DNA from: Mesaphorura yosii
Taxonomy: Eukaryota > Arthropoda > Collembola > Poduromorpha > Tullbergiidae
Direction: 5' to 3'
Length of the DNA stretch: 64,000 nucleotides
Assembly: GCA_009869945.1 (NCBI GenBank)
Contig: WIXG01000011.1
Span: 496,001 to 560,000, forward strand
Shown here: positions 1 to 64,000 of the stretch, piece by piece
Layout of the letters: each line of letters begins with the position of its first letter
How positions within the stretch are numbered: position 1 is the stretch's first letter
Notes under the pieces: generated by a model
Databases searched by the model: none
Seen by the model: the letters and a program-made list of their open reading frames with translations, nothing else
Told to the model about the DNA's origin: nothing
Made by a program: the position numbers and the translations under genes

Positions 1-1576
1 GTAAAGGCAGTCTTCGTCAACCTGGACAATTCCTTCCTGGTATCCAAAGTATCGGAGTGGTTGTGGGCACGCGGGACCAAATTCTACGGCTTGATGCAGC
101 ACCCAACCAGGATGCGTTCGTGGCGGACGAAATCGACCTTCATTGATTGGCGCACGTGCGTATGGAATGCCAACAAATGAATGGACGGTGGCTTTCACTT
201 TATCGACCTTGGCGATCCCGGGACGGGCAGGCAATTCCACAAAGGGTCCTGTCAGCGACAACCGAACACAAATTTGACATTTCGTTTCAACTTTGCATGT
301 ACGATGCGATAAGAAGTCATTTCAACAAATACATACCGTCGTACAGCTTCACTTTAAATCCCTGTACTCGCCCGTAGGAAGTCGTTGTATAAACTGGTGT
401 GGGAACCACATTAATATCTTCCGGGCGTTGCATTCCTTGCAGCTCGTCCCTCCATCGGCCCAGGACACCGGGAGCCATCGGGCGATACGTGGTCGTCGAC
501 CAGCGCTCATTCCAGAAGTTTTGATTGGGTAATCCGGGATCAAAGACTCCTCGCGAGTCGTAGCGACCACTTCCAGGCTGTTGACGTGGGTCAACGTAAA
601 TTCCGCCAGGATTGTAATAGCCTATGTTACCCGCACCAGCTCCACCACCTGTCCCGGTGTTTGGTTGCTGCCCTCCAATTCCAAGCGTGCCGCCTCCGCC
701 AATGATTGGTCTCTCGCGATCTCTGTCCGGCTGAAAATTAACTGGATCTGATCCGAACGGGAAACGACCTGCTCCAAGCGGATCTCGCTCAGTAACTGAT
801 GACCCCGGATAACGTTGTCCAATGTACGGCCCGCTTGGATCACCGACGTTGCTATTTGGACCCACATTCGATACGTAATTTTGTGAGAACGTTCCAAACG
901 ATGCACCTCCACGATATCTCGGGTTATTTGGAATGTCTTCAAGCCGGGCAAGCTGATCCTGGCGTCTCTGCGTCTGCTCAACGAAATTCGGTGGGTTGCT
1001 TCCGGTGGTGCCCGACGAAGGGATGCTACGACCGACTGATTGGTCTCCGAACGTGGCGACGTTTGGATTGGCGCCGTAAATCGGTTCTACTTGTTGCACT
1101 GACTGATTGTCTCTTACGTTAGTGCCGAGTGGCGGCTTGACATACTTTTTCGCAATGTTCGGGTCAATAAAAATCGGACCTTTGCCTCCTCCGAACACGT
1201 CTGGATTCTGCTGGTAATACTCAGTAATATTTCCGTGCTGGTACAGGGTATGAGTACCATTTGAATAGTACTGAATTGGTAACTGGCTTTGTCGACCGGA
1301 TCCGGATCGGTCGCCCGCACTGCCGGGCAAGGGCTGAACATTTTGAGATCCATAACGTTGGCTTTGTTCTAGCAGAATTCTTTGATTCTCGTACGGGTCA
1401 TGTACACGTGGCGGCGGGGATGAATTCTCGACGTGCGCCTTTACTTCAAAGTAATGGTCATCAAAGGGCACTTTCGCTACCTGACTGCTTGTGAGAGTTA
1501 GGATCAGGAGGAAGTACACCAGAATGGCAGACATGGAGCGGATAAGTTTGTGTGACTTGAACGGACGAAAATACAT
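1..1576 (-). CDS. Gliotactin/neuroligin-like carboxylesterase-domain protein, 5' part
   Basis: Partial gene that runs off the left edge. I read two exons, 337..1576 and 1..248, joined by an 82-base GT-AG intron (331 region ACATAC is the donor on the minus strand). The start at 1576 precedes a hydrophobic signal segment (residues about 10-32, ILVYFLLILTLTSS). Then comes about 350 residues rich in Gly, Pro, Gln, Asn and Arg with no domain I recognise. The esterase fold then begins: SYGRVQGFKVKLYDGPFVE, the strand GIPYARAPINEGRFRPP, GPACPQP and finally DEDCLY at base 1. Family knowledge: this is the N-terminal signature of the cholinesterase-like adhesion proteins, and the AVEFGPACPQP stretch most resembles gliotactin, a tricellular septate-junction protein. 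The serine nucleophile region lies outside the window, so catalytic or adhesive nature cannot be judged. Exon 1 is unusually long for this family's leader. Confidence 0.75.
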
Positions 1577-4274
1577 CTCGAACTCTTGACTTTTTCTTGG
1601 TTAACTTGATAACTGGCAGTGGAATCTCATTGGCGTGGCTTGATTTGGTTGTAAGCAACTTAATTTCAGATGAAATCTCTCAATAAAAGCCACAAGCACT
1701 CTCTCAATCAGTCACACAGTCTTTTGGGGTTTGTAATTCAGTCCTCGCAGCTCGCTCGGAGGCACACAATGGGAGGAAGTTCGGTAGGTTGATGGAATGA
1801 TACTTCAGCACAGGTAATCGTCAACTAAACTGTACACATTTAACACTTCCTCTACTATCCTGCACTGCAGTACACGCATTGGCGATGGGAAGGGATGAGT
1901 CATCGACTGCAATCGCGACGACTAACATTAAATGCACACACTTGCAATGACTCAGGTCATTGTCAAGTTGGGCATGGCTGACTGATTGCTGACTTCGCTG
2001 CCGCTGATAGTCAGATTCTCCGAATTGCAGGCACTGTCATTCAATTACGCTGATTTCTGGCCAAACTATTGGAACTGAACTCTTGCGCGTGCACCAAGTG
2101 CCAAGCCACAAGAAAATGCGTCTTGCGTGCAAGAAATTAGTCAGTCACATTTCGGAGTCACTTCGAGACGATTGCGTAACACGTCTTAATTAGAATAGCC
2201 AGTCAATTAAATGAATCAGACCAGTCGAGTCAGTGAGGCGAAAGAAGTTTACCTCGAATCATTTGATCTGATCGTCACTAGTCGTAGATCGTACTTACAC
2301 CGCAGGAGGAGGTAATTTTCCTACAAGGCACTCGCACTTGCACTGCTTTGGGGTTGGAATCGAAAGGAATTTGCATTAATTTAAGGCAGTTGCGAAAAAA
2401 CAAGTTTGCAACGGATGATCCCTGCTACCACGAACGACCGACCCTGCGTCTGCTTGCTTTTGCATGGCTTGACTAATGTTATTATGTAATCTTGACTGGC
2501 GATTCTGCTCAGGAAGATTCTGCACTCACCAACGAAAAACTTCGTTTTGGTTGTAAAGGCAAAGGCAAAGTACGAAGACAACAACAATGCGGCAGACATG
2601 CAGGGGCAATGAAACTCAACTCACCGTCACTGCTGACTGCTGTGCTGTGTGCGTATTGTTGTTGGCTGCAAGAATTCAAGGTAGATACAAATTATAAGTT
2701 CGTCAACCACTGCCAGGCCAGGCCACTCATGCCGTTGTGTACACATTTAACGTCTACCTGCGAGACGCGAGACTGCGATTGTGCGATTGCATTGCGTGCA
2801 GCAGTGTTTACCTGTGTAACATATTTTTTGTCGATTCAGAATTGTAGCCTGAAGACGAGCGACGAGCAATGGGCAGAGCCACACCTGGATGGGTCCTAAC
2901 TATTTCCCGTGCTGTGTGTTGTGATTCCTGATATTACTGAGCTGCTGAACATTACAACTGCCAACTGCAAGTTACTCATCAGTACACGAAACCACGAAAC
3001 GATGAATAATATCCATTACCATTACGATTTCCATCGCCGGCAGGAACAGAAACAGCGAATCGGCGAAACAGGTACACAGGTCTTTACTTTGGTTTTATTG
3101 TTGTGCTAAAAGCATATGCCAACACTAGTCAAGTCAACCGTCAGGACTCAGCCAAGCCATCAGCTATACTTGACTTCCAATACACAGGCACATGGAGACG
3201 AGCAAGATAAGATATGCGTAGATCTCCTGTTAACTTGTCATGCCATTTACTATACACACTCCGCAAGTCACTGTTCATATTCGCAATTATTACGTAGCAA
3301 TGGGAATAGAGCGTACTGGAGCAGAACAGAACTGCTAAGTGGCTCGAGATAGGCGGGCGCAGGTGCTTCTGTACTGGTTGATGATTACCTTGATCTCAAT
3401 CCAAATCAGTTCCACAGCGGCAAATAGTGATGTAGACGAGGAAGGATGATTCGGCAGAGAAATTGCGGTCTATTTCACTTAGATTACGCAATGAAGGGAA
3501 AAACGACCTGTGAAATACGATTTCTACGATTTGATGCGAAATACGATGTGAAGGAATAACAGTACGATGAACTTTCACTGCGGCCGTTTTTGCCAACAGA
3601 ATGAGTCTCAGTTTCCCGAATCTCGAGAATAGCGTCATTGGGGAATTTGAGACCTGACTTTTAGCAAAACGCTACTACAAGTCATGTCATACAGCTTTGT
3701 GGATGGAATTTTGTTTCCAGTGTGGTGTTTCCCACAAGAGACGTTCTTCTGTCTGTCCGACTTTCTTTCCCGAACGCATTCACCGAACCATTCATACACA
3801 GTAATAGTCTCGTTTCGTATTACATTTCTCTTCTCTTCTCAGAACCGAGATGAGAGCACGAAGGCAGACAGCGTGCGAGCGAAGTACTGGAAGTACACCA
3901 GCCCAGTGTACTCGCACTGTATGGCTTGACTGGAGCTGGAGTTGTATGGAAAAGGGTGGCGGCCAAAATCCAAACGAGTAGAAAAAGTTGAAAGTGACAG
4001 TGATGGAAAGGCAAACAGCAAATGCAAGAAGTTCTGGCAATTAGCAGTCAAACAGAGGCTAGTAGACATGGATAAGTTCCAACTCATACCAATGTGACGA
4101 CCCTTTGACCTTATTACGGCACGGAATCTCAAGAAGATTGTACTGGACGAAATGGAAGAACCGAATAACTCATACATTTCTTGTGCGACGGGTCAAGCCA
4201 CTCGTCTGTTGATGCTGATCTAGTCAGTTTTCGTTTGTGCTCTTGTTGCCACTTGCTTCACCTGCCACACAATA
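1577..4274. other. Intergenic, upstream of two divergent genes
   Basis: About 2.7 kb between the starts of the gliotactin-like gene (minus) and the four-transmembrane gene (plus). Presumably it holds both promoters and untranslated exons. Several open frames occur (for example 2492-2899), but none shows a domain, a signal peptide or splice partners, and I do not support any as coding. Confidence 0.5.
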
Positions 4275-5061
4275 ATGTGTACGAAGAAAGGATTCATGTA
4301 CTTCGTTGGGTGGTTTATCTTGGTAAGTGATTCTTAGGTCCCATTTGAATTGATAGTAATGTGGAGTTTCTCGACTATAACTGTGAATGATCTTGTCTTT
4401 CACGTGTATTAACAGATCGTCAACATCATCTTGGTCTTGTTATGCGTAATTATGGCGGTACTTCCCGAAGTCACCTTGGAGGACCTGAGAAGGCAGTACC
4501 CGTACGAGTACCACGACAATTTTTTCCTGAACATGGAGCGTAAGTTTGTTGCCAACTGCATTACGTTGTCTACTTTCTTCCTCAATTAAGCTTACCGATT
4601 ACGGATTGCAATTGCAGCTACGTCCAGGAAATGGGTGTTGGCTCATATAATTGTCTTCGGAGTAATCAATACCGTTGGTGCAATAATTCTCATTCAGGGA
4701 ATTCATTCGGTAAGATTATAATCACAAGACTTGACTTGTTCACTCGTCTATGAGATTGTTCTAACGTTCGTAATGTGAATTCTTGCAGGGACAAGCTGAT
4801 AAGATCAAGATTTGGATGGTACTTCGCATAATTGAGTTAGTTTTCCTAATTCCAACCACCATCCTGATATGGATGTCGCAGTACGACCATTCTTCGATCA
4901 CTGTGACCCCATTCATCAGTGTCATTGTGCTACATCTCCTCATGCAAACTACGATTTTCTTCGTGGCGTGTTCACTCGTTAGTGAATACGAGCTAATTGA
5001 GCAGACTCAAAGTGGACCTTACTGTAGCGAGTACGACTCCAATGATTTCACTCCAGTTTAG
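4275..5061 (+). CDS. Small four-transmembrane protein, unrecognised family
   Basis: Four exons 4275..4322, 4416..4539, 4618..4709 and 4789..5061, all with GT-AG introns of 78-93 bases and consistent phases, giving 178 residues. The protein has four hydrophobic segments: about residues 8-31 (FILIVNIILVLLCVIMAVL), 63-80, 92-112 and 120-140. A charged extracytoplasmic-looking loop after the first segment reads TLEDLRRQYPYEYHDN. The acidic C-terminal tail reads SEYDSNDFTPV. Size and layout recall small tetraspan membrane proteins of arthropods, but I see no CCG motif of true tetraspanins and no family signature. The start follows the first in-frame ATG (MCTKKGFMYF), directly before the first membrane segment. 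Function unknown. The splice-consistent exon series makes coding status quite secure. Confidence 0.75.
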
Positions 5062-5984
5062 GCGTTTCGCGTATCTCGTTCAGATGTAGGATGAATCGCT
5101 GTCTTCAATCGAAGTGTGCCAATCTGCCGCCAAGCCAATTCCAAGTAATCGTAATTCGTAATCGAGTGTTCGAATTCGTTTTTGAATATCAAAACGGGGT
5201 TAGTGAAGTATACTTTGACTTTCATGGTGCAAATAATTACGGCAGAAGAGACTGAATATTTTGTATGGTAAAAAGTTAAAAAGAGAAAAGACGTCTTGTA
5301 ATTTGTAGGAAGTAGTTCGAATTTATCAGATATCGCCATCGTGTGAACAATCTCGATCTCGGTTAATTCTTGTGTAAGAATGAACGCGTAAAAATGTAGG
5401 GCTATCAGGAATGATACTGATTAATGTCAATTTAGCTTTATCGTTTGTTTCTCAGTGGTTTAACGCTATGCATTTAATGATAACTGCTTACTTGGTACAT
5501 TTCTAGTCAGTATTTGATATTTTCTTATTTGTACACTGCAACTGCCGCAGGTTCCACCGATTCACCTTTGAAAGGTGTCCAGCGACTTTTTCTTTAGCAC
5601 CCGCCACATCGCTAAACTAAGTAATCACTAAAGCAGACACTCTTCGTACATTTTTACAATGTTGTTACGTGTGACGAGAATACGATGAGATGAAGAAATT
5701 AGGACTTAGGACAAAATTTGAGTCTCTAAAAGTTATTTGTAACTGGAAGAGATTTGGTGGAATAAACATTTGTTGACGTTTGCTGTACACTGAATGCCGT
5801 AGCACAATGTTGTGTCATTTATTCATCTCGGACTGAAGAATATTTAGAATTTTTATGTAGCAGAATTGACGCCAATGTTTTGGCATTCTTAAGCCATGAC
5901 TTGGCTTGACATGCGAAAAATCTGACAGTTGACAAAGGAGAGAAGAGATACAAGCGGAATCCTGCTGTCTCGGTCTGAGTTTGT
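5062..5984. other. 3' ends of two convergent genes
   Basis: Between the stop of the four-transmembrane gene and the stop of troponin C. A plus-strand AATAAA lies at 5761-5766 and a minus-strand AATAAA at 5818-5823, fitting overlapping 3' untranslated regions. No coding signal seen. Confidence 0.5.
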
Positions 5985-7319
5985 TTATTCGCCGGTCATC
6001 ATCTCCATGAATTCTAAACGAATCAAGCCAAGGTATTATCGAGGTTTCGCGGTATGCACGCAGTCATTTCTCGCTTACCATCAAAGTCGACGGTGCCTGA
6101 GCCATCAGTATCGATTTCAGCAATGATACCGTCCAAGTCCTCTGGTCCCAACTTGTCATCCAAAGCCTTGAGAATTTCTCGCAGCGTTCCAGTTGTTATG
6201 TATCCATTACCTAAATGGGCAGAGCGTAATTATTAACTCTATACATTCACGTCCCTGTCGCTGGCGATGCCTTGGGACTGTGAGTACCTTCGCGATCGTA
6301 AAGTCTGAAGGCTTCTTTGAGTTCCTCCTGCATGGCTTCGTCATCGTCCTCGAGGAAGTGTCCCGCAATGTTCGAGAAAGCGTCAAAGTTGAGTTTTCCG
6401 GATGCTGCCCGCATACAGCCACAATGCAAAAGGTAAAGCATATGGCATGAGTGGAATATTTGGTTAATTAAGCTGTAGAAATATTTGCACATGCATAGCT
6501 CTGAATTCATTTGGTACCTCTCCTTCATAAATCTATTTTAATACATCGCGTCGCCAGCAATCTGCCCTGCACTGCACGCTACCCTGGTGGGTTGGCTGGC
6601 GCTGGCATGTGTAATGAACTGTTCATTATCTTCCTGTCACATATCGTTCGTCTCTTATTGTCATGCGCCTAGTCAGTCGCAAAGCAATCGCAATCGCCCG
6701 CATGGACGCCTCCGTCTCGCATCTCTCGCAAGGAAACAAGGCTTTGCACTGGCTCTGGGCAAAATGCCCAACTTTAATGATCATTTTTATGAAACTTTGC
6801 TGTTTTTCTCCCGTTTGTAGTTGGCGAAGGTGAAAAATAGATTTTTTAATGATTGTAAAAATGTGGCGAGACTGCAAAGTGAGTGAGTGGGCAGGCACAT
6901 GGCGAATGCGAATACAAGTAGGGTAAAAGTGTCCGAAAAATAGACCCCATGCCCCAATGCCCTAACCCGCATTGCATATACTTTTAACTTACAATCAGGA
7001 TCGTTCTCCTTAATTAGCGCCTGCAGTTCGTCCTCGTCGAATGCCTGACCAATTGTGTTCAAAATGGTAGGAATTTTTACAGATTCGATGTGTCCCGTCT
7101 TGCCTTGGTCAAACATCTGAAAGACCTTGAGAAGCACTGTAAAATGCACAGATTAGTTGCAACTAAGCTCTAAAACCTTGTATTTGACTGCTTTAATCAG
7201 TTTCGGCCTTACTTGCTTGTTTCTCATCGTCTGCCTGCAATCACAAAAGAAAAATGCACAAATCGAAAGAATTAAGACGAATTTTGATACAAATTCGAGC
7301 TGTTTAATTAACTTACCAT
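5985..7319 (-). CDS. TpnC: Troponin C (arthropod muscle type)
   Basis: Six coding exons on the minus strand: 7317..7319 (ATG only), 7213..7234, 6993..7136, 6288..6404, 6079..6210 and 5985..6013. They give 148 residues, the usual length. The protein starts [20 protein letters not shown] and ends [12 protein letters not shown]. Four EF-hand regions are visible. Loop 1 ([12 protein letters not shown]) is degenerate. Loop 2 ([12 protein letters not shown]) has Asp at 1 and 3 but Ala at position 12. Loop 3 ([12 protein letters not shown]) lacks the terminal acid. Loop 4 ([12 protein letters not shown]) is fully canonical. Between them lies [20 protein letters not shown], typical of troponin C central helices. 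It is the calcium sensor of the thin filament, binding troponin I and T. An isolated ATG in the first coding exon is common in this superfamily. Loop 2 having lost its Glu12 suggests an isoform with only one regulatory calcium site. Confidence 0.9.
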
Positions 7320-9322
7320 TCTTACTGCCGCTGCTGCTGATTTCACCGACTCAAGACGCGATCACAGTTCACAAATGATGAATGTTCACTGATACCTACC
7401 GATAATCGAACGCCGCAGGGAAACAAAGCCTTGTCTGGTCTTGTCTCTCGCGTGCTCTTCCAGAAACAGAAACCGAATGTGCCAATGTGCGATTACGTAA
7501 GCGAGCGATATGAATGACTAAGCAGGGCCGTCCCGTGGCGCGCCGTGCTTATGATGTGAGTGGTTTAGAAAAATGAAGCTGAAAACTGAAATTGAACTCT
7601 TTTTTGGCAGCTCATAGGTGAACTAATTATGCTTCTTTTGTCATTTGCACCACGACTCCAAGAGCAAGAACACAGATCCTTCTTCGTATCGACATCGTAT
7701 GCATAGCCAAGATGAACAAGCATGATTTACAGGCATGGCCTGAGCCTGCAGCATAGTGCTAAAGACCAAGACTCCAATCATTTGCGGCATTCCGTATCGG
7801 CAATACATCGGCGTCGGCACCGATTCAAGTTCTTTTTCGGTATTTTTATGAAAATCTGTTTTGTGAATACGGAACATATCATGTAAATATGTAATGAGGC
7901 AGAAATCAGTCAACCCGAGACTCGCCGGAGAGTTTGTGGTAAGTTTCTGGTAAAATGCTCCATGAATCACGGGGCCCGAGATAATTTTTAGCATCTGCTC
8001 CAGATTGCCCGATTGCCAAATGCTGAATTAAGACAAAGGCCGTCATGCGCTCACGACTCCGGCTCGCTTTTTCACATTTTTTTATGGGCTTGTATTATAA
8101 AGGTAGCGTGCTTTTAAATTTGCTCGATGTCGTGTTGTAATCGACGCTGGTATGATATTTCGGCTCTTATCTAAAGAAGGTATTTGATTAGAATGTACTT
8201 AAGGTTACGCCAAATGCAACTTGCCGAGTAAGGCCCGGCCATGTGTTGGAACAGCAAATTCAGGAGAATTCGGGCCAGTTCAGCCTGCGATCTGTACTCT
8301 GTTCTGTTGCACTTCTCAAGTTTCCACAAAACTCAAAACGAAGATAACTGCGCACTTGCATTCTTCTGTACTTTGAAAGAGGTTCGTTTCTTTTAAATGA
8401 TCCCTCTGAAGTCAATCCGATGCATCCGAGTCAGCACTCAAGTCAAAATCTCATGGTTTTGGTTTTGACATAAAGCATTTGCCCCATTCATTGCATGTTT
8501 CAGTTTCAAAGATTTGAGAACCATGCGTTCCCGACCTGCTTCTGAATTGTCAAACGTCCAAGAGCACGTGCATCCTCACAAACACGATTGCATTGCACCC
8601 GGATTTCTTCCCCTCTTATGTTTTCCCGAAATTCTACCCTTCATGAAACCTGACTCCGTGCCCGCGTCTCGCGTCCAAAGTGCCCTTTCCTGATTTGAGA
8701 CCCTTCCTGGGTAAAAAACCACAATGCAAAAACCATGGATTTTGTACAGCATCGATTTTAGTATGCACTCGTACGTTCGTTCGTCCAAAACAAAGTCCAT
8801 AGCATATCTAGATTTCTCTGCGCATTGCCAACAACGTTTTTAAGTTGGATCAATACCAACTCATACTGCGCCGTGTATTTGCCTTGCTTGCACTGGCTGC
8901 AGACTGCAACCTGTTTCCAAGCACTTGTTCCAAGCAATAGATAGCTACAGGAATTCGGATTCGGACCCTCTGTGTTGTGCACTTGTCTCTCTTGGACACA
9001 TGAATCACTCGCGATTCACGATACGCGCAGCTCCTCCAAATCCACGTCCGTTTAAGTTGTTTTGCCAATATGTTGTAGTTGGAATTGACATTGGCGTGCA
9101 ACAAGGCAATAAACTTGAATCTCCTCATCACTTATCGAAAAAACAAGTATATATTTACCACTTCGAGTGAGTTTCGTAATAATTGAGATCTTTTACGTGT
9201 ATTGAACAATTAAAGGCCTACCAACCTTGAAATTAAGTTTTACCTCAAGCAAATAGAGAAAGGTTAAAGTTACAGTGAAAACTAAATGGAACAATGAAGC
9301 ACATCAGAAAACGAAGCTCGCC
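7320..9322. other. Intergenic, no gene seen
   Basis: About 2 kb upstream of both troponin C (minus) and the AKNA-like gene (plus). The part next to 7320 should be the troponin C 5' untranslated exon and promoter. Open frames at 7641-7994 and 8576-9131 lack domain content or splice partners. I see nothing else. Confidence 0.5.
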
Positions 9323-10851
9323 ATGAGTAGGAAAAGCAAAGTGAAGGAATACATCGACCAAGTAAAGCGGAGTGACCGGACAGCAGCTGAAGCGTTGGCT
9401 CAGCAGCACGGCCATGGCCAAAGCAGTACCCTCGAAGATCTGTACGGAATTGATGAACTCGCATCACAAACTTCATCAACTGCCAAGACTGAACTACGAA
9501 AGACCCTTCGAGAATTGAAGGAGAAAGATTTACTCATCCTAAAGCTGCGTGAGGCCTGTCATGACTTGACGCTCAAGTACGCGGATGCTGAGAATACGAT
9601 TGACCAGTTGCGGTTTGGAACCATTTTGAGTTCGAAGGGGAATGCATCAGGCCACGGAAGAGGTATTGCTGCCAGTGGTGTGGGTGGATCACTGGTTAAG
9701 TCAAGGTCAGCATTCTACTTGGCGGGGTCCAGTATTCCAGGCACACCAGGCGCAGCTGCTCCCGCTTCGAAAATTGAGAAACGTGACCAAGAAACGACCA
9801 TGTCTCCGATCCCAGAACCTCTGAAGAGTTTCCTCCAAACTACGAACGACGAGTACAATAATAGCTGGAGCTCCTACGACGTGCTTGATGAATCGTGCTC
9901 GAATTGGATGGAAAAGGTAAGTCGTTCTAGTGACAAAGCATCGTCTGCAGCGAAACTTCCGTTGTGCATCAAATGTTACATCCCGCGCACTACCATAAAC
10001 CTGAATTAATGAATACTGAATTACATTCACAGGTTCAAAATTGGAAAACGACAGATTCACTCTTCAACACAAGCGCGGATGCAGATTCAGGATTTCGTGG
10101 CTCGGATGTTAACCCAAACACCGTCGCTGTCGGGACCACTAAAGGAGCAAATGCCGGGGACAAGGACACAGGCTTGGGCACATCGTCCAGCCTCCTCCAC
10201 CCTGGCGCCGTGCCCGTCTCCGCCAATACGAACACGAATAGCAGCAGTGGGAGCAGAAATAACTTTGGTGCCAATTCACAAACACAGTTCAAAAGCCTGG
10301 TCACTCATCGACCTGCGCTGTCCCCAATTAGCGCGTTCAGCATGCACAAAAATAAGACTGCCAGCGTTACTCGGGGCACGAACACCGACGGCGTGCAAGT
10401 GATGGTCACAGGGAAGCCAGAGCCAGAAATTCCTAGGCAGAACGAGAAAGAGCGAATACGAAGACACTCCAAATCGTCGCAAGTGAATTTGGTCGATGTC
10501 AACACGGTTGACGGAGCACCTGAGCTTGCCGTCAGTTCACAGTATCGGCGACAACGGATCAAGTCACAGAGCTACGACAACCTTCGAGAGATCAACCAGG
10601 GGCGGGAGCAGGAGAAATGTTCAGCCGAGCCCAGTTCGAAAGACTTTACTCCATACTACTCCAAGAGATTATCCATGGGCCACGTTGGAGCTGGAGGAAG
10701 GTACTACAGTGAGAGCACCACGTACTTCGAGTCTCTGGATCCTCTTTTGGATGATGCGACCAGAATTGCCAAAAGGGTGCAGTACAAATCACAGAAGCTC
10801 GCTAGACAACTCCAGCAAACGCTGGACGACAGCAAAGGCAGGCGAAAATGA
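9323..10851 (+). CDS. AKNA-like coiled-coil protein
   Basis: Two exons, 9323..9916 and 10033..10851, with a 116-base GT-AG intron in phase 0, giving 470 residues. I chose the ATG at 9323 (MSRKSKVKEYIDQVKRS); no ATG lies upstream in frame. Residues about 50-100 form a Leu/Lys/Glu-rich coiled coil ending in LTLKYADAENTIDQLRFG. That short block matches what I remember of the AKNA domain (KYAEAENTIDQLR). The rest is low-complexity, rich in Ser, Thr, Gly and Asn, with Arg/Ser patches such as RRHSKSSQVN and a basic C-terminal coil (RIAKRVQYKSQKLARQLQQ). In vertebrates AKNA organises microtubules at the subdistal appendages of the mother centriole; earlier reports named it an AT-hook factor. The relation rests on one motif, so a centrosomal role is inference. 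Other coiled-coil proteins are possible. Confidence 0.6.
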
Positions 10852-13425
10852 TGGTCAGGCTGCTCTAGATTTTAGCAACAAGACGCAAAAGAACAATCGG
10901 TACGGTAGCTGTAGTCCGTCAACGACCCGTCCTTAAGTAATTTCATTGGTTCTAGTAATCAAAAATGAGATATTACGTTGAATCTTGAAGCTCATCTTAC
11001 AAAAATGGATCTCATTAGTCATTAACAGTTAGAGTGATGGTGATAGTCAGTTGAAGTTTAGAGCGTTGTCTATTTCGAAGAGATTTTAGTATTGTGCCAA
11101 AAATCAATTCATGTAACGGATGTTCAATGTTGTCAATGTATCTTGTTTCAGTGAGCTTCTTTTGTATACAAACATCTAAGGTTAAAGGTTGAAGCTAGAC
11201 GCTAGATTTTACTTTGTTCCATGAATCCATGTTCAATTTCTGACATTCAAGACGGACGGTGTATTTTTGTACTTCATACGTTCATACCTCAACTCTACAG
11301 TATGAAACATGACCTCTTCTCATCTAAAGACTTAATTTAATCACGTAATCAAATAATCTCATTATTGTGATTGTAATAGCTATCAATTATCAGTTAGTGT
11401 ATTTTATTATCCTGATTGTCGCAGTAGCATTTTCTTGTCCTTGTCGTACATTATATTTGCATATTATTTATGACATTATGCCCATGTCGCGCCGCATCGC
11501 TGACCGCAACGGATGGAATTCAGCGTGTTGCGTGTATCCAATGAGTATGGTCAAGACCTGACTTGAACTCTCCATATAACACCTTACAGATTACAGTGTA
11601 TAGATTTTTGAATAATTTCATCTTTTAAAGATTACGTAATCAGTTTCATCAGTATTGTCGTATAAGCATTATGAACAGAGCCTGTTACAAGTCAAAATCT
11701 TGAATTTCTATACGCATTGGATGGAAGAGAAACTTGTTATTAAACGATGAATCATGAATCTCAATCTCGCTCAGACCAAATTTTTTGATGATTGTTTCTG
11801 TACATTCAGTAATGTGGAAGTCATAATCACGTTGCTCGTAATCTAGTAGCGCACACATTCACGTAAATGGCTGACGAGACGGTGGGCAGACAGACGTGGT
11901 TTGGCACAGACATTGTGTACGCCAATTCTGCGATCAGAACCAGTATACCGAGCCAACAACCAGCACAGCACACCAGATGCACATTGTACACGACTACAAC
12001 TGGTGAAGATAACTTGTTTCGGCGTAAAATTAATATGCAGTCTGCACTCTCAGGTTGCTCCGCACCTTTTTGATTAAATTGCATTATTGACATGAATTCA
12101 CCCAATTCAGTTCAACTTCCTTCCTGCCTTCCTGCTAGACAGCCGGCCAGTAACAATGTTGAACAAATTCTTTCAATACATGCACAAGATACAAATGATA
12201 CGTTGAAATTATGTAATCAACATTCAACTCAACAAGAATCCAATCGCATCTTTTCGTCTCTCTCCTAGATCCGGTTCAGATGCCTTAGAATTATTGGCAG
12301 CATCACCTGAGATCATTTGCATTTGGCATTCGAAAATTCGCGAATTGTGAATTTCGAGGAGGTGTGACGTGATAAACGCCCTGCCGCGGCGGGACTTCGT
12401 TCTGTTATCGTTTAGCTGATTACATCATTCATTATTACTATTACTTTGATTGTCGACTCCTGATTCCTGATTTATGACCCACTACGATTTCACGAAATGC
12501 AAAAACGAAAACCAGCTCAGAATGCAAAATTTAGTATGATTATGACTGCGAAGAACATTTACGGCCATTGTTTGTGCTCACGTAGAAAATTAAATTAACA
12601 AATGAGTGTTTTCACATGTTCAAGTGTAAGTGGATTTCTGCATTCAGGAAGGACAGTCAATACTAACAATGCAGTGGTTGCCAAGTCGGTAACCAGATTC
12701 TCGCTGTACTGAATGGCACTGCTTTTATCTTTGTCACATCTATTTTTGAGCAGGTATGACTGACAAGTGTTTGCTGCATACTGTTTACCTGTAAACGTCC
12801 AAACCGAAGAGATTCCTTTTTTTTGAGGAATCCGGATATGAAATTGTGCGTTGCGGCTACACGACCCCATTTTTGCCCCAGTTCCAAAATAACCTGGACC
12901 TTTGTTAACATTTCTGCTTTTGGGTCAATTTACCCGTTCATGAAAGCAGTCCTCAGCTTAGCAGGAATTCACCGTTTGGGGATGGTTAAAGTGTCACCTG
13001 TGAACTTTTCATTCCGGCGAAATACGTAAACACACAAATAAGGTGCATATGTCAGTTTTATGGTACATTGCTGAAAAAGCGTTTTTCGTGTTCAGTTACG
13101 CAACATGAATTCGTCGACTCACACAAAATATCCGTGTTCAATTAAAATTCTGCAGACGCTCAAAAATGAAAGTTTAAAGACACACACGGCTCGACCTGGG
13201 GCTTAACCCATTAAATTGGATACAGAATTAGAGATGCGGCACGCGGCTTTATGATCTTCGTCGCGACAGCATCATTCGCATCAAATAAGTCTTCAATCGC
13301 AAATTGAATATTTTGGTATACGACGAAAATAGTCATCGTAAATCGTTTATGAAACTTGTGTTGAGACATTGTTAGAGAAAGGATCCGTGCTTCGCTTAAA
13401 TCGCTTGATCGTGTGTATTGGGAAT

Positions 13426-13513
13426 ACTAATCAGCAAAGAGAGTTCCGTTTCGTAGTTAATTCGTATATATAGCAATCAACTACGAAACTGAAGACTCTT
13501 TGCTAATCAGAGT
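13426..13513. repeat. Imperfect inverted repeat, pre-miRNA-like hairpin
   Basis: The left arm (13426 to about 13464) and right arm (about 13473 to 13513) are near-complementary. CAGCAAAGAG pairs with CTCTTTGCTA, and GTTTCGTAGTTAATT pairs with AATCAACTACGAAAC. They enclose a loop of about 10 bases (tatatag). The stem is about 35 base pairs with a few mismatches and one small bulge, the size and shape of an animal miRNA precursor. I do not recognise a known miRNA seed. It could instead be a solo foldback or MITE-like remnant, but no target-site duplication is obvious. Confidence 0.6.
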
Positions 13514-13958
13514 ATAGAATCAGAAAAAGGAGGATTTGTTACAGCCCCTTTCGACATTATGACTTTTCACTTTGATCTCTCTCACAAAAAAAAACAAATG
13601 CAGTTAACAAGATTTTCGGCAACTTGGGTGTTCATGACTAATTGACTGAAAACTGTACGTCGGGTCGGGAATGTCACGTCAGGCCATAACGAAACGAATC
13701 AGTGCGTAGCCTGTGCTGCCTGTGCAAGCACAACAAAACACGCATATATCATTAGCATTAAATTAATGTCATTGTTTTCTCAGCAGCCCGCACAAAAAAT
13801 TGACTTGTGACAGTTCCGAATTATGAGCTGATTATCAGATTAATGGCGATGTGCGCAATGCGCCAGGATGGTGCAAATGAGTGCATCGTGCTAATTAATA
13901 TCGCAAGAGCCACGTCTGCGTCGTCGTGCGGTCGAAGCATACCATACCAGATTATAAG

Positions 13959-14013
13959 GCAGGAAATTATAAGGAGACCCATAATAAGTGATCAGAGCAG
14001 GAAATTATAAGGA
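13959..14013. repeat. Short direct repeat
   Basis: The 17-base unit GCAGGAAATTATAAGGA occurs at 13959-13975 and again at 13997-14013. A partial copy (ATTATAAGG) lies just before the first. Spacing from start to start is 38 bases. Role unknown. Confidence 0.6.
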
Positions 14014-14622
14014 TAAGTCGTATTTTCTATCCTGTGTACGTGTGTGAACGGATCATAGCACAGCTGCACAGAACACTGTGATTAGTTAAAGCAGCAACAT
14101 TGTTATCATTGTATCAGGCGAGTGCATCATGAATTGCAATTGCAGTAATGCTTAATTATCTCGTTTTACAACAACGTGCACGACGGTGACGGCACTCTGT
14201 ACCTCAATCACAACAATGCAATTCAGGAATCTTGCCATAAATTCACTAGCGACATAAATATAAGCTTGTGCGTATGCCATAGAGTCTGCATTTGGCATCT
14301 CATTGTTATGCTGTGTTTATGCCGAAACGTTCATTATTGTTATCGACCGGCATGAGACAAAAATAGAATTTCAATTTCAGAGAGAGAAGGGTCGTAAAAG
14401 CCAAAAGGCTGCATCACCGCACTGCAAGTGGCAGGTTTCATCTTCGGTTAGGTACAGTTACAGTGATCGCGATCTGTTGTTCAGTGTCAGTCTGCCTCAG
14501 TCAGTCAGCCAGGCCACAAAAATTGAACAGTCTCAGCTTGGGTCTTCGACAGTGACGGTGACGGTGGTGTGTGATTCCTAATTTTGTGATGCGAACAAAT
14601 TCCTGACCTAACTTTTCGAACC

Positions 14623-16567
14623 ATGGCTCAACTAACTATTACCACTACCGCCGCTCCGCCGGTCAAGAAACTGAAATCAATGGCTTCTGCCAGGCTGTCC
14701 AAGATTCCAGACAATGAAGCCAACAACAACGTTAAAGTGTTACCCAGCGAGCCAGACGCCAGCAGCCACTTGGCTGCCTCCGAAGCCGTGACTGGAATGT
14801 ACTTGAACGACAGCACCCAGCAGCAGGCTGAAATCCCACTCATTGACCAAACATTTCCCACGGTGATCGTTTGGAAAAACGTGCTCCTCTTCATTTATCT
14901 GCACGCTGCAGCCATTTATGGAGCTTACCTCTTCGTCACGGGACAAGTCTACCTACTGTCGTTCATTTGGGGTGTACCATTTTATACGATGAACGGGCTT
15001 GGAATCACCGCGGGTTGTCACCGGCTTTGGTGCCACAAGTCCTACAAAGCCAAGTTACCGTTAAGGATTCTTCTGACATTCTTTCAGACAGTCGCTTGTC
15101 AGGTGAGTGTCCAGAAATAGATGACACCAATCCATTGTTCAATACACTATAAAAGGTGAAGAAAATAAATAACTTGCTGTATTGCAATGTTACATTTGCA
15201 GAATAGCATCTACGAGTGGTGTCAGGACCATCGCGTGCACCACAAATTCTCAGAAACGAATGCTGATCCGCACAATTCCAAGCGTGGCTTCTTTTTCGCG
15301 CACATGGGCTGGCTCATGTGCCGAAAGCACCCAGCGGTCAAAGTGTACGGCAAGAAAATTGACATGTCGGACTTGGCCAACGATCCGATCGTTGCCTGGC
15401 AGAAAAAGTAAGTGTCCGGGCGCATACGCGGCTGATATTACAAGAAACATAGTGCATCAATACATCGTTATACCTAGGACAAGCCATGGTCCAGTTATTG
15501 AGACAAGGCAAGGTTTTTCTAGCGTATGACATTGGAATTCCTTCGTAACATTGCAACTTAACTTGCAATGCGACGAGATAATTGCCGAGACCCGCGGTCG
15601 CGGATTAACACAACCACATTTCTGCATAGCTGAGCGTGAGCCCTGGCTTGGGTTGTAAACACATTAGTGAAAGTTTTAATTACGTGCACCATGTTATGTT
15701 TGGTGACATGACCATAGAATTCGGTTTCCAATTTTGGAGCTGGCTAAATGACTTGTTTGTCCTTGGATACATTTTACATGTGTCTTGATGGTTAATAATA
15801 TCTTATATTCTGCTTATTGCCCTCAGGTACTATGTCCCATTAGTGATCATGGTCGCGTTCGTGTTGCCAATATTCATCCCTGTCTATTGCTGGAATGAAA
15901 GCTGGGCTGCCTCGTGGTTCTTCACTGTGACATTCCGCTACTGCGTCATGCTGCACTTTACCTGGCTCGTCAACAGCGTAGCACATTTGTACGGAAATCA
16001 GCCGTATGACAAGTAAGTCAGTTTTGCTTCTGCATCTGCGTAGTCTTTAAGCAAAGAATTGACTTCAGTTGCCTCATACTATGCGCATGCCCTTTCAGGA
16101 GCATAAATCCACGTGAAAACAAGCTCGTCGGGATCCTCGCGCTCGGTGAAGGCTGGCACAATTACCACCACACATTTCCGTGGGACTACAAAACGTCTGA
16201 GCTTGGATTTTACCGATTCAATCTAACCACAGCATTCCTGGACTTGATGGCGAAGATCGGGTGGGCATACGACCTGAAGACAGTTCCTAAACACGTCGTG
16301 ATGGACCGCATACACCGAACTGGTGACGGCACACATTCCAGCCAGGTGGGTCGCGGCCACGACCATGAGCAAATGGACCAAGCAATCGAAGTCCATGACG
16401 AAACGACCAGCGCCGGGTTTGACCATCACCACCACCACGAAAATGCAACCTGGGGATGGGGCGACAAAGACATTCCAGAGAAAGACATACAAGTCACGGA
16501 GCGTTTATTCAGACTGGAACCATCCGAAAATAGAAACTATTCAAACGAATGGAAGAAGGAACGCTAA
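14623..16567 (+). CDS. Delta-9 acyl-CoA desaturase (stearoyl-CoA desaturase family)
   Basis: Four exons 14623..15102, 15202..15407, 15827..16012 and 16099..16567 give 446 residues. This ER membrane di-iron enzyme introduces a cis double bond into fatty acyl-CoA using electrons from cytochrome b5. All three histidine boxes are present: HRLWCH (about 133-138), HRVHH (about 170-174) and HNYHH (about 311-315, within GEGWHNYHHTFPWDY). Paired membrane segments lie at about 83-125 and 233-280. The Ser/Thr/Pro-rich first 75 residues are ordinary for arthropod members. The last 80 or so residues are odd: a hydrophilic His/Asp/Glu-rich tail (GHDHEQMDQ, FDHHHHHENATWGWGDKD) well beyond the usual end. The start at 14623 is the first ATG of the open frame. 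A polyadenylation signal AATAAA lies at 16665. Chain-length preference cannot be read from sequence. Confidence 0.93.
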
Positions 16568-16904
16568 AACGAAGACAGTTTAAATATTATGAGATATTGC
16601 GAACTCATTATTTGATATTTGTACTCAAGCCGAATAGTTAGCACCGACTAAAGGTTGTACATAAAATAAAAACTGTTTTTGATTCGAAGCTCAAGTTTCT
16701 CTCTTAACTGGCCACAAAAGTATGAATACTCAGTCGATATAACTCTTGTTACAGAAACCAAGTTTAGGATAAAGATTTAATTTTGGAATTGCTTTTTATA
16801 TCACTACTTACAATCAATTAATTAGACGAAGAACAATGAATTAGTGAATTTGTCTCTTCTTATTCTGCGCGCCTCTGTCAACCGAATACGACTGGAGTTT
16901 ATTG
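16568..16904. other. 3' ends of convergent genes
   Basis: Contains the desaturase polyadenylation signal at 16665-16670 and the 3' end of the F-box/LRR-like gene. Nothing else seen. Confidence 0.5.
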
Positions 16905-18128
16905 TCAAAAACAAGGTGGGGTCTTGTTAATCTTGGGCATATTTGTTCCAAAACCAGACTTGCTAATTTTGCTGTTACGTCCGGCAAAAAAGACCTCGCC
17001 AACAGTGTCCAAACGAGGTAATTGCAGTTTGCTGACTTCAACTGCAATTTCTTGGCTGATGTAGAGAGGGAAATTAAGCCTTCTTAACCAATTCCAACTA
17101 CTTCGATGTACTTGGAAAAGTGCTGCTAGCACGTGTAAGGACACGTTTTGATTGCACGGTTGGGAACTGAAATTTGTGCACGTTAGGCTCTCGAGATTTG
17201 GGAAAGAGGATAACAGCTTCTTAAGAGTTTGCAGTTGATGCTGTTCAAGCAGTTCAGGTTCACTTTCTCCCGGCAGATCATTATCATCAGGAGATTGGTT
17301 TACAAAAGTGACGACAAGATCCTTAAAGCTGTGAGTTCCAACCGCAAAATGCTTGAAATTGGGAAAGCAGTAGTCGCTTTGGTCCAGATTACGTGTCCGT
17401 AGTGGGTCGCTGTCACTGGAGTCATCAGGTGCTCGTAGTCTTCGGGGCAGACGCCTAGGGACAACTCGTAACGAAAGAGTTTCAAGATTTGGAAGTTGAT
17501 TTTGCAGAATCAAGTAAAGATCGGTCTCTTCTATATTATCATGTTGCAAAATAAGTGTTTTGACACAATTTCCACATTGCATAGGTGATCTGTCGCAATG
17601 ACGCAAGAATTGACATTTCAGGGACCGTGGACTGTCCTTTCACCTTGTCCACGTATCCCAAATAACGTTTAACTTCATGCTCTGCAAACAACTTCACGGT
17701 AATAGTCTTCTCTTGTATTCGGCAGGCTTCTCAGTTCCAAGTGTGACAGACTGTTCGGTGCAAATACAGACGTTGTCGTTGCAGGTTGATATCTTCGAAA
17801 TCGGAGGATAAATCATACTTGAAGATCTTTTCAATAATCTGGAACAAGAGGACTATTGTTACTGGTGCATTCGCACGTTGGCAGAGAGACATCATTACTA
17901 TCCGTAATTTGTGTTATGACTTACCTGCTCAATTAGGAATTGGTTCTGTCCTTTTTGACAATAAGAAACTTCATTTACTTCATCATAAACATAACTTGGT
18001 TCCTGTTGGTCCTGTTCTGGCGGTTTCAGGTTAATCGGGATTTCGCTGTCTTCGTCGTCAGTTGCCATTTGTTGCTTTGAGGAGGTTGAACCCAGTTTGG
18101 CTGCCGAAGTTCCGATCTTCCTAAACAT
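16905..18128 (-). CDS. F-box/LRR-like gene with interrupted frame
   Basis: Exon 17925..18128 encodes MFRKIGTSAAKLGSTSSKQQ and 48 more residues. It ends FLIEQ at a good donor and continues at 17838 with IIEKIFKYDLSSDFEDIN and VCHTWN, which fits an F-box (Ile-x-x-Ile-Phe core, VC-x-x-W end). That frame then meets TGA at 17731-17733, directly after VCHTWN. It stays open beyond the TGA (EKTITVKLFAEHEVKRYL) to about 17630, where the reading shifts by one base into the long 3' frame 16905-17640. That last part has LRR-like units (CVKTLILQHDNIEETDLYL, LPNLETLSLR, FPNLESLTCTNF). No clean intron repairs the two breaks. It is either a decaying gene or carries assembly errors. Intact F-box proteins recruit substrates to SCF ligases through SKP1, encoded nearby at 26.5 kb. 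Confidence 0.5.
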
Positions 18129-18858
18129 TGGGACGTTAGTACTTTATTAGAGATTATTGAAAAACTCTAGTCCGTCTTCTATTTACTTTACTTAAATTCC
18201 CGATTCTTTAATTTGGCTCCGATGCAACATCAACTTGGACAACTTGACGATTGGAATGTCCTGTGATGTTATTCCTGGCCTTGCCAGCCGACCACAATTC
18301 GAAACCAGATGCGACGGACATGGACCACTGAAATTAGTGTTCATTAGCGAAGAAAAGTCAAACTATGGTCTCATTAAACTAAACAACGTTAAGCTGCAAT
18401 TAAACTTCGAAAGCGGTCCAAGCTTCCTTGCGGAAATGACGGAAATTGTGATTTATTCATGCCCTGTCACGACGGCAAAAACACAAACATACGCAACTCA
18501 ACGTTCCGTCCGTAGTACGTCTGTCTGCAGTAATTTCGGGTTTCTTGAATGTGATACGTAAATATAAACGTCGCATTATGACGAGGGAATTTTGAACTAG
18601 CACAGAGTCTGATGAATATTTACCAAGTTTTAGGAAAAACGAAACGGCGGAAGTCGAAACAGTAACACACTCAGTCATTTGTAAAGTGAAAGTCTATTTA
18701 ATCAAAAGTGAAAGCTAGCACTAGCATTGATCAGATTCCAAAGTTATAAATGACTTGACTCTGAGAATTTGGTAGATTTTGGAATGTAAAATTTCTTTTT
18801 CATTGTGTGAATTGTAATTTTTTATACACATACATCCTGTAAAAAATATAATCAAGTT
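18129..18858. other. Divergent promoter region
   Basis: 730 bases between the starts of the F-box/LRR-like gene (minus) and BUD13 (plus). An open frame at 18235-18561 has no recognisable content. Presumably shared regulatory sequence and untranslated exons. Confidence 0.45.
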
Positions 18859-20300
18859 ATGGACATCGCCGAACTTAAAAAGAAAATGGGTCTGAAACTT
18901 AAGAAGAGGGATAAAGACCAGCCGAAAAAGAAATTCAGAGGAACTGGGTAAGTTTTTAACGCCTGTGTAATTGAGTTTGGAGTTACATAATGCGCTTCTT
19001 TTTAAAGACTCGATTGAGCTACGGCTTTAGCCCTTTCTAATTTCCGACTTCATGTGTAGGCTAAAAATTGTTGATGACGACGACTTCTCATACGGAGCCA
19101 GCCGCCGAAATCTGTACTCGTCCAACAACGCAAATGGAATGGAAGATAATGAGGAGGACGAGCATCGTGATGCCGAAGAACTACCACAGATAGTCGGAGT
19201 GATAGACGACAGACCCGAACTCGTCCAAACCTTGGAACAGTTCTCCACAGCAAATAAATGGAAGCAGGTGGGGGGTCCCGACACTGAACAAATTAATAGC
19301 CTTCTGGCTGCCCTAAATAGTGCGGACAAGAACTCCAGAGTCGAGACCGATAGCTCGTTCCAATCAGGAAGCAAGAACTCTCGCGTTGAAGATTATTCTC
19401 CAAAGTCAACTAGTTCGAAGTCGTCGAGCACGAAGAAAACCTTAGACGGGAAACGTGCTGGACTTCAGAAAGCCTCGGCGCTTAGAGAAGAAATGATTGA
19501 ACACAGAAGGCGTGAAAATGAAATGTTTGCAAAGGTATGTCCAACTAATCTAAAATCCATGACCGAAGATTTTGATTTATTTGACCGCATTTATTTGATC
19601 GGCAGATGGATGCAAGTATTTCGGGTAAAAACGCGGAAACCAAAGTTCGTGATCGAAGAAGTGCTAAAGAACGGGAGGAGGACAAAGTGAAAAAGGACGC
19701 GGAAGAAAAATTTAATAAGGAACGAAAAGAACAATACGATAAGTGGGGAAAAGGGTATGAGCTGAGCCTTGAAATTTTTTTAATATGTATCTCTTAAGCT
19801 GACAGCATCCGTGGCGGTTCTAATTCCTTCAATTTCATGGTTGACAGGCTAAAGCAAGTGGAGTCACAACACGATAAGGTCAAGGAAGCCATTCATGAAA
19901 TGTCCAAGCCGTTAGCCAGATATAGAGACGATGAAGATTTAGACGCACATTTGAAAGCCCAAGACAGGGAGGGCGATCCCATGCTTCATATGATCTCGAA
20001 GAAAAAAAGCAAACGTTCTGGGCAGCCAACGAGTAAGTGCTATTAAATTTGTCTAATCATCATTAACACGGCTATAGTATATAAATACGACAAAACGAGT
20101 CACTTGAAAACCTCATTCTCATTGCAGGACCGAAGTATTCGGGCCCCCAACCGTTACCTAACAGGTTTCAGATCGCCCCTGGCTACAGGTGGGACGGTGT
20201 TGATCGTTCGAACGGGTACGAGAAAGAGTGGTTTAATAAGATCAATTCAAGAAAAGCGTTGGAAGAAGAGTCATACAAGTGGAGTGTGGAGGACCTTTAA
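18859..20300 (+). CDS. Bud13: BUD13, pre-mRNA splicing RES-complex subunit
   Basis: Five exons 18859..18947, 19060..19534, 19606..19754, 19848..20032 and 20128..20300 give 356 residues with all phases consistent. BUD13 is the scaffold of the retention-and-splicing complex with Snip1/Pml1 and RBMX2/Snu17, acting on the activated spliceosome. It starts [19 protein letters not shown], with the expected IVDDDD stretch (about 31). The conserved C-terminal half is diagnostic: [41 protein letters not shown], then [31 protein letters not shown] and the terminal YKWSVEDL. The Arg/Ser-rich middle of vertebrate BUD13 is much shorter here, as in other small-genome animals. AATAAA signals follow the stop near 20375. 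Confidence 0.95.
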
Positions 20301-21142
20301 TTAGAAGACCGCTTGTTATATTTTTATACAGTGGACCATTATTGTTATAGACCATAACATAAGGCTAAATTTTAAATAAAATGTTGAACAATAAATGAAA
20401 TTCATGATGAAACTCATAGACATAGGTAGACACATCAACTATGTCGTCCATTCTTCAAAACAGCGAAGAAGTTATGCGAGAGCATGCTGCTTAGAATTTA
20501 GAAATCAAACGAAATTTGAAGTTGATGAAACTCAGCAGAAGAAGCCATGTATTGGAATAATCGGCTTTCTTGCTTCTTCCCTCGTCTGAACTGAACGCAT
20601 GCATGTTGGGTGGTTTTAATCTGTCATAGCTTGAACCACGCTTATGATTTGCTCTGCTTTGCGCCTTAGCATTTCCCAGCAGATAGAATCATCAGAGCCC
20701 AGAGCCTGCTTGGACGGGAACCTGGAACTTGTGGATGGAAACGGAGAATTATCGATCAAAATGAGGAGATATGTTCCGCCGAGTACAAGTACAAGTGTTT
20801 CTCTTTCACAGCACAATTTCTTTTTATGGCGTCACATTCGCGTGTACACAAAATGTGCATGCTCCAGCTCTACTACTTGTTGCTGCGGAACTTTCACTCC
20901 CGAGGTGCAAGTCCAGCGCACAGTCCACAAGTGAATTCTTGAGGGGAAAGTACAAGTTTAAGTATAACATTGCGTTAATATAATTTGTGTACAATTTATT
21001 GATTAATCTGATTTCTTATTCTTGTTACATTGCAGAGCATTACCTGACTGCCTTTCACATAGTTAACTGATTACGTAGGATTACGGTATTTCTCCCCTTC
21101 AGTTGTTTTTGTCCGAATTCATGCGCGAGTACGACGTGGAGG
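20301..21142. other. Intergenic, no gene seen
   Basis: BUD13 3' end (AATAAA at about 20375 and 20389), then sequence with small open frames on both strands (20395-20589, 20644-20934) that I judge accidental. The end should be the zinc-finger gene promoter. Confidence 0.45.
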
Positions 21143-23183
21143 ATGACTGGAGAATCAACAGGATGTGATTGTGAATTTGGTCAGTACAATAATTCGGAAG
21201 ACCTGTTCGGAGATTGTTCCAAAGAAGAGTTGATTCGACAAATTCAGCAGCTAACCTCCACTGTCAACTCGTTACTCGATGAGAAACAAATTCTTCAGTA
21301 CCAGCTCGAATTTCAAAAGTACATAATTATCAACTGCAGTGATAACAGCAATGAAACGCATCGACTAACTGAAGTGACGCCTGTAACTGATACTGAGGAT
21401 AACACTTGCAACAAAGGTAGTTAATTGAAATCACTACATGCGGATATTTGTTTGCTCGCCGTGAATGGGCCATGAAGCATTATCATATTTTTCTTTCTTA
21501 GATCTCCCGAATAATGACACAATTCTCCAAGAACTACGCACTGATCCTTTTCCTAGCAACGTCATCTTTGAAGAAGAGGATCGGGAGAATAAATTTACTC
21601 CTGGAACCGCATCTATTGAAGAAATTAACCTGTTACCTACGTCAGATGGACTTGAAGAGTCTTTACACTTCGAAGGTATCGAAAATCGATAAATCAATTA
21701 ACTCCTGCACACTACGACTTGAAACTCTGACTCTATTGATGTTAAATATTTTAGAGTTCGTCGAAACTGACTGGATCTCAAAGGTCACAATGTCTGAGAT
21801 CGACAAAAGTGACATTAACTTGAACGTTCTAGCTAAATTGAGCCGAGAAGTAATCTCGGACGAAGTTGTGCCACCGGCATGTGAAGAACAGATTGTCATT
21901 GCCGATAACGTGGCATCGCCCGTCCAGCTGGAGCCGAACGTGCAACCCAAGGGTGCGCATTAGTATTTAGTAACTTTTAAGACTAGAATTCACTTCTGTA
22001 GAAATTCCATGCATGTCTCTCTCTACAGGAAAATCAACAACTGACTTCTGTTGTCATCTTTGTCCGAATACTTACAAATATCCTTTCAGTCTCAAAAGAC
22101 ACTTGTTACAGCAGCATAATATATGTACCATCATTTCAACTCGAAAAAATGCAAACAAAAATAGCAACACTCCGGAGATTCAAGAGCAAATCGGTGGTGA
22201 TAACTGTGCAAATGAAAATATCGAGTCAACAACCGGCTCAGGTATATTGCGCACTAAAAGTAATAATAATGCAATTCTTGTGTAATTAGTTTTGGTTATA
22301 CTTCTTGGGTTCATTAAAATTTCTAGAAGACAAAGGTGACGAAAATCCTCAGACAAGAGATACCATTGCTGGCAAGAAGAAAAAGAAAAAACAGAAGAAA
22401 CTCTTGAATCTTGTATGTGAACTTTGTGGTCAAAGCTTTAAATATTTGTACAATTTCCAGCGGCACATGAAAAAGCTTCACAACGAGAACCAGGAGAAAT
22501 ACCCGTGTTCCATCTGTGCAAAAGTATTCCCCAGTCATAAAAGTTTACGGCGCCATCAAAATGATGTTCATTACACTAGCCCCGAGGACAAACATTTTCA
22601 ATGCAATCTATGCTTGGAGCTCTTTAAGTACCGCTACCTGTTGCGAAGACACTCTGCCAGAGTCCACGAATTCAAGAATCGCGTGTCGTGTTCTTTGTGT
22701 TCCAAGACCTTTGCTACCGAGTACCATCTACGAAGGCATTTGATATTGCACGAGAAGAATGGCAACAGCATAAACGTTCCACGTAAGGCTCAAGGATCAG
22801 GAAGTGACACAAGTTCAACCTCGTCTGTCATTAGAAAGCGTCCAAGAAGTCACGGGGATTCGTTTGTGTGCGAGTACTGTGGCAAAGTTTTCCCGAAGAG
22901 GAATCGCCTTGTCCAACACTGCGTTTCCCATGCAGGTAACTTCCGCTTAACGTAAACATAAAATGGCAAAATTCCCGTCTTTATTTTAATGGTTCTCGTT
23001 TTTGTTGTAGAAGAAAAACCATTCTCGTGTCAGCTCTGCGAAAAGTCGTTTACACGCAAGGCCAAACTTATCCAGCACCAAATGAAAAGGCACTTTGCTG
23101 AACTCGGTGGAGACGAATTTGGCGAAGTTATTGGTCAGGATGAGATGAAGGAATTGTCCAAAATAGATTTGGCATCAGGCTGA
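21143..23183 (+). CDS. C2H2 zinc-finger protein with seven fingers
   Basis: Six exons 21143..21416, 21502..21675, 21755..21952, 22029..22241, 22327..22935 and 23011..23183 give 546 residues. Every intron is short (70-85 bases) and falls in phase 1. The N-terminal 215 residues are acidic with a short coiled coil (EELIRQIQQLTSTVNSLLDE). Then come seven C2H2 fingers: CHLC-x12-H-x5-H in exon 4; CELC, CSIC, CNLC, CSLC and CEYC fingers in exon 5; CQLC in exon 6. A Lys-rich patch (KKKKKKQKKL) precedes the second finger and could be a nuclear signal. The last two fingers are joined by HAEEKPF, close to the TGEKP-type linker; the others have longer spacers. Presumably a nuclear DNA-binding regulator. 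No ZAD or BTB domain is visible, so I cannot name an ortholog. Confidence 0.9.
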
Positions 23184-23892
23184 AGGCACAGCACACATTT
23201 TCCATTTTCGAACTCGATGAGTCGTCACAACTTTGGTTTTCTAGCCACTAGCCCAATTACAAATGGAACTCAGGAGACTTGATACAAGGTCAACGAATAA
23301 TTTACAAACAGAATTTCGCTAGCTGTTACATTTTGTATAGGAGATCTCGCATTTTGAGGTGATATTTTCATCCTGAAAACATTCCGTGTTAGCTATTCAG
23401 GAGCGTTTCAAATGTCAACTAAATATTTGGCATTTCACTTTCTATGCAGAAGTTACGCTTGACAATGTTTGCAGGTGTAGAATGATTAAGAATTAGGAAG
23501 TGATTTTTAGCAGGCAAAGTCGGTATGGTAAAATTAGCAATAAAACGTCAGCAAGCAAAGCAATAATGCTCTAGTTAAGAGTTAAATGCATAAGTAACTA
23601 TAATCAATGTTCGTGCTTTAATTGCAAAGTTTCATGTTCAATATCTCGTTTCGGTGTTCATTTTTATAGACCGATTTATATTGTGACAATTTTTTGTGAT
23701 CGTTCGTGACTGAACTGTATTTAGTGATATTAGATTGTGTCCAAAGACTTAAAAGTACTTCATAGACTCGTGACTAATAATCTCATTACTCTAGTCATCA
23801 GCACATTCTTTCTCAAACAAAACATGATGTCAATTTATTAGAATCTTTTTTAAAGTGGAAGATGACACAATTTTAAGTTCTTGTGACTTTGT
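23184..23892. other. 3' ends of convergent genes
   Basis: AT-rich 3' flanks of the zinc-finger gene (plus) and the SDR gene (minus). No coding signal seen. Confidence 0.5.
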
Positions 23893-25663
23893 TCATGACA
23901 TTTTACCAGAAACCATTTTTTCACTTTGTTCCCAAAGCTCTTTTGATATTTCACGAGTATATTTTCGATTACAAGCGTCGAAGGGTTTGCTGAAGTGGTA
24001 CATGAGTCCAGTTTCATGTTTGCAGTGGTTTGATAGTGCACAGTATAATACTGTCTCGGTAGCCTGCGAGAAAAGCAAAAGAAAAGAAAATTGGATTAGA
24101 ATCTGAATCTAATTGGCTTGAGATTGTGGCTTTTTAACTTATTACTAAGCAATAAGCATTGTGCATGTCTTTGTGTCGTGTCGTCTTGATGTTCAGTAGC
24201 AGAAATTGCAGAAACAGAAACTACTTTTAGACATGAGAAATTTTTAGAAGAGATGTTTTATCTAGATTTGTTAAAAATTATACAAAAAGAGATCTTATAT
24301 TTGCATTGACGTCTCACGTGTAGAATTTATCTTGACATTGTTAACTAAAGCAATAAGCAAGAACTTGTAGACCATGACCATGAATTGGAGCGTAGCGTAG
24401 GCGAGGGGCAAGGCAAAATTAGCGGAATTTTGCTTAGAAGGAGCGGTTCCATTGACAAGTATTAAGAGCAATAATTGATGTTAATGTAATACGTGACTAC
24501 AAAATAGAGCTAGCTGTGTATGTCGTGAATTTTTCGTGCTCGTACGCTGTAGGCTACCTTAAACTTAAATGTAACTGTAACACTTACCTGCTCAGGAGTA
24601 AACCCAAGTAAAGTTAATTTTAAGTAGTTTCCTAATTTCACGGACCAGTTCCAATTCTCGTGCTGTTTGAAATGCAGCTGTGTTGTTACAATTCCAGGAC
24701 AGAGAGAGTATGTTGTAACTCCAGCATCTTTTAGGCGATAGCCAAGCTCGTAAGTGAATAAACTGTTTGCGTACTTTGAGTTTGCATATGTCAGGTTTAC
24801 ATTATTTGCACTATATACCGACGTCATTCCATTTTTCTTTAGATTTAAGTCGTCCATTCGTAATTCTTCCAGGAGTTGAAAGGAAGATGATACGGTGACC
24901 ACTCTAAAATTGGACATTTTCATTTAACAGACATATTCCAATGCAGAACATTTTTCAGTCATCTCACCTGCTTGGAGCAGCTCTCTTCAGATTTGGCAGC
25001 AATAAATGAGTGAGTAGAAAGTGACCTAAATGATTGGTAGCGAAGTGCGTCTCAAACCCAGCCTTTGTGTACTCCAACGTCTCACTTCTGTCGTGGACAC
25101 CGGCGTTGTTAATCAAAATATGAATTTTAGGAAATTGTGCTTGCACCTTCGATGCAAATTCTCGAACCGAGTCCAGGTCACTTAGGTCAAGGTGAATGAG
25201 GATCTACAAAAATCAAATATCTCATCAAATCCTGCTACATTATGATTGTGCTTGGAGGAGTGACATGCATTTTTCTTACGGCACGTTCGGAACCCGTGAC
25301 GCGCTTGAAGCGATCCACCGCAATTTGTCCCTGTTTCATGTTGCGACATCCAAAAACAACAGTGGCTCCCCGACTCCCCATTTCAATCGCTGTTGCTAAT
25401 CCGAGACCGGCGTTTGCTCCCGTGATAACCACGGTCTGAAAATTTTAAGAGGGCAACATGTATTTCTAGTATTTCGGACGAGCTCACCGAAATAAGTCAA
25501 CAGAAAATGTGCTTACTTTGCCGGCTGGAGGTTGGTCTTGCCTGTCATTGTCAGAAGGTGCCCAAAATAGTCTTAAAATGCGGTAGGCAAGATAATGAAG
25601 CCCAACATACAGTAGGGTCAGGATCGGGGCTCGTTTCACTTCAGTAATTGGCGTCCCAGTCAT
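23893..25663 (-). CDS. Retinol-dehydrogenase-like short-chain dehydrogenase (SDR)
   Basis: Five exons on the minus strand: 25517..25663, 25280..25435, 24968..25203, 24588..24903 and 23893..24063, giving 341 residues. The last exon lies 524 bases away. It carries the expected C-terminal helix region ([20 protein letters not shown]), so the gene is complete. The classical SDR fold is clear: a hydrophobic N-terminal anchor ([20 protein letters not shown], about 12-31), the cofactor motif TGANAGLG (about 54-61), DLSDL, NNAG, the catalytic serine strand VVTVSSS (about 181-187) and YANSK (Tyr about 219, Lys about 223). This matches the RDH11-14/WWOX-like group, NADP(H)-dependent enzymes of the ER that reduce or oxidise retinoids, steroids or other lipids. 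The substrate is not readable. I chose the first real ATG (25663); a GTG lies further upstream. Confidence 0.92.
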
Positions 25664-26544
25664 GTTCTGAGTATTTGACAGATTTAACACTGGTACAATG
25701 AAGTCTTGTCGATGTCTGCGTCTGTGTTTTAAACAACTGAATGAATCCTAAAACGCAAATAGTGTAGATAATACTGGCTGGCAAAGATAATAGGTGAAGT
25801 CAAGTACAAGTGACTCTCCCACAGTTGCTGATTGCCGCATCGCGACAATGCGCTGTTTGTATGATGCTCGAATGAATGCCGCACTTTCAAAGTTAAAGCA
25901 CGAAGCACGACGGGAATAAAATTAAAGTGTTGATCTTTATTCGATGTCCAAAGTTGAATAAGAACCACGCGCAGTGGTAAGGAGAGTCTGCCGTCCGGTG
26001 CTCTCGAATTGAATCATATGATTCTGTACACAATAATTACAAGCGCACAGCAAAGCACATGTTTAACAACGACTAGAATGACCTTGTGTATGGGGACTCT
26101 GGATTGCGTAATTCAGACCGGTACAGACAGACACTGGATACATAACGCGATTTTGGTGATGCTCAACATCTCACTCTGTTTCTTGTGGCTCATTGATGAT
26201 TCTGAGTACCTTCACGCTATGCTATACAAGAATCACCAATAGTGAACTGAACTAATAGCTTTGTTGTCCTGTAAATATTGCAAATGTGTAATTGGAGTTA
26301 GGCGTTATGAAATCAGCGTCGTCATTCCAAATGCAATGTTCCAAACAATGCAATCCGAATCAATGAAAATATCGTTTGTTCGTCCGCGCTTCGGCATTCA
26401 TTCGCGATTTCACATTCACTTGCTTGGAAGGGTGAAGTGATCGAGTTTTGCGGCTTTCACTAACCTGTGATTCCTTTAACGAACCATTATCCAATCCGTC
26501 TTGCAACGATAGTCTGTTTCATATCAGTGTTTATCCAGTTCGTA
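25664..26544. other. Divergent promoter region
   Basis: 880 bases between the starts of the SDR gene (minus) and SKP1 (plus). No convincing coding frame. Confidence 0.45.
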
Positions 26545-27298
26545 ATGGCTGCTCAAGTTGATCAGAACATGGCGCCTGGTGGTGGCGTCGTCGGTGGAGA
26601 CCAAGCTGCGCCGGAAGCTTCAGTTCGTCTCGTCTCTCAAGATGGACAGAATTTCGTGGTTCCTAAATCCGTGGCTCGTGTATCGATCACCATTCGCACA
26701 ATGCTGGATGATCTGGCTGCTGGCGCAGGAAACGACCAAGATGACGAAGGAATTCCGCTGCCGAATGTTCGTGGCGACATCCTCACTCAAGTCATCACTT
26801 GGGCGACTCACCACAAGGTAAGTGACTAGAAGTGAAGGAGTGACATCACCAATAATAGCAGACTTTCTGCTTCATGCTTGCATTGACATTGCTGACTTGA
26901 CTTCCATTGCAATTGCAATTGCAGGATGACCCACCAATCGAAGACGACGACGACCGAGCTGAGAAACGTACGGATGACATCAGCCCATGGGACATGGATT
27001 TCCTGAAGGACGTCGCACAGCCTGTCCTCTTCGACCTGATTTTGGTAGGCAGAATTCTCCAACTGCGTTTTTTATCTACAATTCATCGCACTCATTCGCT
27101 CATACACAATTGATTTGATAGGCTGCAAATTACTTGGACATGAAAGGATTGCTGGACGTCACCTGCAAGACTGTTGCCAACATGATCAAGGGCAAGACGC
27201 CTGATGAAATCCGAGCAACTTTCAACATCCAAAATGACTTCACACCAGCCGAAGAGGAGCAAATTCGCCGTGAGAACGAGTGGTGCGAAGAAAAGTAA
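26545..27298 (+). CDS. Skp1: SKP1-like SCF ubiquitin-ligase adaptor
   Basis: Three exons 26545..26817, 26925..27044 and 27122..27298, all phase 0, giving 189 residues. SKP1 bridges cullin-1 and the F-box protein in SCF E3 ligases. Visible features are the N-terminal BTB/POZ-like half ([38 protein letters not shown]) and the acidic loop (PPIEDDDD). The family's most conserved block follows: [44 protein letters not shown] and [19 protein letters not shown], ending EWCEEK. It differs from the near-invariant animal form: a Gly/Ala-rich N-terminal leader ([17 protein letters not shown]) and [10 protein letters not shown] instead of the usual KENEWCEEK. This may be a diverged paralog rather than the core gene. 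The ATG at 26545 is the first in frame. AATAAA at 27523 fits its 3' end. Confidence 0.95.
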
Positions 27299-27610
27299 AT
27301 CCACAAACCTCGACTCAACATCGCATATCGCAAATTTCGTATCGCCAACGTGAACAAGTTCAACTTTTCCTTTGAAGTGTTTCCGAAAGAAGTGAGTCTG
27401 AAATCCGTTCAAAATTCTAATCCCTTGCCCACTGCATGCAATGCAGTGTAAATGTAAGTGTGACCAAATGTGAAATGTTTGACAATTTAAGTGTGCTCAT
27501 TGTGATAGTGTGCATTTTATGCAATAAAAGTGTGTGTTTGAATTTTAATTGTCTTCTCTGTCTGATTTATTGGCCTTGTCATTTTAGAACAGTTGCAGTT
27601 GCAGTTAATG
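27299..27610. other. 3' ends of convergent genes
   Basis: SKP1 3' untranslated region with AATAAA at 27523-27528, converging on the first epoxide hydrolase gene. Nothing else seen. Confidence 0.5.
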
Positions 27611-29371
27611 TTAGAGTTCTACTTTTGGGAACGATTTTTGAAAGGTACCGTCTTTTTCTAAGGAACTAAAGAACTTAACAACATTGCTCGCAAGAACCAC
27701 TGGAGCTTCGAATGCCAGGAAATGTCCCCCCTTTGACGCAATTTTGTAGCTGCGCAGGTCGTGGTACTTGTCCTTGAGTATCCATTGTGGTTGCGCACCG
27801 AATGCTTCCTTTGGCGGTTGGAGGCATGCCGTCGGAATGAAGACGGGAACACTAAAGTAAAGCAAGAGTTTCTTGTAAGATCCACGGGAAAGAGAAACTA
27901 GTAACCAGTGCCATTTTTAGCGGCTCGTCACTCACCGATCAATTTTATACTTGAACATTGTTGAGGTGAATCCTTCAGCATACAATCTTTGAGATGTCGT
28001 AATCGAGTTGGTCACCCAGTAAATCATGACGTTGTCGAGCAGGTCATCCAGTTTGTAGTGAGACTCGAGTCCACCGTTTGACTTGGACCTCCATTCTTTG
28101 TCAGTCCAGGTTGAGAATTTCTCGAGGATGTAAGCCAGGAGGCCAATAGGAGAATTTGAAAGTGCGGTGCCTATACAAAACATTAGTTTCAGGTTAGGAT
28201 ATACTTTCTATTTTACTGCAGTACTCGTGGCAGTAAACTAACCGACAGTATCAGGCTTAGTTGCTTGAATATGAGCGTAGCCAGACTCCTCAAGCATGAC
28301 CGCCCACTGGCCGGACAGGGGATACCCCAAACTGGCCTCTTCTGGTGACATGAACAACGTAGGGTGGATTGACGAGAGAATCCCTTTCAGTAAGCCCTTT
28401 GAGCCCATGTTAAAGCACATGTTCAAATGAAGGCCTTTCATGCTAGGAAAAACGGGAAAAAATTCACAATTATTGGAATTTCGAAGGAAGAGGACCTGAA
28501 TCTGTAAAGATAACATCAAGGTGATATACTTTTCCGGATACATCGACGCCATAATTGTTGTTATAATGGCGCCCCAGTCGCCACCTTGAGCATAGTACTT
28601 GTCGTGACCCAGTCGCTTCATCAACTTGTTAAAGATAGGCGAGATTTCTACGGGTCCAAGTCCGGGCTTATGCGCCTTCTCAGAGAATCCATATCCAGGC
28701 AGTGAAGGAATCACGAGCTGAAAGCCAAAGGACAGAAGCTCGTGAAATTAAACTTGCACGCATTGCATTTTTGCATGGACGCTTTGAACGTTATTAAATC
28801 AAGTTTATTATACCTCAAAATTGACATCGGAGTTCTTCGGATCGGTGAGCAATGGAATGACCTTTTGAAATTCCACAAATGACCCTGGCCAGCCGTGCAA
28901 AAGCAGAAGCGGTCTGGTGGCCTTGTACTTGGCGTTATTCGTGCTCTTCACATGCTGAAAATGAACCTCAATTCCATTGATCGTCGTCTTGAAATTCGGG
29001 TACTTGTTCAAATTAGCTTCACGTGATTTCCAGTCGTATTTCTCCAGCCAGTATTTTGCCACCGTCTTCAAGTAGTCAGAGTTGAAGCCGTACTGGAAGC
29101 CGGTTCCCTCAAGAGGTGGGACGAGACGGTCGCCATCCTTTGAAGTCTCAAGTGTCAGCCTGGCCTTCAAGTCAGCGAGTATTTTGTCACTGATGGCTAT
29201 TTTGAACGGACGAATTGCTACATCTTCTTTTTCACCTTTCTTGGAAGAAGGGCCCCAATGGGCGTTCTCGTCAATAACTGGCGGCGGGAGATCAGCAAGA
29301 AGGACGAACCATAGGTACGAGAACCCAAACGCAGGAAGTGCAAGGAGAAGAATTGTCACGAGTTTTCCCAT
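27611..29371 (-). CDS. Jheh: Juvenile-hormone-type epoxide hydrolase, copy 1
   Basis: Five exons 28814..29371, 28530..28717, 28243..28442, 27936..28170 and 27611..27851 give 473 residues. These are microsomal epoxide hydrolases that open epoxides (juvenile hormone, lipid or xenobiotic) to diols at the ER membrane. There is an N-terminal anchor (LVTILLLALPAFGFSYLWF). The EHN domain then includes IRPFKIAISDK, the pairs LNKYPNFKTTINGIEVHFQH and LLLLHGWPGSFVEFQ (oxyanion HGWP), and the nucleophile Asp in GGDWGA. The lid Tyr lies in SGYAHIQATKPDT, the acid Glu in PPKEAFG, and the base His in KGGHFLAFE. All catalytic residues are intact. The C-terminal tail (KDGTFQKSFPKVEL) is longer than in the next copies. 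The neighbouring pseudogene at 30.2-30.6 kb derives from this gene or a near-identical sister. Confidence 0.95.
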
Positions 29372-30164
29372 TGCACCTGTCTTTACTTGTACAAGAACTG
29401 CCACTGCCTCTGCGGACCGTCGAAGTCTTATGTCAATTTTGAATTCGGTCTTATGTAACTTGCACTTAACCGGCGAGACTACTTCACTGCGACAGCAACG
29501 AGTGGACCGATAACAGATAATACAAGTATCAACCACTCAGCAAAAAATCCAAACAACGAATGCATTTAACCACTGAAGTTAAAACAGCGTTCCTTTATTT
29601 CTTTGGTTCTTGCTTGCCTACACGTTACTGCTTAATTATTGAGTCCATCCAGGCCTTGAAACAGTAGTTCATCTATTATATGTTCGCAATGGTGCTTATA
29701 TGTTGTCGATTGCTACCTATTCTGCTCAGACTTCCTTTATCCTGTAGTAATATTGAGTAGCTCGCTCGGAGTAGCTTAAATAAAGTTGCACGTCTGCATT
29801 TAATGCTTAATCTACTTCATAGCGATAACCGCTTTGTCAATAAGTCATTTAAGAGGAAGGAAATGGAAGGATTAGAATGATTGAATTCGTACATTCGCAT
29901 TCAGCTAACACGGGAGACTTTTATCTTCTGCATGAAACTTTTGCAGAACAGAATAATCTCTTGACCTTGAACCCTGTTCCGGCTGAACTACGGCATTGAT
30001 TAGGTCAATGATAATGATACTATGTTGCATGAAATAGATTAAAGGCGTAAAACTCACGTCAAATATTATGTCTTTTTGTGGAATCAAAGTCTGCTTGACG
30101 CCTCTGTTCCCCGCAGCATGAGTCAGATTTATTCACCTTGTCATTTTACGGGAGTTGTAGTCTG
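29372..30164. other. Intergenic within hydrolase array
   Basis: Promoter side of hydrolase copy 1. No coding sequence seen. Confidence 0.45.
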
Positions 30165-30612
30165 TTAAAGTTCTACTTTTGGCAACGACTTATCGAAAGC
30201 TTCGTCTTTTTCCAAGGAACCAAAGAATTCGACGACATCGTCTGCAAAAACTTCAGGCACTTCATATGCGATGAAATGTCCAGTCGTATTTTTCCAGCCA
30301 ATACTTTGCCACGCTCTTTTAAGTCGTCCGGATTGAATCCGTACTCGAATGCGATTCCTTCGAGTGGTGGAACGATTCCTTCGAGGTTTCAAGAGTCAGT
30401 CTTCTTTTCAGGTCAGCGGTCGCTTTGTCACTGATGGCGATTTTGAACGGGTGAATTGCTACATCTTCTTTTTCACCTTTCTTGGAAGAAGGGTCCCAAT
30501 GGGCGTTCTCGTCAATAACTGGCGGTGGGAGATCAGCAAGAAGGACGAGCTAAATTTATCATATTCCAAGCGCAAGAAGGGCGAGGAAGAGAACCGACAC
30601 AAGTTTCTCCAC
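30165..30612 (-). pseudogene. Epoxide hydrolase pseudogene, internally deleted
   Basis: Minus-strand fragment matching the beginning and the end of hydrolase copy 1. From 30612 downward it matches exon 1: the start codon is changed to GTG and the frame is broken by TGA within the anchor. It then reads PPPVIDENAHWDPSSKKGEK and continues to about 30330. Between about 30330 and 30290 it jumps to the last exon (GHFIAYEVPEVFADDVVEFF, ending SLPKVEL). The HGWP, nucleophile and lid regions are all missing. Over about 94 bases (30458-30551 against 29215-29308) I count only two differences from copy 1, so the duplication is young. It cannot encode an active enzyme. Confidence 0.85.
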
Positions 30613-31059
30613 TCTGGGTGCAGAATTTATTAACAGATAACAGAAAATATTTCAGGAGCCAAACAACCCGAAATCAAGCGAACGTATGACTTGCGCAGTT
30701 GAAATGAGAAATGAATTAATTTATACAGACTTCTATTACTAATCAGAAGAATACTAGTAGTGTGGCTGTTTTGCTAGTTGATTGTAGGACGCCGGCTGAT
30801 TGCACGTGCACGTAATTAATCCAAGCCATGGATGACGGCATTGCCACGCTGAGAAAACCACCGGCCTTTGATGGGCAAGTCACCCGTCAATAACTTCTGT
30901 GTTTAATTTTTATCCGAAGTAATTGTGCTAGCAATATCGTAATGTGTAACTCATTGCATAATCCATGCATTCATTTAAACGCTGGGTGATTATGCCGGTG
31001 ATAACGATAATGATAATAATGAATGTGGATTGAACGATTAAGCTCGTGTCAACTTTTAT
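30613..31059. other. Intergenic within hydrolase array
   Basis: Between the pseudogene and the 3' end of hydrolase copy 2. Nothing seen. Confidence 0.45.
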
Positions 31060-32884
31060 TCATTTGGAAGCTTTGGACTTAGATTTCTCTACTTCGTCTA
31101 TAAAAGCAACCAAATCGGACGAGAACAATTCCGGTTCTTCCATTGCCAGGAAATGGCCTCCTCTCGCTGCAATGTTGTAGCGTCGCAAATCCTTGTATTT
31201 ATCTTCCAGAATGAATTTGGGATGTCCGCCGTAGGATTCGCTTGGCGGCTGGAGACAAGCTGCTGGCACATTGACCGGAACACTGCAATAACAAAAGTAG
31301 AGTCTCAAATTTTTCCGGTTCGTGCCACAATTAGCGATAATTGTAAAAGTTTGTAATGTGAAGTCTTACCGCTCAATTCCGCGTCCCAGTCCCCTGTAGC
31401 TGAAGTACTCCGAATAAAGCCTCGCGGCCGTCGTTGCTGAGTTCGTCACCCAATACACCATGATATTGTCCAGGAGTTCATCCAGCTTGAAGTTTTCTTC
31501 CAGTCCTCCGTTGGCTTTATACTTTTTGTTAATGTTTGACCACGTTGAAAACTTTTCCACAATGTACGCCAAGAGCGCAGTGGGAGAATTGGCCAATCCG
31601 ACCCCTTTTTAACATAATTTCATAATCATATTCGACTTCCTGCTTTCCTGCTTCAAATCTTATCGAAATCTCAAGGCACGAGGCACTTTTCTTCCTTACC
31701 GACAGTATCAGGCTTTGTGGCCTGGATATGGAGGTAGCCAGTTTCTTCTATTATCTGCGCCGTGAACGGTATGATCGGGTACACGAGCTTTGCCTCTTCC
31801 GGTGACATGAAAAGAGTTGGGTAGATCGCGGCCATGAATTGCTTCATAAAAGATTTGATGGTGAGCGATGCACAAAAGTTTGTATGGAAGCCAAGGACAC
31901 TGAAATAAGAGAAATCAGAAATCAAAGCAGAGCAGTCAAATTCAGGCCACCAGCTCACAAAAGAAGCTCGATTGTAGTCTTTCGCCCTGCCGATACTGGG
32001 CGTCTTGCACACACTAGCAAATGGCTTGGTGATTATGAGGTGGGTAAAAGTCGGTTTAATTGGCTTACTTTTCAGGGAACAATGAGGCCATGTCGCCTCC
32101 AATGACGAAGCCCCAGTCACCGCCCTGAACGTAGTACTTTTCAATTCCAAGGCGTTTCATGAGCTTGTTAAATAATTGAGCCAACTCGAAAGGACCGAGC
32201 CCAGGTCGATGAGCCCGCTCTGAAAATCCGTAGCCGGGCAGTGATGGAATGATGAGCTGAGAAACAAAAACAGTGAGTTACATGAAATCTCAAAAGCGAA
32301 CTGGCGAATTTCCTGTTTGTGCTGTATTACTTTACCTCAAAATTCGTGTCCGAGTTCTTCGGATCAGTGAGTAAAGGAATTGAATTCTGAAACTCGACGA
32401 AACTTCCTGGCCAGCCGTGAAGCAACAAAACTGGCCGAGTCCGCTTATATTTTGCATTGTTGGCACTCTTGACATGCTGAAAATGGACTTCGATACCGGA
32501 AATTGTAGTCTTGAACTGCGGATACTTGTTGAGCAGAACTTCGCGTGTCTTCCAGTTGTATTTCTCCAGCCAGTACTTTGCAACAGTTTGCAAGTAGTTT
32601 GTGTTGAATCCGTATTCGAAGCCAATTCCTTCGAGAGGTGGCGTAACGCGAGCGGAGTCGGCTGCTGTTTCAAGCGTCAGTCTTGCCTTCAAGTCTTTCA
32701 GTATTTTGTCACTGACCGCAATCTTAAATGGACGGATGGAAGTGTCTTCAGGCTGTCCTTTCTTGGATGCCGGGCCCCAGTACTCGTCCTGCATCGGAGG
32801 AATTGGCAAATCGGACAGATACCGCCACCAGAACCATCCAAACCCGATACCAACCAACAAAACAGTGATTGCGAGTCTCGCCAT
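31060..32884 (-). CDS. Jheh: Juvenile-hormone-type epoxide hydrolase, copy 2
   Basis: Five exons 32336..32884, 32069..32256, 31700..31899, 31370..31604 and 31060..31282, with the same positions and phases as copy 1, giving 464 residues. N-terminal anchor LAITVLLVGIGFGWFWW. All active-site landmarks are present: HGWPGSFVEFQ, Asp in GGDWGF, Tyr in TGYLHIQATKPDT, Glu in PPSESYG and His in RGGHFLAMEE. The intron 4 acceptor (AAAAAG before the GVGLANSPTALLAYI exon) has a weak pyrimidine tract but keeps the frame. Same orientation as copies 1 and 3. Substrate preference cannot be told from the sequence. Confidence 0.94.
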
Positions 32885-34349
32885 TGTTGACGATTAAACT
32901 TAGCCGGCTTCAAACTTAAGGACAACTGAAGTTAACTGAAAATGGAAAACTGGCTCATTCCCACGTGGCGAAACACTTGAAGCTTTCTGTCCGAATGTAC
33001 ACAAAAGATGTGCAGTCTTGATCATACAACGTTAGTGTTTGTGCTCAGAATAAAAATGAAATAAAAACTGGTTTAATGGAGGTACATCTTAATAGTATTA
33101 TGCAGAGTGTTTCCAGGCATAGGAAAAAGGCAATGCAGAACTGCACGACCTTGATTTTGCATGACTCCTGGCTCATACCTGGCACGCGGCTCATTAAGCG
33201 TGTCTGTGTCTTGCTGTTCTTGGGTTCACGTTCATATAATCTCGTACACATTAAACGTGGTAGGGTAGTCGTGCTTAGCAAAATGTTACATAATTCTGTT
33301 CATATTCTGTGCTTTCGCCCCAAGCAAAACCCTGATTTTCTGGTTGCTTGGAATATTTTATCAAATCCATGCAGCCAGTTTTAAGTATGAAACCTGCATT
33401 TATGAACGCTCCTGTGTGAAAGGATAATTCCAACCGATCGAACATTTACAAGCCTTTAATTCTGTAATATTTTTATTACAATTTCAACGGGAGGCTCTAG
33501 CGCTTACTAATTCTGCTATCTTGATTTCTTGATGGGGATTCCGGATTGCCAATCAGGAAGGAAAGTCATAAAAATATGGCGCAACTTTTCGCCTGGGCCG
33601 TTGGTTCTATTTATGGCTTGAGTCCCTGATTAATTAATTAGAAAGTTTGGGACGACATTTTCGATGGTCTAAAGCTTTAAGGTGGCAATTAACAAGAAAT
33701 TATGAAATGTGCTTGGATCGAACTTAAACTAGAGCGTTTTGTAGTATGAAACTTGGCCACGCCACGCACGCCGTCACGTCCGACGTCGGCGCGGTGCCGT
33801 TTTCTAGTAAGCAGCAGCAGTAGGCCCGACCCGCAATATGTCATTGGAAAGTTTACAATTTACAGTTCCACAAGTCTAAAGATTCTCTGAAAAACAAGAA
33901 CAAATACATATTTAATTAACCACTTGATTGCTCCGCTCTGACTGCATTACTCCTCTTTCATTGAGTTTGGCGTAATTACAAGGAGAGACTTTCAAAACGA
34001 CACGAAGCAACACGAAATTCTTCCCTAAATTCACCTGAACTGACAACTGGCACGAAAGCGCCTAAATTCTTAATTCGACATCGGAGAGGCCATTTGCTAA
34101 TCAAGACAATTTCAACTCATTTAGTATTTAGTGGAGCGTGAGTGATGAGGTTCCAATCGCATGTCAACAGTTGTGTCCCTTTGTACACGTTTGAGTTTTG
34201 GTGACATGATCGCAAACCGAAGCTACGATGCGCAGAATATCACCTTCCCGTCCTTCCTGAATCCGGATCCAAGTTTTATGGTTTAAGCAGTGATCTTTGA
34301 TCTTCAGACACTTCAGAGCAGTGTCCATCGCGTCAATTTCGGCACTAGG
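32885..34349. other. Intergenic, no gene seen
   Basis: About 1.5 kb between divergent starts of hydrolase copy 2 (minus) and a receptor gene (plus). Open frames at 33076-33384 carry no recognisable content. A GC-rich patch lies near 33.77 kb. Confidence 0.45.
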
Positions 34350-35555
34350 ATGTTATCTGGGAAGGTATTGACACTCTTCGATTACCAGTTTCGACTCGCA
34401 ACTGCCGTCAAGTGTATTCCATTCGGATGGGACAATCGTCGCTCGATAATTAAGCTGATCCCACTTCGAAGGCGAAGCGTCGGATATTATTTGTCGTGGA
34501 TCAACACAATACTCGACTTCAGTATGTCCGGTATGACGTGCGTCGGCTACTTTTATTTCATCGCAGTCCACATTTCAAACATAGCCGAAATAATCCCGCT
34601 CGTGTTGTACACGGGAATCCTGCTCATCATATCTTTGATATCGGTGTTAATTAACATTTACCAAGTCGACTTCATGACACTCACCAACAAGTTGTTGCAA
34701 AACAACACGTACATGGCCAAGGAGTTTCACCTGCAGGAAAGATACGACGTGACGTTGGAATGGTTCTGGAAAGCTGGAGCCGCTCTGAGCGTAGCCACGC
34801 CCGCCGTTCTCTACTCCTTCCTGACGGATCCTGGTGGGAAAGAGAACCTGTACATTTTTTTGGGGGGCACTGATGCTTATGGCAGGCATGTGTTCGCCCT
34901 TGTAAACGCAGCGGTGTTGGCAAACAAGTGGATCGTGGTACAAACGATGGCGACGCTTGTATTCGCATTGATGTTGACACTCCGAGTATGGTTGAGGATC
35001 ATGTTGTAAGTAAATTAATGATTTTTATGCAAAACTGATCAAAGCAGATATTTAATAGAGCATATTCTTTTATGGCATTTCAGGACAAAGTACGAGAAGG
35101 ATGAACTGAAACCGGAACATGCCATCGTCATGCATAATTGCATAAAAATCTTTAGTGCCATGAATCAATCTACGTTCACGTGGTTAATATTTCCAGTAGC
35201 ATTGGTTGCTGCTTCCCTTGTAACAGTGATAGCATTGGCGTCCCTGATCGTGTACCACAGGGAACTGCCCACTCAAGTCCTAATCATTATTCTGGAAGCC
35301 GTCACTATTGGCCTAGTCGGAATTCATGTGGCATTCGATCTGATACGCGAAGCTACCTCCGATTCTCATCGCCTTCTGACTAATCTCAACTTCCGATGTC
35401 AGCAAAGCCCGTACCTCAAACGCAGGGTCAAAGCGTGTATCCCGTACTCCATCCAGTTCGGCAGTATATTCAAGGCCAAGGCGATGACCGTGCTGACCGT
35501 GTTTGGATTCATCTTGCAGAATACCATTTCGCTAGTAATACTCAAGAATAATTAA
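34350..35555 (+). CDS. Gustatory-receptor-like seven-transmembrane protein A
   Basis: Two exons 34350..35005 and 35084..35555 give 375 residues. I chose the ATG at 34350 (MLSGKVLTLFDYQFRLATAV), which aligns with the starts of the sister genes. It has about seven hydrophobic segments. Family marks shared with the other five copies are KCIPFGWDN (about residue 22), a mid-protein NKLLQ, ENLYIFLGG before the fifth segment, and a C-terminal AMTVLTVFGFILQNTISLVI resembling the last helix of the insect 7tm_7 chemoreceptor superfamily. These are odorant/taste ligand-gated cation channels of sensory neurons. Unlike its sisters it lacks the first intron. It sits inside the hydrolase array, tail to tail with copy 3 (97 bases apart). 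Chemoreceptor identity is inferred from topology, exon phases and the last helix. Confidence 0.75.
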
Positions 35556-35651
35556 GGTCTCTTTTTTAATTAATTGAAGTTCCTGGCTTGTGCTAAAATT
35601 CAATAACAATTTAGTATTTATTCTTGGAGTTGGAGCAATCTCGAATTCCAA

Positions 35652-37279
35652 TTATTCATTTGTCTCGACTTCTTTCACGAAACTGATCACATCGTCCGCT
35701 AACAAAGCCGGCTCTTCAAATGCAAGGAAGTGGCCACCTCTCTCCGCAATGTTGTAACGTCGAAGATCCTGGTATTTACTCTGCAGTGCCCACTTTGGAT
35801 GTGCAAAAAGGATCTCATGAGGAGGCTGAAGACAGGCCGAGGGTACTTTTACTGCAAGTCTATGAAGAAAGGGTTTAAGAATGCGTGATTGTGATTCCAT
35901 GAGGTGCTCCGCTATTAACTATAATTTGAATGACCAGTCTATTGTACTTACTTGGACACTCCCAATTCTCTGGTTTTAGCACTCATCGCCTCGGCGTACA
36001 GCCTCATTGAGGGCGTGATGGTGTTGGTCACCCAGTAAACCATCAGGTTGTCCAGAATTTCATCCAGACCCGTGACCAGAAATGCGTTGTCATCCTTGGA
36101 AAAGTACTTGGGATTGTGGATAAGGCACTTTTGGAATTTTTCCAGAATGTAGGCGGCGAGCCCACTTGGTGAGCTTCCAAGCGAAGCACCTGAAAGCCAC
36201 GTAAAAGCCTTGGCTGTAATTACAAACGGAATGCTGACTGTAATTGAACACGTTTACCAAGTGTGTCTGGCTTGGTCGCCTGCAGGTGGAAGTACCCAGT
36301 TTGTCCAATCATCAAGGGAATCACCGTACTGATCGGGTAGCCAACCTGAGCCTCCTCGGGCTCCATGAACCAAGTCGGGTTGATTGATGCCAGAAAATAC
36401 TTTAACAAGCTTCTCGGGCTGTAGCTCAAGCACATGTTCAGGTGGATTCCTTTTACACTAAAAATAAAATTGCACATAATACACAGTGCCAAATAAAGAT
36501 GTGCTTCGAAAGTACACACGTACAGATTGTACAAGTTACCTTTCTGGGAACACTGCGCCCATAATCGTCGTGATTTGCGAGCCCCAGTCGCCAGCTTGGA
36601 CGTAGTACTTCGAGTGGCCGAGGCGCTGCATCAACTTGTCGAATATTTGTGCCATTTCAAGGGGCCCAACTCCTGGAGTCGACGGAGCCTCAGAAAAGGC
36701 GTAGCCAGGTAGAGAAGGAATGATCAGCTCAAAGCTGATGTCGGAGTCTGCTGGATCTGTGAGCAGCGGAATAATCTTCTGGAATTCGACGAAAGAACCG
36801 GGCCAGCCGTGAAGAAGCAGAAGTGGCTCCGTACGCTTGTACTTGCCACTGTTGGCGCTCTTGGCATGCTGGAAATGGATGTCGAGTCCGGCAATTTTCG
36901 TCTTGAAATGGGGATACTTGTTGAGCTGCGCTTCGCGAGTCTTCCAGTCGTACTTCTCCAACCAGTGCTTCAGAGCTACGAAGAGCTGTTCAGTGTTGAT
37001 CCCGTACTCAAGGGCGACTCCTTCCAGAGGTTGAATCAGACGGGACCCGGCCGCAGAAGTCTCAAACGTCAATCTTGCTTTCAGGTCGTTGAGGACGTTG
37101 TCGCTGATTGCGATCTTGAAGGGGCGGATTGAGACATCTTCTTGACCTTTCTTTGCCGCTAGTCCATAATAAGGATCTTCTGGCAGTTCCGGAATTGACG
37201 CATTGCCCAGGAGTACGAACCAAAACCAGGAAACGGCAACGGCCACCAGCACAATAATTACAGGTAGTAGTTTCATCAT
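35652..37279 (-). CDS. Jheh: Juvenile-hormone-type epoxide hydrolase, copy 3 (intron-loss form)
   Basis: Four exons 36540..37279, 36258..36457, 35952..36189 and 35652..35859 give 461 residues. The first exon is the fusion of exons 1 and 2 of the other copies: the read-through SDISFELIIPSLPGYAFSE crosses the position where they have an intron. Anchor LPVIIVLVAVAVSWFWFVLL. Active site complete: HGWPGSFVEFQ, Asp in QAGDWGS, Tyr in TGYFHLQATKPDT, Glu in PPHEILF and His in RGGHFLAFEE. GGDWG is QAGDWG here, a small change beside the nucleophile. Two adjacent ATGs begin the frame; I took the first (MMKLLPV). It is divergent from copy 4 with about 1.2 kb between the starts. Confidence 0.94.
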
Positions 37280-38446
37280 TTTGTAGACACGGGTCAAAAT
37301 TGGGCGAAATTCAAGTCTTGTTCGCGTTCGCGTGCTCGTAACAACACGCAAATTATGAATCTGTAACCTGTGATTCTATTACCTTAATTGAAAAATGGCC
37401 AACAAGTTCCACGTTCACGTCCACGTCGGGTAGTCGGAGTTTTACGCTTTTATTGCAGCGATTACTATTTATACGCCGGTCGGGTGGCTTGCTTCCAGTT
37501 TTATGATAGACTTCAATTATAAAAGACCTCGCAATAAAATGAGATCGCATACATTTTATACCATCACTGATTAGGGTGAGACTTTGGACTTTGTCCGGCA
37601 ACCGCACGTTCGACAAGTGTTGTGCCTCAATATTTTATGCTTATTCATCCTCACCATTGAGTATGCTAAATTAGTTTGACTGGCAATATTAAGAGCAAGT
37701 CATAGCTACCAGTCAATTCTCACAGCTTTGATTGTATGGGAAGGGTAAGTAAAAACTCCAAAGTGACAATCCTACGAACCCGAAAATCCGTAAGCCTCAC
37801 TTTCCCTCTACGAAATACGAAATGCTCACTTCCTTTCAGGACCTTGTAAAGATAGGTGACGAGTCTAATCACAATTCGCAAAACTGATATTCTTTCATGT
37901 GCAAGCTGACGCTTTACCACTTATCAAAGTGCTTTGGCAAAGCATACGCAAAATACAAATTCGAATGCGATAGATATGTAGATGGTTAAAGGATCGAATA
38001 CACGACTTCTTTTCCCTGTTGAGTCAGTTGAGTGGTTACAGAATGCAGAGAATGGTAACCGGCAAAGCCAAGGTCAAGTTCGTTATGTCCACGTCTTGCA
38101 CGTCCACTGTCCATGTTCATGTACGATTACATTCATAAGTTTATAGTCTACTTTGTGTTTTATACCCTGCAGAGGTTCCAGTCCATGTGAGCGAGCAGCA
38201 GATGACGAAGAGCTTTGCATAATCTGGTTTTTATGCTGAGGATTTTTTCGTGTCTAGTTTAATTTAGTGCTTTAGAGTTTACGACCGGTTGGTTTGGAGG
38301 TGACGGGATTCATCGTGCTGCACTGCCAACTGACGCAGACGTTCTAGATTTAAATTGTTCTAATTAGTTACTTGTGAGTCGTGCAGTTGGCAGAATTGAA
38401 TTGGAACATTTTTCTAGTCGACTAGGAAAGTCTGTTAAAAGTTACA
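37280..38446. other. Divergent promoter between hydrolase copies 3 and 4
   Basis: 1167 bases between two oppositely directed hydrolase starts, which could carry shared control elements. No coding sequence or clear motif seen. Confidence 0.5.
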
Positions 38447-40142
38447 ATGGCAAAGCTTCTGCCGGTGATTACCGTGCTAATCCTCAGTATTGCCGCATCA
38501 TGGGTCTGGTTCGCCTTGCTTGGTGACCTGTCACCTCCCGACTTACCCGCAAACCCTCACTGGGGACCAGGGGCAAAGAAAGGACAGAAAGAAGACACCT
38601 CAATTCGTCCGTTTAAAGTCTCCGTTCCAAGCAGCATCTTGTCAGACCTGAAGACGAGACTCACGTTGGAAACGTCTGCAAATGGAAGTCGTTTAACACC
38701 GCCGTTGGAAGGAATTGGATTTCAGTATGGTTACAACTCCAATCACTTGAAGTCAGTAACCAGCTACTGGCTGGAGAAATACGACTGGAAATCACGGGAA
38801 GCTGCCTTGAACAAGTATCTACATTTCAAAACGAATATTTTCGGACTTGACATTCACTTCCAACATGTAAAGAGTGCAAATAACGCCAAGTACAAAGTGA
38901 CGAGGCCGCTTATTTTGCTTCATGGTTGGCCAGGATCTTTCATCGAATTCCAAAAGATTATACCTTTGCTTACTGATCCAACTGGCTCTGATGTCAACTT
39001 CGAGGTTCGTATTTTATGAGTATCCGATACCGATTTCTATTCGATCTGACAGACGTATGAGTTCATTTCTGTGCTTTATATCTTTAGCTTGTGATTCCGT
39101 CCTTCCCCGGATACGGATTTTCGGACAGAGCCCACAAGCCTGGCCTTGGTCCCATTGACATAGCGCAAATATTTGACATACTTATGGTGCGACTGGGTCA
39201 TGAAAAGTATTACATTCAGGGAGGTGATTGGGGTGCCAACGTCGGAACGTTCATGTCGGCTCTATTCCCTATGAGGTAAATTTTGCGTAAGGCGTACGTT
39301 ATTCTCAGAGTTGTACCAATTTGATAACACTGTGGTTGTTCAGGGCAAGAGGACTTCACTTAAACTGCTGTCTCACTTTTAATCCAAAATCCGCAATGAG
39401 ATTTTTTCTTGCATCGATATATCCGACCTTGTTCATGTCTGAGGAAGAAGCGTCCATCTTTTATCCGCTCTCAGAGTACATTCCCCGTGCAATTGAAGAG
39501 ACAGGATACTTTCATCTGCAAGCTACGAAGCCGGATACTGTTGGTAAGTCAATCCATTTCCTGAAACCATTGGCTTTTCCACTGATTGAAAACCAGAGGC
39601 AATCCGAGTTACGGATAATTTTTCTTAGGTGTTGGGCTTTCAAATTCGCCAAGCGGTCTCGCAGCTTACATTTTAGAGAAATTCTCAGTGTGGACTAACC
39701 TTGACTGGAAGGCAAGACCAGACGGAGGCCTGGCACACTTTAAACTTGACGAGCTCTTGGACAATGTCATGCTATACTGGGTCACGAACTCAATCACCTC
39801 GTCTGTACGATTGTATTCCGAAGCTTTGTCGAAGACTCAAGCCGAGAGGAATATGGATAGGTGAGAAAAATCAATCGATAAATCAAATCAGCCTTGAACT
39901 TCTTGACTTTTATATTGTGTCAATGCAGAGTGCCAGTGGACATCCCAGCGGCGTGCCTTCAGCCACCACAGGAAAAAGTTTACGCCATGCCAAGGTGGGC
40001 ACTGGAGCCATCGTATCACGATTTGCGTCGGTACAATGTTGCAGCGAAGGGAGGCCATTTCCTCGCATTTGAAGAGCCTGAGCTACTTGCCAAGGACGTG
40101 ATCGCATTTTTCCAGACGCTTGAAAAGTCCGGTACATTCTAG
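38447..40142 (+). CDS. Jheh: Juvenile-hormone-type epoxide hydrolase, copy 4
   Basis: Five exons 38447..39004, 39088..39275, 39344..39543, 39629..39860 and 39929..40142 give 463 residues. This is the only array member on the plus strand, so an inversion or a head-to-head duplication is implied. Anchor LPVITVLILSIAASWVWFAL. Active site complete: HGWPGSFIEFQ, Asp in GGDWGANVG, Tyr in TGYFHLQATKPDT, Glu in PPQEKVY and His in KGGHFLAFEE. The five-exon layout is that of copies 1 and 2, and the N-terminus resembles copy 3 (KLLPVI). A functional ER epoxide hydrolase is expected; whether it acts on juvenile hormone is not readable. Confidence 0.95.
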
Positions 40143-41027
40143 AAAATCTACAACGAAAGTTCAATATTATTTGTTGTTCAGAAATTAAATTGACTTTAAA
40201 GTATTCAAGACTGTACAACTGTTACTTGCTAAAAACATTATTGTGTCAACCTAAAGTCTGTGGTATTGAATGTCACAAGTTATAATAAATTCAAACCGTT
40301 ATTATTTGTAAAAGTATGAATATCTATCCGAACCGAATGAACGAACGAGCGAACCATTTTTGTAACGTAGTCAAATCGAAGTCGAATTTTAAGAACAGTT
40401 GTTAATTGGTGGTTGGTCGTGTCCAATATGTCTTGCACTTTTGCCCAGTTTAATTCAAGTAATTAATGCCAAAATGTCAAATGGACGGGAATTAATTTGC
40501 TGCACATAATTCGCAGTCTTTTTGACGGGAATTTAGAAACGAGGATTTTGTTGCCTTCCAGTCGAAGCCTGGAAAGAGGAAACAGATTTGCAGCGATCAA
40601 TAATGTAACTTTAATCTCGCTTTACATTTTCCATTCTTGTTTTGGTTTTCGAAATTTAATCTTGATGGAAACAAAACTGTGCCATGCTATGAAATGAAGA
40701 GTCACGACCTATGCTCAATTATGTGTCACGAATGTGCGTGAACGTGTACGTGAAACGAAAAGGTCAGTAATTAAATGCTACAAACAAGTGCCTGTACCAC
40801 GTACATTATTTCAACTTGTCAGTGCCAAGGCCGAGTCTAACTTTAACCGACCATATTAATTAAATTTCGTGTTTACCCGGGTCTGGACAAGTAAGTTTCC
40901 ATTTCGACTTTGAATTTCTTAATTCTGTTTGCGATTATTTGCAACCTTGAGGGCAGGCAGCGGCCAAGTTTGTTCTCGTTTCAAGCACTGCCATGCTAAA
41001 ACAGTCCAGTTCCGTCCGAATTCCAGA
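40143..41027. other. Intergenic between hydrolase and receptor arrays
   Basis: 3' flank of hydrolase copy 4 (AATAAA near 40283) and promoter side of receptor B. No coding signal beyond an accidental 66-codon frame at 40497-40697. Confidence 0.45.
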
Positions 41028-42317
41028 ATGTTCGCAAAGGACACACTGCAAATCTACAATTACCTCTTCAGATTCACGACCTTCCTCAAATGTGTGCCCT
41101 TCGGGTGGAATAATGAACTTTCAGTCGTGAAATTGTATCCGCTGGCAAGACTCGGCCGATGGCTGTGCTACCTGAACACTTTCTTCACTTTCTCCTTCTC
41201 GATTTTCACGTGGTTCAGTCTGCTCTTCCTTGTACTTCACCTTATCGCAAATTCTAGTGGCATTGAGAAGTTGATTCCTTCACTGCTGTACTTGCTGGGA
41301 ATCATTTTTGCATGTTCGCTTCAGTTCATGTCGTATGTGTACCAGTGGGAACTGGCAATTTTAGTGAACAAGATCTTCCAAACCTCAAAATTGATCAGTA
41401 AGTCCAACGGGCCGGTGCGTGGAATTAAATTACTCCGAAATTAACCCGTCCTGCCTAACATTTCAGAGCGCGATGGCGATTGCAAGAACCCAATTAAAGA
41501 CGATTCACTGGACAGGATACTGGCGTACGCGAGTGCAGCTTTGATCATTTGCACATCCACTGTTCCATTCTTATCTTTTGTTTACGAAAGTCTACCGTAT
41601 TCCAGAGAAAACTTGTACGCATTCTGGGTTGGACCCCAACTTGAAGGTAGACTGCTCTACTCCACGCTGAGCTCGACATTAATTGTTAATTTTATCGCCA
41701 TCTTGAACTTTATGACATTAATCCTTTTCTGTGGATCATTTCTGATCGAACGTTGGCTGAAGATCTTGGCGTAAGTTTAAGTTTGCCTGACTTTCTCCAG
41801 AAAGACTTCACCTAAATTACAGTTTTACACTTCCTATGTATACAGAAATGAATGCAAATCACCGGCATCGTCGTCAATATCCCGCCATTTGCACACGTAT
41901 AGATCAATTCAAGTCATGCGAGCCATTTACCTCGACGCATACGGCCCCTGGATCCTCACATCGTACCTCGTCCTCTGCTTTGTCGTTCTTACCACTGGTT
42001 CGTCCACCATAATCCTATTTAATGCTCAAGTTAGCGTGTTCATCATGTCTATCATTGCGGAGTTCACGATCGTCGTCGCCTTTGCCCTGGTATTTGGCCT
42101 GTACCTGCAGAGTTCGTGCACTCGCTGTTCTCAGGACCTTCTCTTGGAGCTACGTCACAAATGCGTCACAAAACCACTCCGGTTGAGGTTGCAGTCTTTG
42201 CAGCCCATCACGTATAAGTTTGGCGACTTTTTCGCGTCCAAGCCCGGAACGGTGCTGACAGTCCTGGCTCTCATTACGCAAAACACAAATTCGCTAATAT
42301 TGCTCTACATTCAATAA
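41028..42317 (+). CDS. Gustatory-receptor-like seven-transmembrane protein B
   Basis: Three exons 41028..41397, 41467..41770 and 41846..42317 (intron phases 1 and 2) give 381 residues. The start MFAKDTLQIYNYLFRFTTFL aligns with the sister genes. It carries the family motif KCVPFGWNN (about residue 24), LVNKIFQTSKLI at the end of exon 1 and ENLYAFWVGPQL. The last segment is TVLTVLALITQNTNSLILL. Seven hydrophobic segments are evident, with a short charged loop in exon 2 (KRDGDCKNPIKDD). Probably a ligand-gated chemosensory channel of the 7tm_7 superfamily. A frameshift-free frame and consistent splicing argue that it is functional. Confidence 0.78.
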
Positions 42318-43086
42318 CTAATTAACCTTGTAGTGCTGGTAAGAATGCAATTAAAACTTTTAAAACTCAAGCCAGCTGCTTGAAGACATAAAATATTAAG
42401 AAATTTCTCGCGTTTTTTGGCACATGCTTTTGCATGAAAAGGATTAATTAAAGACGTCTGAAGCCCGAAATGCGATGGCTCGCATGCTTCCAAAGGCTAT
42501 ATCCAAATGAAAACCGTACCATTAATGTTGCAGCGCTAATGTTGTTTAGAGCTGCTATCATTTTTGTAGACAATTAAAAGTTTGTCATCTAAGGTCACTC
42601 AAACTCTAAAATGCGACACGCCGCCCTGCAATCTGTCTGAAGGTGACCATTGTATTGCGAGTTCCCACTGGGGGGTTATTACTGGTTTTCCTCTCAAATC
42701 AAACCTCTTGACAATATTTGGAGTAATTATAGAATATATTGGGTTCCTCAGTCACAACATGCACGTCATTTTTGAACTTGTCTATCGCGTCATGTCTTCT
42801 CAAATTGACTAAATTGAGCATGACTATCAAAGTTGCTGGAATTGCTAAACTTAAATTGAAGAAACGGAAAATTCCATTCTATGTTCCCGAGGATGGTAAT
42901 TGCTTTTTAGTCATCAGAGATTAACGCTTGCGTGCGAGTGCAAGAATGCTCAGGAACGTCTAGCGAACCAGAAAATTCAATCTTGCCCTTTCGTCACAGT
43001 AATCTAGTTTACTAAACGGTGGTTCCCGTTCCTAGTAAGTTCAATGTGGCAGTGCATTGGTCCGAATTATCCGTTCAAATACGAAA
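42318..43086. other. Intergenic within receptor array
   Basis: No supported gene. The frame at 42582-42812 ends near a hydrophobic TIFGVIIEYIGFLSHN that weakly recalls the last helix of the receptors, so a decayed receptor tail is possible. Confidence 0.35.
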
Positions 43087-44362
43087 ATGCTGAGTCCAAG
43101 AACGATCAGACTGTACAACTTCCTGTTAAAAATTGCAACGGCTCTCGGTTGTGTTCCATTCAGTTGGGATTCCGAAGACTCCGTACCCAAAATGGAGGTT
43201 CTGAGGGGCAGCGGACGGTTGGTGGCTTACTTTAACTTTGTTTTAGATACACTGGCCATGTTCCTCACAACTTTCGGACTCTGCCAGTTTATCGCAGCCA
43301 ACACGAATGACATCAGTCTAATTATTCCTGCATTTGTGTATGTTGGAAGTATCAGCTTTATCACAACACTGAAAGTTTCCGCGTACATGTATCAAGAAGA
43401 ATTGGCGACGATTTCAAACAAAATGTGTCAAACCTCGGCTCGACTATGTAAGTGAATGTGAATCCTGGAAATTTGATGCGCTTGCGTTAATTATGAAACA
43501 CTCTTTATTGTTCATTCAAAGTGTATGAGTATAACAATGAAAGAAGCACGGACACCGTAATCCTCGAGTACGGTGCACACATGTTTCTATTTCTGTCGCT
43601 GACTATTCCAATGGCCGGATTCGTCTACCAGCTCTTTGATCCAATGAACTTGTATACCTTCTATATCGGGCCAAATTTCAGTGGTCAGCTGGCCTACGTT
43701 ATTTTCAGCTCAGTTTTCCTGTACAACCAAGTGCTGATCCTCAACTTTGTGCTCTTTCTCTGGTTTGGTCCAATTTGTACGATAAATTACTGGCTGGACC
43801 AACTCATGTAAGCATCACAAAATATTTTAAGCCATACGGGTGTTTGTTACAATCTAATTTGGATTTAATTTGACCTTTTAGAAATTCAGTTAACGGGAGA
43901 AGGAAGAGCGCGGAGAAAGTTCTTCTCACGTACAATTCAGTTCAAGTCTTAGCGCTAATTAATTGGGACACGTTCTGCAGTCTAATACTGACGATATTTT
44001 TATTTGGGTGTGATATTCTTGGGATATCGGCTGCTACCTTATTAATTTTATACATCAGCGAAATGAGCTGGTTTATCATTTTCATTGTTATAAACATTGT
44101 CGTATTTGTGATCGAAGGTTTCAACTTTTCCTTCGATTTGCAAAGGGCATGCCTTCTGAAATCGTCTCGGCTTTTATACTTGCTTCATGTGAAAACCAAA
44201 AGGTCAGGGAAGTATCATCAAAAAGTCCATAACTCATTGTACCCAATTCGAAATCATTTTAGCCACTTATTCTTTACAAAACGGTCAACTAAGCTGACTG
44301 TATTTGGAATTATTTTTGAAAATATTGGCTCGCTTACGATTTTACTGAAGTCTTATTCTTAA
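43087..44362 (+). CDS. Gustatory-receptor-like seven-transmembrane protein C
   Basis: Three exons 43087..43447, 43522..43807 and 43882..44362 (phases 1 and 2) give 375 residues. Start MLSPRTIRLYNFLLKIATAL. Motif GCVPFSWDS (about residue 22), NKMCQTSARL at the exon 1 end, DPMNLYTFYIGPNFSGQLAY in exon 2, and a last helix LTVFGIIFENIGSLTILL. Topology and splice phases match the neighbouring copies. It is closest in exon 2 to protein D and the pseudogene at 48.4 kb (shared PMNLYxFYxGP). The acceptor of exon 2 (tcattcaaag) has a weak pyrimidine tract. AATAAA follows at 44379. Confidence 0.76.
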
Positions 44363-45329
44363 AACTGAACTATTCCATAATAAATAACATTCGAGTATCC
44401 ATCACCATTTTCAATGCACGAACCTGATCGAAAGATTTTCCAAGAACGAGAACTGTCGGAATATTCGATTGGGCCAGTAAATTGACTGTGTTTTATTCAG
44501 GAGTGAGTCCGCTCGACGGCTGAAAGATGTAGAAACTTGGAGAAGCGTCGTCCAGGTTCATCCGGTTCACTTCACCACCACGTTCCAAACGTTAATGCTC
44601 TAAAACTGAAATGAAATTGTTGGAAAACAGTGAAGACCAGTGAAGTCATGAGAAAACAAAGCGTGAGTTTTATTACTTGGCAGTCAAAAAGGAGAGCACG
44701 AACTGAACTTCACGAGAAAAACTAACTAAAGAAGTTTAAAGTCTCTTATCAGAAGACACCATCAGATAAGCCTACCTCTCTAGCAGGACAGATTTATTAA
44801 ACAAACCCCAAATCCCAATCTTATCAAGTCATGATTGTTAACTTAGCTATAATATTCTCATAAAAACTCACGTGCTCAGGTATATTTTATGAAGCCTCAT
44901 AAAATTGGTTGCAAGGCTTGCAATTAAAATATAAACTTCGGTTCCTTGCATACAATTTAATCGAAGTTGGCCATACTTGCCACAGAATTTGGCAGCACAG
45001 CAGGGTGAATGGCGTGGCCCCAGCAATGTTGTACCATTCAACCATTCATACCAACAGCCAGCAGAATGTTAGCGATGTAAAGTTCAGGACGTGTAAGTTA
45101 ATTAATTTTAATGCTTTTATTTTCGAAGTTTTATGATCAGCGAAACAAAAATACTGCATTCCCAAAAAAATTTTCAGCCACAAACGTTCACATTCGCACC
45201 AGTTCGTCAGTCGCTCTGAACTTGTGCTCGATTATAGCACATCAACGACAACAACTTTAATCAACCTTCCGGTACTCATCAAGAGTCGAGACAGAGCTCA
45301 GGAGCTCAGTTATCATTTACGTCCCCCAA
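44363..45329. other. Intergenic with a possible coding remnant
   Basis: 3' flank of receptor C. On the minus strand near 44498-44600 an exon-like tail reads ERGGEVNRMNLDDASPSFYI and ends in a stop followed at once by an AATAAA. An upstream AG follows a pyrimidine-rich run, but no partner exon is found. It may be a pseudogene scrap. Confidence 0.35.
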
Positions 45330-45648
45330 ATGTTGAGTCTGAAAACAATCCACGTCTACAGCCTGGAGTACACGCTCACAAGGGTCGTCGGATGCCTTCC
45401 TTTCGGTTGGCAGTCCAGAACCCAGTTATCAAAATGTTCTGAAGGAAAAGGCACGCTGGCAAGCATACTTCAACTGTTTCTTCGACTCATGCAATGCCTT
45501 GATCACATTAATTGACCTCAGTCATTTCGTCTCCATGAATTACCGGAATATCAATTTGATAATTCCGGCTTTCGTGTACGCCTCAAGCATTATCTTCATT
45601 TCGGTACTAAATATATGTGCGTACATGCACCAGATTTTGGCAAGCTAA
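45330..45648 (+). pseudogene. Receptor pseudogene, exon 1 only, frameshifted
   Basis: Resembles exon 1 of the receptor family. It starts MLSLKTIHVYSLEYTLTRVV with the family motif GCLPFGWQS (about residue 22). The frame then shifts near 45430. The other frame continues as WQAYFNCFFDSCNALITLID and NINLIIPAFVYASSIIFIS, the first two membrane segments, ending ILAS and TAA at 45646. No exon 2 or 3 follows. Non-functional as read. Confidence 0.8.
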
Positions 45649-45850
45649 GACCTCAATAGAAGCCCATGGACTTCTAAAATGTAAAATACGGTATTAGCGT
45701 AATACTAGCCGTAATCGTCGACTTTGAGTTTTGATTGGAATTTAGAGAAAAATTCAGCTTTAATATAGAGGTTCAGACAAGTTATATGTGTAGAATGGAA
45801 ATATTGAACAACCCAGCTTCCGGTAATTCCATATTTTAATATCCTTACCC

Positions 45851-47124
45851 CTACGCTCTCCATCCGATGACAATATCGGCAATGTGCTCAGTAATCAACC
45901 CGAATGTTCTCAATATAATAGAGCGCGTGGTTTTGAAGAGGTATCCAAAATGACCTTGAATTGGGGTTTGATAATTACTCACTAGTTGCAAGTACTTCGT
46001 GTCACATTTGAGGCGCATAAGGTGGAGGAGGTCCTTGGAATATAATATAGCCTGAATTTGCATGTTGAGCCCAAACATGAAGCCGAACACAACGAAGAAG
46101 ACAATGTTTGCAATAATATTTATGATGATAACGCTCAACTGGTCAGAGAATAGAATTAGCATCGAGGTGCCCACGACGCAGAGAATTGAGCACCCAAACA
46201 GGTACAAAGGCAGAATTAACGGACAGAAGGCATGCCAGTATGTGTTTGCATAGAGCTGCATTGCGTTGTACGTCGCCTGAATCTGCTCTAATGGTTTTTC
46301 TGACTTGATGACTTCGGTCCTGAAGAATAATAAATATGGAACTGAATTAGCATGAAAACATGTTCACTGAGGAGACTGAGGACGTGATAACAGATGAGAA
46401 CGTACATGGTCCGCTGAATCCAATAATTGGACAATATAACTGGACCAAACATGAATATGGTCATGAAGTTTAGAATGGAGATTTTGTTGTACAACAAGAC
46501 CATACTGAAGAAGCAATACGCAATTTGTCCGCCAATGTTTGGCCCGAAATAGAACCGGTACAAATTCATGGGATCGGGAACCTGGTACAGAAATGCTCCG
46601 ATTGGAATCGTCGCCGTCAAGATTATGAATCCCTGTGCGCTGGCGTAAAGAAGTTTGTCCGGTTTCTCATGACACTTCTTTATATCCACGCCGTAATATT
46701 TTGCTGAAATAATCAACGAGATTGCTTTAGGATGAATATTTGTCAAGATGAAAATCTTACCAATCAGTGTGGACGTTTGGAATAATTTATTTGCAGCGTG
46801 TATCAGGTCGTTTTCAAAAATATACGAGCTGTACTTGAGACAAGTTATCCAGTTGATAACAGCAATATATGTCAATCCAGGAATGATTCTGCTGAGCTTA
46901 AGCTGATAATTTGCAGCAATGAACTGTCCCAGTCCAATGGTTGTGACGATCGTGGCCACATCGTCCAAGAAACAGTTCAAGTATGCGAGCCAACGTGCTC
47001 GGCCCCAGAGTGGGTACAGTTTCATAACTGAGTTGTTGTCGTTCCATCCAAATGGGACACACTTGATGGCCGATGAGTATGTAAACAGCAAATTGTAGAC
47101 CTTGAGTGACTGTGAGGTCAACAT
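45851..47124 (-). CDS. Gustatory-receptor-like seven-transmembrane protein D
   Basis: Three exons on the minus strand, 46761..47124, 46406..46703 and 45851..46319, give 376 residues. Start MLTSQSLKVYNLLFTYSSAI; the open frame extends further upstream without a better start. Motif KCVPFGWND (about residue 23), NKLFQTSTLIG at the exon 1 end, DPMNLYRFYFGPNIGGQIAY in exon 2 and TFGLITEHIADIVIG near the C-terminus. Intron 1 is only 57 bases, a multiple of three, and has no stop, so retention would insert 19 residues. Transcribed opposite to A, B, C, E and F. A decayed relative lies just downstream at 48.4-49.4 kb. Likely a 7tm_7 chemosensory channel. Confidence 0.77.
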
Positions 47125-48439
47125 TGCGAATCTGGAGACGCACTTGTAACTGCCTCCACTTAACCTGTCTAACCCCGGACGCCGTATGCACAACACAGAC
47201 GCGCCGACGTCTGGCTTTAGAATTCTTTCAGCGTGACTGGCACAATTTAAAGTAAGCAATGATTATTTAAACCATAATCACTTTTGAATTGAGGTGGCTA
47301 TATCTAGATCCGAGATAATTTTTTAAATTTTAAACCATTAACTTGAATTCTTGAATGACGACACGCAATTCGGAGTATAACATACAATTTGCACAGCCGC
47401 AGGCTGGTCGCGAGCGCTTGCGTGTTACCAAAATACCAATTCATTTTTACCTGTTATAAGCGTTGCCTGTTTAATATTGACAAGACAACTGGCTCTGAGG
47501 AACTCGTACGCAGCTGGAAAGCGTGATAGTGATAGAAAGGAATTTAGGACGGTGAGATGGCTATCTTCTGGAGCTTCAACAAATAATATTACACAAGTAA
47601 ACATGGAATATGAAGATCGTACATGCGCCAGTATAGGGTAAATTATTCAACACGGCCGTCTTTCTTGATTGGAAGGAACGGCTGGCTCCCGGCCGAAGTT
47701 TTACTTGCACTTCCTTTGTAACCAATTAGGGCGACCAGGCGAATATTGGTCTACTTGCATCAGAAGGGCATAATTCCAACAAGAATAAAAGCAGCGACAG
47801 AAAGCTGGAAATGATGACTCGATTTGCAGTTACTGTCATGAGTTTGTAATTAAAGAGGAAAATATAAGACGGAGCTCATTTTCATCAAACAGTCATTAAT
47901 TTAAAATGCCACTCGAACGCTTCCAGTATTTCAGTTCCTTGCCATTTAAACTGTCAATGGTGTCACGGATTACTAAAGGCATCAAGTCACGATAGCTGAA
48001 GAAATAAATGTTGCTAGCAAGCAATAAATTCTGAAGATGCCGCTTTAATTGAAACGCGACGGTCAAAATCGAAGTGAATGAACTAGTTTTCTCGGAACGA
48101 CAGCCTGTAATTAAAAGCGTTCGTGCAAGATCTCCAGAAGAACCTTATAATTTATTTGGGCTGTCCTTCCGTGACGATCGCGCCATTTGTTTGTCTGCAT
48201 TGAAGTGGCAGAATCTGGTTCGAATTCTGGTCTGAACTGGTTCAATGGTCAAACTCCAGGAGATCATGCTATGTCTCTGCCTAATTAGTACTAGCATCGC
48301 CATTTTAAATTTATTCAAGGATCATCGACCTCAAGACACTAATTGATTCGAACGTAAAGAAAAATTCTGCTATGGACGAATAGTATTGGGCAAATTATTT
48401 AGATGGAACTTCCTCCATTCAGTCCGAAAATGAATCTCC
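47125..48439. other. Intergenic within receptor array
   Basis: Promoter side of receptor D and flank of the following pseudogene. No coding signal seen. Confidence 0.45.
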
Positions 48440-49385
48440 TTATCCCTCCGCTTTCCACCCGATGACAAGCGAGGCAACATTGTCAGCTATCATTCCAAAC
48501 GTCGTTAATAAACTCGAGGGTCTCGTTTTAAAGAGGTACCTAAGATGTCCTTGCATGGGGGTCTGGGATGTGTTCACTAATTGCAGGTATTTAATGCTGT
48601 ATTTAAGGTCGATCTGATGCGGGAGGTTTTCAGAAAGTAGTATACTATTAATCTGCAAAGTTGAGCCCATACATGAAACCGAACACAACAAAGAAGACAA
48701 TGTCCGCAAAAATATTAATAACTAAAAGGCTGAACTTGTCAGAGAATAGAATCAGCATGGAAGTTCCCACGACGCAAAGGAACGAGCTTCCAAACAGGTA
48801 GAGGCAGAATTAATGGAGAGAAGGCAAGCCAACACATGTCTGCATAGAGCTTAATTCTGTCGTACTTCTGAATATGCTTCAGTGGCCTTTCTGTCCTCAT
48901 GGCTTCGCCTCTAAGAAATTGAACTCAATTATTTACCTCATAGAATGGACAATATCTACAACTACAACTTACATGGTCCGCCGAATTCAATGGTTGAAGA
49001 CGATAGCTAGTCAAACATGAGTATGGTCATGAAGTTCAGAATGTAAATCTCGTTGCACAACAAAAGCATGCTGAAGAGGCAATACGTAATTTGTCCAACG
49101 ATGATTTGCCCGAAATAGAAGCGATACAAGTTCATAGGATCAGGAAGCTGATATAGAAACATTCCGATTGGTATCGTTCCCGTCAGGATCATGAATCCAT
49201 ATGCACAGAAGTACAGAAGTTTTGTTCGGTTTTTCATCGCAGGTTTCGGGATCGAGGTTATAGTGTCTGGCTGAGAAAGACACAGAGAACCCGTCATTAG
49301 CAACGCATATAAAATTCATACAAATAACTTCTAAGCGGGAATACTTGCCAATTAGTTTGGGCGTTTCGAAGAACTCTCGCTCTAC
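48440..49385 (-). pseudogene. Receptor pseudogene, close to protein D
   Basis: Exon 2 (about 49013-49260) reads LLYFCAYGFMILTGTIPIGM and PDPMNLYRFYFGQIIVGQ, very close to protein D, but ends in a premature stop after ILMFD. Exon 3 (about 48440-48900) is split over at least two frames (SDKFSLLVINIFADIVFF; YLQLVNTSQTPMQGHLRYLF; TTFGMIADNVASLVIGWKA). A stub of exon 1 (FFETPKLIG) ends at 49349 with a GC in place of the GT donor. The rest of exon 1 is absent. No functional product is expected. Confidence 0.85.
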
Positions 49386-50345
49386 ACTCCAAAACGAGAT
49401 GCGGTCAGAGAATTAGCAGGGCAGTTATAGATACCTGCGAAGAGTGGCAAGTATTTAAATGGCGAAGAAACTAATTACCAACAATAGCTTCATTGTTTAA
49501 AGCTGCATCAGAATCTTTGGAACTACGGTTCTCATATTTAGAAACTCTCCTTGAACTTAACTCCTGGCAATAATCAGGATTACGCATCACGCGGACGGCG
49601 AGTCATAAAGGTGCAGGTTCGTGCAAGACATGAAACGTTTGATAAATTTCGAAGTAGGTGTTTTAGATCAAATGTTGACACGCATTTGCCGAAATGTAAG
49701 TTTAAATAAATCTTTGCTTAACTTTCCAAGAACGACACGAAATAAGCTTTTATTAGCCATTAAAGGATATTCTTCAGAGGTCAAATTTGGCTTGTCATAT
49801 AAATGAATTTATTATTCAATTAGAAGGCCCAGAATAATAACCATTAAGATTTGTATCTGCATTGTCAGAAGGTTAAAACGGTTTGGAACGACATTTACTA
49901 TTCGCCGTCCGTGTCACACGATCAATGTCAGTGCCATTTATCCAGTCTGTAGAAGGGCCTCGTAATTTAATATTGGCACTAATGCGTTGAAGGAAAGTTT
50001 CCATCAAGTTAACACCCATGGAAGCCTTTTATCCTTCCCAGGATCGAATCCTCTTGCGTTAGAATTACTAGCCTCACTAGAGGGCTTCGCTCACCGTGTC
50101 GACCAACAGCTCTTCGTTTTGGTGCCACAGTTCGTCGCTTCGTCAAAATTTTTCATTAATCTCAAAACAATTGCGCGACTAAATGCTAGAGCGTGCGGGT
50201 TTACCACGATCAAGTCATTTCTAACCTTAGACCATTCAAGATCGCTCGCATAGTTCCGTGGTTTTAAAGAAGAGATTTTGATTTGCCTCAGAAAGCAAGT
50301 CTACGATCAAGCATTAGGTTAGACTGACAGCGTTTTGAAGTCAAG
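49386..50345. other. Intergenic within receptor array
   Basis: Between the pseudogene and receptor E. Two short accidental frames (49621-49806, 49987-50253); nothing supported. Confidence 0.45.
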
Positions 50346-51603
50346 ATGCTGTCCTCTGACACGTTGAGGCTGTACGACTTGCTTTTCCAGTTCGCCACCA
50401 AGACGAAAATTATGCCGTTTGATTGGGACAATTCTCCATCTGTGTTGAAATTGATTCCACCAGTCACAAGAAATCGTCGATACATGGCGTACTTGGTCAC
50501 CACACTTGACCTGATCCTCACCATAGCCTTGACGGCTGGATATTTTCACTATGCGTTCGTGTATCGAATGCCTAGCCGAATCATTCCTCCATTCGTGGCC
50601 AACATCGCGTTTGTATGGGGCTCAGTTTTCGCAGGCACTGGCTACACATCGCGGTCAGAAATCTTGGTCCTGGTTAATAAATTGTTTCAGACCAACGAGT
50701 ACTTGAGTAGGCTCATAAATGGACTGCAATTTATGGAAGTGATTACTCAAAATTGATGAGCCGTTTTTTTTTCTAGATACATACTTTGGAGTGGAGAAAA
50801 GGCTTGACCGTGCAATGTACCGGATTTGCAAGATGTACTTTATCATTGAAGGAGCCATAATTGGATCGGTTTTCCTGTACTTTATGCGACCCCGTGCTCA
50901 CGACAATTTGTACGAATTTTACGGTGGGACGTCCATTTTCGGCAAATCGGCCTTTTCATTTATCATAACCACAGTCGTTTGTTCCAAATACACTGTGATG
51001 TCGTTCTTCGTGTTCGTCATGTTCTTTTGTGGAGTTCTGCTAGACGTGTGCCAGAAACTGATGATGTAAGTTCGTCAGTTTCAGTGTGTTTCAATTCACA
51101 TTCAAATCATGCGTTCCTGTGCTAATTTCAGTGAATGCGTGGAAACCGGACGCATGACCGGTCACGAAGCTGTGTCAATGTACAACTCGTGCAGAATCTG
51201 CCAGCGTTTGTTTCAGAATTGTGTCGGGCCTGTTGTCTTTCCAGGGATGATTTTCATGGCGTCCAGCATGCTGGTGGTGGATGTATCCGGATTGATCATG
51301 TTTCATCTCGAAATGAGTGCTCTGGTCACCATCACCTTGGCCAATATAGCTGTGGTCCTCTCAACTGTGTTCGTCCTTTCATTTCGTCTGCTGCGAGCGT
51401 CCAACAGGCGCTCGACGGAATTTCTGAAACTGATGTCGCTGAAATATGGAAATGATGGCAAGATTGCGCGCAAGCTTAAAGGGTGCCGTCGGATTCAGAT
51501 ACGAATCGGGAACTTCTTTGTGGCTAAGGACATAACTATCCTGACCATCTTTGCCTTGATATCAGACAACATTGCTTCACTTGTCATAGCGTATCGTGAG
51601 TAA
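50346..51603 (+). CDS. Gustatory-receptor-like seven-transmembrane protein E
   Basis: Three exons 50346..50706, 50777..51065 and 51132..51603 (phases 1 and 2) give 373 residues. Start MLSSDTLRLYDLLFQFATKT. The family motif is altered to KIMPFDWDN. Other landmarks are YRMPSRIIPP, NKLFQTNEYLS, MRPRAHDNLYEFYGGTS before the fifth segment, and GNFFVAKDITILTIFALIS in the last helix region. The exon 3 start (CVETGRMTGHEAVSMYNSCR) is hydrophilic and cytoplasmic-looking. It forms a tandem pair with protein F, to which it is clearly the nearest relative. Probable chemosensory ligand-gated channel. Confidence 0.78.
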
Positions 51604-52424
51604 AGATTTTACTGCAATTGATTGCATTCCGTGAAGCAACCCATCAGCGTAACATCGAAAGTTTGAAGAATGCCTGAAACTCATTTCCATGATACGACTA
51701 GAAAAGAAAATGACGAAATTCAGTTGCAGATTTCTCCTCCAGATGTCTACCTCATAAACATTATATAAGTGATATTCAAACCAATTTTTAGGGCCACAAT
51801 TGCAGTTAAATAAACTATGGCTTCTTATTCACTGAAATGAGGACATAGGACAGAAAGTCACTAAAGTACAGGACGTGGAATGTTCCATCAAATTCCAAGA
51901 TACGCAAAAATTGACACGCAAATGAAAGTTTTAATGATTCATGGCTAAGTCGCTGGGGCACACATAACTTTAGGTTTAGCCTATTGTGGCAAAATATGTC
52001 ACTCATCATAATGGAACATTAACATTAGTTAAGGATAACTTCGTGTTACTGCCCGTGAAATAACCTAAGATACGTATCTTTATTGCACTGTAAAATGCTA
52101 TATCATTCGGGTAAGTGCTTCATAAGTTTGTGGCGCGGGTGACGACCCGTTACTTGGAATAAAGAAGCAATTTTTCCTTTCATGTCACGCACCACTATAT
52201 CACCGTCACGCATATTTCAGCACAGCACTTTGGGTCCCACATTGTTTACTTTTTCGCCACATCAAGAGAAAGATCTTATCAACATTTCATAAAATTAGTT
52301 TTTCAGTTCATACAAACCAGAACTGGAGGTGAGGGACTTCGCCAGAATTAATTTGTGCAGTTTCCAAAAATAAGGTACAGTCAATAATCGCTAGCAGTAG
52401 CAGTGAAAGCTGTATCAAATCGAA
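51604..52424. other. Intergenic between tandem receptors E and F
   Basis: 820 bases; 3' flank of E and promoter side of F. No coding signal seen. Confidence 0.45.
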
Positions 52425-53692
52425 ATGCTGTCCACTGAAACTCTGAAGCTGTACGACCTACTTCTCCAGCTTGCGACCAGAACAAAAAGCATCCCACTTG
52501 ATTGGGACAATTCTCGTTCCGTGCTGAAGTTGACCCCTCCAGTCACAAGAAAACGGCGGTACTTGGCGTACCTCGTCACGGCGCTTGATCTTGTCGCGTC
52601 CCTAGCCTTAATGGCTGGCTACCTTCACTACGCGTCTGTGTATCGCATGCCGAGCCGAATTATTCCCCCAATCGTCGCCTTCATTGGCTTCATATGCGGC
52701 TCAATTTTCGCGAACACAGGCTACACGTCGAGGTCAGAAATTTTGGTCCTAGTAAATAAAATTCTGCAGACGAATCAGCATTTGAGTAAGTTCACACTGA
52801 AATTCATGAATTTATTCGTTCGGAAATTGTTGTGGATCATTTTATATATTATATGGTTTTATTTGAAGAACTTTACTTCGGAGCAGACAAGAGATTTGAC
52901 CACGTGTTCGCCTTGTTTTTCAAAATATACTTAATGGTTAACGGAGCTGTAGCTGGGTTGGTGTTCCTGTACTTTATGCGACCCCGTGCTCACGACAATT
53001 TGTATGAGTTTTACGGTGGGACATCCATTCTTGGCAAGTCGGCATTTTCACTTGCCATGACCATTTTTGTTGCCAACAAATACGTTGTGACGGCATGTTT
53101 TGTATTCATCATGTTCAGTGGTGGATTTGTACTGCAAATTTGGCTGGATTTGATGATGTGAGTAGATAGACTGCCAGAAGCGGCATTGTTTCTTAATTTT
53201 CGTCAGCTATATAATTTCAGGGAATTCGTGGAAACCGGACGCATGACTTGTGACGAAGCTGTCTCGATGTACAACTCATGCAGAATCTGCCAGCGTATGT
53301 TTCAGAATTGCCTTGGGCCCGTCATCTTGCCGGTGATGATCTTTATGGCTTCGAGTATGCTGGTCGTGGATATATCTGGATTGATCCTGTTTTACCTCGA
53401 AATGAGTGTACTGGTCAGTATCAGCCTGGCCGACCTTGCTATGGTCCTCTCATTCGCACTCGTTATTGGCTTTCGTCTGCTGCGAGCTTCCGAAAGACGT
53501 TCGAGAGCTTTCCTCCGACTGATTGAGTTGCACTCGAGAAACGATCCGTACATCACACGCAGACTCAAAGGATGTCGTCTGATTCAGCTACGAATAGGGA
53601 ATTTCTTTGTGGCCAAAGATATAACCATCCTGACCATCCTTGCACTAATAGCTGAGAACGTAGGTTCACTTACCATAGCGTATCGAAAGTAA
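52425..53692 (+). CDS. Gustatory-receptor-like seven-transmembrane protein F
   Basis: Three exons 52425..52785, 52869..53157 and 53221..53692, with the same exon lengths (361, 289, 472) as protein E, giving 373 residues. Start MLSTETLKLYDLLLQLATRT, motif KSIPLDWDN, YRMPSRIIPP, NKILQTNQHLS, MRPRAHDNLYEFYGGTS and GNFFVAKDITILTILALIA. The exon 2 acceptor (tttatttgaag) is the weakest junction of the model. A recent tandem copy of E; identical 41-base stretches remain near 52966. Likely a functional receptor. Confidence 0.78.
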
Positions 53693-54261
53693 TTCAACTC
53701 GCCATGGCTAAAGACAAGAGTCTCTTGAATTCCACAAAACGAGCCGGGTCTGTGAGTCATGCTGAGAATGCTGTTATGTTGAACTCAAAAGAAACATAAC
53801 CTGAAACGGATATTGACATTCTATCGTTTATTTCGCAAACCTCAATTTCCCATAAAAGGCAGCTTTAATCTCAAATGTGTACCAAGTAAACCAACGAGCT
53901 TCAAAATAAGGCAAACTCAAAGGCAATGTTAATTTCTAATTGCTAAATGCTAATTTCATACATGCAAGGGTGCAATACAATAAGAATTTTATGGCCGCGG
54001 TGAAGTAAATATATCGAAATTATAATTCAGGTTAATCTCTACTCGGAATCGAAGAAGCTCAGCACAGGCACAAATTGAAAGAAAGCTTTACGTAGCGGTT
54101 TTTAATGCAAGCTGAACACCGTCCAATCCATTTCTGAAGTTTGAAATCTGAAACACAAACGTATCGTGAATTTTTCATCATCAGTTTATCATTCCATTAA
54201 CTCAAGCAACAAGTTTGATCGCTTACCAGGTGCTGGAAACAGTGAACCCGGCCCAAGCCCA
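53693..54261. other. Intergenic, no gene seen
   Basis: 3' flank of receptor F converging on the first Pmp3-like gene. Nothing else seen. Confidence 0.45.
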
Positions 54262-54426
54262 TTACTTTGTCACGATCCAGAGTGCATGAATGATGCCCGG
54301 CAGATAGATTAAGCAGCAAAGTAGGATGTTAATGAGTACATCTTTGCTGCAGCTATTGCTCTTGAGAAACACAGCCACAGGTGGCAAGAAGATGGCCAGA
54401 ATGACCAGAATTAATTGATTCACCAT
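54262..54426 (-). CDS. Pmp3/UPF0057-family small membrane proteolipid, copy 1
   Basis: A 54-residue frame starting MVNQLILVILAIFLPPVAVF and ending YLPGIIHALWIVTK. The Pmp3 signature is complete: the first helix with FLPPVAVF, a short polar Cys-containing loop (KSNSCSKDVLIN), then a second helix ending YLPGIIHA. Pmp3/RCI2/SNA proteins are two-helix plasma-membrane proteolipids, known in yeast, plants and nematodes. They affect membrane potential and tolerance to salt or cold. The gene is intron-less over its coding part and is the first of three on this strand. A 5' untranslated exon is possible. Confidence 0.85.
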   Translation of the reverse strand: MVNQLILVILAIFLPPVAVFLKSNSCSKDVLINILLCCLIYLPGIIHALWIVTK

Positions 54427-55391
54427 TCAGAAGCCTGAGTTCGACGATTGTCAGCAGAAATAAAATCACTCTCCTGTACGTCCTTGTAAAACTGAACTTA
54501 GATAGTCAGAACATCTCTGAACGTCTGAACCGCTGAAGCTGAGACGTAATGTCATCAAAAGTGGCCAACACCTTATTTTAGAAGAGTAAACCACTCAGGC
54601 GTGGATGCGACCAACTACTTTAGATTTTAATCAATGAACCTATTTCACGGATTCACGCCACGCTGCTTTACTCATTTGTTGTTCCTCTGTTTAGTGTGTT
54701 TCTAGTCGACAGGCAACCACTTCCGACGCTCTCAGAAACAGAAAATCGATAGTAATATTATGTTCCTAATGGGTTTCACAGCACGAGCACGCAATGGCAA
54801 TCCTGAACATTACCAACAAAGAATTAAAGCGGAAATCCTACCCAGGCTGCTTGGTATTTGGAGTGCTCGACCACTCAGCAGGACTCAAATACACGCCCGT
54901 GACAGAATGGTCTTGCTTATATACGTGAATTTGACTCATTTTAGAGAAAAATAGAAGCCGAGCCAAGTGCTGTGCTATCAGTATCTTCCTTAATAGTGAA
55001 TCACGTGCGGATTAAGGTTTTAGCATTAAATCTTCAGTTCCAACGAATAACTGCGCATTGTGCATGAATACTTGAGAATAAGAATACAGATGAATTAAAA
55101 TGAAGCTGTGAGATGTGTATAAAAGTTTCCTATTATTTTCAATGAATCATTTCACATTTCAAGTACAATACAGTAAGAAAACTATGACTCACAATTATTG
55201 TTGACCATAAAAATACACTTTGAAGGATTCCGTCTAGCAAATCTCGTGCTTTTCTTCCATGTTGCTGACCATTTCTTCTTCACAATCTGAATATAAATTA
55301 GACAAGATACTTCGTGAGAAGCAGCATTTTGCATTCTTTGTGCCAGCTAGAAATCGCAGAAGAATGACTTACCGGATTCTCACTATGCTGT
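54427..55391. other. Intergenic within Pmp3 cluster
   Basis: Promoter side of Pmp3-like copy 1 and 3' flank of copy 2. The frame at 54760-54954 has no recognisable content. Confidence 0.45.
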
Positions 55392-55568
55392 TCACTTGTA
55401 GAAGATGAACCAGACCGCATGAATGATTCCAGGAAGGAAGAACAGAATCGTGAGGATAATGCTGATGAAGACATTCGTCTCGCAATCTCCAACGTGCAGA
55501 AATACAGCCAGTGGTGGTAAAAAGATGGCCAAAATAATCAGTAAAATTTGACGGTCTGACATCGCCAT
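55392..55568 (-). CDS. Pmp3/UPF0057-family small membrane proteolipid, copy 2
   Basis: A 58-residue frame from ATG 55568 (MAMSDRQILLIILAIFLPPL), with a second in-frame ATG two codons on (55562) that could be the real start. Two helices with FLPPLAVF and FLPGIIHAVWFIFY flank a loop HVGDCETNVFIS. The loop Cys and the PP and PGIIHA turns match Pmp3. A TTTTCAG lies directly before the ATG, so a 5' untranslated exon upstream is likely. About 1.1 kb from copy 1, same strand. Confidence 0.85.
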   Translation of the reverse strand: MAMSDRQILLIILAIFLPPLAVFLHVGDCETNVFISIILTILFFLPGIIHAVWFIFYK

Positions 55569-56564
55569 CGCTGAAAATTCACGCAGCAATCTGTTCCAGG
55601 TTTATCGGTGAGAAGGAAATGATAACTAACTACTAACTAAGCGTGTGAGTGCTCTGAGTTCATAGAATAGGTGCGGAGCTGGGTGTGAGTAATGCGAACT
55701 CAGATAAGTCGAAGGAGATAACGTGAAAGCACATATGCAGTACTACTCCCGTCCTGCGTACTGCGTACAGGTCATCCATCCGCTTAACAATGAAATTCTT
55801 CTCTTATCAATAACAAATAGAATATGAACGGCAATGTAAGGATTTTAATTGCGGTCAAAATTACAACTAACAAGCTTAACTCTCTAGAGCAGATGTGGTT
55901 CAGTCTATGAACTGAACTCGAACGTGAGTTGACAACATTAATGAAGAACATATTCAATCTAAAACGATTGACGCTAACCGACACTTGATGGACTTGACGT
56001 GGTGTGACTTTGAATTGTTTGAATTAAATATTTGATGTATCATCTGGAATGCAGAACTAATTACCAGAATAATTCAAACACTAACTCACTTTTATCTGTA
56101 CCGCAACTACATCACAGCTGCTTTTTTAATAGTGCTTAGTGCTCTAAATTGCACAAACCACCAGAAGTATCATATCAAAGAACAAATTAAATCAGCACAA
56201 GGCAAAAGCAAATGGCGTGCTACAAAAGTAAGGGCTTGGGCTTGAGCTCACTTGTGCGTGATTTATTAAGACATTTACGACATGACAAAGGTAATTACTT
56301 CAGCTTGATTGACATTTGTACAACCTGTGATGAGATGAGACATTTTCTTGTTCAGAAGGGACGTCAAAGAAGGAGAATACGAAGAGCTTGAAGTATTCAG
56401 TTGATTAATTATGGATTTGATGTCGAATGTGGAGACGATTGCAGCTGGCTGGCTGGTTGAATCTGAAAACAAACAGAAGCCGTTTCAACCTCGACACTTC
56501 AATTTAAACTACAACTTGCTATGATTTTATTCGTTTAATATGCAAAGAGGAAACCTTGATGAAA
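55569..56564. other. Intergenic within Pmp3 cluster
   Basis: Frames at 55784-55984 and 56275-56472 (minus) have no family signature. The latter follows a TTTTCAG and might be an untranslated or unlinked exon. Not supported as genes. Confidence 0.4.
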
Positions 56565-56735
56565 TTAATCACAGCAGCCGATTTTCCATAAAGCATGGAT
56601 GATGGCCGGGAGGGCAAAGAGACACCACAAGGCGAGGTTGATGATCACGTCATTGTTGCATTGTTCAAATTTCATGTACACCGCCAGTGGAGGAATGAAG
56701 ATGGCCAAACAAATGAGGCAGCCTTGACTAACCAT
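56565..56735 (-). CDS. Pmp3/UPF0057-family small membrane proteolipid, copy 3
   Basis: A 56-residue frame starting MVSQGCLICLAIFIPPLAVY and ending ALPAIIHALWKIGCCD. It is the most diverged of the three: Phe-Ile-Pro-Pro instead of FLPP, and Leu-Pro-Ala-Ile-Ile-His instead of the usual PGIIH. The loop still carries Cys (KFEQCNNDVIIN), and the C-terminus ends in a double Cys that could be lipidated. Same strand and similar spacing as the other two, so tandem duplication is the simplest origin. Confidence 0.8.
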   Translation of the reverse strand: MVSQGCLICLAIFIPPLAVYMKFEQCNNDVIINLALWCLFALPAIIHALWKIGCCD

Positions 56736-57377
56736 CTTGACCTTGATTGATCAGACCTAGCAATAAGGAGATGTGATGCGATTTGATTATCCACAAAGCC
56801 ACGCCACGCCACAAATCAGGCTCCAGTGCAGTATGACATTCAACTTACGGTATAGAATCGAGATTTGATGCACGCTGTTCACGCTGACCGTCTGGAGTTG
56901 TTGTTGATTGCTGGAGCTCAATCGAAATTCTAGATGGAACTGCAGAGTGCAGATGCGAAAAAAGACGAGGGCCAACGTAGCCGAGGATGAAGGCTGGACA
57001 TGAAGATGAGATGGCTGTTCAATTATTCAAACGACTTAAACTTGACTCATTTGCGTTGAAACTGGATAGACTTCCAAGGAGACAAGTTCACGACCATTAC
57101 AAAAAGGGGGCGGAGGAATTGTAAACGTTGAAATCGTTGAGAAGTGGCTTCGAAAAAGACGCCATTTGTTCATTTCATTATCCAGAATCAAGCAAGAGTT
57201 TGCGTTTAGTTAAACTAGCGACACCAGCATAGCGTGGCATTTCGAATTGTGAGCCCTGAGTACCTTACGCGGGTGTGGGCACAAAATTAAGATTAGCAAC
57301 GACCCAAGCCCGAACACCGAACGTGGGCCACCACATGCGAGAGCGAAATGTGCAAAACAAAATGCAAAAAAATCGCC
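56736..57377. other. Intergenic, no gene seen
   Basis: Promoter side of Pmp3-like copy 3 and 3' flank of the tRNA gene, whose terminator run is listed separately. Nothing else seen. Confidence 0.45.
57366..57372 (-). terminator. RNA polymerase III terminator of tRNA-Val
   Basis: On the minus strand a run of seven T begins 6 bases after the mature 3' end of the tRNA, the normal Pol III stop signal. Confidence 0.8.
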
Positions 57378-57450
57378 TGTCTCCGCCCGGGTTCGAACCG
57401 GGGGCCTTGCGCGTGTGAAGCGCACGTGATAACCACTACACTACGGAGAC
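57378..57450 (-). tRNA. tRNA-Val(CAC)
   Basis: 73 bases on the minus strand including discriminator A. The 7-bp acceptor stem GTCTCCG/CGGAGAC pairs perfectly. The D arm contains TAGTGTAGTGGTTATCA (internal A box). The anticodon loop TTCACAC gives anticodon CAC. The T arm CCCGG-TTCGAAC-CCGGG contains the B box GGTTCGAAC. No intron and no encoded CCA, as expected for a nuclear eukaryotic tRNA. Confidence 0.97.
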
Positions 57451-57734
57451 AACTAGCATGCAGTAGGCTGGTTTTTACAATGTTTTGATCTTAGGCACAG
57501 CTCTTGTGTTGGGAGACTTCTGTGTGGTTGCTAGAATTGGTTTGGCTCTGTGCTGCTTCATACAAGCGTTATCAGCAGCGTAGCATGCATATATGCATGT
57601 GAATTCAATCGAACTGCAATCTTGTGTGGTTTACGAATAAAGCGTTCTTTGATCAACATTTCCGAAGCAGTGCAGTGATTTATTGTTGCAAATGACTATG
57701 ACGTGATATGACATGACCTTCTTCAGGACTAAGC

Positions 57735-59517
57735 TTAGATGTCTATTATAATCTTTCCGGCTAATTCAGGTGCGTGACAGGTATGCTTTCGGTCAAATCC
57801 AGCGAATCCTTTGCTTTCGAGTAACGTAAATGACTCGATGATATTACTTGCGATGATGCTTGGAGATTGTTGGGATTCTTCGTTGTATCTGAGTATCTGG
57901 TGGTACTTATCTGACAGCAATCCCTGTGACTGCTGAGGAGCCACTGAATTAGACGGGTAGAATGTACACATTGTTGGCACAAAGATCGGGACACTGGAAA
58001 TAAAGAAATTCGCATTTCAGGTAGAGCGAAACTGAAGCACGGTCGATTGATTAGAGTACCTGTCCATATTGTACGACTGCTCCGTTTTGTTCAACTGATT
58101 GGAAAATATTCGCGAGGCGCTGATGATACTGTTCGTTAGCCAGTACACCATGACATTGTCCAACACATCGTCAACGTTCACAGCTTGGTCATTGTATTTT
58201 GCAGAATTCATTTCCAAAATGTAGGAGAGGAGCCCAGTCGGTGAATTCGCTAGTGCGACGCCTGAAATTGGGAATCCGGTCGGTTAACATTGGTTAAAGG
58301 GGTTCAGGTGTATGATTTGATGTCTTACTGATGGTTTCTGGTCTCGCGAATTGTGCAGCAGTTGAACCCGTCGATTCCAAATAAAATCCCGTGGCTCGAA
58401 GACTTTCATCTGACGACATTACAAAGTATGAAAGTGCTGCTCCGAGTAAATGCTTGACCAACGTCTTGGGATGCTTAGATTGGCACTGATGCAAGTGGAT
58501 TCCAATGACACTGCAGCAAGCAAGGAATGCACGCCAAAATGTAGACTTGTATTAGAGAAATACTCGTGGGCGCATAAATGCGTACTGGCGCAGTGCTGAG
58601 AACTTACTTTACTGGGTACAACGTGGCCATTGTGGTGGCAATAATCGAGCCGTAATCGTTTGATCCGTGAACATAAAAGCTTTCATGTCCCAAACGCTGC
58701 ATGAGTTTCAAGAGAATGTTTGACATTGCGGCGCAGCCGAGCCCTGGCTTGCTGGCTCCTTCCGAGTATCCAAAACCGGGCAGCGATGGAATAACAAGCT
58801 ACATGCAGAATCGGAATTGATTCTCAGTACAGATTTGATTTGACAATGCAACGGCACAAGTCGCCAAGTCATGCCACGTACCTCGAATGAGAAGTCGAGC
58901 TTCTCGGACTCCATCAGCAAAGGAATGAGTGCTTGGAACTCCGTGAAGCTGTTTGGCCATCCGTGAACTAGGAGCAAAGGTCTTGGATTCTTCCCCGTCA
59001 CATTCCTTTCGGTCCCAGGCGGAAATACATCACTCGCCTTAATTCTTTGGAAGTGCATTTGTAGCCCATTGATTGTAGTCACAAAGTGAGGGTACTTATT
59101 CAGTAGCTTGACTCGGTAAGCCCATTTATAATTGTCTCGCCAGTAACTGGCGATATTTTGCACAAAATTTGTGTCTACCACAACTTCGTTTTCAGTGATG
59201 CTGGCTTTTGTTGCCGCTGCTTTCGGGAATCGGTTGAATTTCAATTCTTCTGCCAACTTCGCCTGCAGTTGACTCAGTGCCGTTTTGTCGTCAACGCTAA
59301 TCTTGAACGGACGAATACTGGCGTCATTTATACTGGCTTGAATGGTCGCTGGATCGCTCGCAGTGCCCCAGTACGTGTCAGGCACTTCCGGTAGGCTTCC
59401 ATCGCTCAGCGAGGTGTACACTACGTATGCTGTGTACAGGGCGATGAGGGATAAGACTAGGTTGGAGTTTTTACTTCTGGATTTCGGTGCGTTGACGGGA
59501 GGTTTTGATTCGGCCAT
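57735..59517 (-). CDS. Divergent epoxide hydrolase paralog, probable pseudo-enzyme
   Basis: Five exons 58882..59517, 58608..58798, 58329..58510, 58060..58261 and 57735..57993, with junctions matching hydrolase copies 1, 2 and 4, give 489 residues. The N-terminus is hydrophilic before an anchor (LVLSLIALYTAYVVYTSL). The EHN domain is recognisable (IRPFKISVDDK, LNKYPHFVTTINGLQMHFQR). The oxyanion motif HGWPNSFTEFQ and an Asp in GSNDYGS (about 260) stand where GGDWG is expected. The lid motif GYxHIQATKPDT has become STGSTAAQFARPETIS (Tyr lost, about 325). The acid Glu motif is PSNSVAPQ, and the segment with GGHF is gone (ESQQSPSIIASN, about 443-452). Yet the frame is open and splice sites are good. 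It may have become a binding or scavenger protein. It lies 17 kb from the main array. Confidence 0.88.
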
Positions 59518-60394
59518 TTTGTACGACGCTCGTCTACAAATCACAAACCCCCTGACTCTTTTGACGCGAGTTACGTATGCAGCACAGGAAACTAGAAAGT
59601 TTCGATTCGACGTGTGACACGTCCGACGAAGAGCTACGTACGTGTCTTGTTAATGAAACGAATCGCTTAATGTGCCTCCACGGGAAGGAAGTCTTCATAT
59701 CATATACCCAGTCATTTCAATAATGCATTGCAGGGAGGCAACTTATAAAGACACAAACTTTGCGCTTGCGACCTCCATTCGTAGTAGTCACCAAGCAAAC
59801 TGCATCATCAGCATTTGCGAATTTATATGATTGAATTGTTGCCTGTTGCATTGTTGCACCTCTGCTGGGTTGATTTTGATTTTTTCGTTCACTGACCGTC
59901 TTTTGCGTTTAACCCACCAACCAACTGACGATGCGGATGACCAACTCAAAAAACTTGTTTTCAAACAAGATCTTTGCGTCGCATTCACGATGGTGAGGTG
60001 TCCGGCAATGTATTATACGTCGCGTTACACCAACTGTAAATGCAAACATTCATAAGAATATCGCACGTGCACTGATTATGCCTCAGCCTCGTTACTTTAA
60101 CTTAAATGGCTTGCATAATCTACGTGCCAAGCAACTGATCGAGCATGAATTTCTCCCCAATTACGCCTGAGCCATTTTCGTCATTATCACAACGAATGCG
60201 AAAGCTGACAAATAAAAGATAAACTCAATACAAAATTGAAGAGTTGTGACGTCATGATTTAACAATCGATTGTTGTCGATTTGTACAACAGTTGGAATGA
60301 TTAAATCAGAGTATCAGAATATTTATTTTTTGCTAAAAAATTACTGACAATTTCTATACAATCATAATGAAATTAGAAGCAGCATTCCCATAAT
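59518..60394. other. Intergenic, no gene seen
   Basis: Promoter side of the divergent hydrolase and 3' flank of MCTS1. No coding frame supported. Confidence 0.45.
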
Positions 60395-61403
60395 TTATTT
60401 GATTGGTTTCATGTTCCATAAGCCGTCATTCAGATAGTGGACAATTTCAACACCAATGCCGCGATTCACTTTAATTCTGCAAATCATCGCAAAGTAAAGA
60501 CATTGGTATCTTCTTCCTCAGCTCCGTTCCATGACACACATAGCATGACTAGGACTATAGATTTCTTAAAATCAATTAGCTTACATTTCTTCACTGGAGA
60601 GAGTAGTAATTCCGACGGCCATAGCATGAACTTTTCCTTCAGCCATGATAGCCTGAGAAAACATGAGACGAGTGGCATTAATTAAATATGAAGCACAAGA
60701 TAGAGATACAGCCGTTGAAAGATTCACTTACCACGATGGTATTTTTGGGAACTTCTGCTACCCTTCCGCCTTTTGACGTCATTCCTGGGCACATGACATT
60801 TGCACCACCTAAAACAAACTTTATCGCTCCTTTGTCGACTTGATTCTGAGCTAATAAGAATGGATCTGCGGAATTGCGAAATTAAGCATCGTAGACCTTC
60901 ACAGCGAAATCTTCAACAACCAGCAATGCAAAACTTACACTGATGTAGCAGCCTTAACGTTGGGAACCAGCAGCCTTCCCGCTGCTTGAAAAATAACTGA
61001 TCGCCATTACTGGACACAAGGATTTCTATATGGTCATGGCTGAAAATCAAAGAATCATAACGTGTAGGAGCAGTATTGGATAGCAAGATTACACATTTAT
61101 ACGAGGTCGATTTTGTGAATGGTCCTACTTTCAGTTCCTTACCATTTAACTAGCCTGAAATTTTCTTTCTTTGGCAGTATCACATCGATGTGAGGCGTTA
61201 TGTCTGGATATAACTGTGTCAGATTAACCTTGATTCCCTTCTGAACGGACGATTTCAGTTGCTGCGTACCGGATACGCTAGTGTCGTCGAATCTATAATA
61301 ATTTGCACCGAAGTAATAAATCAATTAATTGCTTTATTGCTACGCTACATCCTAATGCAACCATCACGCATGTAGGATTTTATTCCACTTACTTTTTAAA
61401 CAT
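60395..61403 (-). CDS. MCTS1: MCTS1, translation re-initiation factor
   Basis: Six exons on the minus strand: 61393..61403, 61143..61292, 60939..61039, 60732..60865, 60585..60652 and 60395..60476. They give 181 residues, exactly the family length. MCTS1 pairs with DENR to recycle 40S subunits and re-initiate after short upstream frames. The sequence starts [19 protein letters not shown] and continues with [21 protein letters not shown] and the PUA domain (about 90-170). In that domain I see [54 protein letters not shown] and the ending [15 protein letters not shown]. All splice phases close. No unusual residue is noted. Confidence 0.95.
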
Positions 61404-63483
61404 GTTAACGCCCGGATGACCGATGAAATACAGACTACAGACGTTCACCAATTTGTTAACTGAGGACTTAGGGCTGATTTTGGCAATTACTTACACTTTT
61501 TAATTTTCTTCTAATCAAATTAACTTCGACTCCACAAGAATTAACCCAATTCGCCGGTTCTTTCGCTTATGTATTCGTGATTCACGTATGTGAGTGAAGT
61601 GAAGTAAATAACTTCCAGCTTTTAATTCCCTCACGATGCGATGACTCTTTCAAGCAAACCGCGTGCGCTTGCCACCAGTCAAAGCTATGCAAAAACAAAG
61701 TGATTAGAAATACTTAAAAACAGTTCTGGACAAGTGGAAGGCATGAAGTCAAATTGAAATGACATGCATTAGGCACTAAATTACACCCTTGTGCAAAATT
61801 CAAGTGAACAAATTCAACGGCGTAAAACGTAAGTTATAGTAATATAGAGGCTGCTGACTCGGATTTAAATTACAAGCCAGCCTTCAGCACAGTTGTGCCA
61901 ATCCGCTGAACATGAACAATGAAAATCGAGCACAATCTTTAAGAGGTGATCATTTTATTCAAGAACCATTCAACACAACAATTCAATTAACTAACTCATA
62001 AATAGCAAAGCGAGCATATAACTCTGATTTAGTTATAAATTAGCAATAATGCTTAAAAATATAGCCCAAACACATAAAAAGCAACCCAAATGCTATCCAT
62101 TAGACTTAAACTAAAACTTCAGATCATGCGGATGATGGCAATGACCAAATCATTAATACAACAAAATAAGCAAACATGGAAAACATTAACACAAAGTACG
62201 CGATTACGATTTCGACGAATGGAAATGAATTCTATTGCATAATTAACGCAAACGCAGGAATCTGTAATTAACACTAAACATGGAACCTCCCTTGCTAAAA
62301 TACCTTTACCCTATTCAAAATTCTTGAATTTGGTTAGCATTAACATTTCATACTACGCTATGCAAGCCTATGGCCTATGTAGTAGTAATTTGGAGAATTT
62401 GGTTAGTAAAATATGGTGTGATCGATCAGAAGGTCGCAAAATATCAATATCAATTCGTACGGCACGCACGCAGGTAGCGTTCACTCAGGACGAGGACAGG
62501 CTCTTACAAATATAGCATTGCTCTTTTAGTAAATCACAGGTGATTTCCTCTTAATTTTTAAGGAAGAGAAACTAAAAGGGTAGAAAAGGTTCCAATTGTT
62601 ACACTCACAAGAAGAGTGAAAGCAAATCTTCACACGGTAGGACACAAATCTAATTTCACGTTGACAAGACAATTTGCACAATCTATTTCATGAAATAGGA
62701 TTGACGCTTAGGACGCAGACACAGACTTAGGTATCAGGTTGCAGCAGTAAATTTTAGTATAATGAATTTCCTTAATTTTAGAGTAGTGAACAGGATATGC
62801 AGTTCATTTTCACAATTGTTGCAATGAATTTATCGATACATTTCTAATTCTTCAATGAAAACCTCAAATTCAACTAAACAGAGCAAGTGCTACAAATACG
62901 GCTAGCCTAAAACAGTAAATTCAATTTTAGGCTTGCATAGAACGACATTGCGAAACCATCAAAATTCACCAAAACGCAAACGCGACACTCTCCAAAACTT
63001 AAATCGAAACAAGTAGGAGACGCTCTGTCCTAATTTCTTAAATACCACGAAATAGTACTGCCATATTTTAAAGGCTAGCTTTAAAAGTAATTTCTTAGTA
63101 ATTTTCTCTTCCTATCAAGTAGATAATATATTTCTAAACTCTAAGCACGCAACCCAGTAACGCAATGCAAGTTCTCTAGAGACCCTAGGCATTAGTACAT
63201 TACAATATAGTTTTGGTAGATTGAATCAAGGACAATTTGTATGCCTCACTTATAATATTTCTGGTAAAATTATTTTTAAACGAAATTAGTTTCTCCAACA
63301 TTTTTATCCTGAATTATAATTTTCACTCTCAAATTTCTTCCGAATTATGTCGTGCTGATTTTTGTCTGCTCATGGAAATGACGTTTAAGTTCAGATTCGA
63401 TGTGCCCGCGGTAGAGTAAAGAGTTCTTGATGTTATTATTTCTTCGTTTGAGAGGAGCTGATGGTCTTTGCAGTGGAAATAAT
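61404..63483. other. Long AT-rich 3' flank of the terminal gene
   Basis: About 2.1 kb without coding frames. The part from 63483 down to about 61950 is best read as a long 3' untranslated region of the terminal gene; a minus-strand AATAAA lies near 61953. The remainder is the MCTS1 promoter side. Confidence 0.4.
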
Positions 63484-63642
63484 TTAGGACAGTGGAGACT
63501 TGTTGTTGTCCTCATTTGTTGGAGTAGTTGGGGCCGGTGGACCGTTAGGGTTCGGAGTACCATCTGGATTGTTGGCTGTCGCCTCACGTAGTGCTTCATC
63601 AAAACTTTGCACCGAGCCAGAACGGCTTCCTCCCATCTTGGT
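63484..63642 (-). CDS. Terminal exon of an unrecognised gene
   Basis: The last coding exon of a gene entering from the right. An acceptor (CTCGTTCCACAG) precedes 63642, and the frame reads TKMGGSRSGSVQSFDEALRE, then a Pro/Asn/Thr-rich tail ending EDNNKSPLS and a stop at 63484. It is hydrophilic and likely a cytoplasmic, phosphorylatable tail. I do not recognise the family. The rest of the gene is outside the window, beyond an intron that covers 63643 to the edge. Confidence 0.55.
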   Translation of the reverse strand, partial: TKMGGSRSGSVQSFDEALREATANNPDGTPNPNGPPAPTTPTNEDNNKSPLS

Positions 63643-64000
63643 CTGTGGAACGAGACAGAAAAAAGAGTAAATATAAAGTTAGGCGAAATCAAATTAAATT
63701 AAGGGAGAGTATACGAAAAAGAAGAAGTAGAAGCCAGCCGGGCGCCGGGTTTCATGGCGGTGAATAAATAATGCAATCCAATATAGATGAAGCTACAGCT
63801 TCTCATTTCTATTGGCGAATAGACGTCATTCGTTCACGCATTCATTCAACTACGAACGACGCTTGCTGGCTTCTTGATTTCTTCCCTTCCATTTAACAAT
63901 GCACGTTACACGTCGTCTCAAATTGAGTACTAAAGTATTCCATTTTAACTCATTTGTTCCTTATGACTTAACTTTCTTTATTAAAGGCGTCTGCAAATAG
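63643..64000 (-). other. Intron of the terminal gene
   Basis: Sequence upstream of the terminal exon to the window edge. I find no further exon in it. Confidence 0.4.

Follow-up and report, generated by a model that had tools for sequence, protein, structure and literature searches.

Release of the ester intermediate requires both a base and an acid, as is established for the epoxide hydrolase family, and the alpha/beta-hydrolases also include proteins without catalysis, such as GID1 and neuroligin. Other non-catalytic alpha/beta-hydrolases are known in Arb2, DUF687 and DUF3530, for which binding, scaffold and other non-enzymatic roles have been proposed (PMC11878206, in part). In epoxide hydrolases a tyrosine pair usually orients the epoxide and stabilizes the intermediate beside the Asp–His–acid triad, and in the Cif-like subclass His replaces one Tyr (PMC8244358, in part). 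The roles of these catalytic residues in a juvenile hormone epoxide hydrolase (JHEH) have been described, as have a transmembrane region and a YWG anchor motif (PMC5429749, in part), and five genes for JHEH-like proteins in Bombyx have been noted, with no residue data alongside (PMC3654919, in part). Among the matches listed from the open-access literature, we found no intact EHN epoxide hydrolase without the tyrosine pair, the acid and the base, which is a weak negative.

The gene considered here, EHD, occupies 57735..59517 on the minus strand of the window (a stretch of 64,000 nucleotides from contig WIXG01000011.1 of the collembolan Mesaphorura yosii). Its domain matches (Pfam EHN, 4e-22, 78.9 bits against a cut-off of 22.8; Abhydrolase_1, 5.4e-13, 49.6 bits against a cut-off of 25.8) and its 36–41% identity to five paralogues (EH1–EH5) place EHD, which combines an EHN domain with an alpha/beta-hydrolase domain, in the microsomal/juvenile-hormone epoxide hydrolase family. 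The best-scoring solved relative by sequence is Bombyx mori JHEH (PDB 4qla; phmmer 1.5e-54), with which EHD has in common the EHN plus alpha/beta-hydrolase architecture, HGWP and the nucleophile Asp; whereas 4qla carries both tyrosines, the acid Glu and GGHF, EHD is without these, and the phmmer match ends at residue 436, ahead of the base motif. EHD would resemble Arb2, DUF687 and DUF3530 in retaining the fold without the catalytic triad or residues (PMC11878206, in part), although these belong to families of the superfamily other than its own. Cfl2, a Cif-like epoxide hydrolase of Burkholderia, has been proposed as a possible non-catalytic pseudoenzyme, but it retains its epoxide hydrolase motifs (PMC8244358, in part) and EHD does not. 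Near the N terminus, as read by eye, a hydrophobic stretch (about residues 20–39; 59401..59460, minus strand) is followed by a YWG motif (59373-59365, minus strand). Sequons, of which there are two in EHD and none or one in the paralogues and JHEH, proved uninformative as to a luminal or secreted EHD arising through gained N-glycosylation.

Five coding exons (59517-58882, 58798-58608, 58510-58329, 58261-58060 and 57993-57735, minus strand) encode a protein of 489 aa; the inner boundaries were taken from spliced alignment, the ATG (59517) and the stop (ending at 57735) were reached by extension by hand, and the model was confirmed by a check of the CDS (1470 nt, 489 codons). All introns are GT-AG and the sole stop codon is the terminal one. 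An earlier reading of the sequence only had given exactly these outer limits and had stated that exon phases persist with no internal stops, and the comparison of introns agrees. The EHD phases (0, 2, 1, 2) match those of EH1, EH2, EH4 and EH5, in the same alignment columns, at all four sites, and the three introns of EH3, which is without the first one, share column and phase with EHD; since the second-intron boundary of EH1, EH4 and EH5 was hand-picked among GT-AG options with the paralogues already seen, the match at that intron counts as independent evidence in EHD, EH2 and EH3 alone. An AATAAA polyadenylation-signal match (57679..57684, minus strand) begins 51 nt past the stop. A second allele or copy was also considered, and a DNA search of the organism's own genome matched only EHD itself. 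Shortly downstream lies a tRNA-Val (cac) at 57377-57451 (minus strand), and the upstream gene (60395-61403, minus strand) encodes Pre-PUA and PUA domains (Pfam 9.2e-23 and 2e-13, from a protein spliced by eye), its product being MCTS1-like by eye.

The genome searched (93 Mb, 1127 contigs) contains at least seven EHN domain matches, comprising EH1–EH4, EH5, one remnant and EHD. Four paralogues with the full catalytic set lie within 32 kb of EHD: EH1 (27611..29371), EH2 (31060..32884) and EH3 (35652..37279) on the minus strand, and EH4 (38447..40142) on the plus strand. EH5, on another contig (C947, 14.7 kb), is likewise intact with a full set and pairs with EH4 in the tree (97/95). The remnant (30165..30549, minus strand) is a decayed epoxide hydrolase in which an EHN fragment adjoins a C-terminal fragment. 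The same region holds a cluster of membrane-like protein genes (34287-35555 and 40923-53692) that by eye resemble arthropod gustatory receptors; five of its receptor-like frames submitted to Pfam gave no match over the cut-off. Just past the array, an open frame at 26467-26826 (plus strand) carries a Skp1-family tetramerisation domain (Pfam 1.5e-17). TTAGG repeats gave 21 overlapping matches on five contigs and the reversed control none, which fits an arthropod. Viral contigs gave 59 pattern matches, none of which was confirmed as a relative.

Catalytic positions were compared in an alignment of EHD, EH1–EH5, Bombyx JHEH and 80 bacterial relatives, the best of 571 matches listed. The bacterial sequences were fetched with the patterns WP[GN]SF[VTI]EF and LDN[VLI]M[VIL]YW; the lost catalytic positions lie outside both, and the first overlaps part of HGWP, so that counts for HGWP are biased. 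Four of the five catalytic side chains, namely both lid tyrosines, the acid Glu and the base His, are replaced or missing in EHD, and the set is intact in all five paralogues and in Bombyx JHEH. In the lid segment STGSTAAQFARPETIS (58329..58374, minus strand) the first Tyr is replaced by Ser325 (58365-58363), at a position that is Tyr in 79 of the 80 bacteria, EH1–EH5 and JHEH; around this site EHD is also shorter, by about 6 residues before it and 10–12 after it, varying by paralogue. Phe389 (58104..58106, minus strand) stands in place of the second Tyr, which is found in 78 of 80 bacteria, EH1–EH5 and JHEH. The acid position is occupied by Asn419 (57948..57950, minus strand; Ser or Asn, depending on the alignment), where the 80 bacteria have Glu (72) or Asp (8), and the base His, present in 79 of 80 bacteria, EH1–EH5 and JHEH, is absent. 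The nucleophile Asp260 (58657-58655), present in 79/80 bacteria, is kept in an elbow, HGSNDYG (58649..58669, minus strand), that compared with QGGDWG has one additional codon and altered flanks. HGWP, the oxyanion motif (58954..58965, minus strand), is kept as well, followed by Asn and not Gly. A tyrosine pair, an acid Glu/Asp and the base His of GGHF, by which a functional epoxide hydrolase is recognized, were thus not found in EHD. The sequence-only reading had named three lost catalytic residues (one lid Tyr, the acid Glu and the GGHF base) beside a persisting Asp and HGWP. Each of these losses is real, but the count rises to four of five with the change of the second Tyr to Phe; Asp and HGWP do persist, but with an elbow one residue longer and the Gly after HGWP changed to Asn. 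Neither the second Tyr nor the additional elbow codon had been mentioned.

The base is missing through an in-frame gap of seven residues (GGHFLAF) at 57869..57870 (minus strand). Exon 5 aligns with EH1 on both sides of this gap (score 112; shuffled mean 23.5; 0 of 500 shuffles as high), so that the base is missing in frame while the C-terminal helix, which remains in alignment, was retained; the alignments of each of exons 2–5 with EH1 and with EH4 score higher than any of 500 shuffles. An alternative last exon that restores GGHF was rejected, since exon 5 is homologous around the gap and no such exon occurs within 59517-50000 on the minus strand, where no GGH motif was found in any of the three frames (a range reaching 7.7 kb downstream of EHD). 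The view of EHD as an intact gene with catalytic loss survives this check.

More broadly, we compared the 64 positions that do not vary among EH1–EH5 and JHEH and whose conservation across the 80 bacteria is 90% or more. Of these, 44 are retained in EHD; for the bacteria, which co-defined the set, the median is 63 (range 25–64). Retention is 8/10 in EHN, 22/27 in the core strands and nucleophile region, 8/12 and 5/7 in the two lid parts, and 1/8 in the acid/base/C-terminal part. Among the 20 losses are both tyrosines, the acid and GGHF, together with three residues that neighbour the nucleophile (Q, G and W); the rest are either mild changes (Arg to Lys, Phe to Tyr) or located elsewhere.

In a tree of 20 rows EHD groups with EH1–EH5 (81/96); its branch is long, at 1.83 changes per site, and its amino-acid composition deviates from that of the alignment. 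The AU test leaves three alternatives standing: an EH1–EH5 clade without EHD (p 0.369), EHD outside EH1–EH5 plus JHEH (p 0.233) and EHD with JHEH (p 0.138). None of these is rejected, and the duplication may therefore reflect an older split. Common descent of EHD and its paralogues is supported by the shared introns, which give no date.

To assess selection, we fitted a codon model to the 433 codons without gaps under two topologies of our choice, the first of which had the better likelihood. An omega of 1 on the EHD branch, the value expected of a decaying gene in the dN/dS check that the sequence-only reading had proposed, is rejected under both topologies (2dlnL 35.6 and 25.9), and an omega equal to that of the paralogues (about 0.12) is not rejected (2dlnL 2.3 and 0.0). 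The EHD estimates themselves (0.044 or 0.130) are unreliable owing to saturation, with third positions 31–35% identical, and to one fit at the upper bound of branch length; each is moreover an average over the whole branch, which could hide recent relaxation. Intact paralogues taken as foreground gave rejections of omega = 1 similar to that for EHD (2dlnL 27.8 for EH3 and 25.2 for EH1). By exon, rejection is clear in exon 1 (28.4), moderate in exons 2–3 (6.6) and borderline in exons 4–5 (3.9), from which the acid and the base have gone. Neutral drift simulated from EH1 to 40% protein identity produced 7–24 stops in 60 runs, against none in EHD; by contrast, the remnant at 30165-30549 shows decay, with stops and broken frames. 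The lack of stops, the rejection of omega = 1 and the intact introns and frame together speak for EHD being maintained rather than decaying, its C-terminal part less surely so.

EHD thus joins an intact gene and purifying selection to catalytic loss, the combination expected of a pseudoenzyme, with saturation and the borderline result for exons 4–5 as qualifications. On this basis we consider that EHD, within the microsomal/juvenile-hormone epoxide hydrolase family, is probably a pseudoenzyme that is anchored in the membrane and does not catalyse, a judgement that covers two possible roles. The protein would fold like its paralogues, would be incapable of epoxide turnover and would act through non-covalent binding. 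It may serve as a sink or sensor, with its old pocket occupied by a terpenoid or an epoxide lipid, or it may pair with the EH1–EH5 proteins in a regulatory or structural capacity; the first of these predicted roles is slightly ahead. One point against this reading is that Asp and HGWP are kept, which would be superfluous for a purely structural role.

The second role, in which EHD would be a regulatory or structural subunit with EH1–EH5 at the membrane and its pocket a relic, overlaps the pseudoenzyme reading in its odds, and taken by itself we regard it as possible, if tentative. The hydrophobic N terminus and the YWG motif are retained, as are more than two-thirds of the deeply conserved positions (the 44 of 64 above), and the same genome encodes potential partners, namely paralogues whose catalytic sets are complete, four of them within 32 kb.

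It seems improbable that EHD is instead a repurposed enzyme whose pocket has gained other chemistry. In favour of this, several residues around Asp260 are changed, and Asp260 itself falls in an Sm-X-Nu-X-Sm motif (S-N-D-Y-G); the base loop, however, is missing and not replaced, and the aligned acid and base positions are without Glu, Asp or His.

We find it very unlikely that EHD is a covalent trap, in which the Asp would attack an epoxide and hold a stable ester adduct in the absence of base and acid. Microsomal and soluble epoxide hydrolases with a mutated His do accumulate the ester intermediate, and EHD retains HGWP and the nucleophile Asp, the latter being the residue for which the sequence-only reading had suggested such an adduct. 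However, both positions of the tyrosine pair that usually orients the epoxide are changed, and although the His of Cif-like enzymes indicates that a single Tyr loss is tolerable (PMC8244358, in part), EHD has Ser and Phe; in addition, the elbow has gained a residue and HGWPG has become HGWPN. Since Asp is the only catalytic residue retained, both half-reactions would be expected to run poorly, and the stable adduct is disfavoured. With the catalytic residues beyond Asp lost, we prefer non-covalent binding of a lipid or terpenoid, or partnership with the paralogues; the other suggestion of the sequence-only reading, that EHD binds a hormone or an epoxide, may hold. Least likely of all is early decay in a gene that has so far escaped a stop, for although the branch is very long, the rejection of omega = 1 is only borderline in exons 4–5 and the same array holds a decayed copy, omega = 1 is rejected overall, a gene drifting to the divergence of EHD should have gained 7–24 stops, and introns, frame and polyadenylation-signal match are all intact.

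Finally, returning to the pseudoenzyme reading that we favour, one more specific form of it is that EHD might be a terpenoid-hormone or epoxide-lipid binder, acting as sink or sensor, that was derived from a hormone-degrading epoxide hydrolase. We put this forward by analogy and think it rather unlikely as so precise a proposal; a parallel is offered by the plant gibberellin receptors, which arose from esterases. If EHD does bind terpenoids of the juvenile-hormone type, it would represent a new class of proteins that handle hormones and, if this is true, a test case for a degrading enzyme turned binder.
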